A stretch of DNA of 64,000 bases, taken from positions 285,213-349,212 of the forward strand of contig NZ_CP019332.1 in the NCBI RefSeq assembly GCF_002163855.1. Direction: 5' to 3'. The notes beneath the pieces are model-generated. The model ran no database searches. It saw only the letters and a list, made by a program, of their open reading frames with translations, and had not been told where the DNA came from. This DNA is from Winogradskyella sp. PC-19. GTDB lineage: Bacteria > Bacteroidota > Bacteroidia > Flavobacteriales > Flavobacteriaceae. This document shows positions 1-64,000 of the stretch, piece after piece. Each line of letters starts with the position of its first letter. The stretch's first letter is position 1. A program made the position numbers and the translations under genes.

Positions 1-7
1 AATTTTA

Positions 8-724
8 ATGAAATTAGACATATTAGCCATTGGTGCTCATCCTGATGATGTAGAGTTGGGTTGTGGTGGTACAGTTGCCAAAGAAGTTTCCAATGGAAAA
101 AAAGTTGGTATCTTAGATTTGACTCGCGGAGAACTTGGAACCAGAGGAACAGCTGAAACTAGAGATGAAGAAGCTTCTAATGCAGCACAAATTTTGGGTG
201 TTATCGTAAGGGAAAATATTGCCTTTGCAGATGGTTTTTTTACGAATGACAAAAAGCACCAGTTAGAAATTATTAAGGTAATTCGAAAATATCAACCTGA
301 AATTGTGCTCTGTAATGCTGTCGATGATAGGCATATTGACCATGGTAAAGGAAGTAAACTTGTAAGTGATGCTTGTTTTTTAAGTGGACTAATTAAAGTA
401 GAAACACAAGTTGATGGAAAAAAGCAATCACCATGGCGTCCAAAAACTGTATATCATTATATACAATGGAAGGAATTAAAGCCTGATATTGTTGTCGATA
501 TATCGGGTTTTATGGACAAAAAAATGGACTCTGTGTTTGCTTACAAAACTCAGTTTTATAATCCAGATAGTAGCGAGCCTGAAACACCAATTTCTAGCAA
601 GAATTTTTCTGATAGTATTGAGTATAGAGCCAGAAATATTGGACGTATTATTGGTGTAGAATATGCTGAAGGCTATACAGTTGAGAGATATCCTGCTGTT
701 GAAAGCTTATTTGATTTAAAATAA
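8..724 (+). CDS. bshB1: Bacillithiol biosynthesis deacetylase BshB1
   Basis: LmbE/PIG-L family zinc deacetylase that removes the acetyl group from GlcNAc-malate, the second step in making the cytosolic thiol bacillithiol. The N-terminal metal motif AHPDD (H11, D13, D14) and the later HIDHGKG segment are both visible, and the 238-aa length is normal for the family. The ATG lies 8 bases into the window, so upstream context is missing. The overall sequence fits the BshB1 branch better than mycothiol or chitin-disaccharide deacetylases. Function is by family knowledge; motifs are seen directly. Confidence 0.93.
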   Translation: MKLDILAIGAHPDDVELGCGGTVAKEVSNGKKVGILDLTRGELGTRGTAETRDEEASNAAQILGVIVRENIAFADGFFTNDKKHQLEIIKVIRKYQPEIVLCNAVDDRHIDHGKGSKLVSDACFLSGLIKVETQVDGKKQSPWRPKTVYHYIQWKELKPDIVVDISGFMDKKMDSVFAYKTQFYNPDSSEPETPISSKNFSDSIEYRARNIGRIIGVEYAEGYTVERYPAVESLFDLK

Positions 725-738
725 GTTAAAAAAAGACT

Positions 739-768
739 TTGCAGAAAATAAGAATTAATATACATTTG
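739..768 (+). promoter_or_regulatory. Promoter of tRNA-His
   Basis: TTG (739-741), 19 bases, then TACATTTG (761-768), which fits the Bacteroidota sigma factor consensus TTG/TAnnTTTG. It lies 17 bases before the tRNA. Confidence 0.7.
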
Positions 769-784
769 CAATCCTAATTAAAAT

Positions 785-859
785 GGTGGTTGTAGCTCAG
801 TTGGTTAGAGCGCCGGTTTGTGGTACCGGAGGTCGCCGGTTCGAGACCGGTCTTCCACC
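785..859 (+). tRNA. tRNA-His (anticodon GTG)
   Basis: Cloverleaf read by eye: D arm GCTC/GAGC, anticodon stem CCGGT/ACCGG with loop TTGTGGT (anticodon GTG), T arm GCCGG-TTCGAGA-CCGGT. The extra G at position -1 (785) faces C73 (859), the histidine identity element. Two adjacent T-T oppositions occur in the acceptor stem (positions 5 and 6). CCA is not fully encoded after the discriminator base. Confidence 0.95.
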
Positions 860-870
860 CAACAAAAAAA

Positions 871-897
871 GCCTTTCAGTATTGAAAGGCTTTTTTT
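871..897. terminator. Bidirectional terminator between tRNA-His and the M28 peptidase gene
   Basis: Perfect hairpin GCCTTTCA-GTAT-TGAAAGGC (871-890), with an A run before and a T run after (891-897), so it works on both strands for the convergent tRNA-His and peptidase gene. Confidence 0.85.
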
Positions 898-919
898 GTA
901 TAATGATTTCATATAATTA

Positions 920-2482
920 TTACTCTGCTTTATCAACTGTAACACGATTATCTCTGTTGGCAACTTCCCAAGCGGTATGAAAAACCAACCTTGTTCTGTT
1001 CTCTAATAAATCATATTCAATTTTATCTGGAGTATCAGTTGGTCTATGATAATCATCATGTGTACCATTAAAATAAAATATTACAGGTATATTATTCTTA
1101 GCAAAATTATAGTGATCAGAACGATAATAATAACGGTTCTTATCATTTTCGTCGTTATAAGTGTAATCTAACTCTACGTTTGTATATTTTTTATTTACTT
1201 CCTCAGAAAGGTTATGTAATTCTGAGCTTAACTTATCACTACCAATTAAATAAACATAGTTTCTGTCACCTTCTTTACGTTTTGGGTCTATACGACCAAT
1301 CATATCTATATTTAAATCAGCTACAGTATTTTCTAGAGGGAAAATAGGATTTATATCCGTATAGTATCGAGAGCCTAAAAGACCTTTTTCTTCACCAGTA
1401 ACGTGCAAGAAAAGTATAGAACGTTTCGGTTGGTGTCCATCTTTTACTGCTTTTTGAAATGCTTCAGCTATTTCTAAAATGGCTACTGTTCCAGAACCAT
1501 CGTCATCCGCACCGTTATAAACTTCACCATCTTTAATACCTTCATGGTCTAAATGTGCAGAAATTACAAGAATTTCATCTGGTTTTTCAGAACCTTTGAT
1601 AAAAGCAACAACATTTTCAGACATCACGTCTTCAGCTTTTCTATCTGCTTTTAAAGATATATTAGTTTTTAAATTCTTTGCCGAACTATCTTCGCTAATT
1701 GAAGAATGTAAAGCTTTGGCCATATCTTTATTAATCATCATAAATGCAAAATCAGAAGCGTTATCATTAAGCGATAATCTTCCTGAGAAACCAGACTCAG
1801 ATTGTCTTTGATAAAATGGTGCGTATCTCGAAAATAATGCATCATCAAAATATAACATGGCTTTAGCACCATTATCTCTCGCTGCATTTCTTTTGCTAGA
1901 TAATGACTGACGGCCATTAGTCCATTTTGTATCTTCTGTATTTCCAGAAGTAATATAATTTCCGCTTGCATCTTTTGGTTCACCTGCTTTTGCTAAAATT
2001 ATTTTTCCTTTAACATCAAGATTCTTATAATCAGAATAGTTTTCAGAATCAATTCCATGACCAACGTATACAATATCAGAGGTATTGATGTCTAAGCTTT
2101 TTGAAAGAGACAAAACTATATGATTTGTAAAGGCATCAAAAGATTTGCCATTGATCGATACCTCTGCTATAGCAACAGCTGGTTTTTGTAAAGGAACTTC
2201 TTGAAAATAATCCTCTCCAGTTAATGGCGTACCAATTCCCATACTTTGGTATTGTTTTTTGAGATATTCAACAGCCATTTTCTGTCCTTTTTCACCAGTA
2301 TTACGACCTTCAAATTCATCAGAAGCATATTTATACAATAATGTCTTTAATTCTTCTTGTGTGATTGTCTTGGCATATTCTGCAGGATTTGCAGAAGCAG
2401 AGGATTTTATGTTACTAGTTTTTCCACCTTTACAAGCTGTAAAAATGAGTAATAAGCATAAAATTGAAATAGATTTTTTCAT
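920..2482 (-). CDS. M28 family zinc peptidase lipoprotein with inserted middle domain
   Basis: Predicted secreted dinuclear-zinc aminopeptidase. The start is the ATG at 2482, because translation from there gives a lipoprotein signal (MKKSISILCLLLIFTAC); a longer reading frame to 2539 would bury it. The protein is 520 aa. Residues 60-300 hold a PA-like inserted segment (for example VYVGHGIDSENYSDY and VKGKIILAKAGEP). The M28 catalytic domain follows: HLDHEG from about residue 310, GADDDGSG, TGEEKGLLGS, NIDMIGR and SDHYNF. It is followed downstream by a convergent tRNA and preceded by a shorter paralog on the same strand. The natural peptide substrate is unknown. Confidence 0.9.
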   Translation of the reverse strand: MKKSISILCLLLIFTACKGGKTSNIKSSASANPAEYAKTITQEELKTLLYKYASDEFEGRNTGEKGQKMAVEYLKKQYQSMGIGTPLTGEDYFQEVPLQKPAVAIAEVSINGKSFDAFTNHIVLSLSKSLDINTSDIVYVGHGIDSENYSDYKNLDVKGKIILAKAGEPKDASGNYITSGNTEDTKWTNGRQSLSSKRNAARDNGAKAMLYFDDALFSRYAPFYQRQSESGFSGRLSLNDNASDFAFMMINKDMAKALHSSISEDSSAKNLKTNISLKADRKAEDVMSENVVAFIKGSEKPDEILVISAHLDHEGIKDGEVYNGADDDGSGTVAILEIAEAFQKAVKDGHQPKRSILFLHVTGEEKGLLGSRYYTDINPIFPLENTVADLNIDMIGRIDPKRKEGDRNYVYLIGSDKLSSELHNLSEEVNKKYTNVELDYTYNDENDKNRYYYRSDHYNFAKNNIPVIFYFNGTHDDYHRPTDTPDKIEYDLLENRTRLVFHTAWEVANRDNRVTVDKAE

Positions 2483-2536
2483 TATTAAAAATATTTTAAT
2501 AAGTTTTGATGTTTGTGTATTCCTTTTAATAGAAAC

Positions 2537-2564
2537 CAAATTTACTAATTATATATTGAACCAA
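2537..2564 (-). promoter_or_regulatory. Likely promoter of the larger M28 peptidase gene
   Basis: On the minus strand TTG (2564-2562), 17 bases, then TAAATTTG (2544-2537). The -10-like box is exact to TAnnTTTG; the spacing is slightly short. It lies about 55 bases before the chosen ATG at 2482. Confidence 0.5.
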
Positions 2565-2596
2565 TTTCGAACAACTAAATAGTTGATGAAATCATC

Positions 2597-3628
2597 TTAA
2601 AGCACCTCTTTACTTAGCGTCTGATTAGTATTTGCTAAATACCAAGCAGTAGCGAATATAAGTTTTGTTCGCTTTGCTAATAAAGGATAAACAATCTTAT
2701 CTGGAGTATCAGTAGGTTTTGTGTAATCTTCATGCTCCCCATTAAAAAAGAATATAACAGGAATGTCCTTGAGTGCAAAATTATAATGGTCAGATCGATT
2801 ATAATATCTGTTTGGGTCGTTTATATCGTTGTACTTATAGTCCAATTCTATATTTGTAAATTCATCATTTGCCTCTCTGACAATAAAATCTAATTCTGTG
2901 CTTATTCTATCTGAACCAATGACATATATATAATCATCGTTTTGGTTATGCCTATTATCTATTCTTCCAATCATATCTATATTTAGATTGGCTATTGTAC
3001 TTTCAATTGGAAAAATAGGGTTATTTGTATAATATCTTGATCCGTGAAGCCCAACTTCTTCTCCAGTAACATGTAAAAAAACGATACTTCTACGTGGACT
3101 TAAACCATCTTTTGAAGCTTTGATAAATGCTTCCGCCATTTCGAATACTGCTGCGGTTCCTGAGCCATTATCATCTGCTCCAGGATATATTTCACCATTA
3201 ACTATTCCTTCATGATCAGAATGTGCAGAGATATAGATATACTCGTTTGGCATTTCACTTCCTTCAATGTAAGCTAAGACATTTTGCGAAGCGTTCAGTT
3301 CCTCGGGTAGCTGATCTTTAGGTACCTTTTGATAGTAGTTTTGATGTGACTCAGGTGACTTTAGACCAATAGATTTATAATAGCTTCTTATATAATCACA
3401 AACTTTATTATGCCCTTCTTCTCCTGTCATTCTTCCAGCATATTTGTCATCTGCTATTTCATAAACAAACTCTTTTAGTTCTTCCTCAGTAATGGTGTTA
3501 AGATAGGTTTGCACCTGAGCTTTATCACTATACTTAATGGAAGCCTTTAAATCTTTTACTTTTTCGCTGTGTCTTTGATTGGAGCATGTACCAACCAAAA
3601 GTAGGAGTGAAGCGACTATAAATCTCAT
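2597..3628 (-). CDS. M28 family zinc peptidase lipoprotein, short paralog
   Basis: 343-aa secreted peptidase with a lipoprotein-type N terminus (LLLVGTC). It carries the same M28 motifs as its neighbour: HSDHEG near residue 136, GADDNGSG, TGEEVGLHGS, NIDMIGR and RSDHYNF. The C-terminal half matches the neighbouring 520-aa protein closely, including the tail around the TPTDTPDKI stretch, while the roughly 180-residue middle insert is absent. The pair therefore looks like a tandem duplication followed by loss (or gain) of the insert. All metal and catalytic residues I can identify are kept, so it is probably active. Substrate unknown. Confidence 0.88.
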   Translation of the reverse strand: MRFIVASLLLLVGTCSNQRHSEKVKDLKASIKYSDKAQVQTYLNTITEEELKEFVYEIADDKYAGRMTGEEGHNKVCDYIRSYYKSIGLKSPESHQNYYQKVPKDQLPEELNASQNVLAYIEGSEMPNEYIYISAHSDHEGIVNGEIYPGADDNGSGTAAVFEMAEAFIKASKDGLSPRRSIVFLHVTGEEVGLHGSRYYTNNPIFPIESTIANLNIDMIGRIDNRHNQNDDYIYVIGSDRISTELDFIVREANDEFTNIELDYKYNDINDPNRYYNRSDHYNFALKDIPVIFFFNGEHEDYTKPTDTPDKIVYPLLAKRTKLIFATAWYLANTNQTLSKEVL

Positions 3629-3682
3629 TTTCTATTATTTATGACACCAAAAATAATAGAAAAAAGGAATTTGTATCAAAAA

Positions 3683-4012
3683 TTAGAAGTCTATTTCAAT
3701 GTCTTCTAATTCTTTTAAAGCCTCTTCCTCGGATGATTCGTCTAATTGGTCAAGTTCTTCAGTATTTCCAACTTCAGCTTTTATAAAAATAGTTTTATAA
3801 ATAGTAAATGATAACGATATAATAGTCAATAGAAATATGTATTGTATCGCCTTTGTTTTTATATTTTTTTTCTTTTTTAAGAATAGTAGTCCCAAACCGC
3901 ATAAAAAAGCTGCAATTATTGGGAATACTGCAATTTTGAATAATGGAGTAACACAAAGAACAATAGCTAATATTGCTGAAATAAAACCGATAATTATAAG
4001 TAGTCTTTTCAT
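3683..4012 (-). CDS. Small membrane protein with acidic tail, unknown function
   Basis: 109 aa. Two hydrophobic segments near the N terminus (about residues 4-43), a lysine-rich turn (KKKKNIKTK), a third hydrophobic segment (about 57-75), then a strongly acidic tail ending EELEDIEIDF-like residues. I do not recognise a family. It ends just 4 bases after the DUF3108 gene on the same strand and probably shares its transcript. A role in the envelope is only a guess from the membrane segments. Confidence 0.6.
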   Translation of the reverse strand: MKRLLIIIGFISAILAIVLCVTPLFKIAVFPIIAAFLCGLGLLFLKKKKNIKTKAIQYIFLLTIISLSFTIYKTIFIKAEVGNTEELDQLDESSEEEALKELEDIEIDF

Positions 4013-4016
4013 GATA

Positions 4017-4796
4017 TTAATGTTTTAGTCCAATTGCAGATTTTATTTTCAGTTCTCCATTTCCTACCGGAATTTTAAATTTTGCTAGTAAAGGAACTTT
4101 ATTTGCGTCTGCAGTAAGCCAAATAATATTAGAGTTATTTCCTCTAAGAAGGTCAGAACCTCTTAGGCTAATAGCTATTTTGTAACATTCTTTTCGGCCA
4201 ATTTTAGAAGAAATAGTTTCTTTACCCAAGTATTTAAATACAACGGTAGTTTCCTGGTTATCGAATAAGACTTTAAAACTTGAAGCATCTCCAATATTTG
4301 CTTTGTGTATATCAAGGTTACGAAGTGTGTATAAGGTTGCTACCAAATCTTTTGTTGAGCTATCAATACTAAGTCGTTTTTTTTCTTCCCAGATTGTACC
4401 ATCACTGCGACGTTTCTTTTTAATGCTTTCAACAGACTTTGTTTTTCGTCGGTATTTATATTGCATAAATTTATAATAACCGCCTTCATTTATATCACGT
4501 TTATATAAGTAGGGTGTTAGACTCGTTGGACTAACATAACTTTCGTACAAATCTCTAACTTTAAAAAAGCTATCGAAGTTGCTAAAGGTAGCTGCCGAAC
4601 ACTTAAGACGCATCAAAGTACTTGAAGATGTTTTTACCTTACTAGTTTCCATAGTAACTTGAGCTATATCTGTTAGTAAGCCAGACATGTTATATGATGC
4701 TGTAAATACTAATTTTTCGCCAAATGGAATTGTTTTATTTTGCCCATTTATTAATAGAACAGAAAAAAAAGTTATGGTTAATAAAATACGCTTCAT
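4017..4796 (-). CDS. DUF3108 domain-containing exported protein
   Basis: 259 aa with a signal peptide (MKRILLTITFFSVLLINGQ). The body shows the DUF3108 layout: an N-terminal FGEKLVFTASYN strand, a central YLYKRDINEGGYYKFMQY segment with a lysine/arginine-rich turn, and C-terminal VPLLAKFKIPVGNGELK. DUF3108 proteins are envelope proteins of unknown biochemical role, probably of lipocalin-like or LolA-like fold. The gene is co-directional with the small membrane protein downstream, and its start is 190 bases from the tRNA-Ser gene. Confidence 0.8.
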   Translation of the reverse strand: MKRILLTITFFSVLLINGQNKTIPFGEKLVFTASYNMSGLLTDIAQVTMETSKVKTSSSTLMRLKCSAATFSNFDSFFKVRDLYESYVSPTSLTPYLYKRDINEGGYYKFMQYKYRRKTKSVESIKKKRRSDGTIWEEKKRLSIDSSTKDLVATLYTLRNLDIHKANIGDASSFKVLFDNQETTVVFKYLGKETISSKIGRKECYKIAISLRGSDLLRGNNSNIIWLTADANKVPLLAKFKIPVGNGELKIKSAIGLKH

Positions 4797-4919
4797 CTAA
4801 TAAGTTTTTTGATTATAACGATTATTGAATCATTTATTGTGCCGAAAGTACAATTGTAAGCTGAAATGTATTGATTTTTGTTATAAAAATTAATGCAAAA
4901 TAAAAAAGATAAAAAAGCC

Positions 4920-4950
4920 TTGGCTAAAGCAAAAAAGGATTTTATATTTG
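4920..4950 (+). promoter_or_regulatory. Promoter of tRNA-Ser
   Basis: TTG (4920-4922), 20 bases, TATATTTG (4943-4950): an exact fit to the Bacteroidota promoter consensus, 35 bases before the tRNA. Confidence 0.75.
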
Positions 4951-4985
4951 CATCCGCATTTAGGGAATACCTAATGAGACTCACT

Positions 4986-5073
4986 GGAGAAATGGCAGAG
5001 TGGTCGAATGCACCAGTCTTGAAAACTGGCGAGGGTCACACCTCCGGGGGTTCGAATCCCTCTTTCTCCGCCA
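4986..5073 (+). tRNA. tRNA-Ser (anticodon TGA), integration target
   Basis: Acceptor GGAGAAA (4986-4992) pairs with TTTCTCC (5063-5069); discriminator G, and CCA encoded at 5071-5073. Anticodon stem CCAGT/ACTGG with loop CTTGAAA gives TGA. A long variable arm (GCGAGGGTCACACCTCCGGG region) is typical for serine. The last bases form the left copy of the element's direct repeat, so the 3' end is supplied by the integrated element. Confidence 0.96.
5059..5071 (+). repeat. attL: left copy of 13-bp direct repeat
   Basis: CCTCTTTCTCCGC, inside the tRNA-Ser T arm and acceptor stem; identical to 26754-26766. It marks the crossover core of the tyrosine recombinase. Confidence 0.85.
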
Positions 5074-5093
5074 AGATTTATTCAAAATCGACG

Positions 5094-5134
5094 AAAGTCC
5101 TGTAAACTCAATGTTTATGGGACTTTTTATTTTA
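5094..5134 (+). terminator. Element-borne terminator after tRNA-Ser
   Basis: Hairpin of about 14 bp (AAAGTCC...GGACTTT with inner GTAAAC/GTTTAT) followed by TTTTTATTTT. It lies just inside the element and replaces the tRNA's original terminator, now at 26771. Confidence 0.75.
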
Positions 5135-5172
5135 CCCAAAACATTAAAATATGTATTAAAAACCATTCTGTT

Positions 5173-5191
5173 GGTGACCTATTAGGTGACC
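5173..5191 (+). repeat. Left 19-bp arm-type repeat (integrase binding site candidate)
   Basis: Two GGTGACC boxes separated by TATTA. The same 19 bases occur at 26675-26693, 60 bases inside the right end. Tyrosine recombinases of integrative elements bind such arm sites near the core; binding here is inferred. Confidence 0.7.
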
Positions 5192-5204
5192 TTTTTTAAA
5201 CCTT

Positions 5205-5221
5205 AATTAGGCCACCTAATT
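5205..5221. repeat. Inverted repeat related to the arm sites
   Basis: AATTAGG-CCA-CCTAATT. Its minus strand reads TTAGGTGGCC, close to the TTAGGTGACC of the arm repeat, so it may be a degenerate site in the opposite direction. Confidence 0.4.
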
Positions 5222-5298
5222 GTTTATAACTGTTTATAAATCAGTACAATATATCAATTAAAAGACCTCGAAATTTTGTAAATTAATGTATAATTAAA

Positions 5299-5305
5299 GG
5301 TCACC
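5299..5305 (-). promoter_or_regulatory. GGTGACC box over the integrase ribosome-binding region
   Basis: GGTCACC on the plus strand (GGTGACC on minus) ends four bases before the integrase ATG. If it is an arm-type site, integrase could repress its own synthesis. Inference from one short match. Confidence 0.35.
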
Positions 5306-5308
5306 AGA

Positions 5309-6559
5309 ATGAACAAAACATTTGGATTATTATTCTACTTAAAAAAGAGTAAAGTAGATGCACAGGGCAAATGCCCTATTTACCTACGTATTACCATAGA
5401 TGGTAAGCGTACAGAGATTAGTACAAAACGTACCATTGAGATTGAGAAATGGAGCGTTGAAGCCAATAAAGCTATTGGAAGAACAGAAAATATACGAGAA
5501 CTAAATGCCTATTTAGATTCACTTACTACAAAAGTATATCAAAGCCAAAGAGACTTAATTCAAGATAACAAGGAGGTTACAACCGAAACCCTTAAAAACA
5601 AGTTTTTAGGTGTTGAGGAAAAACAAAGAACACTCATAACCATCTTTAATAATCACAACAAGCAAGTTGAAAAATTAGTTGGTAGAGAGTTTTCAACAGG
5701 AACTTTAGAACGTTATAAAACAGTATGTAAGCATCTGCAAGAGTTTATGCAACATCAATACAATGTAAGTGATATACCTGTAAACAGAATAGACCACAAG
5801 TATATTACAGATTTTGAGTTCTATTTAAAAACGGTTAGAAACTGCGGACATAACAGTACAATTAAGTATATCAAGAATTTTAAAAAGATTGTACGTATTG
5901 CAATAGCAAACGATTGGATTAAAAAAGACCCATTTCTAAATTATAAAGTCCGTTTAAAAGAAGTGGAACGTCAATTTCTTTCAGAAGAAGAAATACAAAC
6001 AATGCTCGAAAAAGAGTTACACACTAATAGATTAGAGCAAGTAAGAGACATTTTTATATTCTGTTGTTTTACAGGTTTAGCGTATAGCGACGTTAAGAAA
6101 CTATCAAAAGATAATTTGGTATTTGGTATTGATGGAGATAAGTGGATAAAGACAAAGCGTACTAAAACAGATACACGTAGTAACATTCCCCTACTTCCGA
6201 CTGCTTTAGAGATTATAAAGAAATACGAGAACCATCCAGAGGCAGTTACAAAAGATGTATTGCTTCCTGTATTGAGCAATCAAAAGTCTAATGCCTATTT
6301 AAAAGAGATAGCAGATTTGTGTGGTATCAATAAAAACTTAACCACCCATTTAGCTCGTCATACGTTTGCAACTACGGTAACATTGTCTAATGGTGTGCCA
6401 ATGGAATCAGTTAGTAAAATGTTAGGTCATAAATCACTAAAAACAACGCAACACTATGCTAAAATATTGGATAGAAAAGTAAGCGATGATATGGCAATTT
6501 TGAAACAAAAATTTGCTGATAAAAGTAATGTTGATGCTTCCAAAAGAATCGCTAATTAA
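5309..6559 (+). CDS. int: Tyrosine recombinase / integrase of the element
   Basis: 416-aa site-specific recombinase of the Bacteroidota integrative-element type. Residues 1-90 form an arm-binding domain, about 105-205 a SAM-like core-binding domain, and 220-400 the catalytic domain. Catalytic residues seen: HLARHTF (H near 346, R near 349), LGH (near 373) and the nucleophile in HYAKI (Y near 382). The position of the first catalytic arginine reads TGLAYSD, so alanine stands where classical enzymes have arginine, as in the IntDOT group, which also lacks it. The gene sits next to the tRNA-Ser target and reads away from it. It should catalyse integration and excision between the 13-bp repeats. 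Confidence 0.93.
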   Translation: MNKTFGLLFYLKKSKVDAQGKCPIYLRITIDGKRTEISTKRTIEIEKWSVEANKAIGRTENIRELNAYLDSLTTKVYQSQRDLIQDNKEVTTETLKNKFLGVEEKQRTLITIFNNHNKQVEKLVGREFSTGTLERYKTVCKHLQEFMQHQYNVSDIPVNRIDHKYITDFEFYLKTVRNCGHNSTIKYIKNFKKIVRIAIANDWIKKDPFLNYKVRLKEVERQFLSEEEIQTMLEKELHTNRLEQVRDIFIFCCFTGLAYSDVKKLSKDNLVFGIDGDKWIKTKRTKTDTRSNIPLLPTALEIIKKYENHPEAVTKDVLLPVLSNQKSNAYLKEIADLCGINKNLTTHLARHTFATTVTLSNGVPMESVSKMLGHKSLKTTQHYAKILDRKVSDDMAILKQKFADKSNVDASKRIAN

Positions 6560-6591
6560 CATATATAAACAAAGAACAAAAGTATATGCTT

Positions 6592-6617
6592 AAACCCTTG
6601 ATTATTCAAGGGTTTTT
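6592..6617 (+). terminator. Terminator after the integrase gene
   Basis: Ten-bp stem AAACCCTTGA/TCAAGGGTTT with a TTAT loop and a T run. It separates int from the next transcription unit. Confidence 0.8.
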
Positions 6618-6698
6618 CTGTTAAAAGATAGTGCGTAAATGTTAATAAGTTTGTTTTATGTAAAGGTCAAAATATCGTAAATTAACACAATATAAATC

Positions 6699-6712
6699 AG
6701 GTGTTTACACCT
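6699..6712. promoter_or_regulatory. Inverted repeat upstream of the HTH gene
   Basis: AGGTGT-TT-ACACCT, 22 bases before the HTH start codon. A candidate operator, perhaps for the HTH protein itself. Just upstream, the segment ending GTAAATTAA also occurs before int (near 5277-5285), suggesting a shared promoter type. Confidence 0.4.
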
Positions 6713-6733
6713 TTTAATACGTTTTAATAAAAA

Positions 6734-6997
6734 ATGACATTTGAAGTAATTACAAAGGATGATTTAAAGACTCTTAAACAGGAAATCATCACAGAACTGA
6801 AGACAATTTTAGGAAGCCAAACAGAGCAAAAAAAGTGGTTAAAATCAGCAGACGTACGTGAGCTATTAAATATTTCAGCAGGCACGTTGCAGAATTTACG
6901 AATCAACGGAACATTACCTTATACAAAAATGGGTAAAACTATGTACTATGAATATGATGATGTAATCGGAATTTTAATCCAAAACAAAAGTGCATAA
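6734..6997 (+). CDS. Small HTH protein, excisionase-like
   Basis: 87 aa. The N-terminal 35 residues look helical (KDDLKTLKQEIITELKTIL), followed by a winged-helix DNA-binding domain of the HTH_17/MerR-like type: WLKSADVRELLNISAGTLQ, then NLRINGTLPYTKMGKTMYY. Such proteins act as excision directionality factors or regulators in Bacteroidota elements. Its last base is the first base of the downstream gene's ATG (TAATG overlap), so the two are translationally coupled. Role in excision versus replication control is inferred from position beside int. Confidence 0.8.
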   Translation: MTFEVITKDDLKTLKQEIITELKTILGSQTEQKKWLKSADVRELLNISAGTLQNLRINGTLPYTKMGKTMYYEYDDVIGILIQNKSA

Positions 6998-8493
6998 TGA
7001 GAATATACATACCTGAAAACTTGGATATATTCGAGTTAACGCACAATAATCCGCCAAGTTTTAAACCTTATAAGTTAGACAAGCTATGTTATATCCTGCA
7101 TTTAATAAATGCTATTCCATTAATGGATAAGAATATTCAGGGCGAAGATTTTGTGCCTATCAACGCAAAAAAATTGCAGGATAAAATACAGAACTATAAA
7201 AAGTATCTTAACTATTTAGAAAGCGATTTACAAATTATTGAGTCCGATAATCATTATGTGGTTGGAGAAAAATCAAAAGGATTTCGATTTATTGAGAGAT
7301 ACAGAACACCTGTAAAATCAATGCAAGTTGAAGACTTCACTTTTAGAAACAAATTAAAAGCCCATAAAAATCGTAAAATAGAGTCGGTTAAACATCTTGG
7401 CTTTTTAACAAAGTGGTTTAATGATAAACTACGAATTGATTATGATTACATAGATGACTTTTTAGTTCAAGAGCATAATTTAAAAATAAAAGATAAAGCA
7501 CTTTGGGAGTACGACAGAGTAAGAAAAAAATATAAGCATCCAACAAATCAAATGGTACACGCTCAAATGAGCGCACAAAGGTTAAAATGGCAAGATTATA
7601 ATTTGATGTTGGATGATAATGTATATCGCTTTCATACCAATTTGACCAATATGCCAAGTCGAATTAGAAATGCTGTTACGTATGATGGCCAAAAATTAAT
7701 TTCGTTAGATATTAAAAACAGTCAACCCTATTTAAGTACTATTTTGTTGAGTCGTGATTTTTGGATAGTGCAAAAATTTGAGCGAAATAAGAATAACTCA
7801 TTGTCGATTGCTTTTGATGAACCGCAGAGTCGCTATTTTTCTTATCTTAAAAAAATAAATAAGGTTTTCAATGAAATAAAGAGTGATACATTAAATATTT
7901 CACATATAAATATTCATAACAATGATTCTTACATTATGTTAGGAGAAATCCCCCAATCCCTTATAAATAATGAGTTTCAAGACTATATTGATTTAGTAGT
8001 ATCTGGAAAGTTATATGAGTTTTTAGAGGATGCCTTTTTACAGGAATTAGGTATTGAATTAAAAGACCGCAAAGAAGTTAAAGCAGCAGTTTTTCAAGTG
8101 TTGTTTACATCCAACCAATTTAAGGGGCAAGCAGAAGCAGCACCCAAAAGGTTATTTGAGCAAAAGTTTAAAGCGGTGTATGATGTATTTGCTAAAATAA
8201 AAAGTAAGGACAAATCTTTACTTCCAAGATTATTACAGAGCATAGAGAGTCATTTAATGATTAACATCATAGCAAAGCGTGTTTCAGAAGAATATCCATT
8301 AGCACCTATATACACTATTCACGATAGCATATCTACTACTGAAGAATATGTAGAAGTAGTTGAGCAGATTATGATGGAAGAGTTAACCAAGGCTATTGGT
8401 CATCCACCAACAATAAAACAAGAGGTATGGTGTAAAAGCAATATGGTAAAGCATCTTGAAACTTTAAAGGAGAAAGCAAAGGTTGTCGCTTAA
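6997..8493 (+). CDS. Divergent stand-alone family-A polymerase-like protein, candidate replication protein
   Basis: 498 aa, not a family I can name. The C-terminal two thirds carry a series resembling DNA polymerase I or single-subunit RNA polymerase. NLTNMPSRIRNAV precedes motif A (LISLDIKNSQPYL, D238), mirroring the NLQNIP...RIRQAF...ADYSQIE region of PolI. A fingers helix follows with R358, K362, F366 and F370 in the exact R-x3-K-x3-F-x3-Y/F spacing, and motif C is IHDSI (H442, D443). No 5' or 3' exonuclease domain is present; the first 220 residues are unrecognised. It overlaps the HTH gene by one base. Inferred role: copying the element or priming after excision. A catalytically inactive relative is possible. 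Confidence 0.62.
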   Translation: MRIYIPENLDIFELTHNNPPSFKPYKLDKLCYILHLINAIPLMDKNIQGEDFVPINAKKLQDKIQNYKKYLNYLESDLQIIESDNHYVVGEKSKGFRFIERYRTPVKSMQVEDFTFRNKLKAHKNRKIESVKHLGFLTKWFNDKLRIDYDYIDDFLVQEHNLKIKDKALWEYDRVRKKYKHPTNQMVHAQMSAQRLKWQDYNLMLDDNVYRFHTNLTNMPSRIRNAVTYDGQKLISLDIKNSQPYLSTILLSRDFWIVQKFERNKNNSLSIAFDEPQSRYFSYLKKINKVFNEIKSDTLNISHINIHNNDSYIMLGEIPQSLINNEFQDYIDLVVSGKLYEFLEDAFLQELGIELKDRKEVKAAVFQVLFTSNQFKGQAEAAPKRLFEQKFKAVYDVFAKIKSKDKSLLPRLLQSIESHLMINIIAKRVSEEYPLAPIYTIHDSISTTEEYVEVVEQIMMEELTKAIGHPPTIKQEVWCKSNMVKHLETLKEKAKVVA

Positions 8494-8501
8494 ATAAAAT
8501 A

Positions 8502-8538
8502 ATTGCACAACCATTGCATTATTAAATTTTTATCTTTG
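8502..8538 (+). promoter_or_regulatory. Promoter/operator with paired ATTGCA boxes
   Basis: ATTGCA at 8502-8507 and 8513-8518, 11 bases apart, followed by TATCTTTG (8531-8538). The layout is repeated at 11516-11553. Candidate binding site of the Fur-family regulator encoded at 11100. Confidence 0.5.
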
Positions 8539-8543
8539 TGACT

Positions 8544-8861
8544 GTGAAATTTGTAACAGTCATATTATCATTAATAATACTATTGCTTTCAGCAAAGTCT
8601 TGTTCTGATGGTCAAAACATAGAAGACCAGCATCAAGACGAGATAAGTGTTAATCACAACCACCAAGGAGATAGTGACGATTCTTGTCCTGTAACTTGTA
8701 TTTGTAATTGTTGCGGTATGACAATTACTTACGAACCCATCAAGACATTTGATTTAAAACTTAATATTGAAATCTCAACGGATTTAATTTCTACATATCA
8801 ACCTATTTACGGGTTTAATTTCCTTTCCAATATTTGGCATCCGCCACAAGTAATCAGCTAA
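8544..8861 (+). CDS. Cys-rich exported protein, DUF6660-like
   Basis: About 105 aa. A hydrophobic N terminus (VKFVTVILSLIILLLSAKSC) is followed by an acidic/His segment (NHNHQGDSDDSC) and a cysteine cluster CPVTCICNCCGM, all suited to binding soft metals outside the cytoplasm. No ATG is available before the signal peptide. GTG at 8544 gives the best start, with GTG at 8538 the alternative; the -7-like box ends at 8538, so the message could be nearly leaderless. Small proteins like this often sit beside metal-efflux genes in Flavobacteriia. The exact family name is from memory and moderately sure. Confidence 0.6.
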   Translation: MKFVTVILSLIILLLSAKSCSDGQNIEDQHQDEISVNHNHQGDSDDSCPVTCICNCCGMTITYEPIKTFDLKLNIEISTDLISTYQPIYGFNFLSNIWHPPQVIS

Positions 8862-8910
8862 AACAAATCGATTTTAAATCAATTATTTAGTTAATTACAA
8901 ATACAATTCA

Positions 8911-11097
8911 ATGAATAAATACCTATTGAGCATAAAGCTCATATTAATACTTTGCCTATCGTTACAGGCACAAACATCAGACATACAAATAAAAGTCCTA
9001 ACAGAAGCTGAAAACGAGCCTTTATTGGGTGCTACGGTTTATTTTGAAGCATTAGAAAAAGGAGCAGTAACCGATTTTGATGGTATTGCAGAATTTACAG
9101 AAATACCAGACGGTCAGCATCAAATAATAATTTCCTTTTTAGGCTTTGAAGCATTTGAGACAACAATTCAAATTCCAAGTAATACAGCGTTAGTCTTTAA
9201 ATTAAAAGAAGGTGGCAATCAATTAGATGCTGTAGTATTGCAATCTACAAGAAGTACGAGAACCGTAAGAAAAATACCGACACGTATCGAGTTTATCGGT
9301 GCAGAGGAATTAGGAGAAAAAGCAATAATGAACCCTACTAATATTTCTATGGTGCTTCGTGAAAGTACAGGAATACAGATGCAACAAACATCATTAAGTA
9401 GTGGGAGTACCAATATTCGTATTCAAGGATTGGATGGTAGATACACACAGCTTTTAAGAGATGGGTTTCCATTATATGGTGGTTTTTCAAGTGGATTAAG
9501 TATTTTACAAATACCACCTTTAGACTTACAACAATTTGAGATTATTAAAGGAAGTTCATCAACACTTTACGGTGGAGGTGCTATTGCAGGATTAGTAAAT
9601 ATGGTATCTAAAACACCAGACGAAGAACCTGCATTAGACATAATGCTCACGCAGACACAAGCATTAGGAAGTACAGCCAATGTGTTTTATAGCAAACGAA
9701 ATGAAAAATTCGGTGTTTCACTTTACGGCTCTGGTCACTATCAAAAAGCGTATGACCCAGAAGATGATGGTTTTAGTAATTTACCAAAAACGACATCAAT
9801 TTCATTTAATCCTAAATTGTTTTATTATCCATCAGATAAAACAACACTTTGGTTTGGATTAAACGGAACGTATGATGATAGAATTGGCGGAGATATTACC
9901 AAAATTGAAAATGGTGAAGATGGTATTCATCAATACACAGAAGAGAACAATTCAAAACGATTAAGCAGTCAATTGGTATATCAAACTCAATTAGATTCTA
10001 TAAGTTCATTAGAATTTAAAAATAGTGTCTCTTTTTTCGATAGAAATTTAACAGTTCCTGATTTTAATTTTGATGGCAAACAAACAAATACTTTTACTGA
10101 AATCACATATAATACAGCATCAGAAAAAACGGATTGGATAGTTGGAGCTAATCTATATACCTCAAATTTCGATGAAAATGATAACGCACCATTACAGCGA
10201 GACCAAAAAGATGTAACCTTTGGAGCATTTGCAAATAATATCTTCGACATATCAGATAATTGGATATTAGAAACAGGATTAAGAGCAGATTATAATACGG
10301 ATTTCGGTTTCTTTCCACTTCCAAGAATTTCATTACTCTACAAAAATGATAGTGGATTTTCAAGTAGAATTGGTGGAGGTTTAGGGTATAAGATTCCAGA
10401 TATTTTTACAGAGGAAGCCGAATATATCAATTTTGAAAATGTGCTTGCTATAGATAAATCAACAGTAGATGCAGAACGTTCATATGGTGTTAATTTCGAT
10501 GTAAACTATCAAACACGGTTATCTGATGAGATTGGTTTTTCTATAAACCAATTATTTTATGTGACTGCAATAAATGATGGTCTACTTTTAAATTCTACTG
10601 ATAACGGTTTATTTCAGTTTGAAAATGCACCAGATGAAATCTTTAGCAAAGGAGCAGAAACCAATATAAAATTTACTTACAAAGACTTTAGATGGTTTTT
10701 AAACTATGCGCTTATTGATACCAAACTAAATTATTTACCTGGTAATCCGCAGAAGCCATTAACCGCAAAACATAACGCAGGTAGTGTTTTGATGTACGAA
10801 TCTGAAAAATGGCGAATTGGTTATGAAACCTTTTATACAGGCAAACAGTTTTTATCTAATGGAACAGAGACTACAGACTTTGTAACTATGGGCTTATTGG
10901 TGATGCGTAACTTTAAATTAGGAAGTGTATTTGTGAATTTTGAGAATTTTACAGATAGAAGACAAAGCAGGTTTTCACCTTTAGTTTTACCACCACACGA
11001 CAATCCTGTTTTTCCAGAGATTTATGCACCTACAGATGGTTTTATATTTAGTGTAGGACTTATTATTAAACCATTTGGAAACGAAGACGACGATTAA
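8911..11097 (+). CDS. TonB-dependent outer-membrane receptor
   Basis: 728 aa. Signal peptide (1-20), a carboxypeptidase-like regulatory domain (about 24-105, with LGATVYFEALEKGAVTDFDG), a plug domain (about 115-230, IRIQGLDGRYTQLLRDGFP and LYGGGAIAGLVNMVSK), then a 22-strand-type barrel to the C terminus. Such receptors import chelated metals, vitamins or peptides using TonB energy. It lies three bases before a Fur-family regulator and inside a metal-resistance block, which points to a metal complex as ligand. Zinc, copper and iron cannot be told apart from sequence. The C-terminal end is acidic (GNEDDD), an unusual finish for a barrel. Confidence 0.92.
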   Translation: MNKYLLSIKLILILCLSLQAQTSDIQIKVLTEAENEPLLGATVYFEALEKGAVTDFDGIAEFTEIPDGQHQIIISFLGFEAFETTIQIPSNTALVFKLKEGGNQLDAVVLQSTRSTRTVRKIPTRIEFIGAEELGEKAIMNPTNISMVLRESTGIQMQQTSLSSGSTNIRIQGLDGRYTQLLRDGFPLYGGFSSGLSILQIPPLDLQQFEIIKGSSSTLYGGGAIAGLVNMVSKTPDEEPALDIMLTQTQALGSTANVFYSKRNEKFGVSLYGSGHYQKAYDPEDDGFSNLPKTTSISFNPKLFYYPSDKTTLWFGLNGTYDDRIGGDITKIENGEDGIHQYTEENNSKRLSSQLVYQTQLDSISSLEFKNSVSFFDRNLTVPDFNFDGKQTNTFTEITYNTASEKTDWIVGANLYTSNFDENDNAPLQRDQKDVTFGAFANNIFDISDNWILETGLRADYNTDFGFFPLPRISLLYKNDSGFSSRIGGGLGYKIPDIFTEEAEYINFENVLAIDKSTVDAERSYGVNFDVNYQTRLSDEIGFSINQLFYVTAINDGLLLNSTDNGLFQFENAPDEIFSKGAETNIKFTYKDFRWFLNYALIDTKLNYLPGNPQKPLTAKHNAGSVLMYESEKWRIGYETFYTGKQFLSNGTETTDFVTMGLLVMRNFKLGSVFVNFENFTDRRQSRFSPLVLPPHDNPVFPEIYAPTDGFIFSVGLIIKPFGNEDDD

Positions 11098-11099
11098 AT

Positions 11100-11513
11100 A
11101 TGGAAACAATAGAACAAGTATTAGAGTCAAAAAATATTCGTGTTACAGCAATGCGTATGTTAATTTATAAGTTTCTTGCAGAAAAAGAGATAGCGGTAAC
11201 ATTAAGTGATATTGAAAGTGCTTTTGAAAAAGCAGATAGAACTACCTTGTACAGAACTATTAAAACTTTTGAAGAAAAGGATATTGTGCATCAAATAGAC
11301 GATGGCACAGGAATTACGAAATATGCATTATGCGAAGAGGGATGTAATTGTGATATAAAAACCGATTTACACCTACACTTCCATTGTAACAATTGCAATG
11401 AAACCATTTGCCTAACAGAACATAAAATACCGCAAATTAAAGTACCTGATGGTTTTGTGTCAGAGAATGTAAATTTGGTGGTAAAAGGTATTTGCGATAA
11501 GTGTAGTGGCTAA
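11100..11513 (+). CDS. Fur-family transcriptional regulator
   Basis: 137-aa winged-helix repressor of the Fur/Zur group. DNA-binding helices occupy about 1-75 (KADRTTLYRTIKTFEEKDIV). The metal-sensing half has a histidine-rich segment HLHFHCNNC and a C-terminal CDKC pair, which together make the usual structural zinc site. It follows the TonB receptor by three bases, so the receptor and its likely regulator are co-transcribed. Paired ATTGCA motifs lie upstream of the unit and again right after this gene, and are the natural candidate operators. Metal specificity (Zn, Fe or other) is not resolved. Confidence 0.9.
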   Translation: METIEQVLESKNIRVTAMRMLIYKFLAEKEIAVTLSDIESAFEKADRTTLYRTIKTFEEKDIVHQIDDGTGITKYALCEEGCNCDIKTDLHLHFHCNNCNETICLTEHKIPQIKVPDGFVSENVNLVVKGICDKCSG

Positions 11514-11515
11514 TA

Positions 11516-11553
11516 ATTGCACTTCCATTGCACTTACTATTAAAGTACATTTA
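11516..11553 (+). promoter_or_regulatory. Second promoter/operator with paired ATTGCA boxes
   Basis: ATTGCA at 11516-11521 and 11527-11532, again 11 bases apart, then a -7-like TACATTTA (11546-11553). It shares 15 of 17 positions with 8502-8518 and lies just before the DUF3703-merTP-ATPase unit. Confidence 0.5.
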
Positions 11554-11569
11554 TCCAAAATTAGTGGAT

Positions 11570-11932
11570 ATGAAGTTTAATACTAAAATACCTAAACATC
11601 TTAAACAGGCGTATAACGAAGAATTAAAACTATACAGTTTCTGTTTAGAAAATAAGCATTTTGGCAATGCTTGGTATCATTTAGAACGCAGTCATATCAT
11701 AGGGCAATCTTATCCAATAGAACATACCTATTCACATTGGTTAATGCTAAAATTTGGATTTAGACAAAAAGATACTAAAGAAGTAATAGGTCAAATAGTT
11801 AGGTTGTTTGTGGGTGGCTGGAAATCATTTATAAATCACGTTCCACTTGGTAATACAGGTGGAGCAAACGTGCCACCATTAAAACGGATGCCTATTCCCA
11901 ATGACATTGAAAAATTATTAGATATAGAATGA
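11570..11932 (+). CDS. DUF3703 domain-containing protein
   Basis: 120 aa from the ATG at 11570; an upstream in-frame extension would overlap the promoter. The segment AWYHLERSHIIGQSYPIEH followed by THSHWLMLKFGFRQKD-like residues is the histidine-rich core of DUF3703, a family met beside heavy-metal resistance genes; here the residues read TYSHWLMLKFGF. No signal peptide, one possible amphipathic segment (IGQIVRLFVGGWKSF). Biochemical role unknown. Its stop overlaps the start of merTP by four bases, so the two are coupled. Confidence 0.8.
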   Translation: MKFNTKIPKHLKQAYNEELKLYSFCLENKHFGNAWYHLERSHIIGQSYPIEHTYSHWLMLKFGFRQKDTKEVIGQIVRLFVGGWKSFINHVPLGNTGGANVPPLKRMPIPNDIEKLLDIE

Positions 11933-12522
11933 AAAATAAATTAGCGGTTACAAGTATCCTAACAGCAATCACAGCTTCATTGTGTTGCATCACACCTGTT
12001 TTGGCATTAATTGCAGGAACAAGTGGTGTAGCTTCAACTTTTTCTTGGATAGAACCATTTAGACCTTACTTAATAGGGCTAACTATATTAGTTCTTCTCT
12101 TTGCTTGGTATCAAAAATTAAAACCAGAAAAAGAAATCGACTGTGAATGTGAAACGGATAAAGAACCAAAATTTATGCAGTCAAAAACCTTTTTAGGCAT
12201 TGTAACAGCTTTTGCAATTGTGATGTTGGCTTTCCCATACTACTCAAGTATGTTATATCCAAAAACCGAAAAACAAATCATAATAGTTGATAAATCAAAT
12301 ATAAAAACAATAGAGTATAAAATAAGTGGAATGACTTGTGCCAGTTGTGAAGCACACGTTAACCACGAAGTAAATAAACTTAACGGAATTGTAAACTCAA
12401 AAACATCATACGAAAATGGTAACGCAATCATTGAGTTTGACGAAACTAAAACCAATGAATTGGAGATTGAGAAAGCAATTAACGCAACAGGTTATAAAGT
12501 AACTAACAAAAAAGAAAATTAA
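11929..12522 (+). CDS. merTP: MerT-MerP fusion metal transporter (MerTP)
   Basis: 197 aa. Membrane part (1-115) has three hydrophobic segments with the MerT cysteine pair in ITASLCCITPV (C19, C20) and a cytosolic loop ECETDKEP. A C-terminal HMA domain (about 128-195) carries GMTCASC. MerT/MerP carry Hg(II) inward in classical operons; Bacteroidota often encode them fused. No mercuric reductase is found in this window, so the metal may be passed to the P1B ATPase downstream instead of being reduced. It overlaps neighbours on both sides (four bases and one base). Confidence 0.88.
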   Translation: MKNKLAVTSILTAITASLCCITPVLALIAGTSGVASTFSWIEPFRPYLIGLTILVLLFAWYQKLKPEKEIDCECETDKEPKFMQSKTFLGIVTAFAIVMLAFPYYSSMLYPKTEKQIIIVDKSNIKTIEYKISGMTCASCEAHVNHEVNKLNGIVNSKTSYENGNAIIEFDETKTNELEIEKAINATGYKVTNKKEN

Positions 12523-12728
12523 TGAAAACCATATTAAAATCGGAAATCACTTGCCCTAACTGCGGACATAAAAAAGTAGAAGATATGCCAACAAATGCTT
12601 GTCAATTCTTCTACGAGTGTGAGCATTGTAAAACGGTTCTAAAACCAAACGAAGGTGATTGTTGTGTGTATTGTTCTTATGGAACAGTTCCCTGTCCACC
12701 AATTCAAGAAAATAAAAGTTGTTGTTAA
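12522..12728 (+). CDS. GDCCVxC domain small protein
   Basis: 68 aa, with a first CPNCGHKK zinc-ribbon half, then YECEHCKTVLKP and the signature GDCCVYCSYGTVPCPP, ending in CC. Twelve or so cysteines make it a small metal-binding protein, probably cytosolic as no signal peptide is seen. It is translationally coupled to merTP and lies ten bases before the P1B ATPase, suggesting a metallochaperone or sponge role for that pump. Function is inferred. Confidence 0.85.
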   Translation: MKTILKSEITCPNCGHKKVEDMPTNACQFFYECEHCKTVLKPNEGDCCVYCSYGTVPCPPIQENKSCC

Positions 12729-12738
12729 AACTAACTTG

Positions 12739-14691
12739 ATGAAAAAAAAGAAAGTCAATTTAAGAGATTTAAAACCAAATTCAGAAGAACAACATTCTCA
12801 CGATGATGGTCACGACCACGGAAATGGAAGTGCATTCAAAACATACATTCCAGCACTTATAAGTTTTGTGATGCTAATCGTAGGAATTGCTGTAGATTAT
12901 TTTGATGCCATTCCTCAATTTGAAGGATGGATTCGAGTAGTTTGGTACACTTTAGCATATATTCCAGTTGGGTTTCCTGTAATTAAAGAAGGATGGAAAA
13001 GTCTTATAAAAGGCGATGTTTTTACCGAGTTCTTTTTAATGTCTATTGCCACCATTGGTGCGTTTATCATTGGTGAATATCCTGAAGGTGTGGCAGTAAT
13101 GCTATTTTATGCAGTAGGAGAATTATTTCAAAACGCAGCAGTTAATAGAGCAAAAGGAAATATTAAAGCCTTATTAGATGTTAGGCCAAAAGAAGCCAAT
13201 GTATTTCGTGATGGTGATTATATAAGTGTATCGCCCGAAGCTGTAAATATTGGCGAGAAAATACAAATTCGAGTAGGTGAAAAAATTCCATTGGATGGTA
13301 TTTTATTATCCGAAAAAGCATCTCTAAACACCGCAGCATTAACAGGAGAAAGCAAACCAGATTCTATTCAGAAAGATGCAAAGGTTTATGCAGGTAGTAT
13401 TAATTTAGAAAGCGTTATTGAAGTTGAGGTAACCAACATCTTTGAAGATAGTTCTATTGCGAGAATATTAGACTTGGTTCAAAATGCAACAGCTCGTAAG
13501 TCTAAAACAGAATTGTTTATCAGACAGTTTGCTCGTATCTACACACCAATTGTAGTGTTTTTAGCTATTGGTGTTACTTTTATACCTTACTTTTTTGTAG
13601 ATGATTATGTATTTAGAGATTGGTTATACAGAGCATTAATTTTCTTGGTAATATCTTGTCCTTGTGCGTTAGTGATTTCAATACCATTAGGTTATTTCGG
13701 TGGTTTGGGAGCAGCTTCAAAAAATGGAATTTTATTTAAAGGTGCTTCATTTTTAGATGCAATGACCAAGATAAATACTTTGGTAATGGACAAAACAGGA
13801 ACCGTTACCAAAGGTGTTTTTAAAATCAAAGAAGTAAAAGCAATCGGTTGGAAAGAAACCGAATTTATGCAATACTTAATGGCGATGGAAGAACAATCCA
13901 CGCATCCAATTGCTAAAGCCATTTTAGAGTACAAAGCTGAAGGAGAAGATTTTGAAGCACAAGACGTTTCTGAAATTGCAGGTAAAGGTTTAAAAGGCGT
14001 TGTTAATGGTAAAACTGTTTTAGTAGGTAACAAAGCCTTGATGACTACCAATAGTATTGATATTCCAAGTGAAACGGAAACTATTGTAGAATCTATAGTA
14101 TTAGTTGCAATCGATAATCAATTTGCAGGTTATGTAGTCATAGCAGATGAATTAAAAGAGGATGCAAAAGAAACTATTACAGAATTACACAAAGTAGGCA
14201 TTAAAAATATTATGATGCTTTCCGGTGATAAAGATTCCATTACGCAACAAGTCGCTAAAGAGTTGAATATCGAAAATGCTAAAGGTGGTTTACTACCAGA
14301 AGATAAATTAAACGAAGTTGAAATTTTAAAGAAAAATCCTGAAAACAAAATAGCCTTTATAGGTGATGGTATTAACGATGCACCAGTTTTAGCAGCGAGT
14401 AACGTTGGTATTGCAATGGGTGGTTTAGGTAGTGATGTAGCTATTGAAACAGCAGACGTTATAATTCAAACAGACCAGCCTTCAAAAGTAGTTAGAGCCA
14501 TTAAAATAAGTCGTTCTACAAGAAAAATTGTTTGGCAGAATATCATTTTAGCGTTTGGAGTTAAAGTTATTGTATTGATATTAGGAGCAGGTGGTTTAGC
14601 CACAATGTGGGAAGCAGTTTTTGCAGATGTAGGAGTAGCATTATTAGCAATTTTAAATGCAGTTAGATTACAACGAATGAGTTGGGATTAA
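12739..14691 (+). CDS. Heavy-metal translocating P1B-type ATPase (ZntA/CadA-like)
   Basis: 650 aa from the ATG at 12739. Residues 10-35 are His/Asp-rich (HSHDDGHDHG) in place of an N-terminal HMA domain. The ion path motif is CPC (C307, C309), the phosphorylated residue is D351 in DKTGT, and GDGINDAP marks the hinge. In the last membrane segment the D of FADVG and K of FGVKVIV match the P1B-2 group that exports Zn, Cd and Pb. With the metal supplied by MerTP or cytosolic leakage, it would pump ions to the periplasm. Direction and group are by family knowledge; the exact metal is not proven. Confidence 0.93.
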   Translation: MKKKKVNLRDLKPNSEEQHSHDDGHDHGNGSAFKTYIPALISFVMLIVGIAVDYFDAIPQFEGWIRVVWYTLAYIPVGFPVIKEGWKSLIKGDVFTEFFLMSIATIGAFIIGEYPEGVAVMLFYAVGELFQNAAVNRAKGNIKALLDVRPKEANVFRDGDYISVSPEAVNIGEKIQIRVGEKIPLDGILLSEKASLNTAALTGESKPDSIQKDAKVYAGSINLESVIEVEVTNIFEDSSIARILDLVQNATARKSKTELFIRQFARIYTPIVVFLAIGVTFIPYFFVDDYVFRDWLYRALIFLVISCPCALVISIPLGYFGGLGAASKNGILFKGASFLDAMTKINTLVMDKTGTVTKGVFKIKEVKAIGWKETEFMQYLMAMEEQSTHPIAKAILEYKAEGEDFEAQDVSEIAGKGLKGVVNGKTVLVGNKALMTTNSIDIPSETETIVESIVLVAIDNQFAGYVVIADELKEDAKETITELHKVGIKNIMMLSGDKDSITQQVAKELNIENAKGGLLPEDKLNEVEILKKNPENKIAFIGDGINDAPVLAASNVGIAMGGLGSDVAIETADVIIQTDQPSKVVRAIKISRSTRKIVWQNIILAFGVKVIVLILGAGGLATMWEAVFADVGVALLAILNAVRLQRMSWD

Positions 14692-14762
14692 GCAGATTAT
14701 TCAATTAAACTTCTGTTAAACAAAATCAATAGTTGTTAAAATTTCGTAACTTCGCAATCAAT

Positions 14763-15176
14763 ATGAAGCAGTTTTTCCATAAAATAATGTCTTTAGCAAT
14801 GGCTTTTGTAGTGTTATGCTCTACAATGTCATTTACTGTGAATATGCATTATTGTGGAGATACTTTAGTAGAAACTGCTATCTTTCAAAAAGCCAAAGGG
14901 TGCGGAATGGAAATGGAAAAGCCTTCAACCGAAGGATGTTCTATTACCAAAAAAAATTGTTGTGATGATGAACAATTAGCAATTGAAGGTCAAGACGAAT
15001 TACAATTGCAAGTTGACAAAATCTCATTTGAGCAACAGGTATTCATCGCTTCATTTGTTTATACTTTTATTAACCTTTTTGAAGGTTTAGACAATAATGT
15101 ATCTACTTACGAAGAATATAAACCGCCACTCGTCGTCAGGCAACTCTACAAGATTGACGAGACATACTTAATTTGA
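14763..15176 (+). CDS. HYC_CC_PP family exported protein
   Basis: 137 aa from the ATG at 14763 (MKQFFHKIMSLAMAF). A signal peptide is followed by the three marks of the family: MHYCGD, NCCDD and YKPPLV. Two further cysteines (GCGMEMEKPSTEGC) add to the metal-binding potential. Found in Bacteroidota next to CusABC-type efflux operons, as here 110 bases before cusA. A -7-like TAACTTCG (14747-14754) precedes it, so it may begin the transcript of the efflux operon. Molecular role unknown. Confidence 0.82.
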   Translation: MKQFFHKIMSLAMAFVVLCSTMSFTVNMHYCGDTLVETAIFQKAKGCGMEMEKPSTEGCSITKKNCCDDEQLAIEGQDELQLQVDKISFEQQVFIASFVYTFINLFEGLDNNVSTYEEYKPPLVVRQLYKIDETYLI

Positions 15177-15196
15177 TTTTTAAACAATAGACTCTT

Positions 15197-15256
15197 TTAT
15201 CCTATGACTGCAATGTCGTAAGGATAATTTGCTGTATTCGGTGTTTTTCAAACACC
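15197..15256 (+). promoter_or_regulatory. Two hairpins in the leader of the efflux operon
   Basis: First hairpin 15197-15227 (TTATCCTATGAC / GTCGTAAGGATAA, one bulge, TGCAAT loop). Second hairpin 15240-15256 (GGTGTTT-TTC-AAACACC) without a T run. They lie between the HYC gene and cusA, so could stabilise or attenuate the message. Structure is by eye only. Confidence 0.4.
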
Positions 15257-15285
15257 AATGTCTAATTGTTTAATTATCAAAGCCA

Positions 15286-18200
15286 ATGCTAAATAAAAGC
15301 ATCAAATTTTTAATAGAAAATAAACTCGTAGCAGTTTTATTATTAGTTCTCTTTATAGGTTGGGGAACAGTCAACGCACCTTTCAATTGGGATACAGGAT
15401 TCTTACCAAGCAATCCTGTTGCTGTAGATGCCATACCAGATATAGGTGAAAATCAACAAATCGTTTTTACCAAATGGGATGGTCGCTCACCACAAGATAT
15501 AGAAGACCAAATAACGTATCCATTAACCACATCCTTGTTAGGGATTCCTGGAGTAAAAACCATTCGTAGTTCCTCTATGTTCGGCTTTTCAAGTATCTAT
15601 ATCATTTTTGAAGAAGACATAGAATTTTACTGGAGTAGAAGTCGTATTCTCGAAAAACTTAATTCCTTACCAAGTGGTTTATTACCCGAAGGTGTTAATC
15701 CTGCATTGGGTCCAGATGCCACAGGATTAGGACAAATATTTTGGTACACGCTTGAAGGTCGTGATGAAAACGGTAATGTAACTGGTGGTTGGGATTTACA
15801 GGAATTACGAAGTATTCAGGATTACTATGTAAAGTATGCGTTGTCCTCTGCAAGTGGTGTTTCAGAGGTTGCTTCTATTGGTGGCTATGTTCAAGAATAT
15901 CAAGTGGATGTAAATCCAGAACTAATGCGTCAATATAATATTGGATTGCATCACGTTGTAAAAGCGGTTAAGGAAAGCAATAAAGATATTGGTGCACAAA
16001 CTTTGGAAATTAACCAAGCCGAATATTTAGTGCGTGGTTTGGGTTATGTAAAATCCATTGCAGACATCGAAAATGCAGTCGTCACTTCAGAAGACTATAC
16101 AGCAATAAAAATCAAAGATATTGGAAAAGTCTCTTTAGGTCCTGCAACTCGACGTGGATTATTAGATAAAGAAGGTGCTGAAGTTGTTGGTGCTGTTGTT
16201 GTGGCTCGTTATGGTGCAAACCCGATGGAAGTAATCAATAACGTAAAGGAAAAAATTAATGAATTAAGTGCAGGATTACCTTCAAAAGTATTAGCGGATG
16301 GTAGAACGTCCCAAGTAACCATAATCCCTTTTTATGATAGAACTGAACTGATACAAGAAACTTTAGGTACACTCAATGAGGCATTGACTTTAGAAATTCT
16401 AATAACCATTCTGGTCATAATCATTATGGTGTTTAATCTTCGAGCTTCAGTACTAATTTCTGGACTACTGCCAGTAGCAGTTTTAATGGTATTTATAGCG
16501 ATGAAACTCTTTGGTGTCGATGCCAATATAGTTGCCCTATCAGGTATTGCTATTGCCATTGGTACTATGGTCGATGTTGGTGTCATACTATCAGAAAATA
16601 TCATTCGACATTTAGATGAAGATGATGGCACACAATCCATTAATACGGTAGTTTACAATGCTACAGCCGAAGTTTCTGGTGCAATTGTAACCGCAGTAAT
16701 GACCACAATTATCAGTTTCATTCCTGTATTTACGATGATTGGAGCAGAAGGAAAACTGTTTAGACCATTAGCATTCACAAAAACTTTTGCATTAACAGCA
16801 TCCATTATTGTAGCGTTATTTTTGATTCCACCGTTTGCTGCATTCTTATTCCGAAAGAAAAACATTAAAAACACTTTTAAATATGTTTTAAATGGTGTTT
16901 TAATAGCGTTAGGTATCGCTGCAATTATCTATGGGTATTGGTTAGGTTTGATATTAATAGCTTTTGGAATTACAGCACTTCTCAACCATCAAAATAAGAT
17001 AACGGACAAACAAGCTAACCTTATTAATATTATTATTTCAGCATCAGCAATCGTATTCTTGTTAGCTGAATATTGGAGACCATTAGGCGTTGATAAAAGC
17101 ATTTTCTGGAACCTCATTTTTGTTAGTGTTATTTGCTTTGGTTTATTGGGTGTTTTCTCATTATTCATCAAATATTACACACGCATTTTAAGGTGGTGTT
17201 TAGATAATAAGCTACTCTTTTTGTCTGCCCCAACAGCAATTGTAATTGCAGGTTTTTTCATTATGAAAAACACAGGTAAAGAGTTTATGCCATCATTAAA
17301 TGAAGGCTCATTTCTACTAATGCCAACCTCGATGCCTCATTCTGGAGTAGAAGAAAACAAAAGGGTTTTACAGCAACTAGATATGGCAGTAGCAAGTATT
17401 CCAGAGATTGAAACAGTAGTTGGTAAAGCAGGTCGTACAGAATCAGCTTTAGACCCAGCACCATTATCAATGTATGAAAATATTATTCAGTACAAACCAG
17501 AATATATGCTGAATGAAAACGGAGTACGCCAACGTTACAAAGTAAATGATGATGGCTTATTTGAGTTGAAAAATGGGCGTTTGGTTTCTAATCCTAATAA
17601 TTCCGAAAACGTCATTTTTAGCACTATAAAAAGGTCTCAATTAATTGAAGATGATGATGGCGAGTACTATCGTAACTGGCGACCAGAAATTGAATCACCA
17701 GACGATATTTGGAATGAAATCGTAAGAGTTACAAAATTACCAGGTGTTACATCTGCACCAAAATTACAGCCTATTGAAACTCGATTAGTAATGCTGCAAA
17801 CAGGAATGCGAGCACCAATGGGTATCAAGGTAAAAGGTCAAGATTTAAAACAAATTGAAGCGTTTGGTGTGCAGTTAGAGGATATTTTGAAACAAGCTGA
17901 AGGTGTAAAAGATGAAGCTGTTTTTGCAGACCGTATCGTAGGGAAACCCTATTTGTTAATTGATATTGATAGAGAAAAAATTGCACGTTATGGTATTTCA
18001 ATACAAGATGTACAAGATGTACTTAAAGTTGCAGTTGGCGGAATGGTATTAACCCAAACCGTTGAAGGTAGAGAGCGTTATGGTGTACGTGTTCGATACC
18101 CAAGAGAGTTAAGAGCTAATCCAACCGACTTAAAACAGATTTATGTACCAGTAGAAAAAGGCAGTCCAGTTCCTTTAAGCGAATTGGCAACAATAAAATA

Positions 18201-18993
18201 TGAACAAGGTCCACAAGTAATTAAAAGTGAAGACACCTTTTTAGTAGGCTATGTATTATTTGATAAAATGGATGGTTTCGCAGAAGTAAGTGTTGTAGAA
18301 AATGCACAAGCCTTAATTCAAGAAAAAATAGATAATGGCGAATTAGTAGTACCAAAAGGTATTAATTATCAATTCACAGGAACATACGAAAATCAGTTGC
18401 GAGCCGAAAAAACCTTGTCGGTTGTTGTGCCTTTAGCATTAGCAATTATTTTCTTAATTCTGTATTTCCAATTCCGTTCTGTAGGTACATCATTAATGGT
18501 ATTTACAGGTATTGCAGTAGCATTTGCAGGCGGATTTCTAATGATATGGCTCTATGGTCAAGATTGGTTTTTAAACTTCAATTTCTTTGGCGAAAATCTA
18601 CGTGATTTATTTCAGATGCATCCTATTAATTTAAGTGTTGCAGTTTGGGTGGGCTTTATTGCTCTTTTCGGAATTGCAACGGATGATGGTGTAGTTATGG
18701 CAACGTATTTAACGCAAACTTTCAATAGAAACACACCAGATAATAAAAAGGAAGTAAGAACATCTGTTGTAGAAGCAGGAGAAAAACGTATCAGACCTTG
18801 CTTAATGACAACAGCTACAACCATATTAGCATTATTACCAGTATTAACATCAACAGGACGTGGTAGCGATATTATGATTCCTATGGCAATACCAAGTTTT
18901 GGTGGAATGCTTATAGCCTTAATAACCTTATTTGTAGTACCAGTATTATATAGCTGGAAAGCCGAAGTTCAACTTAAAAGAACTGTAAAATGA
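15286..18993 (+). CDS. cusA: CusA/CzcA-type heavy-metal RND efflux pump
   Basis: 1235-aa inner-membrane proton/metal antiporter that drives metal from periplasm or cytoplasm through the CusB-TolC assembly. RND features seen: DIGENQQIVFTKWDGRSPQDIE start region, GIAIAIGTMVDVGVILSENI (TM4), and FGIATDDGVVMATYL (TM10). It is roughly 190 residues longer than CusA of Escherichia coli. One insert of extra membrane segments is near 520-640 and a charged one near 745-810. Overlaps tolC by four bases. Copper, silver, zinc or cobalt specificity is not decided. Confidence 0.93.
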   Translation: MLNKSIKFLIENKLVAVLLLVLFIGWGTVNAPFNWDTGFLPSNPVAVDAIPDIGENQQIVFTKWDGRSPQDIEDQITYPLTTSLLGIPGVKTIRSSSMFGFSSIYIIFEEDIEFYWSRSRILEKLNSLPSGLLPEGVNPALGPDATGLGQIFWYTLEGRDENGNVTGGWDLQELRSIQDYYVKYALSSASGVSEVASIGGYVQEYQVDVNPELMRQYNIGLHHVVKAVKESNKDIGAQTLEINQAEYLVRGLGYVKSIADIENAVVTSEDYTAIKIKDIGKVSLGPATRRGLLDKEGAEVVGAVVVARYGANPMEVINNVKEKINELSAGLPSKVLADGRTSQVTIIPFYDRTELIQETLGTLNEALTLEILITILVIIIMVFNLRASVLISGLLPVAVLMVFIAMKLFGVDANIVALSGIAIAIGTMVDVGVILSENIIRHLDEDDGTQSINTVVYNATAEVSGAIVTAVMTTIISFIPVFTMIGAEGKLFRPLAFTKTFALTASIIVALFLIPPFAAFLFRKKNIKNTFKYVLNGVLIALGIAAIIYGYWLGLILIAFGITALLNHQNKITDKQANLINIIISASAIVFLLAEYWRPLGVDKSIFWNLIFVSVICFGLLGVFSLFIKYYTRILRWCLDNKLLFLSAPTAIVIAGFFIMKNTGKEFMPSLNEGSFLLMPTSMPHSGVEENKRVLQQLDMAVASIPEIETVVGKAGRTESALDPAPLSMYENIIQYKPEYMLNENGVRQRYKVNDDGLFELKNGRLVSNPNNSENVIFSTIKRSQLIEDDDGEYYRNWRPEIESPDDIWNEIVRVTKLPGVTSAPKLQPIETRLVMLQTGMRAPMGIKVKGQDLKQIEAFGVQLEDILKQAEGVKDEAVFADRIVGKPYLLIDIDREKIARYGISIQDVQDVLKVAVGGMVLTQTVEGRERYGVRVRYPRELRANPTDLKQIYVPVEKGSPVPLSELATIKYEQGPQVIKSEDTFLVGYVLFDKMDGFAEVSVVENAQALIQEKIDNGELVVPKGINYQFTGTYENQLRAEKTLSVVVPLALAIIFLILYFQFRSVGTSLMVFTGIAVAFAGGFLMIWLYGQDWFLNFNFFGENLRDLFQMHPINLSVAVWVGFIALFGIATDDGVVMATYLTQTFNRNTPDNKKEVRTSVVEAGEKRIRPCLMTTATTILALLPVLTSTGRGSDIMIPMAIPSFGGMLIALITLFVVPVLYSWKAEVQLKRTVK

Positions 18994-20225
18994 AACACAT
19001 AAAATCACACATAAAAACAGTCTTTTTTCTTTGTTCGTTATTCTTTGTTCTCAAAGGAAATGCACAACAATTAGAAGTACTCATAGATGAAGCCTTAACA
19101 AACAATCCAGAAATTCAAAAGTTTGAGTTACAATACAAAAGAGCTTCTGAAAAAGTGAATGAAGTCAATACCATTCCGAACACCGAATTTGGAGTTGGTT
19201 ACTTTGTAAGTGAACCGGAAACCAGAACAGGTGCACAACGCTTTAAAGTATCTGCTAAACAAATGTTACCGTGGTTCGGAACCATTACATCGAGAGAAAA
19301 TTATGTGAGTTCATTGGCAGATGCTAAATACGAGGACATTGTTATCGCAAAGCGAAAACTAATGGCTTCGGTATCACAATCCTATTATAATCTATACGCG
19401 AACAAAGCAAAGCAAGAGGTCTTAACTGAAAACATTAAACTATTAGAAACTTATGAGACGTTGGCATTAACTTCTGTTGAGGTTGGTAAAGCATCCGCAG
19501 TAGATGTGTTGCGATTGCAAATGCGTCAAAACGAAATGCAACAATTAAAAGATGTATTGCAACAACAATTTTTAGCAGAACAAACCAAATTCAATAATCT
19601 ATTGAATAGAGATAATGATGTTACCGTGAATGTGGTAGATAGTGTAATGATACCTTCTGAAGACTTTGATATTACTTCTGAAAATTTAGCATTACATCCT
19701 GAATTACTAAAATATGATAAGCTCTATCAATCCATAGAGCAATCAGAATTATTAAATCAAAAAGAAAGCAGTCCAATGATTGGTTTTGGATTAGATTATA
19801 TCAATGTTTCAGAAAGGCCAAATATGGATTTCAGCGATAACGGAAAGGATATTGTAATGCCAATGGTTTCGGTGTCAATCCCAATCTTCAATAAGAAATA
19901 TAAATCCCAAACCAAACAAAACGAGTTAGAACAGCAAGAAATAACAGTTCAAAAGCAGGAACGATTAAACACTTTGGAAACACTTTTAAGCAAGGCGATT
20001 AATGAGCGTATTTCTGCAAGAATAAGTTATACTACTCAAACTAAAAACCTAAAACAAGCAAAAGATGCAGAAGATATTTTAATCAAAAGCTATGAAACAG
20101 GAACGATTGATTTTAATGATGTTTTAGACATTCAAGAGTTACAGCTAAAGTTTCAAATGAACCAAATAGAATCTGTGAAGACCTACTTTGTACAAACTAC
20201 TATAATTAATTATTTAACTAATTAA
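18990..20225 (+). CDS. TolC-family outer-membrane efflux protein (CusC-like)
   Basis: 411 aa with signal peptide (VFFLCSLFFVLKGNAQQ). Long heptad-rich helices typical of the TolC tunnel are seen at about 55-190 and 260-390 (LLETYETLALTSVEVGKASA; DAEDILIKSYETGTIDFND). It forms the outer-membrane exit duct for the CusA-CusB pump. Its ATG overlaps the end of cusA, and the next gene starts three bases after its stop, so expression is coupled. Assignment rests on helix pattern and operon position. Confidence 0.88.
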   Translation: MKHIKSHIKTVFFLCSLFFVLKGNAQQLEVLIDEALTNNPEIQKFELQYKRASEKVNEVNTIPNTEFGVGYFVSEPETRTGAQRFKVSAKQMLPWFGTITSRENYVSSLADAKYEDIVIAKRKLMASVSQSYYNLYANKAKQEVLTENIKLLETYETLALTSVEVGKASAVDVLRLQMRQNEMQQLKDVLQQQFLAEQTKFNNLLNRDNDVTVNVVDSVMIPSEDFDITSENLALHPELLKYDKLYQSIEQSELLNQKESSPMIGFGLDYINVSERPNMDFSDNGKDIVMPMVSVSIPIFNKKYKSQTKQNELEQQEITVQKQERLNTLETLLSKAINERISARISYTTQTKNLKQAKDAEDILIKSYETGTIDFNDVLDIQELQLKFQMNQIESVKTYFVQTTIINYLTN

Positions 20226-20228
20226 ACT

Positions 20229-20954
20229 ATGAATAAATCAACATATATAATCGTATTGGTAATAATGGTAATTGCTTTTACCTCTTGCCAAAACACACAC
20301 AAAAAAGAAGTCTCAATATTAGTAAAACATTCGGGAGCTTTAAGAACAATAATGTCTGGTAACATTCAACCCGTAATTAGTTTAGATACACTTTCAAAAA
20401 AGAAACATCTATATGCTCTTGGTGCTGTAGATAATCTCAAAGGTGAAATACAAATATTTGATAGTAAACCGAGCAACAGCTTTGTGATTGATAGTAGCTT
20501 GCAAATTAAAGATTCTTATAGTCTAAAAGCGTCTTTATTAGTATATGCTGAAGTGGAAGAATGGGATACTTTTCAAATCGAGAATAGTAAGACAAAAAGT
20601 GATTTAGAAGAACAAATTTTTGAACTCGCCACAAATAGTGGAATCAATACTGAAGAACCATTTCCTTTCTTATTAGAAGGTATAATCGCCTCTGTGGATT
20701 GGCACGTCATAAATTGGAAAGATGGTGATACTATCCACAACCATAAAAAGCATAAGGAATCTGGTTTAAATGGAACTTTAGCAAATAGAAGAGTTCAAAT
20801 TATAGGCTTCTATTCCACAAAGCATAAAGCAGTTTTCACTCATCATACTACCAATATGCATATGCATTTTAAAACTGATGATAATGCTATTGCTGGTCAT
20901 ATTGATGATTTATCATTTAATCAAACAGTAACATTAAAGCTACCAAAAAAATGA
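20229..20954 (+). CDS. Acetolactate-decarboxylase-like lipoprotein
   Basis: 241 aa with a lipoprotein signal (VIAFTSC, cysteine about 20). The body has the fold signature of alpha-acetolactate decarboxylase: LKGEIQIFDSKPS near the start, GTLANRRVQIIGFYS and NMHMHFKTDDNAIAGHIDD. The spacing H-x-H-x11-H matches the zinc ligands of AlsD. The family enzyme makes acetoin in the cytosol, but this copy is exported and lies in a metal-efflux operon, and its zinc-binding site could have been reused for metal handling. Stop overlaps the next ATG by four bases. Enzyme activity is not supported by context. Confidence 0.72.
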   Translation: MNKSTYIIVLVIMVIAFTSCQNTHKKEVSILVKHSGALRTIMSGNIQPVISLDTLSKKKHLYALGAVDNLKGEIQIFDSKPSNSFVIDSSLQIKDSYSLKASLLVYAEVEEWDTFQIENSKTKSDLEEQIFELATNSGINTEEPFPFLLEGIIASVDWHVINWKDGDTIHNHKKHKESGLNGTLANRRVQIIGFYSTKHKAVFTHHTTNMHMHFKTDDNAIAGHIDDLSFNQTVTLKLPKK

Positions 20955-21682
20955 AACATATATATAAAATAAAAGGAATGACCTGTGGCAGTTGTAAAGC
21001 ATCTGTAGAAAACAGTTTAAGAGATATAGATGATGTTTCCGATGTCGAAGTTAATCTTGAAAATCAAGAAGCAACAATAACTATGGATAAACATATTGAT
21101 ATTGTAGAACTTCAAAAGTCTTTAGCATCGAAATATACCATAACTCAAAAAGAAATAAAGAATGTTTTTACGTCTACGCAATCTTCAAGTTTTGAGATTG
21201 AAGAAGAAAAAAGCAAATTACAACAACTTAAACCACTATTACTCATCATCTTCTATATAGCGTCAGCAAGCGTATTGTTAAATTATAAAAATTGGAGTTG
21301 GAGCGAGTTTATGCTGGAGTTTATGGGCTTATTCTACATCGTTTTTAGTTTTTTCAAGATGTTAGATTTAAAAGGTTTTCCAGAATCCTTTCGTATGTAC
21401 GACCCTTTAGCTAAACGTGTTCCTTTTTATGGGAAAGTTTATCCATTTATTGAAACAGCTTTAGGACTGATGTTTTTAATGCGGTTTGAAATTAATATAG
21501 CTTTAATAATTACACTAATAGTATTAGGGATAACAACAATTGGAGTAACAAAAACATTATTGGACAAAAAATCAATACGATGTGCGTGTTTAGGTACTGC
21601 TTTAAAATTACCTATGACAGAAGCCACTTTTATTGAAAATGCTATTATGATTGTAATGGCGACATTAATGCTTATAAATTAA
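20951..21682 (+). CDS. HMA domain fused to MauE-like membrane protein
   Basis: 243 aa. Residues 1-70 are an HMA metal-binding domain with KGMTCGSCKASV. Residues 90-243 hold four or five membrane segments resembling MauE/DoxX, with a conserved FPESFRMYDPLAKR turn and a late CACLG pair. It may pass metal ions or reducing power across the membrane to the efflux pump. The protein overlaps the lipoprotein gene before it by four bases and precedes the PepSY gene by six. Function unproven. Confidence 0.78.
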   Translation: MKHIYKIKGMTCGSCKASVENSLRDIDDVSDVEVNLENQEATITMDKHIDIVELQKSLASKYTITQKEIKNVFTSTQSSSFEIEEEKSKLQQLKPLLLIIFYIASASVLLNYKNWSWSEFMLEFMGLFYIVFSFFKMLDLKGFPESFRMYDPLAKRVPFYGKVYPFIETALGLMFLMRFEINIALIITLIVLGITTIGVTKTLLDKKSIRCACLGTALKLPMTEATFIENAIMIVMATLMLIN

Positions 21683-21688
21683 ATTGTT

Positions 21689-22396
21689 ATGGTAAATAGA
21701 CATACGGCGTTAAAAATTAGAAAAACCCACAGGTATTTGGGTCTCTTTTTAGGGATTCAATTCCTGTTTTGGACTATTAGTGGTTTATACTTTAGTTGGA
21801 CGAACATCGATGAAATACACGGAGACCAATTTAAAAACTTGGAGTATCAACCCAAAGCATTTAATAGTTTAATAAGTCCTTCAGAAATGGATGTTTCAAA
21901 TGGAATAAAGACTATTGAATTAAGAGATATTGATAATGCACCGTACTATTGGATAAATAAAGAGCAATTGTATAATGCTTTAGATGGAATGCCAAAAAAT
22001 AGTATTACGCAGGATGAGGCACTCTATATTGCCAAAAACCATATGAAAAGTGGTTTAGAGGTAGAATCTGTTGAGCAAATTACTGAAACTGGAAAACACC
22101 ACGAGTATCGAGAAAAACTACTACCTGCTTATGTTATCTCATATAAAACAGATGAAGCACTAAAAGCATACGTTTCTGTAAGCGACGGAAAATTTCAAAC
22201 CGTAAGACATCGTTCTTGGCGTTGGTTTGATTTTCTTTGGATGACACATACTATGGACTATGAAGGCAGAGACAATTTTAATACCATTGTTTTGAGAGCA
22301 TTTTCACTTTTAGGATTGATAACCGTTTTAAGTGGGTTTTTGTTGTGGTACACCTCGTCACCTTCAATTAAGAAATTATTAAAACGAAAAAAATAA
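21689..22396 (+). CDS. PepSY-associated membrane protein
   Basis: 235 aa. An N-terminal membrane helix (KTHRYLGLFLGIQFLFWTISGLYFSW, about 12-37), a periplasmic PepSY-like middle (ITQDEALYIAKNHM and YVSVSDGKFQTVRHRSWRW) and a C-terminal helix (FSLLGLITVLSGFLLWY). This layout is common for small PepSY-TM proteins next to siderophore or copper genes, some of which act in ferric or cupric reduction. Histidines H14 and the RHRSWRW segment could hold haem, but that is inference. Four bases from cusB. Confidence 0.82.
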   Translation: MVNRHTALKIRKTHRYLGLFLGIQFLFWTISGLYFSWTNIDEIHGDQFKNLEYQPKAFNSLISPSEMDVSNGIKTIELRDIDNAPYYWINKEQLYNALDGMPKNSITQDEALYIAKNHMKSGLEVESVEQITETGKHHEYREKLLPAYVISYKTDEALKAYVSVSDGKFQTVRHRSWRWFDFLWMTHTMDYEGRDNFNTIVLRAFSLLGLITVLSGFLLWYTSSPSIKKLLKRKK

Positions 22397-22400
22397 AGAA

Positions 22401-24173
22401 ATGAAAAAATATATAGTTTATCTCGGAATATTAGCTGTAGGTCTACTTTTAGGGTGGATACTGTTTGGTGGCTCATCAAAAGAAGATACAGACCATAATC
22501 ACGATGCAGTTACAGAAACCAATCAAATGTGGACCTGTTCAATGCATCCACAGATTATGCAACCAGCAGCAGGAGATTGCCCCATTTGTGGTATGGATTT
22601 AATTCCTGCAGAAAGCGGAAGTGATGGTTTATTAGCAGGCCAATTTAAGCTTACAGAAAACGCTATGGCTTTGGCTAATATTCAAACAACTGTTGTCGGT
22701 AAAGGCAATGCAGAAGGCAATACCATTAAACTATCTGGTAAGATTGCCGAAAATGAAGAAGCCAATGCGGTACAGGTAAGTTACTTTTCAGGTAGAATTG
22801 AACATTTGAATGTGAGTTTTACAGGCGAAGAAGTTCATAAAGGTCAGTTATTAGCAACCATTTATTCGCCAGAACTCTATGCAGCGCAACAAGAATTGAT
22901 TACAGCAGCATCTTTAAAAGAATCACAACCAGCTTTATACAAAGCGGTTCGTAATAAATTGAAGTTATGGAAGCTCTCTGAAAATCAAATCAATCAGATT
23001 GAAGAAACCCAAAAAGTGAAAGAAAACTTTCCTGTGTATGCAACCGTTTCAGGAACAGTTACCGAAAAATTAGTAGAGCAAGGCGATTTCATAAAACAAG
23101 GTCAACCGTTATTGAAGATTGCCAATCTCAACACGGTTTGGGCAAATTTTGATGTCTATGAAAACCAGATAGAGTTATTTAAAAAAGGTCAAGAAGTTTC
23201 TGTATCTACCAATGCAAATGCAAATAAGGTATTTAAAGGAAAAGTCGATTTCATAGACCCAATTTTGAACAGTAAAACAAGAACAATAACCTTACGTGTA
23301 GTTCTAAATAATAAAGATGATGTATTTAAACCAGGAATGTTTGTGTCTGCAAATATTGATAGTGTTAAGAATGAAAATAAAGAAATCTTATCGATTCCTG
23401 CATCTGCTGTGTTATGGACTGGAGAACGCTCTGTGGTTTACTTAAAAACAAATCCAGACCAAACCGTTTTTGAAATGCAAGAAGTAGTTTTAGGTAATCA
23501 AATAGGTAATGAATATGAAGTTTTAGAAGGTTTATTAGTTGGAAATGAAATAGTGACTAACGGAACATTTACAGTTGATGCAGCTGCACAATTACAAGGC
23601 AAAAAATCTATGATGAATAAAGATGGTGGTAAAGTAATGACTGGACACGAAGGACATTTAGGTATGGATAACAATGCATCCAACAAACAAACTGACCATA
23701 CCAATATGAATGAGCGTTTGGAAGTATCAGAGAAATTTCAACAACAGTTAAATAGTGTTTACAATGAATATATCAATTTAAAAGATGCTTTAGTAAAAGA
23801 AGATTCAAAAAGTACTTCAACAAGCGCATCAACTTTACTAAACAATTTAACCAAAGTAAATATGAAATTGTTGTCAGATAATAAGGCGCATAACCATTGG
23901 ATGTCATTAGAAAAGGAAATAAAATCTTCAGCGACCTCAATTTCTGAAACGTCAGATATAAAACTTCAAAGAAACCATTTCAAGCATTTGTCATCACATC
24001 TAATCAATGCTGTTCAACTATTTGGTGTAAATGAAAAAGTCTATTTAGAATTTTGTCCAATGGCAGATAATAACAAGGGTGCGTTTTGGTTGAGCAAAGA
24101 AGAAAAAGTAATCAATCCATATTTTGGCGAAGCAATGCTAACCTGTGGTGAAGTAAAACAAATAATAGAATAA
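22401..24173 (+). CDS. cusB: CusB-type RND periplasmic adaptor with metal-binding domain and C-terminal DUF3347-like part
   Basis: 590 aa. Signal anchor (YIVYLGILAVGLLLGWILFGG), then a heavy-metal domain WTCSMHPQIMQPAAGDCPIC (about 45-65). The membrane-fusion barrel-sandwich and beta-barrel domains span about 90-405. A DUF3347-like helical part follows (about 430-590), which includes FCPMADNNKGAFWLS, a likely further metal site. It bridges CusA and the TolC duct and presents metal to the pump. It ends 20 bases before an HMA lipoprotein. The His-rich link KVMTGHEGHLGMDNN separates the two parts. Confidence 0.92.
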   Translation: MKKYIVYLGILAVGLLLGWILFGGSSKEDTDHNHDAVTETNQMWTCSMHPQIMQPAAGDCPICGMDLIPAESGSDGLLAGQFKLTENAMALANIQTTVVGKGNAEGNTIKLSGKIAENEEANAVQVSYFSGRIEHLNVSFTGEEVHKGQLLATIYSPELYAAQQELITAASLKESQPALYKAVRNKLKLWKLSENQINQIEETQKVKENFPVYATVSGTVTEKLVEQGDFIKQGQPLLKIANLNTVWANFDVYENQIELFKKGQEVSVSTNANANKVFKGKVDFIDPILNSKTRTITLRVVLNNKDDVFKPGMFVSANIDSVKNENKEILSIPASAVLWTGERSVVYLKTNPDQTVFEMQEVVLGNQIGNEYEVLEGLLVGNEIVTNGTFTVDAAAQLQGKKSMMNKDGGKVMTGHEGHLGMDNNASNKQTDHTNMNERLEVSEKFQQQLNSVYNEYINLKDALVKEDSKSTSTSASTLLNNLTKVNMKLLSDNKAHNHWMSLEKEIKSSATSISETSDIKLQRNHFKHLSSHLINAVQLFGVNEKVYLEFCPMADNNKGAFWLSKEEKVINPYFGEAMLTCGEVKQIIE

Positions 24174-24193
24174 TAACAATTAAATTTTAAACA

Positions 24194-24634
24194 ATGAAAA
24201 GAGTAATTTTAAGTATCGCTGTAATAGCATTATTAGGTTTAACAAGTTGTAAAAACGAAACCAAAAAAGAAACAGAAACAACGACTATAGAAATGTCAAA
24301 AGATATGGCAATGACAGAGCTGTCTTTTGGTGTGAGAGGAAATTGTGGAATGTGTAAAAACACCATCGAAAAAGCAGCTAACGGTGTTGAAGGTGTTGCA
24401 AGTGCTAATTGGGATGTCGATAAAAAGAAGATTGATGTGTCTTTTGATGATACAAAAACCGATGCAATGGCAATCCATAAAGCAATCGCAGCTTCAGGAT
24501 ATGATACCGAAAAAGTAGCAGGTGATGAAGAAGCATATGATGGTTTACCAGGTTGTTGTAAATACGACCACGAAATGATGATGAATCAATCAGGTGAAAC
24601 AAAAAGTGATGACCATTCAAATCACGACCATTAA
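24194..24634 (+). CDS. HMA-domain lipoprotein
   Basis: 146 aa with lipobox LTSC (cysteine 19). An HMA fold occupies about 42-112, with the metal motif RGNCGMCKNTIE in place of the usual MTCxxC, followed by GLPGCCKYDHEMMM and a tail SDDHSNHDH. It probably holds soft metal ions in the periplasm for the efflux system. Last gene of the efflux operon, directly followed by a terminator. Role inferred from domain and position. Confidence 0.85.
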   Translation: MKRVILSIAVIALLGLTSCKNETKKETETTTIEMSKDMAMTELSFGVRGNCGMCKNTIEKAANGVEGVASANWDVDKKKIDVSFDDTKTDAMAIHKAIAASGYDTEKVAGDEEAYDGLPGCCKYDHEMMMNQSGETKSDDHSNHDH

Positions 24635-24644
24635 GCAATAATGA

Positions 24645-24672
24645 AAGAGTCTTTTTCGGAAGGCTCTTTTTT
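24645..24672 (+). terminator. Terminator of the efflux operon
   Basis: Stem AAGAGTC / GGCTCTT with a short inner loop TTTTTCGGAA and a six-T run, ten bases after the last cargo stop codon. Confidence 0.7.
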
Positions 24673-25445
24673 ATTCCCCACAACCCAAAATCCAGTTTTT
24701 TCGTACCTCAAAATCCTCTGTCTTTTGTGTTGTTCCGCTCACCTAACAAGTTTAGCGTTTTTTTGTCTTTAAGGTAATAGCATATTACAGCTTTGGTTTT
24801 CATAAAATCAAACCAAACTGCAATAAGCTATTCTGTTATTATTATATCATAAAACCCTAAACTCACCCAAGCTATGTTACATAATACAAGTTATAGTAGC
24901 AAAAATCCTTTCAAAGGTTTGCTAACGCAGTATTCTTATATTTTCGTAGCTATAACTGGTATTATGTAAAATATCCGCTTAACCCACGCTCACATTGGAA
25001 CACACAACCACATTTGGAACTCTAATGAAACAGAAGTAAGATAAAGTAGGTTAGAATATTAGTTATCTCATTCATCTGCACAAAACCATCGTTAAGTCCA
25101 AGTATTCCTTACCTCAAGTCTTTGTTTGTTTCATTTCGTTAACAAATATCAAGAAGCATAGTGCTATAATTAAAAGGTGATTAGATTGTGCTAAACTTGT
25201 AAATGAAGTACATAAAAAAATAAAAAAGAAAGCAAATATAGGTAGCTTCCTTCTGCCAACGCTCAATACTGTAAAGGTCAAGCCCTACGGGTTTTGAATA
25301 AAACTTTTTTAAGTAGCTATCGTAAAAGGTTTCAAGATTTTAGAGTAAAAAACTTTTACCCAAAAACCTTGACAGCATCATCCACGCTACCTTTAACATT
25401 GGCTGTCTTTTTTCTTTTCTTCAAAAAAATTATGGCAAAAGAAAA
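24673..25445. other. Structured non-coding region, possible RNA gene or origin
   Basis: No credible reading frame in about 770 bases. Three structures are visible. First, 24776-24832: CAG(C)TTTGGTTT pairs with AAACCAAACTG inside AATAGC/GCTATT. Second, 24877-24969: 20-base arms with one mismatch around a nested hairpin. Third, 25371-25413: GACAGC/GCTGTC followed by six T, which looks like a plus-strand terminator. A weaker hairpin (CCCTACGGG) lies near 25282. The arrangement suggests a plus-strand structured RNA ending at about 25413, or a replication origin. I see no match to known RNA families. Confidence 0.45.
24877..24969. repeat. Long inverted repeat with nested hairpin
   Basis: Arms 24877-24896 and 24950-24969 pair at 19 of 20 positions (TTACATAATAC then AGTTATAG on the left arm). 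Inside, AGCAAA...TTTGCT and CCTTT-C-AAAGG form a second stem (24898-24923). No flanking target-site duplication, so not an obvious miniature transposon. Confidence 0.65.
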
Positions 25446-25471
25446 AGCCCTACAATAAAAATTATAGGACT
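25446..25471 (-). terminator. Terminator of the 249-aa gene (minus strand)
   Basis: On the minus strand AGTCCTA pairs with TAGGGCT (one wobble) around a 12-base loop, followed by TTTTTCTTTT. It begins 28 bases after the stop of the minus-strand gene. Confidence 0.65.
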
Positions 25472-25498
25472 CTTGCAGCTTCAAAGGTCAGAATGAAA

Positions 25499-26248
25499 CT
25501 ATGCTACTTCAACGATATTTAAAACGTTATATGCGCCATTTTTAAGCGGATACTGAACACCGTTAATCTCTTGGAAGAACTCTACTAATAAAACGAATAT
25601 ATCGTTTCCTGTACCTGTTGGCACACCTGCTGGAGTTAGTGTTTGCGTTGCAGACGTTGAATCAATCGGAATATTTACAGTAGGACTGTATTCGATTGCG
25701 TTATCTGTAGTATCAAAGTCAACTTTTAGAAATGCTGAACTTAAACTTACGTGTGTTGCGCCACTTGGATATGCAATATCATTTGTAGGTGTTAAATTTG
25801 GGATAGTAATTTCACCTGTCGCACCATCTACAGTAAACGGAGCGAATAAAACAGCACTTAAAATGGCTCTATTGTTGAAATCCAAGCCTTTTAATGTGGC
25901 TTTACCTTCTGGTGTTGCTAATCCTGTAGCTACATTTCTTTGTCCTCTTACAGAGGTTGTATCAAAGTTTTTAATTTGTGTCATTTTTTGAGTAACACGA
26001 CTTGAAACTCGATTGTCTTTTGCTCTAATCATTAAGTTTCTAACTGATGTTCTCAATAACTTACCAGATGATGCAGAACTTCCAAATTCTGAACCGTTTT
26101 CACGAGTACGTTCAAACGCTGGGTCATTTTGAATACGCTCTTTAGAAACACCGCCTTTAGTTTTTACTAAATAACCCTCTTTTGCTTTGTAAAAAGTTAG
26201 ATTGTCTAACGTTCCTTCTAACTTAATAATACCTTTCAATTTTGCCAT
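25499..26248 (-). CDS. Conserved-looking protein of unknown function, 249 aa
   Basis: No signal peptide and no membrane segment. Residues 1-120 are basic and glycine/serine/arginine-rich with compact motifs: KLKGIIKLEGTLDNLTFYK, GGVSKERIQNDPAFERTREN and SEFGSSASSGKLLRTSVRNL. Residues 125-249 look like a beta-sandwich, ending FFQEINGVQYPLKNGAY. From memory, proteins beginning this way are scattered through Bacteroidota genomes without a function; I cannot confirm that here. A structural, DNA-packaging or capsid-like role is possible but unsupported. It is transcribed divergently from the 62-aa gene and has its own terminator, so it is an autonomous unit at the right end of the element. Confidence 0.7.
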   Translation of the reverse strand: MAKLKGIIKLEGTLDNLTFYKAKEGYLVKTKGGVSKERIQNDPAFERTRENGSEFGSSASSGKLLRTSVRNLMIRAKDNRVSSRVTQKMTQIKNFDTTSVRGQRNVATGLATPEGKATLKGLDFNNRAILSAVLFAPFTVDGATGEITIPNLTPTNDIAYPSGATHVSLSSAFLKVDFDTTDNAIEYSPTVNIPIDSTSATQTLTPAGVPTGTGNDIFVLLVEFFQEINGVQYPLKNGAYNVLNIVEVA

Positions 26249-26250
26249 AA

Positions 26251-26310
26251 CTAATACATTTTTTGATGATGAATATCAAATATACGAGCTATTGACTGTC
26301 AATGTATTAG
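26251..26310. promoter_or_regulatory. Operator-like repeats in the divergent promoter region
   Basis: CTAATACATT (26251-26260) and its exact reverse complement AATGTATTAG (26301-26310) flank 40 bases, and between them lies ATTGAC-T-GTCAAT (26291-26303). The left arm begins three bases before the ATG of the minus-strand 249-aa gene. A repressor of unknown identity, perhaps the 62-aa protein, could act here. The remaining 147 bases up to the 62-aa gene are AT-rich with repeated GTATA-type motifs and no further clear signal. Confidence 0.5.
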
Positions 26311-26457
26311 AGTGCTTCCGTACTGTTTATAAGTTGCCAAAACTTCCGATTTAGTTAGTTTTTTCAATGGGATATTAGTCGTATATTGTATATAAGTGCT
26401 TTATAGCTACGGTATAGATAAAGTATAGTTAGAGTATTAATTTTAAATTTAAAGTAA

Positions 26458-26646
26458 ATGAGTAGAATCTGTATTTACCCTAAAGACGTACAGGTAGTAA
26501 CAGGAAAGAGTGAGCGTTATGGCAGAACAATAATCAAAGCGATTAAAGAACGCCTTAACAAAGAAGCTCATCAGTTAGTTACTATCGATGAATTTTGCGA
26601 CTTTATGGGCTTTGAAATCAGTAAAGTACAAGGATTAATCAAGTAA
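26458..26646 (+). CDS. Small 62-aa protein, possibly DNA-binding
   Basis: 62 aa, no signal peptide. Composition is helix-rich and basic: YGRTIIKAIKERLNK followed by QLVTIDEFCDFMGFEISKV, where the second part resembles a short helix-turn-helix (TIDEFCDFMG then EISKVQGLI). It is divergent from the 249-aa gene over about 210 bases and is the last gene before the right-hand arm repeat, a place where integrative elements often keep excision or copy-control genes. No family recognised. Confidence 0.6.
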   Translation: MSRICIYPKDVQVVTGKSERYGRTIIKAIKERLNKEAHQLVTIDEFCDFMGFEISKVQGLIK

Positions 26647-26674
26647 ATTCCTTATCTTTACTACAAGGTATAAA

Positions 26675-26693
26675 GGTGACCTATTAGGTGACC
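26675..26693 (+). repeat. Right 19-bp arm-type repeat
   Basis: Identical to 5173-5191 and in the same direction: two GGTGACC boxes with TATTA between. It lies 60 bases inside the right direct repeat. Confidence 0.7.
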
Positions 26694-26753
26694 CAACAAT
26701 GGTACAGGACTGAAACAGTAATAAATAAAGGCACTACGAAAGAGGTTCACTTA

Positions 26754-26766
26754 CCTCTTTCTCCGC
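26754..26766 (+). repeat. attR: right copy of 13-bp direct repeat
   Basis: CCTCTTTCTCCGC, identical to 5059-5071. It is the displaced 3' tip of the original tRNA-Ser gene; nothing tRNA-like lies upstream of it. Confidence 0.85.
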
Positions 26767-26770
26767 TTTT

Positions 26771-26798
26771 AAAACCGTAATTTTATTACGGTTTTTTT
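26771..26798. terminator. Displaced terminator of tRNA-Ser
   Basis: AAAACCGTAA-TTTTA-TTACGGTTTT with a T run, four bases after attR. It very likely ended tRNA-Ser before insertion, and its A and T runs also allow it to serve the minus-strand methyltransferase gene, whose stop codon overlaps its end. Confidence 0.75.
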
Positions 26799-27396
26799 AT
26801 GTTCTTTTCTTAAAAATTCCAAACAGCTCTTTCTCAGTTCTTTCTGGTATAGAATTATAACAATTTTCAAATGAAACTGTCTTAAAATAAGAGTTTAAAT
26901 AACTTTGGTATAATTCTTTATTACCACCAAAAGGTCTTTTTTCAATATCATTTGTTAATGGAAAATTAAACCATAAACCAACTAATCTACCTTTTGGTTT
27001 TAATAATTGTGCCATTTTAGTAGCGTAAGAAGTTCTGTTTTTATTAGTAGGAATGAAAGAGCAGAAAAAAGTTTGTTCTATAACTAGATCGTAAGTTCCA
27101 GAATGATTAAAAAAATCTTCATGTAGAATTTGAGTTTTAGGAAAATTAGGATTCCGTTTTCTGAAAGCAATCAATGGTTTTTCAGAAATATCTAATACAA
27201 ATACATTTTTAAAACCCATATTGTAAATATATTCTGCCTCATAAGCGTTTCCTGCACCTGGAATTAATACTTTGATATCTTTATTTTCAAGCTGGTCTAT
27301 GTAGTTTTTGATAGGTGTTGACGGATAGCCGATATCCCAACCTGTATTTTGTTCAGTATAACGATTTGTCCAATATTTTTGTTCTTTTAAATTCAT
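26797..27396 (-). CDS. TPMT-like class I SAM-dependent methyltransferase
   Basis: 199 aa from the ATG at 27396; the upstream five codons are not needed. The first residues YWTNRYTEQNTGWDIGYPS are the thiopurine-methyltransferase signature, followed by VLIPGAGNAYEA (SAM site, about 43-55) and VFVLDISEK (about 70). The family methylates sulphur, selenium or halide acceptors such as thiols. First chromosomal gene after the element, on the minus strand, convergent with the element's right end. Native substrate unknown. Confidence 0.87.
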   Translation of the reverse strand: MNLKEQKYWTNRYTEQNTGWDIGYPSTPIKNYIDQLENKDIKVLIPGAGNAYEAEYIYNMGFKNVFVLDISEKPLIAFRKRNPNFPKTQILHEDFFNHSGTYDLVIEQTFFCSFIPTNKNRTSYATKMAQLLKPKGRLVGLWFNFPLTNDIEKRPFGGNKELYQSYLNSYFKTVSFENCYNSIPERTEKELFGIFKKRT

Positions 27397-27426
27397 ACTT
27401 AAATATAACATAATCTTGTAGTTTTA

Positions 27427-27460
27427 TTGGTTTTAAGTAATACAACATTCCGTATTTTTG
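27427..27460 (+). promoter_or_regulatory. Promoter of the nitroreductase gene
   Basis: TTG (27427-27429), 23 bases, TATTTTTG (27453-27460). The -7 box fits exactly, the spacing is at the long limit. It lies 11 bases before the ATG at 27472. Confidence 0.5.
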
Positions 27461-27471
27461 CAAAAAAAAGT

Positions 27472-28101
27472 ATGAACATTATCGAGCAATTACAATGGCG
27501 TTACGCTACCAAAAAGTTTGACGATTCGCACGTACTATCTATTAATCAATTAACAACATTAAAAGAAGCCTTTAATCTTACTGCATTATCTTATGGATTA
27601 CAGACTTTAAAGCTAGTTATTATAGAAGATAAAGAAAAGCGAGAAGCATTGGTAGCTCATTCTTACGGTCAACGCCAAGTCGTTGATGCATCACATTTAT
27701 TGGTATTATGTATACAAGATGAAATTGACGAAACTGATATAAATAAACATTTTGAAAAAATAGGCGAAATTAGAAAAACACCAGAGGATGTACTCCAACC
27801 TTTTAAAAATCAGCTAAAAGCTACTATAGGTGGTATGTCATCATCTAAAAAATCTGACTGGGCAACACGACAAGCATATATCGCTTTAGGTAATCTTATG
27901 ACTATTTGTGCTATCGAAAAAATAGATAGTTGTCCAATGGAAGGATTTAATCCAGAAGCTTTTGATAAAGCTCTAGAGCTTGAAAGTAAAGGCCTAAAGT
28001 CAGTATTACTTCTTCCTGTAGGTAGACGTGCTGATGACGATATGTTTGCAGAGTTCAAAAAAGTAAGAAAGCCACTTAAAGAAACTATAATCGAAATGTA
28101 G
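27472..28101 (+). CDS. NAD(P)H-dependent oxidoreductase, nitroreductase family
   Basis: 209 aa from the ATG at 27472; the frame continues upstream into the promoter and that part is not used. FMN-binding nitroreductase fold: WRYATKKFDDSHVLS with the basic flavin-contact residues at 10-14, SYGLQTLKLVII, TRQAYIALGNLMT, CPMEGFNP and VLLLPVGRRADDD. NfsB-type enzymes reduce quinones and nitro groups with NAD(P)H. Catalytic context here is not specific, and the physiological substrate is unknown. Confidence 0.9.
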   Translation: MNIIEQLQWRYATKKFDDSHVLSINQLTTLKEAFNLTALSYGLQTLKLVIIEDKEKREALVAHSYGQRQVVDASHLLVLCIQDEIDETDINKHFEKIGEIRKTPEDVLQPFKNQLKATIGGMSSSKKSDWATRQAYIALGNLMTICAIEKIDSCPMEGFNPEAFDKALELESKGLKSVLLLPVGRRADDDMFAEFKKVRKPLKETIIEM

Positions 28102-28155
28102 TATCTGCTTTTATAAAGCACACAAAGTATTATATTTGTTTAGTAAATTTTTGAT

Positions 28156-28587
28156 ATGAAAAAATACATTCTAATAGCATTTTTATCCTTTTTCACGGTG
28201 GACAGCTACGCACAAGACATAAAATGGGAAAAAGATTATCCCAAAGCTTTAAGACTAGCCGAGCAGTCCAATGCGTTATTATTAATTTATTTTACGGATG
28301 GAAGTCAGCCATCAATTGAAAAAAATATTGAGCTTAATATTTTAAAGTCGAAGAATTTTAAAAATACAATCAAGAAATCGATTATTATTTTGCATATTGA
28401 TGAATCCTTAGATTCAAGAAATAAGGATTATAATAGAAGAGTTTTATCTGCATACAATCCTTACAAAAAATTCCCATCGGTCAGAGCTATCCTGCCTAAG
28501 TCTCGTAAGGCAACATCATTATTAACTAAATTTGATGATAAAGATGTTGAAAATTTTATTTCCGAATTAAATTCTTTAAAAAAATAG
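28156..28587 (+). CDS. Exported thioredoxin-like protein without cysteines
   Basis: 143 aa with signal peptide (MKKYILIAFLSFFTVDSYAQ). The body resembles the thioredoxin/DUF255 fold: WEKDYPKALRLAEQSNALLLIYFTDGSQP, where a CxxC motif would normally follow, but this protein has none and no cysteine at all. KFPSVRAILPKSRKA follows the position of the cis-proline (FPS). Redox activity is therefore excluded by sequence; a chaperone or binding role is possible. A TATATTTG box lies at 28131-28138. Stop is one base before the aminotransferase ATG. Confidence 0.75.
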   Translation: MKKYILIAFLSFFTVDSYAQDIKWEKDYPKALRLAEQSNALLLIYFTDGSQPSIEKNIELNILKSKNFKNTIKKSIIILHIDESLDSRNKDYNRRVLSAYNPYKKFPSVRAILPKSRKATSLLTKFDDKDVENFISELNSLKK

Positions 28588-28588
28588 C

Positions 28589-29788
28589 ATGCCAGGATTC
28601 GAGCTTTTCGGCGATGCCGAACGTGATAGTGTAAAAGATGTTTTAGACAATGGTGTTTTAATGCGTTATGGTTTTGATGGCATGCGAAACGGACATTGGA
28701 AAGCTAGAGATTTAGAGTCCGAACTTCAAAAAACATTCAATACTAACCACGTACAATTAGTCTCTAGTGGTACAGCTGCAGTTTCTGTTGCTCTAGCCTC
28801 TGCAGGTATCGGAGCAGGTGATGAGGTAATAATGCCCACATTTACATTTGTAGCAAGTTTTGAAGCTATAATGATGCTAGGTGCAATTCCTGTCTTAGTA
28901 GATATAGATAGCACATTAACACTTGACCCAGAGTCTGTTGAAGCTGCCATTACACCAAATACAAAAGCAGTGATGATTGTGCAAATGTGCGGAAGCATGG
29001 GTGATATGAATACTCTAAAATCAATTTGTGATAGACATAATTTAATTTTTGTGGAAGATGCCTGTCAAGCTATTGGAGGTAGTTATGATGGAAAACCATT
29101 AGGAAGTATAGCTGATGTTGGCTGTTTTTCTTTTGATTTCGTTAAAACAATTACTTGCGGTGAAGGTGGTGCAGTCATTACCAATAACAAAGATTATTAC
29201 CTAAATGCTGACCACTATAGTGATCATGGTCATGATCATATTGGTAATGATAGAGGTGCCGAAACACACACATTTTTAGGCTATAATTTTAGAATCTCAG
29301 AATTGCATGCAGCTGTTGGATTAGCTCAAGTAAAACGTTTACCCGAGTTTTTAGCAATTCAGAAAAAACATTTTGATATAATTAGAAATGAATTAGCAAC
29401 CATTCCTGAAGTAGAATTTAGAGCTGTTCCCGAAGGTGGTGTAGAAAGCTGTGCTTTTTTAAATTTCTTTTTACCTGATTTAGAGACTTCAAGAAAAGTT
29501 TCCGCAGCTTTCAAAGAAAGTGGAGTAGATGTTTGTTGGAATTATTATGATAATAATTGGCATTATGTAAGAGAATGGCATCATCTTAAAGAGGCAAAGT
29601 CGCTATATCCACTATCTCCAGAAATGAAGTCAGCTTTAAATGAATTAAAATCTAAAAATTTTTCACAATCTGACCACTTTATTGGTCGCAACATTTCGTG
29701 TCTTATTAAATTATCTTGGACGGAAGATGAGGTGAAGCAACGTGCAATTAAAATGCGAAATTGTATACTTGAGGCTTTACAGGAGTAA
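28589..29788 (+). CDS. DegT/DnrJ/EryC1/StrS aminotransferase, KdnA-like
   Basis: 399-aa PLP-dependent sugar aminotransferase. The opening PGFELFGDAERDSVKDVLDN and HMRN-like segment (GMRNGHWKARD), the PLP lysine K186 in FDFVKTITCGEGG, and the ending LIKLSWTEDEVKQR strongly recall KdnA of Shewanella, which makes 8-amino-3,8-dideoxy-manno-octulosonate for the inner core of lipopolysaccharide. No KdnB-like dehydrogenase is next to it, so pathway membership is inferred. Other amino-sugar transaminases of the family are the alternative. It is one base after the upstream gene. Confidence 0.83.
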   Translation: MPGFELFGDAERDSVKDVLDNGVLMRYGFDGMRNGHWKARDLESELQKTFNTNHVQLVSSGTAAVSVALASAGIGAGDEVIMPTFTFVASFEAIMMLGAIPVLVDIDSTLTLDPESVEAAITPNTKAVMIVQMCGSMGDMNTLKSICDRHNLIFVEDACQAIGGSYDGKPLGSIADVGCFSFDFVKTITCGEGGAVITNNKDYYLNADHYSDHGHDHIGNDRGAETHTFLGYNFRISELHAAVGLAQVKRLPEFLAIQKKHFDIIRNELATIPEVEFRAVPEGGVESCAFLNFFLPDLETSRKVSAAFKESGVDVCWNYYDNNWHYVREWHHLKEAKSLYPLSPEMKSALNELKSKNFSQSDHFIGRNISCLIKLSWTEDEVKQRAIKMRNCILEALQE

Positions 29789-29836
29789 AATAGTTTTTTA
29801 TTTTTCAAATGTATTGTTCTTGTATAGGTTGAATAA

Positions 29837-29867
29837 TTGTTAAAGTGGCTACGTCAATTTACTTTTG
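29837..29867 (+). promoter_or_regulatory. Promoter of the GH16 gene
   Basis: TTG (29837-29839), 20 bases, TACTTTTG (29860-29867): exact Bacteroidota consensus, 17 bases before the ATG at 29885. Confidence 0.7.
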
Positions 29868-29884
29868 ATAAAAATTGCAATTAG

Positions 29885-31498
29885 ATGAACTGTAAACTAT
29901 TTTTCACAAGACTATTTTGTTTTTTTACATTATATATTACGTCTCAACAAATACCCTTAGATTTTTCATCAACTGATGATACTTTTATAGGATTTGCTGG
30001 AAGCGGTTTTTCATTTCGCACAGTATCTCCATCAACTTCTTCCAATCCTGGAGGACAATTCTTTAATGATGGCTCACAACCTTTTCAAGGCTTTTACATT
30101 GATTTAGTTCAACCAATCGTATTGGATAGTGATAATAAACTATTTTCGTTAGAGTTTTATTCCTTCGACCCTAATAATCACAACATCATACTAAAACTTG
30201 AAGATAGTAATAACACCGATGTTGAGGTTATAACTGAATTTAGTGTACCATCACCTTCAGACTGGACAACTGTAATTTTTGATTTTTCTAATGCCATTGA
30301 AACTTCAACAGGTAATCCCATAAATGCAACTGGCAGCTATAGTAGAGTTACTATTTTTATAGATGGAGGAACAAATGTTTCAGGAACTTACATTATTGAT
30401 GATATAACAAATGGAGATGTCACTCCACCAGTTAATCCAAATACTATTGATATTATATATGATAATCTAGTATGGTCCGACGAGTTTGATGGATTAGTGT
30501 CTAATTCGACTAAAGAAGCAATTAATTCAATAAATTGGCATCATCAAACACAGCTTCCTTTTGGTGGTAGTTGGTATAATAACGAAGTACAACATTATAC
30601 AAATAGGATTGAAAATTCTTTCGTAGAAAATGGAAATTTGAATATTTCAGCAATTTTCGAAGGAAGAATATCAGATGGCCAAGGATATACAGACCAAGGA
30701 GAAACGAAAGAGTACACATCTGCACGACTTAATTCTAAATTTGCATTTAAATACGGTAGAGTAGATGTTCGTGCAAAGTTGCCTTTTGGAGACGGAACTT
30801 GGCCAGCTATTTGGATGTTAGGAAAAAATATTAATGAAGATGGTGCATGGTGGGATTTACAAGGTTTTGGAGATACTAACTGGCCTGATTGTGGTGAAAT
30901 AGATATTATGGAACATGGATTACATTCTCTTAATGAGGTTAGTGTTGCTTTACATACACCTTCAAGCTTTGGGGCAACTATAAATTCTGAAACCAAATTA
31001 TTGCCAGATGTCGCTAATAACTTTCATTTGTATTCTATGAACTGGTCCCCAGACAAAATAGTTTTCTTAATTGATGACATACCTTTTTATACATATAATC
31101 CAACAATCAAAAATGCATCTACATGGCCTTTTGATGAAGAACAGTATATAATTCTAAATATTGCTATGGGAGGCGCTGGTGGACCTATAGACCCAAATTT
31201 CGCAAATAGCGAGATGGTTATTGATTATGTTAGAGTTTACCAAAGTTCTGCTCTTGATGTAGAAGAAAATGATTTAACAAATCAATTCAAGATTTATCCA
31301 AATCCATCTAATGCTATTATTTTTGTTGATAGCCAACTATCAATTGATAGTTTAAAACTCTACAATGCTTTAGGACAGATGGTAATTGAAAAATTTGGAG
31401 AAAAGCGTATAAATGTATCTAATTTACCCCAAGGTATTTATGTTCTTAAAATTATATCAGAAAATGCTACTATAACAAAACGAGTTGTAGTAAATTAG
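29885..31498 (+). CDS. Secreted GH16 family glycoside hydrolase with T9SS sorting domain
   Basis: 537 aa. Signal peptide (about 1-22), an N-terminal beta-rich domain of likely carbohydrate-binding type (about 25-185), the GH16 catalytic domain (about 195-455) and a T9SS type A sorting domain (about 465-537, KIYPNPS and LPQGIYVLKI). Catalytic residues lie in GEIDIME: nucleophile E338, D340, acid/base E343. GH16 enzymes cut beta-1,3 glucans, agars or carrageenans; WSDEFDGL and TWPAIWML fit the laminarinase group. Secreted through type IX secretion, so it degrades algal or fungal glucan outside the cell. Ends overlapping the convergent ribBA by four bases. Confidence 0.92.
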   Translation: MNCKLFFTRLFCFFTLYITSQQIPLDFSSTDDTFIGFAGSGFSFRTVSPSTSSNPGGQFFNDGSQPFQGFYIDLVQPIVLDSDNKLFSLEFYSFDPNNHNIILKLEDSNNTDVEVITEFSVPSPSDWTTVIFDFSNAIETSTGNPINATGSYSRVTIFIDGGTNVSGTYIIDDITNGDVTPPVNPNTIDIIYDNLVWSDEFDGLVSNSTKEAINSINWHHQTQLPFGGSWYNNEVQHYTNRIENSFVENGNLNISAIFEGRISDGQGYTDQGETKEYTSARLNSKFAFKYGRVDVRAKLPFGDGTWPAIWMLGKNINEDGAWWDLQGFGDTNWPDCGEIDIMEHGLHSLNEVSVALHTPSSFGATINSETKLLPDVANNFHLYSMNWSPDKIVFLIDDIPFYTYNPTIKNASTWPFDEEQYIILNIAMGGAGGPIDPNFANSEMVIDYVRVYQSSALDVEENDLTNQFKIYPNPSNAIIFVDSQLSIDSLKLYNALGQMVIEKFGEKRINVSNLPQGIYVLKIISENATITKRVVVN

Positions 31499-32643
31499 TA
31501 ATTTACGTAGTCGATAATCTCTAAACCATACCCAATCATTCCTACTCGTTTAGTTTGTTTGCTGTTAGAAATCAATTGTATTTTACTGATATTCAAATCA
31601 TGTAAAATCTGCGCACCAATTCCAAAATCCTTGTTGTCCATAGCTATACTTGGTGCTTTGGTAATTTCTCCTGTTTTTTGATTGTCTTTTAATACAGAAA
31701 GTCTATTCAATAAATTCATAGACTGGTTTTGTTGATTAATAAAAACAATAGCTCCTTTTTTGGCTTGGTTAACTACATTAAACATACCGTCTAACTTCTG
31801 GTCAGCGTTATTAGTCAGCGTCCCTAAAATATCATTATTTACCAATGTTGAATTGATTCGGGTTAAAACCTCGTCACCTGAGTTCCAACTACCTTTTGTA
31901 AGTGCAATATGTATTTGATTATTAGTCGTCTGCTCATATGCACGAAGTCTAAAAGTGCCAAAGCGTGTTTCTATATCAAAATCTTCTTTCTTTTCGATTA
32001 AAGAGTCATGCTCCATGCGGTAAGCGACTAAGTCTTCAATCGAAACAATTTTTAAATCAAATTTTTCTGCGACAGTAGCAAGTTGAGGTAAACGAGCCAT
32101 TGTTCCATCTTCGTTCATGATTTCTACAATACAACCTGCAGGTTCAAAACCAGCTAATCGAGCAAAATCAATAGCAGCTTCTGTATGTCCAGTGCGTCTT
32201 AAAACACCACCTTCTTTTGCGACAAGAGGAAAGATATGTCCTGGTCTTGCTAAATCAAAAGGTTTGGTACTTTTATCAACTAGAGCTTTTACTGTTTTAG
32301 AGCGATCACTTGCAGAAATACCTGTAGTCACACCATTACCTCTAAGATCTACAGATACAGTAAAGGCAGTTTCCATTGGATCGGTGTTATTGCGTACCAT
32401 CATGTTTAGGTCTAACTCTTTACATCTTTGCTCTGTAAGTGGCGTGCATATTAGACCGCGGCCGTGAGTAGCCATGAAGTTAATCATCTCTGGCGTTACA
32501 GTTTCTGCTGCAGCTAAAAAATCTCCTTCATTTTCTCTATTTTCATCATCTACAACAATGATAACTTTTCCTTTTCGGATATCTTCAATAGCTTCTTCAA
32601 TGGTATTTAGGACGACTTTTGTGCTCACAGTTTCTGTAATCAT
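31495..32643 (-). CDS. ribB: RibB/RibBA: DHBP synthase with degenerate GTP cyclohydrolase II half
   Basis: 382 aa. Residues 1-210 are 3,4-dihydroxy-2-butanone-4-phosphate synthase, with DDENRENEGDF, THGRGLICTP and RTGHTEAAIDFARLAG, giving the butanone for riboflavin. Residues 215-382 align with GTP cyclohydrolase II but lack its zinc cysteines and CxTGD signature: where VHSECLTGD would be, the protein reads TKGSWNSGDEV. The second half is therefore likely inactive and perhaps structural; a separate ribA is expected elsewhere. Thirty bases from lptG, same strand. The family name ribBA would also be used. Confidence 0.9.
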   Translation of the reverse strand: MITETVSTKVVLNTIEEAIEDIRKGKVIIVVDDENRENEGDFLAAAETVTPEMINFMATHGRGLICTPLTEQRCKELDLNMMVRNNTDPMETAFTVSVDLRGNGVTTGISASDRSKTVKALVDKSTKPFDLARPGHIFPLVAKEGGVLRRTGHTEAAIDFARLAGFEPAGCIVEIMNEDGTMARLPQLATVAEKFDLKIVSIEDLVAYRMEHDSLIEKKEDFDIETRFGTFRLRAYEQTTNNQIHIALTKGSWNSGDEVLTRINSTLVNNDILGTLTNNADQKLDGMFNVVNQAKKGAIVFINQQNQSMNLLNRLSVLKDNQKTGEITKAPSIAMDNKDFGIGAQILHDLNISKIQLISNSKQTKRVGMIGYGLEIIDYVNY

Positions 32644-32673
32644 GATTAAAATTTTAATTCTGCAAAGATACGC

Positions 32674-34659
32674 TTATTTTATTTCCTTAAGGCAACTCAA
32701 GTGGAAGTCTTCTTTGACTCTAGACTTTAGTATAAAATGCTTTACAGGATAAAAAGGTAGGCTTAATATCAAAAGTATTGGGTTTACTCTTTTCTTGATT
32801 TGCCCTATAGACTTATAAAATTTCGAATAATAAATTGAGGACACTATAACATAAAGACCAAAAATTCCTAATGAAATAAAACTCAGTGTTTTTACAATTT
32901 CTGATAACTCAGGAAGTTTATTGTTCTTAAATACAAAGTGCAGTACTAAAAATATAGCTCCCAAACTAAAGGTTACTAGGCTTGTTGTAGAGTAGTCTAT
33001 ATAATCTTTTAATTCTGATTTTGCAGTTTTAATCTTATTTGGAACTATTAACGAATTATCCTCTAGTTCATCTATTGTAATTTTTCTGTCAAATAAATGC
33101 TGAAGCGCAATTTGTTTTGGCTTTTTATCTAAGTCATATTCATTTTGATTTTTAACAATAATAATTAGTTCTTCAACTGAATGTTTATTGTAATAACTGT
33201 AAGATTGGATATTTTTAATATCATTCAACTCTGACTTAGACTTGAAAGCAAATAACTTTTTAATAGGAACTGTTATAAAATCGAGATTTATCAATCCTCG
33301 ATCATTTGTAGCTCTGTGTGTTAAATAGATACTTAAGGGCAACATTATTAAAGTCGATAACCATGTGCCAAGTGCAGGGTCAATCGCATCACTTTTGGCA
33401 TTATTTTTAATAAATATCCCTATAAAATGATAGCTTAAAAATAATAATATAGCAATTACCATTGGTAATCCAATACCGCCTTTTCTTATTAATGCGCCTA
33501 ATGGTGCACCAACAAAAAAGAGAATAATACAAGCAAAACCTAGGGCATATTTTTCATGCAATGAAATGATGTATTTATTGCGTTCTGTTGTTCTAGCTTT
33601 ATATGTATTTTGATTGGTTTGAAGTATTTGAGAAGTAGTCGTGGCTGTTCGAAAAGCTAAATCAAGTATTTGAACTTTTGTTTTTGTATTAAATAAGTCA
33701 AGGATGTCAGTATCGTAAATACTATCGTTTTTTGATTCGATACTTGTTGCTAGGCTCGCATACGTACTTCTGTTGTACAAGCTGGTAGATAATTCCTTAT
33801 AATCTTCTTTTCTTTCGTTGTATAAGGTGTCAATTTTTTTAGTCAATTCCCCAACACTAAGCATTGTGTATCTGTCGTCACTACTTTTTTCATCCATGTC
33901 TACATTACCTAAGTTTCCAAGGTCAATGTTTATAGTGTATGTTTTAAATTGACTTTGCGCATGAGGTTTTCGCTTAATAAATTCCCTAGTATCTCTTGTG
34001 ATTAATTCATCATAAAAATTACCATTTGTAAGCTCTAATTTCAGAATATTAGAATCCTCAGCACTTTTAAGTTCTCCTTTTTCTGCTATAATTGTGGTAT
34101 AATTTCCGCGCTTAAAAGATTTCTTTTGGTGTATAATAACTTTGTCTAAAAACTGTCCACGTTCACCGCTTTTATTTTCAACTCTAATATTAATGTTGCC
34201 AATTTCATTAAACTGACCTTCGGCAATAGCAAGTGCAGGTTTTACTTTTGCAATATTTCGTCTTAGGTTATAAAAATTATATTCACCCCAAGGAATAACG
34301 TTATTAGCAAATAAAAAACAGCCAAAACCCAACGCTACTATAAATACCGAAAGACTTCGCATTGCACGTTGTAGAGAAATACCTGTGGATTTCATTGCAG
34401 CAAACTCATAGTTTTCAGCAAAATTACCAAAAACCATTATTGAGGCTAATAAGACTGTAAGCGGAACAACTAATGGAATAAGCTTGGGTGAGTAATAAAA
34501 AATAAACTTTAGCGTAGTAACAATATCTAAATCCTTACCAGCTAGTTCAGAGATGTAAAGCCATAGACCTTGTAAAACAAAAATGAACATAAATATTATA
34601 AATATGCTCACAAATGTATTTAGGTAGGTTTTTAGTATGTACCTGTCTAAAATTTTCAA
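32674..34659 (-). CDS. LptF/LptG family lipopolysaccharide permease
   Basis: 661 aa. N-terminal LptF/G core (residues 1-130) with three membrane helices (TYLNTFVSIFIIFMFIF, KLIPLVVPLTVLLASIMV, SVFIVALGFGCFLFANNV), a periplasmic jelly-roll (140-330), and further helices (LPMVIAILLFLSYHFIG). It is nearly twice the length of a typical 360-residue LptG because of a C-terminal extension with two more helices (about 560-625). It moves LPS from the inner membrane to the Lpt bridge, with an ATPase elsewhere. Two bases from lolA. Confidence 0.88.
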   Translation of the reverse strand: MKILDRYILKTYLNTFVSIFIIFMFIFVLQGLWLYISELAGKDLDIVTTLKFIFYYSPKLIPLVVPLTVLLASIMVFGNFAENYEFAAMKSTGISLQRAMRSLSVFIVALGFGCFLFANNVIPWGEYNFYNLRRNIAKVKPALAIAEGQFNEIGNINIRVENKSGERGQFLDKVIIHQKKSFKRGNYTTIIAEKGELKSAEDSNILKLELTNGNFYDELITRDTREFIKRKPHAQSQFKTYTINIDLGNLGNVDMDEKSSDDRYTMLSVGELTKKIDTLYNERKEDYKELSTSLYNRSTYASLATSIESKNDSIYDTDILDLFNTKTKVQILDLAFRTATTTSQILQTNQNTYKARTTERNKYIISLHEKYALGFACIILFFVGAPLGALIRKGGIGLPMVIAILLFLSYHFIGIFIKNNAKSDAIDPALGTWLSTLIMLPLSIYLTHRATNDRGLINLDFITVPIKKLFAFKSKSELNDIKNIQSYSYYNKHSVEELIIIVKNQNEYDLDKKPKQIALQHLFDRKITIDELEDNSLIVPNKIKTAKSELKDYIDYSTTSLVTFSLGAIFLVLHFVFKNNKLPELSEIVKTLSFISLGIFGLYVIVSSIYYSKFYKSIGQIKKRVNPILLILSLPFYPVKHFILKSRVKEDFHLSCLKEIK

Positions 34660-34661
34660 GT

Positions 34662-35297
34662 TTAATCTATTTTATTGATGTAATAATCTGAATATTTATT
34701 TTCATCAAAAGTAAATAGAGTTTTTGGGATAGCTTGGTTGGTTTTAAAAGAATTAACGGTTAAAATTGTTTTCGTTCCATTTTTCCCAACTTCAATTAAG
34801 TTATATATGTGTTTTGTTGTGGCATCAATCCCTAAAAGCACATGTTTAATATCCGAATTGCTATCTATTGGAGTAAGCTTAACATACTGAATTTTTCTAC
34901 CTTTTACATTTTGAACAATATCCATTTTGTAATTGTAACCATCTTCGTAAAAGGATAGCATTTTACTAGGTGTAATTGTACCTTCATCTTCTGTATTTTC
35001 AGAAGAAATGGTAACTTCTTCGTCCTCAGGGCTAATATTGTAAAGTGTTTTGCCATCGTAGATACGAGTAACGCCTAATACATTTAAAACATATTTGTTA
35101 CCTTGAATAGTAACATCGCCCTTAGTTTCTTGAGTTATATTTTCGCTGACATTATTTAACTCATATTTAAAATCTACACTAATATTTTCGTAAGCTTTTA
35201 CTTTTTTACTTACGTCATTCAAAAGCGTTTCTGCTTTGTCTTGTGCAAAAACACTACTTGTAATAATCAGGGCAAAAAGAATACTTAATTTTTTCAT
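34662..35297 (-). CDS. lolA: LolA-like outer-membrane lipoprotein carrier
   Basis: 211 aa with signal peptide (SILFALIITSSVFAQ). LolA half-barrel strands: ISVDFKYELNN, TKGDVTIQGNKYVLNVLG, TRIYDGKTLYNISPEDEEV. It ferries lipoproteins across the periplasm. Twelve bases separate its ATG from the end of ftsK and two bases from lptG, so it is transcribed with the envelope-biogenesis run. Confidence 0.88.
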   Translation of the reverse strand: MKKLSILFALIITSSVFAQDKAETLLNDVSKKVKAYENISVDFKYELNNVSENITQETKGDVTIQGNKYVLNVLGVTRIYDGKTLYNISPEDEEVTISSENTEDEGTITPSKMLSFYEDGYNYKMDIVQNVKGRKIQYVKLTPIDSNSDIKHVLLGIDATTKHIYNLIEVGKNGTKTILTVNSFKTNQAIPKTLFTFDENKYSDYYINKID

Positions 35298-35309
35298 TTT
35301 ATGTTTTTA

Positions 35310-37742
35310 TTAAATGCCGTTCTGGCTTTCGTTATCTAATAATTGTTGTAATGCTACCAAATCTGGAACCAAAACCTGTCTGGCTTTACTACCTTCAAAA
35401 CCACCAACGATTCCTGCTGCTTCTAACTGGTCAATAATTCTACCAGCGCGATTATAACCTAACTTTAACTTTCGTTGCAGTAATGAAGCAGAACCTTGTT
35501 GTGCCGTTACAATAATTTCAGCAGCATCTCTAAACAATTTATCTCTGTCTGCTATGTCTATATCAAGATTTGTGCCACCTTCTTCACCAACATATTCCGG
35601 CAGTAAATATGCATCTGGATACGCTTTTTGAGAACCTATAAATTCTGTAATACGTTCCACTTCAGGTGTATCTACAAATGCACATTGAATTCTAATTAAA
35701 TCATTGCCTTGTGTATATAGCATATCACCACGTCCAATCAATTGATCAGCACCAGCACCATCTAAAATCGTACGTGAGTCTATTTTTGATGTTACTCTAA
35801 ATGCTATTCTAGCTGGGAAATTTGCTTTTATAATACCTGTAATTACATTTACAGATGGACGCTGCGTTGCAATTATTAAGTGAATACCGATAGCACGAGC
35901 CAGTTGCGCTAGTCTAGCTATTGGTGTTTCTACTTCTTTACCAGCTGTCATTATAAGATCTGCAAACTCATCAACTACCAAAACAATGTAAGGTAAAAAC
36001 TGATGCCCATCATTTGGATTAAGTTTACGAGCCTTAAACTTTTTATTGTACTCTGCTATATTTCTACAAAATGCATTTTTAAGCAAATCATAACGGTTAT
36101 CCATTTCTATACAAAGAGAATTCAGTGTATTAATAACCTTGGTATTGTCTGTAATTATAGCATCTTCACTATCAGGAAGTTTTGCTAAATAATGACGTTC
36201 AATTTTATTAAATAATGTCAGCTCAACTTTTTTCGGATCTACTAAAACAAATTTAACTTCAGCTGGATGTTTTTTGTATAATAGTGATGTCAAAACAGCA
36301 TTTAAGCCAACAGACTTACCTTGTCCAGTTGCACCTGCCATTAATAAATGAGGCATTTTAGCTAGGTCTACAACAAGTGTTTCGTTACTGATGGTTTTTC
36401 CTAAAGCAATTGGTAATTGCATTTTAGAGGTTTGAAATTTTTGAGAAGCAATAGCCGAGTGCATTGATACGATTGTTGCTTTTTTATTAGGTACCTCTAT
36501 ACCAATAGTACCTTTACCTGGAATAGGAGCAATGATACGAATGCCTAATGCAGCAAGTGATAATGCGATATCATCTTCTAGATTTTTTATTTTTGAAATT
36601 CGAATACCAGCTTCTGGAACAATTTCGTAAAGAGTAACTGTAGGACCAATAGTTGCCGAAATACTTGTAATACCTATTTTGTAATTACTTAAAGTTTCAA
36701 CGATACGATTTTTATTCTCTTCAAGTTCGTCTTGATCTATTGAGATGCCTTCGTTATCGTATTTTTTGAGTAAGTCTAAAGGTGGAAATTGAAAATTGCT
36801 CAACTCTAAAGTTGGGTCAAATTGTCCAAAGTCTTCAACAAGTTTATCAGCAAGATTATCAGTTTCTGACTTCTCTTCTTTAGCTATCTCTACTTGCATT
36901 TCTACTTCTGGTTCAGGCTCTTTAATGATAACTTCCATTTCTTTTGGAGGTTCTACATTAAGCTTTTCAGATGTTTTACTTTCAATCTTTGAATGTTTTG
37001 AAATCGTAGGTTCTAGATTGTCTAGTGGAATTTCGAATGCCGATTTTATAGATTCTGCTTCTTCAGACAAACTATTATCTACAGAGACGACCTCTTTTTC
37101 AGAACCTTCAGTTGAAGTGGCGTTAAAATCGGCTTCAATATCTTTTTTAGCACTTTTAAAAAAGCTCACAAAACTATCACCAGTAAGATTAAAACGAATC
37201 GCTAAGTATACAATAAGACCAAAAGCGAGTAGGAGAGCAGTACCAATTTTGCCAATGTAGTCTTGGAAAAAATGATTCATTTCGTAACCAATGACTCCAC
37301 CTAATATATCAAACTTATGTGTGAAAAAACCAAAGAAGATTGAGAGCCAAATAACAATTAACGTTCCCCAAATCCAATGTTTTCGGAGTTTAGATAGTTT
37401 TAAATTTAAGGTCACATAAACTCCTGAAAGAAATAATAACCCTGAAAATATAAACGATGGTAAACCAAAACCTTTGGTAATAAACCACTCACTAAGCTTT
37501 GCACCAAATTGACTAGCCCAATTTTTAGCTTCGACTTGTCGTGATGGAAATTCTGATAATAGACTTTGGTCTTCTTTACCTGTAAATAAAAACGAGACAA
37601 ATGAAATAAAAAGAAGTACACCTAAAATAATAAGTAAACTACCAACAATAAGTTTCTGTTGATTTGATAGTTTAAAAGAGATAGGCTTGCGCTTAGCTTT
37701 AGATTTTGTAGTCGTCTTTTTCTTGGTTGTTCTTTTTGCCAT
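35310..37742 (-). CDS. ftsK: FtsK/SpoIIIE-family DNA translocase
   Basis: 810 aa. An N-terminal basic tail (KRTTKKKTTTKSKAKRKPI), four membrane helices (about 30-185), a linker rich in E/P (200-340), then the RecA-type motor (about 345-790) with Walker A GATGQGKSVGLNAV, Walker B IVLVVDEFADLI and a winged-helix gamma domain (ASLLQRKLKLGYNRAGRII). It pumps chromosome ends during division and activates XerCD at dif. Followed by lolA. Confidence 0.95.
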   Translation of the reverse strand: MAKRTTKKKTTTKSKAKRKPISFKLSNQQKLIVGSLLIILGVLLFISFVSFLFTGKEDQSLLSEFPSRQVEAKNWASQFGAKLSEWFITKGFGLPSFIFSGLLFLSGVYVTLNLKLSKLRKHWIWGTLIVIWLSIFFGFFTHKFDILGGVIGYEMNHFFQDYIGKIGTALLLAFGLIVYLAIRFNLTGDSFVSFFKSAKKDIEADFNATSTEGSEKEVVSVDNSLSEEAESIKSAFEIPLDNLEPTISKHSKIESKTSEKLNVEPPKEMEVIIKEPEPEVEMQVEIAKEEKSETDNLADKLVEDFGQFDPTLELSNFQFPPLDLLKKYDNEGISIDQDELEENKNRIVETLSNYKIGITSISATIGPTVTLYEIVPEAGIRISKIKNLEDDIALSLAALGIRIIAPIPGKGTIGIEVPNKKATIVSMHSAIASQKFQTSKMQLPIALGKTISNETLVVDLAKMPHLLMAGATGQGKSVGLNAVLTSLLYKKHPAEVKFVLVDPKKVELTLFNKIERHYLAKLPDSEDAIITDNTKVINTLNSLCIEMDNRYDLLKNAFCRNIAEYNKKFKARKLNPNDGHQFLPYIVLVVDEFADLIMTAGKEVETPIARLAQLARAIGIHLIIATQRPSVNVITGIIKANFPARIAFRVTSKIDSRTILDGAGADQLIGRGDMLYTQGNDLIRIQCAFVDTPEVERITEFIGSQKAYPDAYLLPEYVGEEGGTNLDIDIADRDKLFRDAAEIIVTAQQGSASLLQRKLKLGYNRAGRIIDQLEAAGIVGGFEGSKARQVLVPDLVALQQLLDNESQNGI

Positions 37743-37846
37743 TTAGTCCTTGCAAGTATGATTGATGCTCGTATTTCAAAAATACAAATAAGTAACGTTT
37801 ATCCTAATGGTTTTGGTATTTATACCAAGGTGTTATTAACAATTAG

Positions 37847-38224
37847 TTACCCAAAAATCTTTGGAATATAAATAATGCCAGCAGCAGTAATGGCAGCAAT
37901 TGATGCAATAAGGACAGCACCAGCGCCAATGTCTTTAATCAAACCAATTTTTGGATGATGTTCTGGATGAATAAAATCTGCCATATATTCGATAGCTGTG
38001 TTTGCACCTTCTACACTCATGACCATGGCAATCATGATGAGTTGTATAAGCCATTCAGTAGTAGAAATATTAAAATAAATACCAGCAATAGTTACTATTG
38101 TAGCTATTATAAGCTGAAGTTTTATACTGTTTTCAGTTTTCACCAACACCATCAATCCCTTAAAAGCGTAACCTACACTTTTAAGACGATTGATGGCAAA
38201 TGATTCTTTATTTCGGTTTGGCAT
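37847..38224 (-). CDS. dgkA: Diacylglycerol kinase, DgkA family
   Basis: 125-aa trimeric membrane kinase that recycles diacylglycerol (or undecaprenol in some clades) to the phosphate form. Three helices and the catalytic VEGANTAIEYMADFIHPEHH match, with E of VEGANTAIE coordinating Mg. It starts three bases after tpx on the same strand and 104 bases before ftsK. Confidence 0.92.
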   Translation of the reverse strand: MPNRNKESFAINRLKSVGYAFKGLMVLVKTENSIKLQLIIATIVTIAGIYFNISTTEWLIQLIMIAMVMSVEGANTAIEYMADFIHPEHHPKIGLIKDIGAGAVLIASIAAITAAGIIYIPKIFG

Positions 38225-38227
38225 ATT

Positions 38228-38728
38228 TTAGTTTAAAGCATTTAGTGCTGCTTCATAGTTAGGCTCTTCGCCAGTTTCAGAAACTTGTTCAGTGTGTAAT
38301 ATCGTACCATCAGTATCTAATACTACAACACTTCTTGAGTGTAAGGTTTCAAAAGCACTGTCTTTGAAAGTAACACCGTAAGTATTACCAAATTCACCTG
38401 ATTTGTAATCCGAAAGACTTTCTACATTATTTAAACCTTCTGCACCACAAAAACGCGCCATTGCAAAGGGTAAATCTTTAGAAATACAAAGTACTTTTGT
38501 GTTTTCTAAGCTACTTGCTTTTTGATTAAATGTTCTGATAGATTGTGCACAAACGCCAGTATCTACACTCGGAAAAATATTTAATACCAATCGAGAACCA
38601 CTATAATCCACTAAAGATTTGTCTGATAATTCTGTAGTTGTTAATTTAAAATCAGGAGCTTTTGTACCTACTTCTGGTAAGCTTCCTACTGTTGTAGCGG
38701 CATTTCCGCCTAATGTTATATTTGCCAT
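38228..38728 (-). CDS. tpx: Thiol peroxidase Tpx
   Basis: 166-aa peroxiredoxin; the ATG at 38728 gives the standard length, whereas an earlier in-frame start would add 43 unneeded residues. Peroxidatic C60 in SVDTGVCAQS and resolving C94 in ARFCGAEGL match the usual C61/C95 of Tpx. It reduces alkyl hydroperoxides with thioredoxin. Coupled to dgkA with a three-base gap. Confidence 0.94.
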   Translation of the reverse strand: MANITLGGNAATTVGSLPEVGTKAPDFKLTTTELSDKSLVDYSGSRLVLNIFPSVDTGVCAQSIRTFNQKASSLENTKVLCISKDLPFAMARFCGAEGLNNVESLSDYKSGEFGNTYGVTFKDSAFETLHSRSVVVLDTDGTILHTEQVSETGEEPNYEAALNALN

Positions 38729-38805
38729 TATCTTATTTTTTATTTCTGTTAAAAGTAAAAAATATAGATACGTTAAGTGTGAATAAAATGATAAATAATT
38801 AGGAT

Positions 38806-39657
38806 TTAGAAAGTTCCCACAAAGCCAATTTGGTTTGTTGAGAAACGTAAATTCCAAGAAATAGTTTTTTCTTTTTGAGGATAATCGTAAGCTTTGCTCT
38901 CAAAGAGAAATTTATCAATGGCATCAACAACTATAATACTCAAAGCTGTACTAAAAAAAATATCTGTAAAGTAATGCGCGTCGTCAATTAATCGCGAGAT
39001 TGGAGGTATAGCTCCAATTGAATAAATACCAACTTTTATCCATGGATTTTCAAATTGCTTTGCAATTGAATGTGCCATAGTCATTGATAAAATAGTATGA
39101 CCAGACGGAAATGAACTATAGCCAACATCATTTTGAAATGGTTTAAAAGTATAAGGTCCTTCATCTCTTCCGGGTCTTGCTCTACCAACTGCATTTTTTG
39201 TAAAACTTTGAATTAAGCCAGTAGTAATTGAAGCAGAAATTATGAGAACACTAGTTTTTCGTACTTTTTCATTTTTAGTAAAAAGCCCAAAACCATATAA
39301 ACCGGCATTTGCTATGAAGTAGTTTTGTGGACTTCCAAAATACCATCCAAAATCTCTTACAACTTTTGGGAAATTTGGTTGGTTTTGAGAAAACTCTCTA
39401 ACAGACCTGTCGGATAGGCTAAGTAGAGTTGTACTACCTACAAGAATTCCAAATTTTTTAAAGTCATCACCTTTCCAATGCAAGGGTCTTGTAAATGCAT
39501 GGCCAACACTCTTTACGGTGTTATTCGCGTCATACTTTACCATCTGCCAGACTGTTAGTGCTCTGGCACTGTCAGATTTCACTTTTATTTGTTGAGATGT
39601 TGACTTATATATCCCTAAAAAAAGAAATATGAAGCTTAAAATAAGCTTTAGTTTCAT
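38806..39657 (-). CDS. PAP2 family phosphatase, exported
   Basis: 283 aa with signal peptide (LILSFIFLFLGIYKSTSQ). The three PAP2 motifs are present: KNAVGRARP, FPSGHT, and SRLIDDAHYFTDI, with the histidine of PSGH as the nucleophile-assisting base. Membrane segments (WIKVGIYSIGAI and FFSTALSIIVVDAI) fit a lipid phosphatase. Possible substrates include undecaprenyl pyrophosphate or lipid A phosphate. Starts two bases after pheT. Confidence 0.88.
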   Translation of the reverse strand: MKLKLILSFIFLFLGIYKSTSQQIKVKSDSARALTVWQMVKYDANNTVKSVGHAFTRPLHWKGDDFKKFGILVGSTTLLSLSDRSVREFSQNQPNFPKVVRDFGWYFGSPQNYFIANAGLYGFGLFTKNEKVRKTSVLIISASITTGLIQSFTKNAVGRARPGRDEGPYTFKPFQNDVGYSSFPSGHTILSMTMAHSIAKQFENPWIKVGIYSIGAIPPISRLIDDAHYFTDIFFSTALSIIVVDAIDKFLFESKAYDYPQKEKTISWNLRFSTNQIGFVGTF

Positions 39658-39659
39658 GT

Positions 39660-42092
39660 TTATCTTAATTCTGCTCCTAACTTAGTCTCAAAATTAGTCT
39701 GAAGCTTACTCATTATTTTATCAATCTGCTTATCAGTTAGTGTTTTGTTTTCATCTTGAATCGTAAAACTTACGGCATAACTCTTTTTGCCTGCAGGCAA
39801 GTTTTTACCTTCATAAACATCAAAAAGGTTAATATTTTTGAGTAATTGTTTTTCTGTTTGCTTAGAGATAGTAAAGATATCTTCAAAGCTTACTGAGTTA
39901 TCAATTAATAAAGCAAAATCACGTCTAACCTCGGGATATTTTGGGATGGCTTTGAATTTTATTGAATTGTGTTTTGCCATTTCTAAAACATTGTCCCAAT
40001 TAAAATCAGCAAATAAAACATTTTGAGATATTCCAAAATGTTTAAGAACAGATTTTTTAACCAATCCAAAATCTACCATTTTTAATTTTCCAACAGACAA
40101 ACTCATACCTTCACTAAATAGGTCTGATTTTATAGGAGAAGATTTTAAACGATTCAATCCTAAACGTTGCAAAATAGTTTCGACAGTACCTTTTAAGTAA
40201 AAGAAATCACTCGGAGATAATTGAGCTTTTGGGTCCCAATATTCATCTGATTTATTTCCTGTTACAAATAGGGATAAGTGTTTGTACTCTTCGCGTTGCT
40301 CTGAATATTGGTGGTATGTTTTACCAAATTCAAATAATTTTAAATCGCTTCGTTTTCTATTTATGTTGTATGCAACGGCTTCTAAACCAGAAAATAATAA
40401 AGATTGTCGCATAACACCCAAATCACTACTAAGAGGATTAAGCATCTCGACATTATGGTCAGCATTTAATTGCTCACTTAACGTCATATATTTTGGAGTG
40501 GTTAGCGAATTGGCCATAATCTCAAAAAATCCTTGAGACGCTAATTGATTGCCTATAATATTCTGAAGCTTATAGTCTTCAAATCTTGAAGAATTAGAAA
40601 TCGAAGCATTTAATTTTTCAGTCGTACCTACATTATTATAACCGTAAACACGTAGAATTTCTTCAATAATATCTGCTTCTCGCTGAACATCATTACGATA
40701 CGCTGGTACCGTAAGTCCTAATCCTGTTTCTGTAACATTATTAACTTTAATCTCTAACGAAGTCAGAATACTCTTTATAGTTTCACGAGGAATTTCTTCT
40801 CCAATTAATTTTTTAGCGTTATCAAAACTTAAGCGTACTTCAAAATCATTGATTTTATTGACATAAGTATCAGAGATATCGCTAGAGATTTCTCCGCCAG
40901 CAATTTCGACAATCATTAATGCAGCACGTTTTAATGCATATTCTGTATTATTTGGATCAATGCCACGTTCAAAACGAAAAGATGCATCAGTATTTAACGC
41001 ATGACGTTTTGCAGTTTTACGAACACTTACAGGATTAAAATAGGCACTTTCTAAAAAGATATTTGTTGTGTTTTCTGTAACTCCAGAATTTATACCTCCA
41101 AAAACACCAGCAATACATAATGGTTTTTCGGCATCACAAATCATTAAATCATCTTCATGAAGATCGCGCTCGACCTCATCTAAGGTTGTAAATTTTGTAC
41201 CTGCAGTACATGTTTTGACTTCAATTTTGTTACCAGCAATTTTATTAGCATCAAAAGCATGAAGTGGTTGTCCAAGTTCATGCAGGACATAGTTAGTAAT
41301 GTCTACGATATTATTGATAGGCGCTAAGCCGATAGATTTTAAGCGATGCTGTAACCAACTCGGAGAATCTTCAACTTTTAAACCAGAAATTGTAACACCA
41401 CAATAACGCGGTGCTTTTTCCTTGTCTTGTACGTCGACATCTATTTTTAAAGAGCGTGCATCGACATGGTATGAACTTACGGATGGTGTAATTAACTCTA
41501 ACTGAACATCTTTTTGTAATAAACCGGCTTTTAGGTCACGAGCAACACCATGATGACTCATAGCATCTGCACGGTTTGGCGTTAGTCCAATTTCAAAAAC
41601 ACTATCGTTTTCGATTTCAAAAACTTCTGAAGCAAGAGTACCAACTTTTAGGTCAGTATCTAATACCATGATACCGTCATGAGATTCGCCAAGACCAAGT
41701 TCGTCTTCAGCGCAAATCATTCCGTGACTTTCTTCGCCTCTAATCTTACCTTTTTTGATTTTCCAAGCTTCACCTTCTGCGGTATATAAAGTAGTACCGA
41801 TAGTTGCAACTGGTACTTTTTGTCCAGCAGCTACATTAGGTGCGCCACAAACAATTTGTACAGGCGCATCAGCACCTATATCTACAGTTGTTACTTTTAA
41901 TCGGTCAGCATTTGGATGTTGTTCGCAAGTCAAAACTTCGCCAATAACAATACCTTTTAGGCCACCTTTTACAGACTCGTAAGTCTCAATACCTTCAATC
42001 TCTAAACCTAGGTCTGTGAGTAATTCGCCAGTTTTTTCAGCGTTCCAATCTATTTTTATAAACTGTTTTAACCAGTTGTATGAAATTTTCAT
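39660..42092 (-). CDS. pheT: Phenylalanine-tRNA ligase beta subunit
   Basis: 810 aa from the ATG at 42092; the nine extra codons upstream are ignored. N-terminal tRNA-binding domain with EQHPNADRLKVTTVD, B5 domain LTVPAYRNDVQREADIIEEI, core with NPLSSDLGVMRQSL, and C-terminal anticodon-binding FDVYEGKNLPAGKKSYA. Full-length PheT of the bacterial two-subunit enzyme, which charges tRNA-Phe. Confidence 0.97.
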   Translation of the reverse strand: MKISYNWLKQFIKIDWNAEKTGELLTDLGLEIEGIETYESVKGGLKGIVIGEVLTCEQHPNADRLKVTTVDIGADAPVQIVCGAPNVAAGQKVPVATIGTTLYTAEGEAWKIKKGKIRGEESHGMICAEDELGLGESHDGIMVLDTDLKVGTLASEVFEIENDSVFEIGLTPNRADAMSHHGVARDLKAGLLQKDVQLELITPSVSSYHVDARSLKIDVDVQDKEKAPRYCGVTISGLKVEDSPSWLQHRLKSIGLAPINNIVDITNYVLHELGQPLHAFDANKIAGNKIEVKTCTAGTKFTTLDEVERDLHEDDLMICDAEKPLCIAGVFGGINSGVTENTTNIFLESAYFNPVSVRKTAKRHALNTDASFRFERGIDPNNTEYALKRAALMIVEIAGGEISSDISDTYVNKINDFEVRLSFDNAKKLIGEEIPRETIKSILTSLEIKVNNVTETGLGLTVPAYRNDVQREADIIEEILRVYGYNNVGTTEKLNASISNSSRFEDYKLQNIIGNQLASQGFFEIMANSLTTPKYMTLSEQLNADHNVEMLNPLSSDLGVMRQSLLFSGLEAVAYNINRKRSDLKLFEFGKTYHQYSEQREEYKHLSLFVTGNKSDEYWDPKAQLSPSDFFYLKGTVETILQRLGLNRLKSSPIKSDLFSEGMSLSVGKLKMVDFGLVKKSVLKHFGISQNVLFADFNWDNVLEMAKHNSIKFKAIPKYPEVRRDFALLIDNSVSFEDIFTISKQTEKQLLKNINLFDVYEGKNLPAGKKSYAVSFTIQDENKTLTDKQIDKIMSKLQTNFETKLGAELR

Positions 42093-42216
42093 ATAATCTA
42101 CATCAATATAAGTTAGCAAAGATAATAATACTTAACGCTTAACGAAATATGCATATCCCTTTTTTATGTTACTATTTTGTAGTTATTTCGTGTTACATTT
42201 TTAGCGATTATATATT

Positions 42217-43431
42217 ATGAAGAAATTACTAACGTTTGCCATTGCCTTAATCTTGTTTTCTTGTGCTAATGAAAAACAAACTCAAACCCTAAAAAATGGA
42301 TTTTATAGAGTTACAATAGGTGTACAGGATAATAAAGAGTTGCCTTTTAATATAGAGGTTACCTCACCAACAACATTAAAAATATACAATGCAGACGAAG
42401 TTGTTGAAGTCGATGAAATTGAATACAGAAACGATTCCGTTTTTATAAAACCACCAGTGTTTAAAAGTTATTTTGCAGGTGTATTTGATGGAGACAACCT
42501 TAAAGGCGACTACATAAATAAAACACGAAAGCGCATTACTACTTTTAAAGCTGAATATAATAATGACAAACGATTTTATCCTAACATAGCTGCGGCATAC
42601 GATATAAGTGGTGTTTGGGAGACTGTGTTTAGTAAAGGTCTTGAAGGAGAAGAGTATATAGCAAAAGGTGTTTTTAATCAAGATGGACAAAACGTTACCG
42701 GAACGTTTAGAACGACTACTGGCGATTACAGATATCTCGAAGGTGTCATGGATGGTAGTACACTAAAACTATCTACTTACGATGGTGCACATGCGTTTTT
42801 GTTTGAAGCAAAAGTTACAGACTCTACACTTGATGGTAGTTTTTATTCTGGTTTACATTGGAAAGAACCTTTTGTAGCTCAAAAAAATCCTGAATATGAA
42901 TTGCCAGAAATTGACGAATTGACCTATTTGAATGATGGTTATGAATCTTTGGAGTTTTCTTTCCCTGATGAAACAGGTCAAATGGTATCGTTAAGTGATG
43001 CGCATTTTAAGGACAAAGTAGTTTTGGTACAAATTATGGGTACTTGGTGTCCTAATTGTTTGGATAGTAGTAAGTTTTATACCCAATTCCATAACGCCAA
43101 TAAAGATAAAGGTTTTGAGGTTGTGGCACTTACTGTAGAGTTTAAAAAAACTCCAGAAGCAGCTTTTGAAAACATCAATCGATTACGCGAACGTATAGGT
43201 ATGACTTATCCTATACTGTTGGCGCAATATGGTACAGGAAGCAAGTCTAAATTACAAGAAAAACTCCCAGCACTTAACCATATAATTTCTTATCCAACCT
43301 CAATTTTTATTGATAAAACTGGTAAAGTTCGTAAAATAGATACTGGTTTTAATGGACCTGCTACTGGGGAAAAATACACGGAGTATAAAGCAGAATTTGA
43401 AGCCTTTGTTGCTGAATTATTAGCAGAGTAA
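42217..43431 (+). CDS. Thioredoxin-like lipoprotein (TlpA family)
   Basis: 404 aa. Lipoprotein signal LILFSCAN (cysteine 16). The first part (about 20-230) has repeated beta hairpins of unknown family, with NKTRKRITTFKAEY. The last 170 residues are a TlpA/ResA-type thioredoxin domain with C278-P-N-C281 in GTWCPNCLDS, able to reduce or isomerise disulfides in the periplasm. The gene stands alone, divergent from pheT, and the palindrome at 43442 lies behind it. Confidence 0.87.
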   Translation: MKKLLTFAIALILFSCANEKQTQTLKNGFYRVTIGVQDNKELPFNIEVTSPTTLKIYNADEVVEVDEIEYRNDSVFIKPPVFKSYFAGVFDGDNLKGDYINKTRKRITTFKAEYNNDKRFYPNIAAAYDISGVWETVFSKGLEGEEYIAKGVFNQDGQNVTGTFRTTTGDYRYLEGVMDGSTLKLSTYDGAHAFLFEAKVTDSTLDGSFYSGLHWKEPFVAQKNPEYELPEIDELTYLNDGYESLEFSFPDETGQMVSLSDAHFKDKVVLVQIMGTWCPNCLDSSKFYTQFHNANKDKGFEVVALTVEFKKTPEAAFENINRLRERIGMTYPILLAQYGTGSKSKLQEKLPALNHIISYPTSIFIDKTGKVRKIDTGFNGPATGEKYTEYKAEFEAFVAELLAE

Positions 43432-43441
43432 AATTGAATTA

Positions 43442-43467
43442 CGCTTAACTATCATGATAGTTAAGCG
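43442..43467. terminator. Perfect 26-bp palindrome between convergent genes
   Basis: CGCTTAACTATCA-TGATAGTTAAGCG with no loop. It lies between two converging genes and is followed by a T-rich stretch, so it probably ends transcription in both directions, although the T run is interrupted. Confidence 0.5.
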
Positions 43468-43537
43468 AAGTTAGTTTTTATATTTTTAGAAATCAATAGC
43501 TTATGATGTAATTCCTACAGTTTTTATAAACAGATTA

Positions 43538-44119
43538 TTAGCCATGTATGGTTTCGCTTTTACCGTAGCTTTTAATAATTTCACCTTCAAATTCTACGAG
43601 TTCTTTCCATCGTTTTTCGACATCAATGCCTTTACCATATTTTCTTGCAAAGGTTATAAATACGGTATAATGTCCAGCTTCGCTAACCATTAAGTCATAA
43701 TAAAACTTAGACAGTTCAGGGTCGCTAATACGTTGCGATAATAACTTAAAACGTTCACAACTACGTGCTTCAATCATTGCAGAGAACAATAAACGGTCGA
43801 CCATACTTTGTAGACGATTACCGCCACGATTCATAAACTTATAAAGCTGATTGACATAGTGGTCTTTTCGTTTTGGTCCAAGTGTATAACCTCGTTCTTT
43901 GATAATGTTATGTACCATCTGAAAATGCTCAATCTCTTCCTTGGCTAACTCTAAAAGTGCGGTGACCAAATCTTCATGTTCGCTATTATGTGTTATTATG
44001 GTAATGGCATTGGTTGCAGCTTTTTGTTCGCACCAAGCATGGTCAACAAGAATTTCTTCAATATTCGACTCGACAATGGTTACCCAACGTGGGTCAGTTT
44101 CTAATTTTAAATGCAGCAT
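43538..44119 (-). CDS. miaE: tRNA-(ms2io6A)-hydroxylase-like diiron protein
   Basis: 193 aa, four-helix ferritin-like bundle. Diiron ligands appear as WCEQKAA, EEIEHFQMVHNII, EARSCERF and SEAGHYTVF. MiaE hydroxylates the isopentenyl side chain at tRNA position 37. The gene symbol is by family resemblance, and an unrelated diiron oxidase is possible but less likely. Convergent with the upstream lipoprotein gene. Confidence 0.86.
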   Translation of the reverse strand: MLHLKLETDPRWVTIVESNIEEILVDHAWCEQKAATNAITIITHNSEHEDLVTALLELAKEEIEHFQMVHNIIKERGYTLGPKRKDHYVNQLYKFMNRGGNRLQSMVDRLLFSAMIEARSCERFKLLSQRISDPELSKFYYDLMVSEAGHYTVFITFARKYGKGIDVEKRWKELVEFEGEIIKSYGKSETIHG

Positions 44120-44291
44120 AGATTATATCAGCTTTATTTTGGGTTTCAAAAATCAAAGATAATCAGATTTTTGGCAGTTCTTAAGGTTACGTTAATTAAC
44201 AAATTGTATAGTTTCTTTAACAGAGTACTAACAGCTTACCTTTTTAAAACAGTCTAATTTGCTATAACTAAATTAACTAAACCAATATAAA

Positions 44292-45377
44292 ATGAAAAAA
44301 ACAATTACTTCTGTTTTTACTTTACTCTTATTATGCGCTTCGGTAACAGTATCGGCTCAACTCGATTTGCCAAGCGGTAGCCAAAAAGCATCCATAACGC
44401 AACGTGTAGGTACAACAGATATTACCATAGACTACTCGAGACCTAGTGTTAGAGCTAGAGAGATTTGGGGAAAACTAGTGCCTTTTGGGCTAAATAATTT
44501 GGGATTTGGTACATCCAAAGCAGCACCTTGGCGTGCAGGAGCAGACGAAAATACAACCATAACTTTTGAACACGATGTAAAAGTCGAAGGTAAAGCTGTA
44601 TCAGCAGGTACATACGGTTTTCATATCAATGTAAAGGACGATAAGAATGCTACAATTATTCTGTCTTCGGATACTGAATCTTGGGGAAGTTATTTTTATG
44701 AACCTGCTAACGATGTTTTAAATGCAGATATCGCAATTAAGGACATTCCGCATGTAGAAACTTTGTCTTTTGCTTTTGATGTTGTCACACCAACATCTAC
44801 AACGGCGTCTTTAAAATGGGAAAAGAAAGCATTTCCTTTTAAAATTGAAGTCGAAGTATCCGATGTTGTGTTAAGCGATATAAGAAGTCAATTTAAAGGT
44901 CAAAAAGGGTTCACTAGACAAAATTGGGAACAAGCTGCTGGTTATGCTCTAAACAACAATGGTGATTTGGATGAAGCACTTGGTTGGATTAATAACGCAT
45001 TAGAAGGTCAGTTTTTCAGTCAAAAAACTGTAAATGGCTTAGCTATTAAAGCTCAGATACTTCAGAAAAAAGGAGACTCTGATGGCTTTGGTAACACTAT
45101 GGACGAGGCTTTGACCATTGCTACACCTAATCAAATAAACCGAATGGGTTATGCAATGGTTAGATCTAAGGACTATGACCGCGCCATTAAATATTTTAGT
45201 AAAAATGTAAAGTCCGACCCTAAAAATGCAAATTGGTACGATAGTTTAGGTGAGGCTTATAAAGCTAAAGGCGATAAAAAGAATGCGATTAAGTATTTTA
45301 AAAAAGCATTATCTCTTAAGCCTTCGGATAGAATAAAAGCCAACTCTGAGAAAAACTTAAAAGAGTTACAATCTTAA
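44292..45377 (+). CDS. DUF2911 protein with C-terminal TPR motifs
   Basis: 361 aa with signal peptide (SVFTLLLLCASVTVSAQ). DUF2911 spans about 20-185 (RPSVRAREIWGKLVPFG and WRAGADENTTITFEHDV). Residues 215-361 hold TPR-like helices, including DRAIKYFSKNVKSDPKN and KKNAIKYFKKALSLKP. The family has unknown function in the periplasm, and the TPR part suggests a protein-protein interaction role. Ends 37 bases before a terminator. Confidence 0.85.
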   Translation: MKKTITSVFTLLLLCASVTVSAQLDLPSGSQKASITQRVGTTDITIDYSRPSVRAREIWGKLVPFGLNNLGFGTSKAAPWRAGADENTTITFEHDVKVEGKAVSAGTYGFHINVKDDKNATIILSSDTESWGSYFYEPANDVLNADIAIKDIPHVETLSFAFDVVTPTSTTASLKWEKKAFPFKIEVEVSDVVLSDIRSQFKGQKGFTRQNWEQAAGYALNNNGDLDEALGWINNALEGQFFSQKTVNGLAIKAQILQKKGDSDGFGNTMDEALTIATPNQINRMGYAMVRSKDYDRAIKYFSKNVKSDPKNANWYDSLGEAYKAKGDKKNAIKYFKKALSLKPSDRIKANSEKNLKELQS

Positions 45378-45414
45378 AAATTTTCAATCAAAACTCGATA
45401 TAATCTTGTTTTGG

Positions 45415-45451
45415 AAAGCCTGGTAATTGGTTGGTGGCCAGGCTTTTTTTT
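45415..45451. terminator. Terminator between DUF2911 and amine oxidase genes
   Basis: AAAGCCTGG...CCAGGCTTT stem with 14-base loop and T8 run, serving the plus-strand DUF2911 gene; the convergent amine oxidase gene ends six bases beyond. Confidence 0.75.
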
Positions 45452-45456
45452 GTTTT

Positions 45457-46530
45457 CTATTTTCTTTGAAGCGTATGTTTTAATTGACTAAAAATATATT
45501 TGGTACTTGTAATGGCACCTTCCATTTTTCCTGGAAAAACTGAACTTGTTTCTGCTCCGGCAATATATAATCTATTGTCTAAAAATGAGTTTTTGTATAG
45601 CGGATGACCGTTATTTGTTTGTGGCATTAAAAAGCTTTCTGAGTTAATTGAAGTTAGTTTTTCATGCTTCCAAATGCACTCCTCATAACTATTATAATTC
45701 AAGGCTACATCGCCGTAATAGCTTTGTAATTGCTGTAAAGCAAGGTTTTTTCTTTTGTCTATCGATGAATCATGATAGCTACCGTTCATAAATCCACTTA
45801 AGGCATATAAATTTCCGTCTACACTTGAATGGTCGTAAAATTCTTGAATTGGACCAACACTGCTATAAATGGTACTGCTGTTATTGGTTTTCCAAAACGC
45901 TTGCTTATATGTAAAGCCTATTCTGATAGAATCGTGCATCCAAGTGTGTGTTTTTGATAATAACGTACGTATTTCTTCAGGAAGCGTAGGTTTAGTGTTT
46001 ATTGTTTTTGAAAAGAGTAGTGGTGGTAATGTCGAAACAACATATTTACATTGATACTTTGTATTATCAGAGATGGCTTCTATACCATTTTCAGTTAATT
46101 CTACGGAATTAATCTTTTGGCTCAAGTCTATGTTTTCTGTACCTATTTTCTTTAATAAAGCATCAATTATCGAATACGTTCCATTTTCAACACGGTAACT
46201 TTTACTATCATTCTTTGGTAATTTAACTAGTTGAGCATTTTTCATTCCATTTGGATGATATATGGCTGTATCTCCATAAAACTGTTCAAATAGATTGATA
46301 TTTAAATCTTTAAGTAATTTAATGACTGAGGTTTGCTGGTCTATAATCCAAGTGGCTCCAAGTTCTATTGGTGCTTGGTCGGTATTGTATGCAGTTTTAA
46401 TTCTTCCTCCAAGGCGGCTATTGGCTTCAGAAACAATACATTTAATATTACTTTGTTGCAGAAGATAGGCGAGTGTTAAGCCAGTTAAACCACCGCCAAT
46501 TATTAAGATTTCAGTTTTTTTTATGTTCAT
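45457..46530 (-). CDS. FAD-dependent amine oxidase
   Basis: 357-aa flavoprotein of the monoamine oxidase/polyamine oxidase group. N-terminal dinucleotide site LIIGGGLTGLTLAYLL, then SEANSRLGGRIKT and PIELGATWI, and a C-terminal FAD site LYIAGAETSSVFPGKMEGA. Four bases from recG on the same strand. No signal peptide. Substrate unknown; some family members act on carotenoid or porphyrin intermediates. Confidence 0.86.
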   Translation of the reverse strand: MNIKKTEILIIGGGLTGLTLAYLLQQSNIKCIVSEANSRLGGRIKTAYNTDQAPIELGATWIIDQQTSVIKLLKDLNINLFEQFYGDTAIYHPNGMKNAQLVKLPKNDSKSYRVENGTYSIIDALLKKIGTENIDLSQKINSVELTENGIEAISDNTKYQCKYVVSTLPPLLFSKTINTKPTLPEEIRTLLSKTHTWMHDSIRIGFTYKQAFWKTNNSSTIYSSVGPIQEFYDHSSVDGNLYALSGFMNGSYHDSSIDKRKNLALQQLQSYYGDVALNYNSYEECIWKHEKLTSINSESFLMPQTNNGHPLYKNSFLDNRLYIAGAETSSVFPGKMEGAITSTKYIFSQLKHTLQRK

Positions 46531-46533
46531 GTA

Positions 46534-48636
46534 TTATGAAATATAATTCCAAATATTTCGGTATTTACTCATCTGGCGATATGTTTCGAGAATAACTCCA
46601 TGTTGAGGTGCTGCTAGACTTGGATCTAGTTTTAAAACTTGTTTTGCGTAATAACGTGCTTGCTGCAAGATATCTTTGTCTTTTACAACATCTGCAATAC
46701 GAAGATTTAATACACCGCTTTGTTGTGTGCCCATAATGTCTCCTGGACCACGAAGCTTAAGGTCAACTTCGGCAATTTCAAAACCATCACTAGAGCGTAC
46801 CATTGTTTGTAAGCGTGTTTTACTGTTTTCACTGAGTTTGTGGCTGGTCATAAGTATACAATAGCTTTGCTCAGAACCACGACCAACACGACCTCTTAGT
46901 TGGTGTAATTGCGACAAACCAAAACGTTCTGCGCTTTCGATTATCATAACAGATGCATTTGGGACGTTAACGCCAACCTCAATAACCGTAGTAGCTACCA
47001 TGATTTGTGTTTCTCCTTTGACAAAGCGTTGCATTTCGTATTCTTTGTTTGCAGGTTTCATTTTACCATGAACAATAGATATTTGATAATTAGGCATCGC
47101 AAATTCTCTCGATATACTCTCATAGCCATCCATTAAATCTTTATAATCCATTTTTTCGCTTTCTTGAATCAATGGATAGACTATATATACTTGTCGTCCT
47201 TTAGCAATTTCATCTTTCATGAATTTGAAAACTTTCAAGCGATTATTGTCATAACGATGAACCGTTTTTATAGGTTGTCGTCCAGCTGGTAATTCGTCAA
47301 TAATAGAGATGTCTAAATCGCCATAAACTGACATTGCCAAAGTTCTTGGGATTGGCGTTGCGGTCATGACTAAAATGTGTGGAGGAGATGTGTTTTTTTT
47401 CCACAACTTACTTCGTTGTGCGACTCCAAATCTATGTTGTTCGTCAATAATTGCGAGTCCTAAATTTTTAAACTTCACCTTATCTTCAAGTAGTGCATGT
47501 GTGCCAACTAGTATCTGCAAATTGCCATTTTCAAGATTTTCGTGAATAATCTTACGTTCTGAAGTTTTACTTGAGCCTGTTAATAGTGAAATACTGATAT
47601 TCATTAATTTACATAATTCACTTAATCCATTATAGTGTTGGACTGACAAAATTTCAGTTGGCGCCATTAGACAACATTGAAAACCGTTGTCAAGCCCCAT
47701 AAGCATTGACATAAAAGCAACTATGGTTTTGCCTGAGCCAACATCACCTTGTAAAAGACGATTCATTTGTGCATTACTACCTAAATCTGTTCTAATTTCT
47801 TTTAAAACACGTTTTTGGGCATTGGTCAAATCAAAGGGTAAATGGTCTTTATAAAATGTATTGAAGTAATCGCCAACTTCAGAAAACGGAAAGCCTTTAA
47901 TCTTTGATTTATGAATCAAATTTTTAAGAATTAATTGTAATTGTATGTAAAATAATTCTTCAAATTTTAATCGAAATTGTGCCTTTGCTAAAAGCTCTGG
48001 CGTCTTTGGGAAATGAATATTAAAAAGCGCATCAGATTTTGAAATTAATTTCAGTTCATTTCTAATGTTTTCTGATAGTGTTTCTGAGAATCTGCCTTTA
48101 GTCTCTAAAAACAGCTGTTGCATTATTTTTGAAACGACTTTGTTGGTTATGCCTTTATTAGATAGTTTTTCTGTTGAAGGATATATGGCTTGCATAGCAG
48201 AGCGCAAATTATTTTCATGTTCAGATTTAAGCTCAATTTCTGGATGTGGCATGCTGTATTTACCGCTAAACCAGTTGGTTTTTCCGAAAATCACGTAAGG
48301 TTTACCAATTTTAAGACTTTCTCTAATCCATTTTTGACCGCGAAACCAGACCAATTCCATCATGCCAGTTTCGTCTTTAAAGTCAGCGACTAGGCGTTTG
48401 CCTCTTTTTTGAGCCACTTCTCTAAAACCTGTTATAATGCCAGTAATTTGGACTTCGGCATTATTGCGCTGTAATTCACTGATTTTGTAGTAGCGCGTAC
48501 GGTCTATATAACGATTAGGAAAAAGATTGATAAGGTCTTGATACGTTTTTACACCTAATTCTGAGCGTAGTAAATCAGCCCGATTTGGGCCAACACCTTT
48601 TAGATAATCGATAGGAGTTTGGAGATTTACACTCAT
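46534..48636 (-). CDS. recG: ATP-dependent DNA helicase RecG
   Basis: 700 aa. Wedge (OB) domain (about 50-150), Walker A QGDVGSGKTIVAF, DExH-type IIDEQHRFGV, and helicase C-terminal TQIMVATTVIEVGVNVPNA, ending in the RecG-specific hairpin RLQTMVRSSDGFEIAEVDLK. It drives branch migration of stalled forks and Holliday junctions. Upstream promoter region is short and divergent to the M1 peptidase gene (79 bases). Confidence 0.95.
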   Translation of the reverse strand: MSVNLQTPIDYLKGVGPNRADLLRSELGVKTYQDLINLFPNRYIDRTRYYKISELQRNNAEVQITGIITGFREVAQKRGKRLVADFKDETGMMELVWFRGQKWIRESLKIGKPYVIFGKTNWFSGKYSMPHPEIELKSEHENNLRSAMQAIYPSTEKLSNKGITNKVVSKIMQQLFLETKGRFSETLSENIRNELKLISKSDALFNIHFPKTPELLAKAQFRLKFEELFYIQLQLILKNLIHKSKIKGFPFSEVGDYFNTFYKDHLPFDLTNAQKRVLKEIRTDLGSNAQMNRLLQGDVGSGKTIVAFMSMLMGLDNGFQCCLMAPTEILSVQHYNGLSELCKLMNISISLLTGSSKTSERKIIHENLENGNLQILVGTHALLEDKVKFKNLGLAIIDEQHRFGVAQRSKLWKKNTSPPHILVMTATPIPRTLAMSVYGDLDISIIDELPAGRQPIKTVHRYDNNRLKVFKFMKDEIAKGRQVYIVYPLIQESEKMDYKDLMDGYESISREFAMPNYQISIVHGKMKPANKEYEMQRFVKGETQIMVATTVIEVGVNVPNASVMIIESAERFGLSQLHQLRGRVGRGSEQSYCILMTSHKLSENSKTRLQTMVRSSDGFEIAEVDLKLRGPGDIMGTQQSGVLNLRIADVVKDKDILQQARYYAKQVLKLDPSLAAPQHGVILETYRQMSKYRNIWNYIS

Positions 48637-48715
48637 AAAGCGAATTTAATTCTTTTCGATAAAACTTGTTACTTATAATTTGCATTTTGGTGTTATCCTT
48701 GTGTAGTTTTACGGT

Positions 48716-50671
48716 ATGAAGAAAATGATTTTCGGTTTTTGTATTTTATTTGGTCCGTTTTTGTATGCGCAGCAAACGGAATATGTGGATTTTATAAAAT
48801 TAAATGCTCGAATAACTGTAGTTCCAGACTCTTCTAAGGTTGTTGGTAGATTAAAATATAGGTTTAAGATTTTAAAGGATATAGACTCTGTTTTTATTGA
48901 TGCAGCTGATATGGTATTTTCAGATGTTTTGCTAAATGATTCTATAGTTGGATTTACAAACGATAAAAAGAAATTATGGTTAAAATCTAGTTTTAAGGCT
49001 GATAATTCATATGCCGTTTCCTTTACCTATAAAGTTAAGCCTAAAAAAGCTTTATATTTTCTAAAAAGAAATGATGATTGGAATATATGGACTCAAGGGC
49101 AAGGAAAATACACCAGTAATTGGCTCCCGAGTTTTGATGATGTTAATGAAAAAGTTGAATTTGATTTGTCATACATTTTTTATGGTGACTACGAGGTGCT
49201 ATCCAATGGAGATAAAGTTGATAATGAATACTTTGGTTCTTTAGGGCAATGGTTTTTTGACTCAAAAAAACCCATGTCAAGCTACCTAGTCGCATTAGCA
49301 ATTGGCAAATACGATGTTAAAACAGAAACCTCAAATAGTGGTATTCCTTTAGAATATTACTATTACCCAGAAGATTCCTTAAAAGTTGAGCCAACGTATC
49401 GTTATACCAAACAAATGTTCGATTTTTTAGAGAATGAGATTGGATTTGCATATCCATGGCAAAACTATAAGCAAGTGCCTGTACATGACTTTTTGTATTC
49501 AGGAATGGAAAATACGAGCCTAACAATCTTCTCCGATGCCTTTGTGGTCGATTCTACAGGGTTTAACGACAAAAACTACGTCAATGTCAATGCACATGAG
49601 TTAGCGCATCAGTGGTTTGGAGATTTGGTTACAGCTACGTCTGGTGAGCATCATTGGCTACAAGAAGGTTTTGCAACGTATTATGCTTTATTAGCAGAAA
49701 GAGAAGTATTTGATAATGATTATTTTGATTTTAAACTTTACAATTCTGCTCAAGATTTAAAACGGCAAGATTTAGCTGGTAACGGCACATCGTTACTTAA
49801 TCCAAAATCTAGTAGTTTAACGTTTTATCAGCGAGGCGCATGGGTTTTATACGCATTGCGTGATAAAGTAGGAGATGTCATTTTTAGAGATGCTGTTAAG
49901 AGTTATCTCGAAAAACACCAATACGCTAATGTAAAAACGTCTGATTTTATTTCTGAAGTTGAAACACGATATGGTAAACCATTAACTGAATTTGTTTCTA
50001 AATGGATTAAGGCCGAAGAATTTCCTTTTAACGATGCAGTTGCATTATTGAAAGAAAGGTCAAGTTTTATCCAGGAATATGTGATGGTCGATTGTGAAGC
50101 TAACTCTTCAAAATGTGAAGACTATCTAAAATATTATTTATCTGACGACGCTAAGGTTAAAGTTATTTCACAACGTCCAGATTTGGTGTCAGTAGCGACT
50201 TTTTCAGAAAGCTTAAAAGTACGCCAAGCCATTTCGCAGTATGTTACTGAAATTCCTACAGATTTAAAAGATAATTACGAAACCTTATTAGACGATAAGT
50301 CTTATCTAACCATTGAATCTGCATTATATAATTTGTGGGTTAATTTTCCACTGGAACGTTCTAAGTATTTGAGTAAAACGAAAAATGTTCATGGTTTTAA
50401 TGACAAAAATGTTAGGTTACTTTGGTTAGTTTTGGCTTTAAATACCTTAGAGTTTCAGCCAGAAAATAATAATGCATTCTTAAAAGAACTTATGGGTTAT
50501 ACTGGCGCTTCTCAAAATTTTGAACTGCGTATGAACGCTTTTACATATCTCGATTTGATAAAAGCTTGTGATGCCGATTGTCAATCAAATTTAGAGCAAG
50601 CAAAAACACATCATAACTGGCGAATGGTTAAGTTTGCAAAAGATATGTCTCAAAAACTAAAAAAACAATAA
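48716..50671 (+). CDS. M1 family metallopeptidase
   Basis: 651 aa. Signal peptide (MIFGFCILFGPFLYAQ). Catalytic zinc motif H294-E-x2-H298 with E317 in WLQEGF, and the exopeptidase GMENTSL (about 260). The domain after the catalytic core is helical and rather short for the family. It is a periplasmic or surface aminopeptidase. It overlaps the patatin gene by one base (TAATG). Confidence 0.92.
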   Translation: MKKMIFGFCILFGPFLYAQQTEYVDFIKLNARITVVPDSSKVVGRLKYRFKILKDIDSVFIDAADMVFSDVLLNDSIVGFTNDKKKLWLKSSFKADNSYAVSFTYKVKPKKALYFLKRNDDWNIWTQGQGKYTSNWLPSFDDVNEKVEFDLSYIFYGDYEVLSNGDKVDNEYFGSLGQWFFDSKKPMSSYLVALAIGKYDVKTETSNSGIPLEYYYYPEDSLKVEPTYRYTKQMFDFLENEIGFAYPWQNYKQVPVHDFLYSGMENTSLTIFSDAFVVDSTGFNDKNYVNVNAHELAHQWFGDLVTATSGEHHWLQEGFATYYALLAEREVFDNDYFDFKLYNSAQDLKRQDLAGNGTSLLNPKSSSLTFYQRGAWVLYALRDKVGDVIFRDAVKSYLEKHQYANVKTSDFISEVETRYGKPLTEFVSKWIKAEEFPFNDAVALLKERSSFIQEYVMVDCEANSSKCEDYLKYYLSDDAKVKVISQRPDLVSVATFSESLKVRQAISQYVTEIPTDLKDNYETLLDDKSYLTIESALYNLWVNFPLERSKYLSKTKNVHGFNDKNVRLLWLVLALNTLEFQPENNNAFLKELMGYTGASQNFELRMNAFTYLDLIKACDADCQSNLEQAKTHHNWRMVKFAKDMSQKLKKQ

Positions 50672-51552
50672 TGCGCGCATTAGTCATTTCGGGTGGTGGA
50701 AGTAAAGGTGCCTTTGCTGGTGGTGTAGCGCAATATCTTATGGAGCGCGAAAAACATAACTACGATATGTTTTTGGGTACTTCAACGGGTAGTTTGTTGG
50801 TACCGCATTTGGCGGTTGGAGAAATTGGAAAGTTGTATGATATCTTCACAAACGTACAACAACATGATATTTTTAGCATAAGCCCTTTTGTGCAACGAAA
50901 AAAGGGTGATAGAGAATATGTGTCTATTGATTTTGTGAATTCGCTTTGGCAGTTTATACGTCGTAAACGTACGTTTGGTGAGAGTAAAGCTCTAAAAAGG
51001 AATATTAAACAGAATTTTACTCATGCGGAGTATTTAAAAGTTAAAGAAGAAAAACATGATGTCGTAATTACTGTAGCAAATTTATCAATGAATCGGGTAG
51101 AGTATAAGTCTATTCAGGAATGCACCTATGAAGAGTTTTGTAACTGGATTTGGATTTCTTGTAATTATATTCCGTTTATGTCTTTGGCAGTAGTTAATGG
51201 TCACGAATATGCAGATGGCGGTTTAGGTAGTGTTATTCCAATACGCGAAGCTATACTTCGTGGAGCAACCGAAATAGACGCAATTGTTTTGGAGGCCGAA
51301 ACCATGGATAAGCAAAAGGTTTTGGGTAAAAACCCTTTTTCGTTAATGATTAGTTTATTTGGACATTTGCTTGACCAAGTAGAAAAAAACGATATTGTTA
51401 TTGGTAAATTGGCAGCAAAGAATAATGACGTAAAGTTGAATTTGTATTACACGCCAACGTCGCTAACAGAAAACTCTTTGATTTTCAGTAAACGATTAAT
51501 GGAAAAATGGTGGCAACAAGGTTATGACTATGCAGAAGAAAAGCATAGTTGA
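50671..51552 (+). CDS. Patatin-like phospholipase
   Basis: 293 aa. Oxyanion loop GGGSKGAF (residues 8-15), nucleophile S38 in GTSTG, catalytic D182 in YADGGLGS. Cytosolic serine hydrolase with Ser-Asp dyad, no signal peptide, acting on phospholipids or acyl lipids. Translationally coupled to the M1 peptidase gene. Ends 10 bases before a convergent gene, with no room for a terminator. Confidence 0.92.
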   Translation: MRALVISGGGSKGAFAGGVAQYLMEREKHNYDMFLGTSTGSLLVPHLAVGEIGKLYDIFTNVQQHDIFSISPFVQRKKGDREYVSIDFVNSLWQFIRRKRTFGESKALKRNIKQNFTHAEYLKVKEEKHDVVITVANLSMNRVEYKSIQECTYEEFCNWIWISCNYIPFMSLAVVNGHEYADGGLGSVIPIREAILRGATEIDAIVLEAETMDKQKVLGKNPFSLMISLFGHLLDQVEKNDIVIGKLAAKNNDVKLNLYYTPTSLTENSLIFSKRLMEKWWQQGYDYAEEKHS

Positions 51553-51562
51553 TATTATAGAT

Positions 51563-52084
51563 TTACCAAAGATTACTTACTTCGTCTTTAATGAAAGCTA
51601 AGGCAGCAGAGCTTGGTGCTTGTTTATCCATCAAAGCACTTAAAACAACTTCGCGAAGCTTGCTTGCTGAGTCTACTTTTTCTTGCATACTCGCTTTACG
51701 AATTAACTGAATCGTGGTATTTTTTGCAGCACTTATTATATCCCAGCACTTATCGCTAATGTAAATTTGTTGTGCTAAATTATGTTCATATTCTTGTTCA
51801 ATGCTTGCTATAAGTAAGTTTTCATAATCTTCTTTATTTGAAGATGTTGGTTGTACTCTTACAATAAGTTTGTTTGGTGAAATTCTTTCTAAAAAAAGTG
51901 CCATACGTTCGTAGGCTTGAAGACGTAATGGCAATGCTTCTTTCTGTAATTCGCGTTGCAATTTGTAACGTCTTTGACCGTTTTCATTTTCGATATGTCC
52001 TTTAAAAAAATAGTAGGCAATTGCAGCAACTATAATTGCTGGAAGTAGGCTTAAAAATAACTGTAAAATATTATCTGAGGTCAT
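51563..52084 (-). CDS. Single-pass membrane protein, DUF7935-like
   Basis: 173 aa. One N-terminal membrane helix (LLPAIIVAAIAYYFF, residues about 13-28), then a long helical, charged body (QRRYKLQRELQKEALPLRL, AYERMALFLERISP) with coiled-coil character. The family is probably DUF7935 from Bacteroidota, named from memory. No enzyme motif. Convergent with the patatin gene. Confidence 0.68.
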   Translation of the reverse strand: MTSDNILQLFLSLLPAIIVAAIAYYFFKGHIENENGQRRYKLQRELQKEALPLRLQAYERMALFLERISPNKLIVRVQPTSSNKEDYENLLIASIEQEYEHNLAQQIYISDKCWDIISAAKNTTIQLIRKASMQEKVDSASKLREVVLSALMDKQAPSSAALAFIKDEVSNLW

Positions 52085-52132
52085 AGGTTTTCAATTTATA
52101 ACAAACATAATGTGTTTTAATATTCTTTGCAA

Positions 52133-53695
52133 TCAAGATTTAGATTTTCCACCCAAATGCATACAGTCTTTTAAGTTTTGCATGCTTGTAAATGGTATAA
52201 ATGATTTCTCGTAACCAAAAGTATTACTAAACTGTTTATTAAGGTTGTGGTCGTCCACGTTCATTTCAATATCTTTCATGGTAAACTCACATGGATGTTC
52301 GTAACCAGCGGCATGCGTAATCTCTATGAGTTCCTTTTTAAAGGTCTTAAAATACTGAGCTAAACGTTCTGATTTTAGTGGAATATTAATACCGTTTTGC
52401 AACCATTTACTTTGTGTAGCTATACCTGCAGGACAGCGGTTAGTATGACATATTTGGGCTTGTATGCAACCAATACTCATCATCGCTTCACGCGCTACAT
52501 TAATACAATCCACACCCATAGCAAATGCCATTGCTGCTTTTGCAGGAAAGCCTAGTTTGCCACTGCCTATGAAAACGATACGGTCTTCAATTTTATGCTT
52601 TTGAAAGAGTTTGTAGATGTCGCTAAACCCATAAATCCAAGGTAAAGATACGTGGTCCGCAAAACTAGGTGGTGCGGCGCCAGTTCCACCTTCACCACCA
52701 TCAACAGCTATAAAATCGGGACCTCTGTTTTCGGTTTTCATGATATGAGCAAGCTCTTCCCATTGGTCTAATTTTCCGATAGCCGCTTTAATACCAACGG
52801 GCAATCCCGTCGCATCTGCAATAGACTCAATAAAATCGACCAATTCAGGTACATTAGAAAAAGCTTTGTGATTTGGAGGCGATAATACGGTTTTACCAAT
52901 TTCAACACCACGAATTTCAGCAATTTCTTTTGTGATTTTAGAACCTGGTAAGACACCACCTTTTCCTGGTTTTGCACCTTGAGATAATTTAACTTCTATG
53001 GCTCTGATAAATGGATTGTCTTCAACCAGTTTAATCATTTTTTCCATAGAAAAACCACCATCTTCTGCTCGAACACCAAAATAACCTGTTCCAAAATGAA
53101 AGACGACATCGCCGCCGTTACTGTGGTAAGGTGATAAGCCACCTTCGCCTGTGTTATGATAAGCGCCAGCAATCTTAACACCTTTATTTAAAGATTCTAC
53201 CGCTTTTGCAGACAATGAGCCAAAACTCATGGCTGATATATTTATAATTGATGCAGGACGATATGGACGCTTTCTGTTATTGAATTCTCCCATAACCTTT
53301 GCGCAAGGCAAAAAGCTTTTGTCAAGTTTGTTAGGGTGATTTTCTTTGACTTTATACGGCATCATGGCATTATTGATAAAGATATGCTGATGTGCATAGA
53401 TATCTCTATCTGTGCCAAAACCTTCATAATTGTTTTCGTTTTTAGCTGAAGCATAAATCCAACCACGTTCTATACGATTAAAAGGTAATTCTTCACGGTT
53501 GTTTGCTACAAAATACTGACGCATTTCTGGACCAATGCTTTCTAACCAATAACGTAGATGTCCTACAACTGGAAAGTTATGACTGATCGTATGCTTTCTC
53601 TGAAAAAAAACATCTCTTATAGCTATAACAGCTATGACTATAACAATCCAAAGCCACCATGAGATGCTTCCTAAGAATTCTAAAACTGTATTCAT
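52133..53695 (-). CDS. FMN-binding glutamate synthase family protein
   Basis: 520 aa. Membrane helix near the N terminus (WWLWIVIVIAVIAIRDVFF), then the glutamate synthase alpha-type FMN barrel with SAMSFGSLSAKAVESL, YHNTGEGGLSP, DGGEGGTGAAP, and IFIGSGKLGFPAKAA-type and CHTNRCPAGIATQ (iron-sulphur-like cysteine region). It lacks the amidotransferase domain of GltB. Such stand-alone synthase-domain proteins have unclear electron partners. One base from the M20 gene. Confidence 0.9.
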   Translation of the reverse strand: MNTVLEFLGSISWWLWIVIVIAVIAIRDVFFQRKHTISHNFPVVGHLRYWLESIGPEMRQYFVANNREELPFNRIERGWIYASAKNENNYEGFGTDRDIYAHQHIFINNAMMPYKVKENHPNKLDKSFLPCAKVMGEFNNRKRPYRPASIINISAMSFGSLSAKAVESLNKGVKIAGAYHNTGEGGLSPYHSNGGDVVFHFGTGYFGVRAEDGGFSMEKMIKLVEDNPFIRAIEVKLSQGAKPGKGGVLPGSKITKEIAEIRGVEIGKTVLSPPNHKAFSNVPELVDFIESIADATGLPVGIKAAIGKLDQWEELAHIMKTENRGPDFIAVDGGEGGTGAAPPSFADHVSLPWIYGFSDIYKLFQKHKIEDRIVFIGSGKLGFPAKAAMAFAMGVDCINVAREAMMSIGCIQAQICHTNRCPAGIATQSKWLQNGINIPLKSERLAQYFKTFKKELIEITHAAGYEHPCEFTMKDIEMNVDDHNLNKQFSNTFGYEKSFIPFTSMQNLKDCMHLGGKSKS

Positions 53696-54964
53696 TTAAT
53701 TATTTAAATAATCTAAAGTGATTTGTGTAAACGCTTTAACTCCTAATAACATGCCACTATCATCAATTTTGAAATCTGGCGTGTGGTGTGGAAAAGATTC
53801 CGTGTTTCCTGGTGTCATGCCGCCTAAAAAGAAATAAACGCCTGGTACTTTTTCTTGAAAGTATGAGAAATCTTCACCACCAGTTGTGGCTTTCATGATT
53901 TGTACGTTTTCTTCACCAGCTACCTTTTGAATAGATGGTAATATTTGCATGGTTAATTCTGGGTCATTATTAGTAACAACGGTATTGTTTTGCCATTCTA
54001 TAGTTGCAGAACCACCATAAGCTTTTGCAATATCTGCTGCCATTTCATTCATACGTTTCATGATTTGTAATCGCATGTCCGAATCTAATGTTCTTACTGT
54101 TCCTATCATTTCAGCAGATTCCGGAATGATATTAAAACGTGTACCCGACGTAATTTTACCTACCGTAATCACAGCAGCTTCGTCTGTAAGTCTGGCTTCG
54201 CGACTAATAATAGTTTGAAAACCATCGATAATTTTTGCCGAAATTAAAATAGGGTCAACACCAGACCAAGGTTGCGAGCCATGTGTTTGTTTTCCTTTGA
54301 CGTTAACTACAAATCGTTCTACAGATGCCATAATACCACCCGTTTTATATTTAATTACACCAACTGGTGTTTGTGAGTTAATGTGTAATCCAAAAATAGC
54401 ATCGACCTTTGGATTGTCTAAAACGCCTTCTTTAATCATGAGTTTTGCACCACCTTCTTCTCCTGGCGGTGGACCTTCTTCAGCTGGTTGAAAGATGAAT
54501 TTAATCGTACCGCTAATTTTGTCTTTATGCTTTGAGAATACTTCAGCTGTTGCCATTAATATCGAAATGTGTGTATCGTGACCACAAGCATGCATTACGC
54601 CAGTTTCTGTATTTAGAAATGTAGTTTTAACTTCTGATTTAAATGGTAAGTCATTACGTTCTGTAACTGGTAAGGCATCAATATCTGCTCTGATAGCCAC
54701 TACTTTTCCGGGTTTATCACCTTTTAAAATTCCGACTACACCGGTTTTAGCGACATTAGTTTCTACTTCTAGACCTAGGGATTTTAAATGCTTTGCTATT
54801 TTTTCAGCAGTTTTAAACTCACGGTTAGAGAGTTCTGGGTTTTGATGAAAATCATGACGCCACTCAATAAGTTTGTCTTCGATATCAATAATATCTTGTT
54901 CAATAGAGTTTTGAGCTGTAATGCCAATAGAGGCGAGTAGAAGTAAAGCTAGGAGTTTTTTCAT
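53696..54964 (-). CDS. M20 family amidohydrolase, exported
   Basis: 422 aa from the ATG at 54964, which gives the signal peptide MKKLLALLLLASIGITAQ. Metal ligands: HACGHDTHI (about 110), EEGPPPGEEGGA, and HTPDF near the end, which fits M20D hydrolases such as indole-acetyl-amino-acid or hippurate hydrolases. The exported form probably acts on N-acyl amino acids. It ends one base before the glutamate synthase-like gene. Confidence 0.9.
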   Translation of the reverse strand: MKKLLALLLLASIGITAQNSIEQDIIDIEDKLIEWRHDFHQNPELSNREFKTAEKIAKHLKSLGLEVETNVAKTGVVGILKGDKPGKVVAIRADIDALPVTERNDLPFKSEVKTTFLNTETGVMHACGHDTHISILMATAEVFSKHKDKISGTIKFIFQPAEEGPPPGEEGGAKLMIKEGVLDNPKVDAIFGLHINSQTPVGVIKYKTGGIMASVERFVVNVKGKQTHGSQPWSGVDPILISAKIIDGFQTIISREARLTDEAAVITVGKITSGTRFNIIPESAEMIGTVRTLDSDMRLQIMKRMNEMAADIAKAYGGSATIEWQNNTVVTNNDPELTMQILPSIQKVAGEENVQIMKATTGGEDFSYFQEKVPGVYFFLGGMTPGNTESFPHHTPDFKIDDSGMLLGVKAFTQITLDYLNN

Positions 54965-55000
54965 AGTAAATTTAATTTGCACTAAGATATTTAAAAAAAG

Positions 55001-55032
55001 AAAACCATCTTAAATTCTTTTAAGATGGTTTT
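55001..55032 (-). terminator. Terminator of the 1402-aa surface protein gene
   Basis: AAAACCATCTTAA/TTAAGATGGTTTT with a six-base loop. On the minus strand it is followed by CTTTTTTT, so it ends the large gene's transcript. Confidence 0.8.
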
Positions 55033-55046
55033 CTCTATGTTAATGA

Positions 55047-55133
55047 CCTACTTTACTTGCGACTCCTTCAAAGATATATGTAATGTTTCCCCCGAAACAA
55101 TTGTTTCAATTTTAGAGCCGCAAGTAGAGTAAG
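55047..55133. repeat. Nested inverted repeat in the 3' untranslated region
   Basis: Outer arms 55047-55061 and 55119-55133 match at 13 of 15 positions (including TACTTGCG/CGCAAGTA); inside lies the perfect palindrome GAAACAATTGTTTC (55094-55107). It lies between the stop codon of the surface protein and its terminator; possibly an RNA-stability element. Confidence 0.5.
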
Positions 55134-55137
55134 AACT

Positions 55138-58100
55138 TTATTGTTTTATAAACTTGATACTTTCATTATTAATCTTAAGGAAATAGATTCCTGCTGATAG
55201 TTGTGATACATTTATTGTATTTCTATTAGTATCTATTGTTTTTGTTAATAGCTTTTGTCCTGAAAGATTATAAACTTCAACGTTCTCTGAAGTTTTTAAA
55301 CCTTTTATGCTAAGAATACTGTTTGTAGGGTTTGGGTAAATTGAATAATTAGAAAAGTTAAAATCTGTATTAGATAATGTTTGTTGAAACTCGTAAGCCC
55401 CAACATCAATTACTAATCCAACTATTCTTGTTCTTCCTGTTATATCGGTTAATGGTGTATTTGGTGATGCAACACCAGCATCTATTAAAGCGCTACCTTG
55501 TGCGGGAATTAAACCATCGTCTGCTGTTCCTAAAATATTGTCTACTCCATCAGTTTCATTACTATCTGTAAATGGATCTGATGTTGATTGCGTAAACCCT
55601 GCTGGAGAACCAAATAAAGATGGATTCAATTCTACGAAGTTATTATTGCCTGAAACAGTAGCGCCGTTTGCTAAAGCAATATCTCTGGTGTTATTGTAAA
55701 ATACCGAATTTTGGATTATAAGAGAGCTGGTATTATTTCCAAATACAGCAGAAGCCACATTTGTTGACGATGGAGAAGTATTATTGAAAAAGGTAGCATT
55801 GGTTACGGTAATTCCAGAATTGAGATCTAATCTTATAGCTGGCGTTGCTTGGGCAGTATTACCTGAGAAAAGCACATTTGTCATAAAAAAGTTAGAATTC
55901 TGACTATAAACTGCACCGCCAGTACCGTTATTGACAGCATTATTGTTATTTAGAATAATGTTGTTAAAAGTGGTATTAGAGTCAACATTAGCAATTCCAC
56001 CACCAAAATCGGCAGCATTATTAATGATTTGTAAGTTAGTGTATACTGTGTTAGAATTGTAATTTAATATACCGCCTCCAAGACGCATATTAATAAAGAT
56101 AAATTCTAAATTAACAGAAATAAAGGAATCACCATAACCATCTGAAATGATAAAACCATCTACTAAAGTCTGATTAGAATCAGAAACCGAAACTATAACT
56201 TGGTATGTATTATCAGTAGCGTCTCCAAGCACACCTATATCTCCACTTAATATAGTAGGGTGGAGTTTGATGTTTCGTTCGCTTAAATTAGCTTCTGTAC
56301 CATTAAATCCACCATACATCTTCACATTATCAACTAAATGAAAACTATATGCTCTTTCAGTTAAAGACGGTCCTCCTTCTAAATCTCTTGGGTATGCACT
56401 AGGATAATAAGTCCCTTCAGCTACCCAAATTTCGTTAACAGATGAACAGTTTACAGATTGATCAATGGCACTTTGCAATGATGTAAAGGCATTGCTCCAG
56501 TCCAAGCCATTATTATTTCCACTTGCATTTACATCTACATAAAGACGTGTAGGATAATTGTCAACTACCGTTACTGTTGCCGTAGCAGAATTACTGTTTC
56601 CAGCTTCGTCTATTACGTTGAGTGTCAATGTATTTGCACCTAAAGTTGTATCATCAAAAGTATCTATATCTAATGTCATGGATGCAATACTACAATTGTC
56701 AGAAGATCCGTTATTAATATCATCAGCGGTTATTGACTCAGGTGCACCACAAATCAAATTGATTGTAACATCTTGTGTTACAACTACTGGTGATAAATTA
56801 TCTTGCACAGTTACTATAGCAGTTGTAGAATTACTATTCCCAAAGCTATCCGAGATTGTTAAATTCACTTCTGTTTCCCCAAAAGTGCTTTGTGCTGGAG
56901 CTCCATCAACCCAGTCTGTAGCAGGATCTAAATTCACGAAATTTCCATTTGGTGCTGCACCAGAAGCATCATTCACTATAGTACCTGTACCTTCATTAAA
57001 ACGGTATAATCCTACTAAGCCTGCTTGCGGTGCTATCCGTTGGTTCATATCGTTTGCAATCTGTGCTTCGGTTCGTGCTACATTCCAAATACGCACTTCA
57101 TCAATATCTCCTTTAAAACGTCTAAAAGTTAAAGCAACAGATCCTAAACCTTCAGTACCGATAAATAATGGCTGTGAACTATTTACAAACACAGGATTAA
57201 TAACTCCTGAAGCAACTTCTACACCATTCATGTATACGTATGCCATATTGTTTACATCGTTATAGCTTACGGCAATATGTGTCCAAGTATCAGCAGGAAC
57301 AGTTCCAGCTGCAGTTCCTAATCCATTTGGAGCATTAGAAGACCCATCAATATAAGTTAAGCCTACACTACCGTTATTGTCTATGGCGATGCAGTAGCCT
57401 GTACCATCTAAGGCGCTAGGTTTAGATATTGGTCTTTGCAAAGTTGGTCCGGTAGCGTCGTATTTTACCCAACATGACATGGTGTAACTACCAGAAATAT
57501 CGTTTGAAGCATCGTCTGCTATTGCTATGTGTTGATCTATACCATTAAATCGTATGGCTTTATTGGTATCCATGGCTAGGTCTGCGCAGGTAAATGTATC
57601 TTGGTCTAAGCTAAAGTTTGCATCTGGAAAATTAGCTGTGTCACCAGCAAATATATCATTAGGTGTAGTGGAGGCATTCCCCGTAGCGTCTAATGATACG
57701 GTGACATTATTAACAAGAAGTGGTTGCTCATCTGTACCATTAATAGTTATAGTTAATGTTGTCCATGAAGTATCGCCATCTGTGTCTGTAATAGTATAAC
57801 TAAGAATTTCTTCAACTTGATCACCTTCTTTGAGTAATAACCGTGTAGATTCTTGTACTGTATATCCATAAGTACCATCTGCGTTAATTTCAACATCTAG
57901 ATAGGTGCCAGGGAATCTTGGTCCCACATTACCAACTGGAAAAGGAGTAATTCCAAACGCTACACCCGTAACTTCAAAAGCAGTATCAGCACTTTGCGTA
58001 TCGTTAATTAATACATCACCAGAAGTTAAAATAAAAGGAGCATTATCAGCAATAGTATAGGTGTCAGCAGCAGCCGTAGGAGACGTGTCTCCTATACCGA

Positions 58101-59346
58101 TGTTTAAAGTTTCGGTTGCATTTAAGTTATTAGTATCTATTAACGTAATTAAAAATGGGTCTTCTAAAACATCATTTGTTGTCATTGAATGATTTTGATT
58201 TGTACCATTGGGGTCGTACAAATAAGAAATTAGACCTGTACTAATATTGTAACTCATTATGGTTAAAACACCATAAGTTCCTGTAATATTAATTGGCATT
58301 GTCGACGCGGAAATAAGCTGAGCTTCTGTTATAACACTATCTAAAATTTGGATACTTGCAATACCATTAGGAGCAACAATGGAAAAGTTTGCATTTGTTA
58401 GTGTTGAATTTTCAACAACAAACTGGTCGATATTTGGAATGTAAAAATTATACTCTGGTATTGTTATGGTTGGCGTAATATCTATAACACTTAAAGTCAA
58501 ATTATTACCTGTATTACTTATTAACCATTCCTGACCAACTGGTAATATTGGAAGATTTAACGTATCAAAGTTTCCACTAATAATAGCACTAGGAATAATA
58601 TCAAAACTATCACCAATTTGAGGTGTAAATCCGTTTTGTAATGTAACGTTTAGAGCGCCTGAGAGGAATACTGATGTTCCTATACCAGCCAATATTTGGT
58701 CATATTCTGTTGCTGCCATAGTGCCGCCAATATCAATATTTAATTGAGATAAAGGTGAAAAAATTAAGTTGTTAGAGTTAAAGGTATACGACCCAATCGG
58801 ATTACCTGGTGCAAAAATCCCTTCATTTCTAAAGTCTGGAATAGCTGTTGTAGTGCTCGAACCTTGCCATGTTCCTTTATTAATTACCGTAAATGGATTA
58901 ACAGATATATAAAAAGTAATGGTTCCGTTTTGGATTATAGTGCCAGTATGTTCGTTGTACAAATAGGAACCGTCTTGAAGTTCCATATTATCGTTATTAA
59001 TAAATGTACCATTATTATAAAATCCTATAACAAAAGGGACATTCAAATAGCCATCATTTTTTAGAATTCCTGTGACCTCATTTGTAAAACTATATAAAAA
59101 AGTAAGTCTACCTACATTTTGACTTATATGAATAAGTCCAAAGTTATATAATAATACGTCAACATCTACCTCAGCATTTATAATAACTGTATCATTGGTA
59201 TTTATTGTAGCACCAGGATATGAAGGCGACCAGTTATTTGCATCTGACCATAAATTTGATGAAGAACCATCAAAAGTATATGTGGTTTGAGAATAGGTGT
59301 TTAAAGAAATTAAAAATGCAAAAAACAGAAGTAATTTTATTTTCAT
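55138..59346 (-). CDS. Large multidomain surface protein with LamG, beta-helix and T9SS domains
   Basis: 1402 aa. Signal peptide (1-19); beta-rich repeats (to about 290) resembling autotransporter passenger strands; cadherin/VCBS-type repeats (about 420-545, GDVLINDTQSADTAFEVTG); LamG-type concanavalin fold (about 599-782, SYTMSCWVKYD); HYR-type immunoglobulin repeats (about 822-928); right-handed beta helix (about 934-1305, RLYVDVNASGNNNGLDWSNA); T9SS sorting domain (about 1335-1402, YPNPTNSILSIKG). A surface-anchored or secreted protein, probably for adhesion or polysaccharide contact. Next to the HK-RR pair. Confidence 0.85.
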   Translation of the reverse strand: MKIKLLLFFAFLISLNTYSQTTYTFDGSSSNLWSDANNWSPSYPGATINTNDTVIINAEVDVDVLLYNFGLIHISQNVGRLTFLYSFTNEVTGILKNDGYLNVPFVIGFYNNGTFINNDNMELQDGSYLYNEHTGTIIQNGTITFYISVNPFTVINKGTWQGSSTTTAIPDFRNEGIFAPGNPIGSYTFNSNNLIFSPLSQLNIDIGGTMAATEYDQILAGIGTSVFLSGALNVTLQNGFTPQIGDSFDIIPSAIISGNFDTLNLPILPVGQEWLISNTGNNLTLSVIDITPTITIPEYNFYIPNIDQFVVENSTLTNANFSIVAPNGIASIQILDSVITEAQLISASTMPINITGTYGVLTIMSYNISTGLISYLYDPNGTNQNHSMTTNDVLEDPFLITLIDTNNLNATETLNIGIGDTSPTAAADTYTIADNAPFILTSGDVLINDTQSADTAFEVTGVAFGITPFPVGNVGPRFPGTYLDVEINADGTYGYTVQESTRLLLKEGDQVEEILSYTITDTDGDTSWTTLTITINGTDEQPLLVNNVTVSLDATGNASTTPNDIFAGDTANFPDANFSLDQDTFTCADLAMDTNKAIRFNGIDQHIAIADDASNDISGSYTMSCWVKYDATGPTLQRPISKPSALDGTGYCIAIDNNGSVGLTYIDGSSNAPNGLGTAAGTVPADTWTHIAVSYNDVNNMAYVYMNGVEVASGVINPVFVNSSQPLFIGTEGLGSVALTFRRFKGDIDEVRIWNVARTEAQIANDMNQRIAPQAGLVGLYRFNEGTGTIVNDASGAAPNGNFVNLDPATDWVDGAPAQSTFGETEVNLTISDSFGNSNSTTAIVTVQDNLSPVVVTQDVTINLICGAPESITADDINNGSSDNCSIASMTLDIDTFDDTTLGANTLTLNVIDEAGNSNSATATVTVVDNYPTRLYVDVNASGNNNGLDWSNAFTSLQSAIDQSVNCSSVNEIWVAEGTYYPSAYPRDLEGGPSLTERAYSFHLVDNVKMYGGFNGTEANLSERNIKLHPTILSGDIGVLGDATDNTYQVIVSVSDSNQTLVDGFIISDGYGDSFISVNLEFIFINMRLGGGILNYNSNTVYTNLQIINNAADFGGGIANVDSNTTFNNIILNNNNAVNNGTGGAVYSQNSNFFMTNVLFSGNTAQATPAIRLDLNSGITVTNATFFNNTSPSSTNVASAVFGNNTSSLIIQNSVFYNNTRDIALANGATVSGNNNFVELNPSLFGSPAGFTQSTSDPFTDSNETDGVDNILGTADDGLIPAQGSALIDAGVASPNTPLTDITGRTRIVGLVIDVGAYEFQQTLSNTDFNFSNYSIYPNPTNSILSIKGLKTSENVEVYNLSGQKLLTKTIDTNRNTINVSQLSAGIYFLKINNESIKFIKQ

Positions 59347-59465
59347 TGTGCCTAATTATTATATTCCTAAAAGTGATTACTATTAACAAGCACAAGTTAT
59401 TATCATAGCTTGCCACAAGCAATACGCATGTGTGTCAAAAAATACGTAGGGGTACGTAGTAGTAT

Positions 59466-60110
59466 TTATATTGAAGAAAGAAGTTCTTTGTTTTGCGAAA
59501 CCCAGTTGGACAGTGCGTCTTGATCTGAAGTAAGACTAAGCTTTTTTATAATATTAGCACGATGTTTTTGCACGGTTCTAATTGAGATAAGCAATGTTTC
59601 GGAAATCTCTTTAGACGATTTTTCATTAGAAATAAGCCTTACAATAGTACGCTCAGAAGGTGATAGCAATTTTATTTTCTCTATTTCTGGTGATATTTGA
59701 GACTGAAACACGTCGTTAAATGTAGAGCTATAATAGTTTTCGCCTTCAAGTACTTTGTAAATGCATTTTTGGATTTCAGAAAAGGGTTCGTCTTTAAGTA
59801 AGTAGCCAGAGATGTTTAGTGATTTTGCCTTAAAAATATAACGACTTTCTTTATGTGAAGTCAAAATAATAAATTTGGTTTGAAGGCTTTTTTCTTGGCA
59901 TTTATTAATGACTTCAAAACCAGTTAACAGAGGCATTTCAATATCTAATATTGCAATTTCTGGAGTTTCTGAAGCTAATTTTTCTAAAGCTTCAGCACCA
60001 TTAGTTGCAGTTAAGATATTCTTATAGTTATTACTAAGTAATTCGTCCTTAAGCCCTTTTAAAAGCATCGGGTGATCATCTGCGACTAATATTTTTATAT
60101 TTCTATTCAT
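59466..60110 (-). CDS. LuxR-type response regulator
   Basis: 214 aa. Receiver domain with ADDHPMLL (D11, D12), phosphorylated D56 in ILDIEMPLL and the signalling K near 106. A C-terminal LuxR helix-turn-helix has LLSPSERTIVRLISNEKSSKEI and RTVQKHRANIIKKL. Partner of the kinase three bases upstream. It likely binds DNA upstream of the next genes. Confidence 0.92.
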   Translation of the reverse strand: MNRNIKILVADDHPMLLKGLKDELLSNNYKNILTATNGAEALEKLASETPEIAILDIEMPLLTGFEVINKCQEKSLQTKFIILTSHKESRYIFKAKSLNISGYLLKDEPFSEIQKCIYKVLEGENYYSSTFNDVFQSQISPEIEKIKLLSPSERTIVRLISNEKSSKEISETLLISIRTVQKHRANIIKKLSLTSDQDALSNWVSQNKELLSSI

Positions 60111-60113
60111 TAA

Positions 60114-63095
60114 CTATGATAAACGTATTTTTGCTTTGGTTATAGTGCCTCCATCAATTTTACTATCAATTAATAACTCTCCATTTAATATTTTGATGCG
60201 TTCTTCGAGTGTTTTTAAACCTAAGCTGTTTTTGTTTTTAGCTGAGGTGACATCAAAGCCTTTACCGTTATCCTTTATTAGCACTAAAATAATATCTTTT
60301 TCTTTTTCGATGGTAATAGATAGTGCTTTGGCTTCTGCATGCTTTAAGATATTATTGATGCACTCTTGAACAAATCTGTACAAGTGTAAAGCTTTTTCAT
60401 CAGTTAAGTTATCGTCAATATTTTCAATATCTGTAGATACAAAAAGGGCATTGTTTTCGTCAATATCTATAGCAAGCTGTTCTATGCTTTCGGTAAACCC
60501 TAACTGTTTTAATAAAGGTGGAAATAATCCACGCGAGATGTGTCTTACTTCTTCAAGTGTATTGTTAGTAAGTGCAGATATTTCTTCTTGGTTATGATTT
60601 TGTGCTTTTCGTTTTATTAGCGTTAGTTGCTGACTTACACTGTCATGCAGTTCACTTGCTATGCGTTTACGTTCGTCTTCTTGTGATTGAATAAGGTCTA
60701 ATGCAAATTGGTCCTGTAGTTTTTTACGCAGTTGAAATTGTCTTAAAAAATAGAGCAAAACTCCTATAACCAAGCAACTTATGGCTACCATAAACCACCA
60801 GGTCTTATAGAAAAATTCTTTACTTAAAATTGGTATAATTAGAGATGTGCCAACTTTGTTACCAGAATAATCTAATGCCTCAATTTCTAAATTATAGTTT
60901 CCTGAAGCAAGATTTGGAAATTGGATGAAGCTTTGGTTTTTTAAGTCTATCCATTGGTTATTATTTAGTCTATATCGGTAAAAATAATCATTGGCAAGAC
61001 CGATATTATTTTTTAACGCGAAATCAAGAGAAAGTGCACGGTTTTCAGTTGGTAGCTCAATGATGAAGTCTTTTTCATCTAAAATTTTTCTATTGCTTAA
61101 ATCTGAAAATCGTTCGGTTTCTATATTGTAATAATTAGTATTTAATAAGGTGAGTTGGGCATTATCTTCTTTTGGTCTTAGCTTATCTGGATTAAAGAAA
61201 TTGACACCTGAAAGCGTCCCAAAATAAATGCCATCATCTGTTTTGAGCGAACTGTATCTATTCCCTTCATAATGACTGAAACCATCTTTTTCCGAATATC
61301 GCCTTGTGGTTCTGTTCAATGGATTATAAGCTACTACACCATTAAATGTATTAATCCACCATGTGTTTTTATGAACAATGACACCAGCAATGCCAGCATT
61401 TAGTTCATCCTCATAAATTATAGAGAAATTATTTTTCTTTGCATCGTATGTGTAAATATGTCCATTTCTTGTTCCAAATAATGGATTGCCTTGATCGTCA
61501 AATGCACAAACAAAAACAAAATTATCTTTTAGATCGGTTTGTAACCAACTCTTTTTATTAGTTAAATCATAGATTAAAATCCCTTTGTCTGTAGCGCCGA
61601 GGATGCGATTATTCTGTAAAACCAAATCAAAAACACTTAAGCTATCTGTTTTGATAATGGAGGAATGTTCTCCAGTATTTTTATTAAAACGCATCAGATT
61701 ATAGCCTACAGTAGCGTATACAAAGATGCTATCATTAAGACTCCTAAAGTTCTTTATTGGGTAATGCCGGTACGATTTTGACTTAAATGTTAAAGGATCA
61801 ATTTTAAGAAAACTGCCATTACTATGACTCCATATTAGACTATCATCGAAAATTATATTACGTGTAGATCGTGGACTTATGGACTTTCCATTTTCCAATA
61901 GTTTTAGCGGCTCCACAACCTGAGACTCTTGGTTAAAGTTAAACCATCCGTTATTTTCTGTTGCAATAATAATATTTTGAGTATCCTTTTTTTTGATAGC
62001 ACGGATAGGATAGTCTTTTAAATAAGTGGTTACTGAAGGATTCCGAAACCTATAATGATGTAGATTTCCATTGTAAAAAAGCCATAATTCTTGCTTAAGG
62101 TCGTTTGAATAGGCTTCAATGGTATTTACTGGTTTAAGAGTATTGTCTTTATAAAGTGTTTTAATGGCGTCCAGCTCAACGGATTGAAAAATCACAGTAT
62201 TTTCAAAACTTGAAAACATCATATGTTTTCCCTTTTTGTCCACTACGACTTCTAATTGGTTTTTGGTATTAAGTTTTGGATTTGTTGATTTTAAGTCAAA
62301 TGTTTTAAAGTCAATAGCATATAATTCGTCCTTGGAATCAACTTGAGCGTAGTTTAGGCCTTCGTATTCAAATGTCTTTGTAATCCAAAACTTTTTTCTC
62401 GCAATATCTGATTCTCGATCAAAGTCATCATTTTTAAACTGCTTAAAGATTTGACCCTTCCAGTCGGTAAAGACAATAGGGAAATTATTATCGCTTATTA
62501 TGCAATAAGATTCTTTAAATATTAATTCTGTTCCGCTATCTAAAACAAATTGTTGAGGAATATCAAGGGTAAATTTGAAAATTAGATTAAACGTAAAGTT
62601 ATCCGTAATTTCATACAGACTAATGTCTTTATTGTTTTGCGCTAACACATAATTTTTCCCATTGTAACCAAACACCTTTGAATGCGAGTACGCCTCAAAC
62701 TTTTGATAGGTGAAAGTGATGCTGTAAGGGTCAAACAATATAATCTTCTCTTCAGATTCTGAATTTAATACAATTAAAATCTTACCATCTTTACGTTTAA
62801 ATAATTGTGAAACTTCATTGGTGGTTTTCGAAAGATTTGGAATTGTAATTTCCTGAAACGTGTTACCATTAAAGCGCAGCAATGCGAGTTCTTTTGAAGT
62901 GGACAATATGGTCCTAATATCATTATCCATACCTCCAAGCCACAAAAAGCCATCATCATCAGAACACATACTATTAACTCTATCTAGTTTTAGTCCATCA
63001 TCTTTAGAGAATGTACGTTTCTGGAATTGATCTAAGGATTGACCGAAGGTTTGGAGCGAAAGATTTAAAAAAAGAAAAAGTAAATACTTCTTCAT
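60114..63095 (-). CDS. Two-component histidine kinase with sensor beta-propeller
   Basis: 993 aa. Signal peptide (LLFLFLNLSLQTFGQ), a two-component regulator propeller (to about 640), a Y_Y_Y domain (about 690-770), a membrane helix (WWFMVAISCLVIGVLLYFL), a HisKA_3 dimerisation part with phospho-accepting H817 in SELHDSVSQQ, and an HATPase_c with DNGKGFD (about 960). The periplasmic propeller senses an extracellular signal, perhaps a polysaccharide as in SusR-like hybrid systems, though here the regulator is separate. Three bases from the RR gene. Confidence 0.92.
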   Translation of the reverse strand: MKKYLLFLFLNLSLQTFGQSLDQFQKRTFSKDDGLKLDRVNSMCSDDDGFLWLGGMDNDIRTILSTSKELALLRFNGNTFQEITIPNLSKTTNEVSQLFKRKDGKILIVLNSESEEKIILFDPYSITFTYQKFEAYSHSKVFGYNGKNYVLAQNNKDISLYEITDNFTFNLIFKFTLDIPQQFVLDSGTELIFKESYCIISDNNFPIVFTDWKGQIFKQFKNDDFDRESDIARKKFWITKTFEYEGLNYAQVDSKDELYAIDFKTFDLKSTNPKLNTKNQLEVVVDKKGKHMMFSSFENTVIFQSVELDAIKTLYKDNTLKPVNTIEAYSNDLKQELWLFYNGNLHHYRFRNPSVTTYLKDYPIRAIKKKDTQNIIIATENNGWFNFNQESQVVEPLKLLENGKSISPRSTRNIIFDDSLIWSHSNGSFLKIDPLTFKSKSYRHYPIKNFRSLNDSIFVYATVGYNLMRFNKNTGEHSSIIKTDSLSVFDLVLQNNRILGATDKGILIYDLTNKKSWLQTDLKDNFVFVCAFDDQGNPLFGTRNGHIYTYDAKKNNFSIIYEDELNAGIAGVIVHKNTWWINTFNGVVAYNPLNRTTRRYSEKDGFSHYEGNRYSSLKTDDGIYFGTLSGVNFFNPDKLRPKEDNAQLTLLNTNYYNIETERFSDLSNRKILDEKDFIIELPTENRALSLDFALKNNIGLANDYFYRYRLNNNQWIDLKNQSFIQFPNLASGNYNLEIEALDYSGNKVGTSLIIPILSKEFFYKTWWFMVAISCLVIGVLLYFLRQFQLRKKLQDQFALDLIQSQEDERKRIASELHDSVSQQLTLIKRKAQNHNQEEISALTNNTLEEVRHISRGLFPPLLKQLGFTESIEQLAIDIDENNALFVSTDIENIDDNLTDEKALHLYRFVQECINNILKHAEAKALSITIEKEKDIILVLIKDNGKGFDVTSAKNKNSLGLKTLEERIKILNGELLIDSKIDGGTITKAKIRLS

Positions 63096-63235
63096 TAAGC
63101 AGGTTGTTATTTTTTGATAAGGCCTAAAGTTACAAATTGTAAAGAAATCCTATTCTATTGTTCATAATTATTCATAAAACAACTAAGTATAACTGCATAC
63201 ATTGCTTAATTTCACTTTTTGTAAAAACATCAAAT

Positions 63236-64000
63236 TTGGACAAGTATTTAAGTCAATTAAACGAAGCGCAACTCGCGCCAACTATACAGAAGGATGGACC
63301 AATGATAGTTATTGCTGGCGCTGGCTCTGGTAAAACACGTGTTCTTACATATAGAATTGCTTATTTAATGAGTCAGGGTGTTGATGCTTTTAATATTTTG
63401 GCATTAACCTTTACCAATAAGGCTGCTCGTGAGATGAAAGGCAGAATTGCTGATATAGTTGGAGATGGCGAGGCCCGAAATTTATGGATGGGAACATTTC
63501 ATTCTGTATTTGCTAAGATTTTGAGATTTGAAGGGCATCACTTAGGTTTTCCAAGTAATTTCACCATTTACGACACCCAAGATTCTCAAAAGCTACTAAA
63601 CTCAATTATTAAAGAGATGGGTCTTGATAAAGATATTTATAAAACCAAACAGGTTTATAGCCGTATCTCATCTTACAAAAACAATTTAATTACTGTAAAA
63701 GCATATTATAAAAACCCAGAGTTAATGGAAGCCGATGCTGCCGCTAGGCGTCCAAGAATGGGTGAAATTTACCAAGAGTATGTAGAGCGTTGTTTTAAAG
63801 CAGGCGCTATGGATTTTGATGATTTATTGTTAAGAACCAACGAATTATTAACGCGTTTTCCAGCTGTTTTAGCTCAATATCAAAGTAGATTTAGATACAT
63901 TTTAGTTGATGAGTATCAAGATACAAACCACTCACAATATTTGATAGTACGTGCTTTAGCGGATAGATTTCAGAATATTTGCGTCGTTGGTGATGATGCG
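63236..64000 (+). CDS. UvrD/PcrA-family ATP-dependent helicase, N-terminal part
   Basis: Partial: runs off the window end after about 255 codons. No ATG is found before the conserved start DKYLSQLNEAQLAPTIQ, so TTG at 63236 is chosen. Walker A IAGAGSGKTRVL, TFTNKAAREMKGRI, DFDDLLLRT, and VDEYQDTNHSQY (Walker B/motif II) are visible. SF1A helicase for repair, replication restart or recombination control. The rest of the gene is outside the window. Confidence 0.92.
   Translation, partial: MDKYLSQLNEAQLAPTIQKDGPMIVIAGAGSGKTRVLTYRIAYLMSQGVDAFNILALTFTNKAAREMKGRIADIVGDGEARNLWMGTFHSVFAKILRFEGHHLGFPSNFTIYDTQDSQKLLNSIIKEMGLDKDIYKTKQVYSRISSYKNNLITVKAYYKNPELMEADAAARRPRMGEIYQEYVERCFKAGAMDFDDLLLRTNELLTRFPAVLAQYQSRFRYILVDEYQDTNHSQYLIVRALADRFQNICVVGDDA

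Follow-up and report, generated by a model that had tools for sequence, protein, structure and literature searches.

A predicted family-A polymerase without proofreading nuclease as candidate enzyme for starting replication of a mobile element integrated at tRNA-Ser in Winogradskyella sp. PC-19

The analyzed window comprised 64,000 nt of Winogradskyella sp. PC-19 contig NZ_CP019332.1 (285,213 to 349,212, forward strand), and all coordinates below refer to it. It contains an element inserted into a plus-strand tRNA-Ser (TGA) gene (4986..5073, ARAGORN), whose 3' end provides the left attachment site. The 13-nt attL core located there (5059..5071) is identical to the attR core at 26754..26766. 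The repeat by itself was unremarkable (E 0.11). Homology of the element ended at 26766 in both other genomes, G001 (97-98% DNA identity) and G005 (86-91%), and repeat and shared homology end together define an element of about 21.7 kb. The same tRNA-Ser was found upstream of the integrase in loci L014, L015, L020, L023, L024, and L025, and a tRNA-Ser (CGA) in L026. Between attL and the integrase gene, GGTGACC repeats occur in either orientation (5173..5305) and are candidate arm-type integrase sites. Three plus-strand genes follow, encoding a tyrosine recombinase (integrase) with arm, SAM-like, and catalytic domains (5309..6559; Pfam PF17293, PF13102, PF00589), an HTH_17/excisionase-like protein of 87 aa (6734..6997; PF12728, E 3.8e-7) and a 498-aa putative family-A polymerase without exonuclease (6997..8493). 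HTH stop and polymerase start overlap by one base (junction TAATG). Iterons were sought near the polymerase gene, yielding two-copy repeats only.

Downstream, a metal cargo block was identified on the plus strand (8538..24634) by a Pfam scan of eight genes plus ORF calls. It encodes a DUF6660 protein, a TonB receptor, a FUR-type regulator, a MerT/HMA protein, a P-type ATPase, an RND pump, an HMA/MauE protein, and a CusB-type adaptor containing a heavy-metal-binding domain, besides further ORFs outside the Pfam scan. Near the right end of the element a 249-aa protein (25499..26248, minus strand) and a 62-aa ORF (26458..26646, plus strand) gave no Pfam match at E 0.001. Neither a helicase nor a relaxase nor any further replication gene was recognized in the element, of whose genes 13 were Pfam-scanned and the rest read by eye. 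Outside the element, two adjacent similar peptidase-like genes were noticed by eye at 920-3628 on the minus strand.

Searches of Pfam, PHROGs, and NCBIfam assigned the polymerase to no family above cut-off, PF00476 (DNA_pol_A) did not match it at E up to 1, and nine other members were likewise without a Pfam family. Weak matches to T4 RegB (E 0.014), tryptophan halogenase (E 0.24), phrog_1323 (E 0.029), and others from these libraries (up to E 0.35) were rejected, because they were below cut-off and in conflict with the structure model. The PDB sequence search gave a single chance-level match, ribosomal uS8 (E 0.71), which was discarded, and the PDB search with the family profile gave none. 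For comparative analyses we used an alignment of 67 sequences (A2), consisting of the window protein and 66 loci out of 105, retained after the loci were clustered at 75% identity and a limit of 330 aa was set on length. Of its members 65 were unmatched in PHROG, while two matched a PHROG of unknown function at E 0.001.

In the structure model an N-terminal winged-helix domain (residues 1-125; 6997..7371, plus strand) is followed by a family-A polymerase domain (approximately 123-482) with the palm-fingers fold of DNA polymerase I (Pol I) and T7 RNA polymerase. No nuclease domain was present in the model and no nuclease family was matched. As judged from this model, the protein is a small family-A relative of Pol I without proofreading. 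The earlier note had proposed a divergent family-A polymerase that lacks an exonuclease and resides on an integrative element, a view supported by the modeled fold and by the homology ending at attR. The stretch 7627..8082 encodes R211 of the hairpin, R224, D238 of motif A, and R358/K362 of the fingers, and 8320..8328 encodes H442-D443-S444 of motif C (both plus strand). The motifs read earlier from the sequence (D238, R358/K362, H442-D443) were confirmed. In A2, R211, D238, Y340, K362, E417, H442, and D443 were invariant (67/67) and S444 was found in 64/67; position 358 was R in 48/67, K in 16/67, and another residue in 3/67. Between genera, dN/dS values of 0.06-0.16 in 12 of 15 pairs (Nei-Gojobori script) indicated purifying selection, and the remaining three pairs had zero synonymous changes. 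The winged helix would also suit a DNA-binding regulator or Rep whose polymerase fold is no longer catalytic. With both catalytic aspartates and the fingers lysine retained in every sequence, from Bacteroidota elements through huge phages, we consider this highly improbable.

Judging from its location behind motif A, Q243 (Q in 65/67) presumably corresponds to the Pol I glutamate that excludes ribonucleotides, so that the sugar choice of the enzyme is not predictable. Residue 370 we take to be the equivalent of Tyr639 of T7 RNA polymerase, a change of which blurs sugar choice; it is F in 60/67, as opposed to that tyrosine, and Y in 7/67. A single-subunit RNA polymerase, transcribing element genes or making RNA primers, appears rather unlikely from these positions, as the glutamine is still bulky, and from the fold comparison, in which 48 of 50 rows were DNA polymerases, although tied within about 2 Z. 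An RNA polymerase reading was considered by Yutin et al. (PMC11348598) for divPolA2, a phage polymerase discussed below; statements on this paper and on PMC7581432 and PMC10061031 refer to parts of their text.

Relatives were detected in 7 of 99 genomes related to G001 and in 15 of 395 Bacteroidota genomes. The species-genome scan gave 35 pattern matches corresponding to 25 loci, with hosts including Psychroserpens, Algibacter, Lutibacter, Polaribacter, Chryseobacterium, Empedobacter, Pedobacter, and Hymenobacter. In viral contigs, many of 100-600 kb and some possibly misclassified chromosome, 155 of 194 pattern matches were accepted and 80 of these kept. Both scans for the alignment used one or two motif patterns and missed relatives lacking those motifs; scanning viral contigs with the single protein gave seven matches, none confirmed. 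Gene neighborhoods were compared for 43 loci, collapsed at 90% identity to 36, leaving out fragment L006 and short loci L001-L008. In 19/36 loci the first or second gene upstream, on the polymerase strand, was an HTH gene. A tyrosine integrase was found within five genes upstream on the same strand in 14/36 and anywhere within five genes in 16/36, a serine recombinase (model built from one seed) in 1/36, and either recombinase type within five genes in 17/36. HTH or recombinase were present in 23/36. The cargo varies; judged by eye, the gene after a Polaribacter polymerase resembles a type I modification subunit. Ordinary PolA was also encoded in 6/6 genomes with relatives.

Individual loci showed further features. 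In Weeksellaceae and others (L030, L033, L035, L038, L042, L017) an extra, varied ORF of about 160-500 aa lies between integrase and HTH genes. In the Polaribacter element of L024 a 356-aa protein (8904-9971), by eye resembling a winged-helix replication or regulator protein, separates HTH and polymerase genes. A Winogradskyella polymerase copy (L023, 9965-11483) is frameshifted near its 3' end, with a 395-aa frame and a match length not divisible by three. Two Bacteroidota genomes have relatives at four (G170) and two (G479) separate places, which suggests several such elements per genome.

Maintenance of the element as a plasmid, an option of the earlier note, lost ground in two ways. On the one complete plasmid with a relative, Hymenobacter NZ_CP060788, a separate replication initiation protein and ParA are annotated, and the plasmid Rep reading first suggested by this plasmid was rejected for that reason. 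Moreover, 12/12 huge-phage records with relatives also matched another DNA polymerase family (PolB in ten, DNA_pol_A together with PolC in the other two), with matches exceeding the family cut-off but often partial, in records which may be fragments. DnaG_N was found in 1/12. No replication gene was found among ten representative neighbor genes from huge phages; they included SAM-lyase- or methyltransferase-like proteins, a glycosyltransferase, a peptidase, and a tail sheath protein, with at least five lacking a named family. The additional polymerases, like the exonuclease-less fold, would be compatible with an accessory primer-extending DNA polymerase for gap filling or repair, which neither primes nor initiates, host enzymes starting replication. 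We regard this as possible but improbable, as it leaves unexplained the placement behind integrase and HTH genes and the attached DNA-binding domain, and no other replication gene was recognized in the element.

Two further features of the phage loci were observed. A PF00476 match adjoins the divergent polymerase gene in two huge-phage records, W01 (393932-394588, L010 ~5773-6429) and G494 (59441-60175); in W01 it lies downstream within ~620 bases, possibly as the partner in a polymerase pair. A gene belonging to one sequence cluster (e.g., L054 6612-7181) occurred in 37/84 viral loci and immediately followed the polymerase gene in 35 places; one representative showed weak likeness to S-adenosylmethionine lyase (E 7.7e-5, below cut-off).

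Two related groups, absent from the earlier note, are already known: the TV-Pols of mobile elements (PMC2579912) and divPolA2 of phages (PMC11348598). TV-Pols were described in 2008 by Iyer, Abhiman and Aravind, who reported them from mobile elements in Bacteroidetes as well as further bacteria and predicted primase plus polymerase activity (PMC2579912). They are proteins of 400-600 aa with a hairpin arginine, two aspartates, RxxxK fingers and no nuclease, encoded on mobile elements with integrase or resolvase, and Bacteroidetes are among the lineages listed (PMC2579912). The window protein has the hairpin R211, the palm residues D238 and D443 and K362 of the fingers, each conserved throughout A2. 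From the TV-Pol neighbors, D5 helicase or integrase/resolvase/transposase, the integrase is present in the window; in difference to TV-Pols, no helicase was recognized near the polymerase. In the model long helices (149-165 and 182-197) lie ahead of the hairpin, and the TV-Pol thumb consists of two antiparallel helices.

MAP_030 of Microcystis phage LMM01, probably the TV-Pol mentioned in PMC2579912, and five sequences collected by similarity in searches started from it served as TV set. When A2 was compared by plain HMM search with MAP_030, E. coli Pol I, T7 DNA polymerase, and T7 RNA polymerase, no hit reached significance (best 2.7 bits). Using hhalign, A2 matched the six TV-type rows at 95.7% (E 1e-8, score 71.9) over 300 columns, some of them from the N-terminal domain. 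The R, D, K, LQ-x-x-E, and HD positions were aligned with one another, and 30 column shuffles scored at most 18.6 (at most 0.3%). The match stayed at 93.1-95.4% without MAP_030, the second Polaromonas sequence or G336, but dropped to 18.7% without Calothrix, 20.6% without the first Polaromonas sequence, and 28.4% without G333, with scores (34.7-37.0) still above the shuffles. This profile link between the sequences has to be considered fragile. A2 and all six TV rows have in common a motif A of the form D-[ILV]-x-x-[SCA]-[QH] and the glutamate of the LQ-x-x-E stretch. To our knowledge, Pol I has neither. Motif C differs, with HDS here versus HDG or YDG in 5/6 TV-Pol reference rows. Small Calothrix and Polaromonas plasmids of 7-14 kb (L178, L179, L222) carry a TV-Pol-type gene and a resolvase-type recombinase, and both Polaromonas plasmids also an annotated RepA.

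The divPolA2 polymerases of Rheinheimera, Vibrio, Aeromonas, Shewanella, and other phages lack an exonuclease and possess an N-terminal domain of unknown identity (Yutin et al., 2024; PMC11348598). They share with the window protein the exonuclease-less family-A palm, an N-terminal globular domain, a variable gene neighborhood and another DNA polymerase alongside (PMC11348598). With hhalign, A2 matched seven divPolA2 rows at 97.6% (E 3.8e-12, score 96.8) across palm, fingers, and motif C, while 20 shuffles scored at most 20.2; a single divPolA2 sequence versus A2 reached only 3.0%, and divPolA2 versus the TV set 11.3%. In a tree of 74 rows, with midpoint root and several long branches, a 100/100 branch split the seven divPolA2 rows from the 67 A2 rows. 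The window polymerase falls outside the divPolA2 clade on a separate branch, which occurs in Bacteroidota integrative elements, plasmids, and other huge phages. Chromosome/plasmid rows and viral rows were largely separate (4 label changes versus a shuffled mean of 21.3). The consulted parts of PMC11348598 contain no link of divPolA2 to TV-Pol or integrative elements, and in our literature search, limited in scope, neither a divPolA2-TV-Pol link nor a description of the Bacteroidota cassette was found. divPolA1 was rejected as relative, as it matched PolA (96.3%) and not A2 (0.4%). Pol I (PF00476) has the polymerase fold in common, with an A2 versus Pol I profile match of 8-15% only.

Phage-inducible islands and P4-like satellites carry int, an AlpA-type HTH gene, and a primase. 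The element resembles them in the order int, HTH, replication gene, cargo and in tRNA insertion; it differs by a family-A polymerase with winged helix instead of a DnaG- or AEP-type primase-helicase. CcPol-MP of SCC elements is likewise a family-A polymerase system on an integrative element, in which CcPol primes together with a partner protein (PMC7581432, PMC10061031). In contrast to CcPol, whose OB-fold partner and helicase come from the same operon (PMC7581432, PMC10061031), none of either was recognized among the window neighbors Pfam-scanned or read by eye. CcPol alone merely extends primers (PMC10061031), which again would suit the accessory polymerase considered above. That the polymerase replicates or primes the excised element, as first proposed, is plausible, and on balance we favor, with some reserve, a replication-start enzyme of the tRNA-Ser-integrated element. 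HTH and polymerase genes would be expressed together, integrase and HTH protein would excise the element as a circle, and the winged helix would attach to a site in this circle. There the polymerase domain would act as a prim-pol, making or extending a primer like CcPol with its partner, and host helicase and replicase would complete the copy. Higher copy number, no loss while excised and favored transfer would be the outcome. A more specific version remains tentative: one chain might combine a winged helix of the initiator type with a family-A prim-pol lacking exonuclease, which would let the element recognize its origin and lay the first primer without a helicase or partner of its own; in huge phages the same branch would provide an additional polymerase for priming.

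This branch of mobile-element and phage polymerases is little studied; its members from Bacteroidota elements, plasmids, and huge phages are unnamed in the libraries searched. It ties together two separately published groups, TV-Pol and divPolA2, and offers small members without adjacent helicase for testing the proposed primase function. A recurrent integrase-HTH-polymerase chassis, carrying different cargo in Flavobacteriia, was defined. If true, the single-chain version would add a one-protein replication start for mobile DNA to the DnaG- and AEP-type enzymes and the two-protein CcPol-MP.
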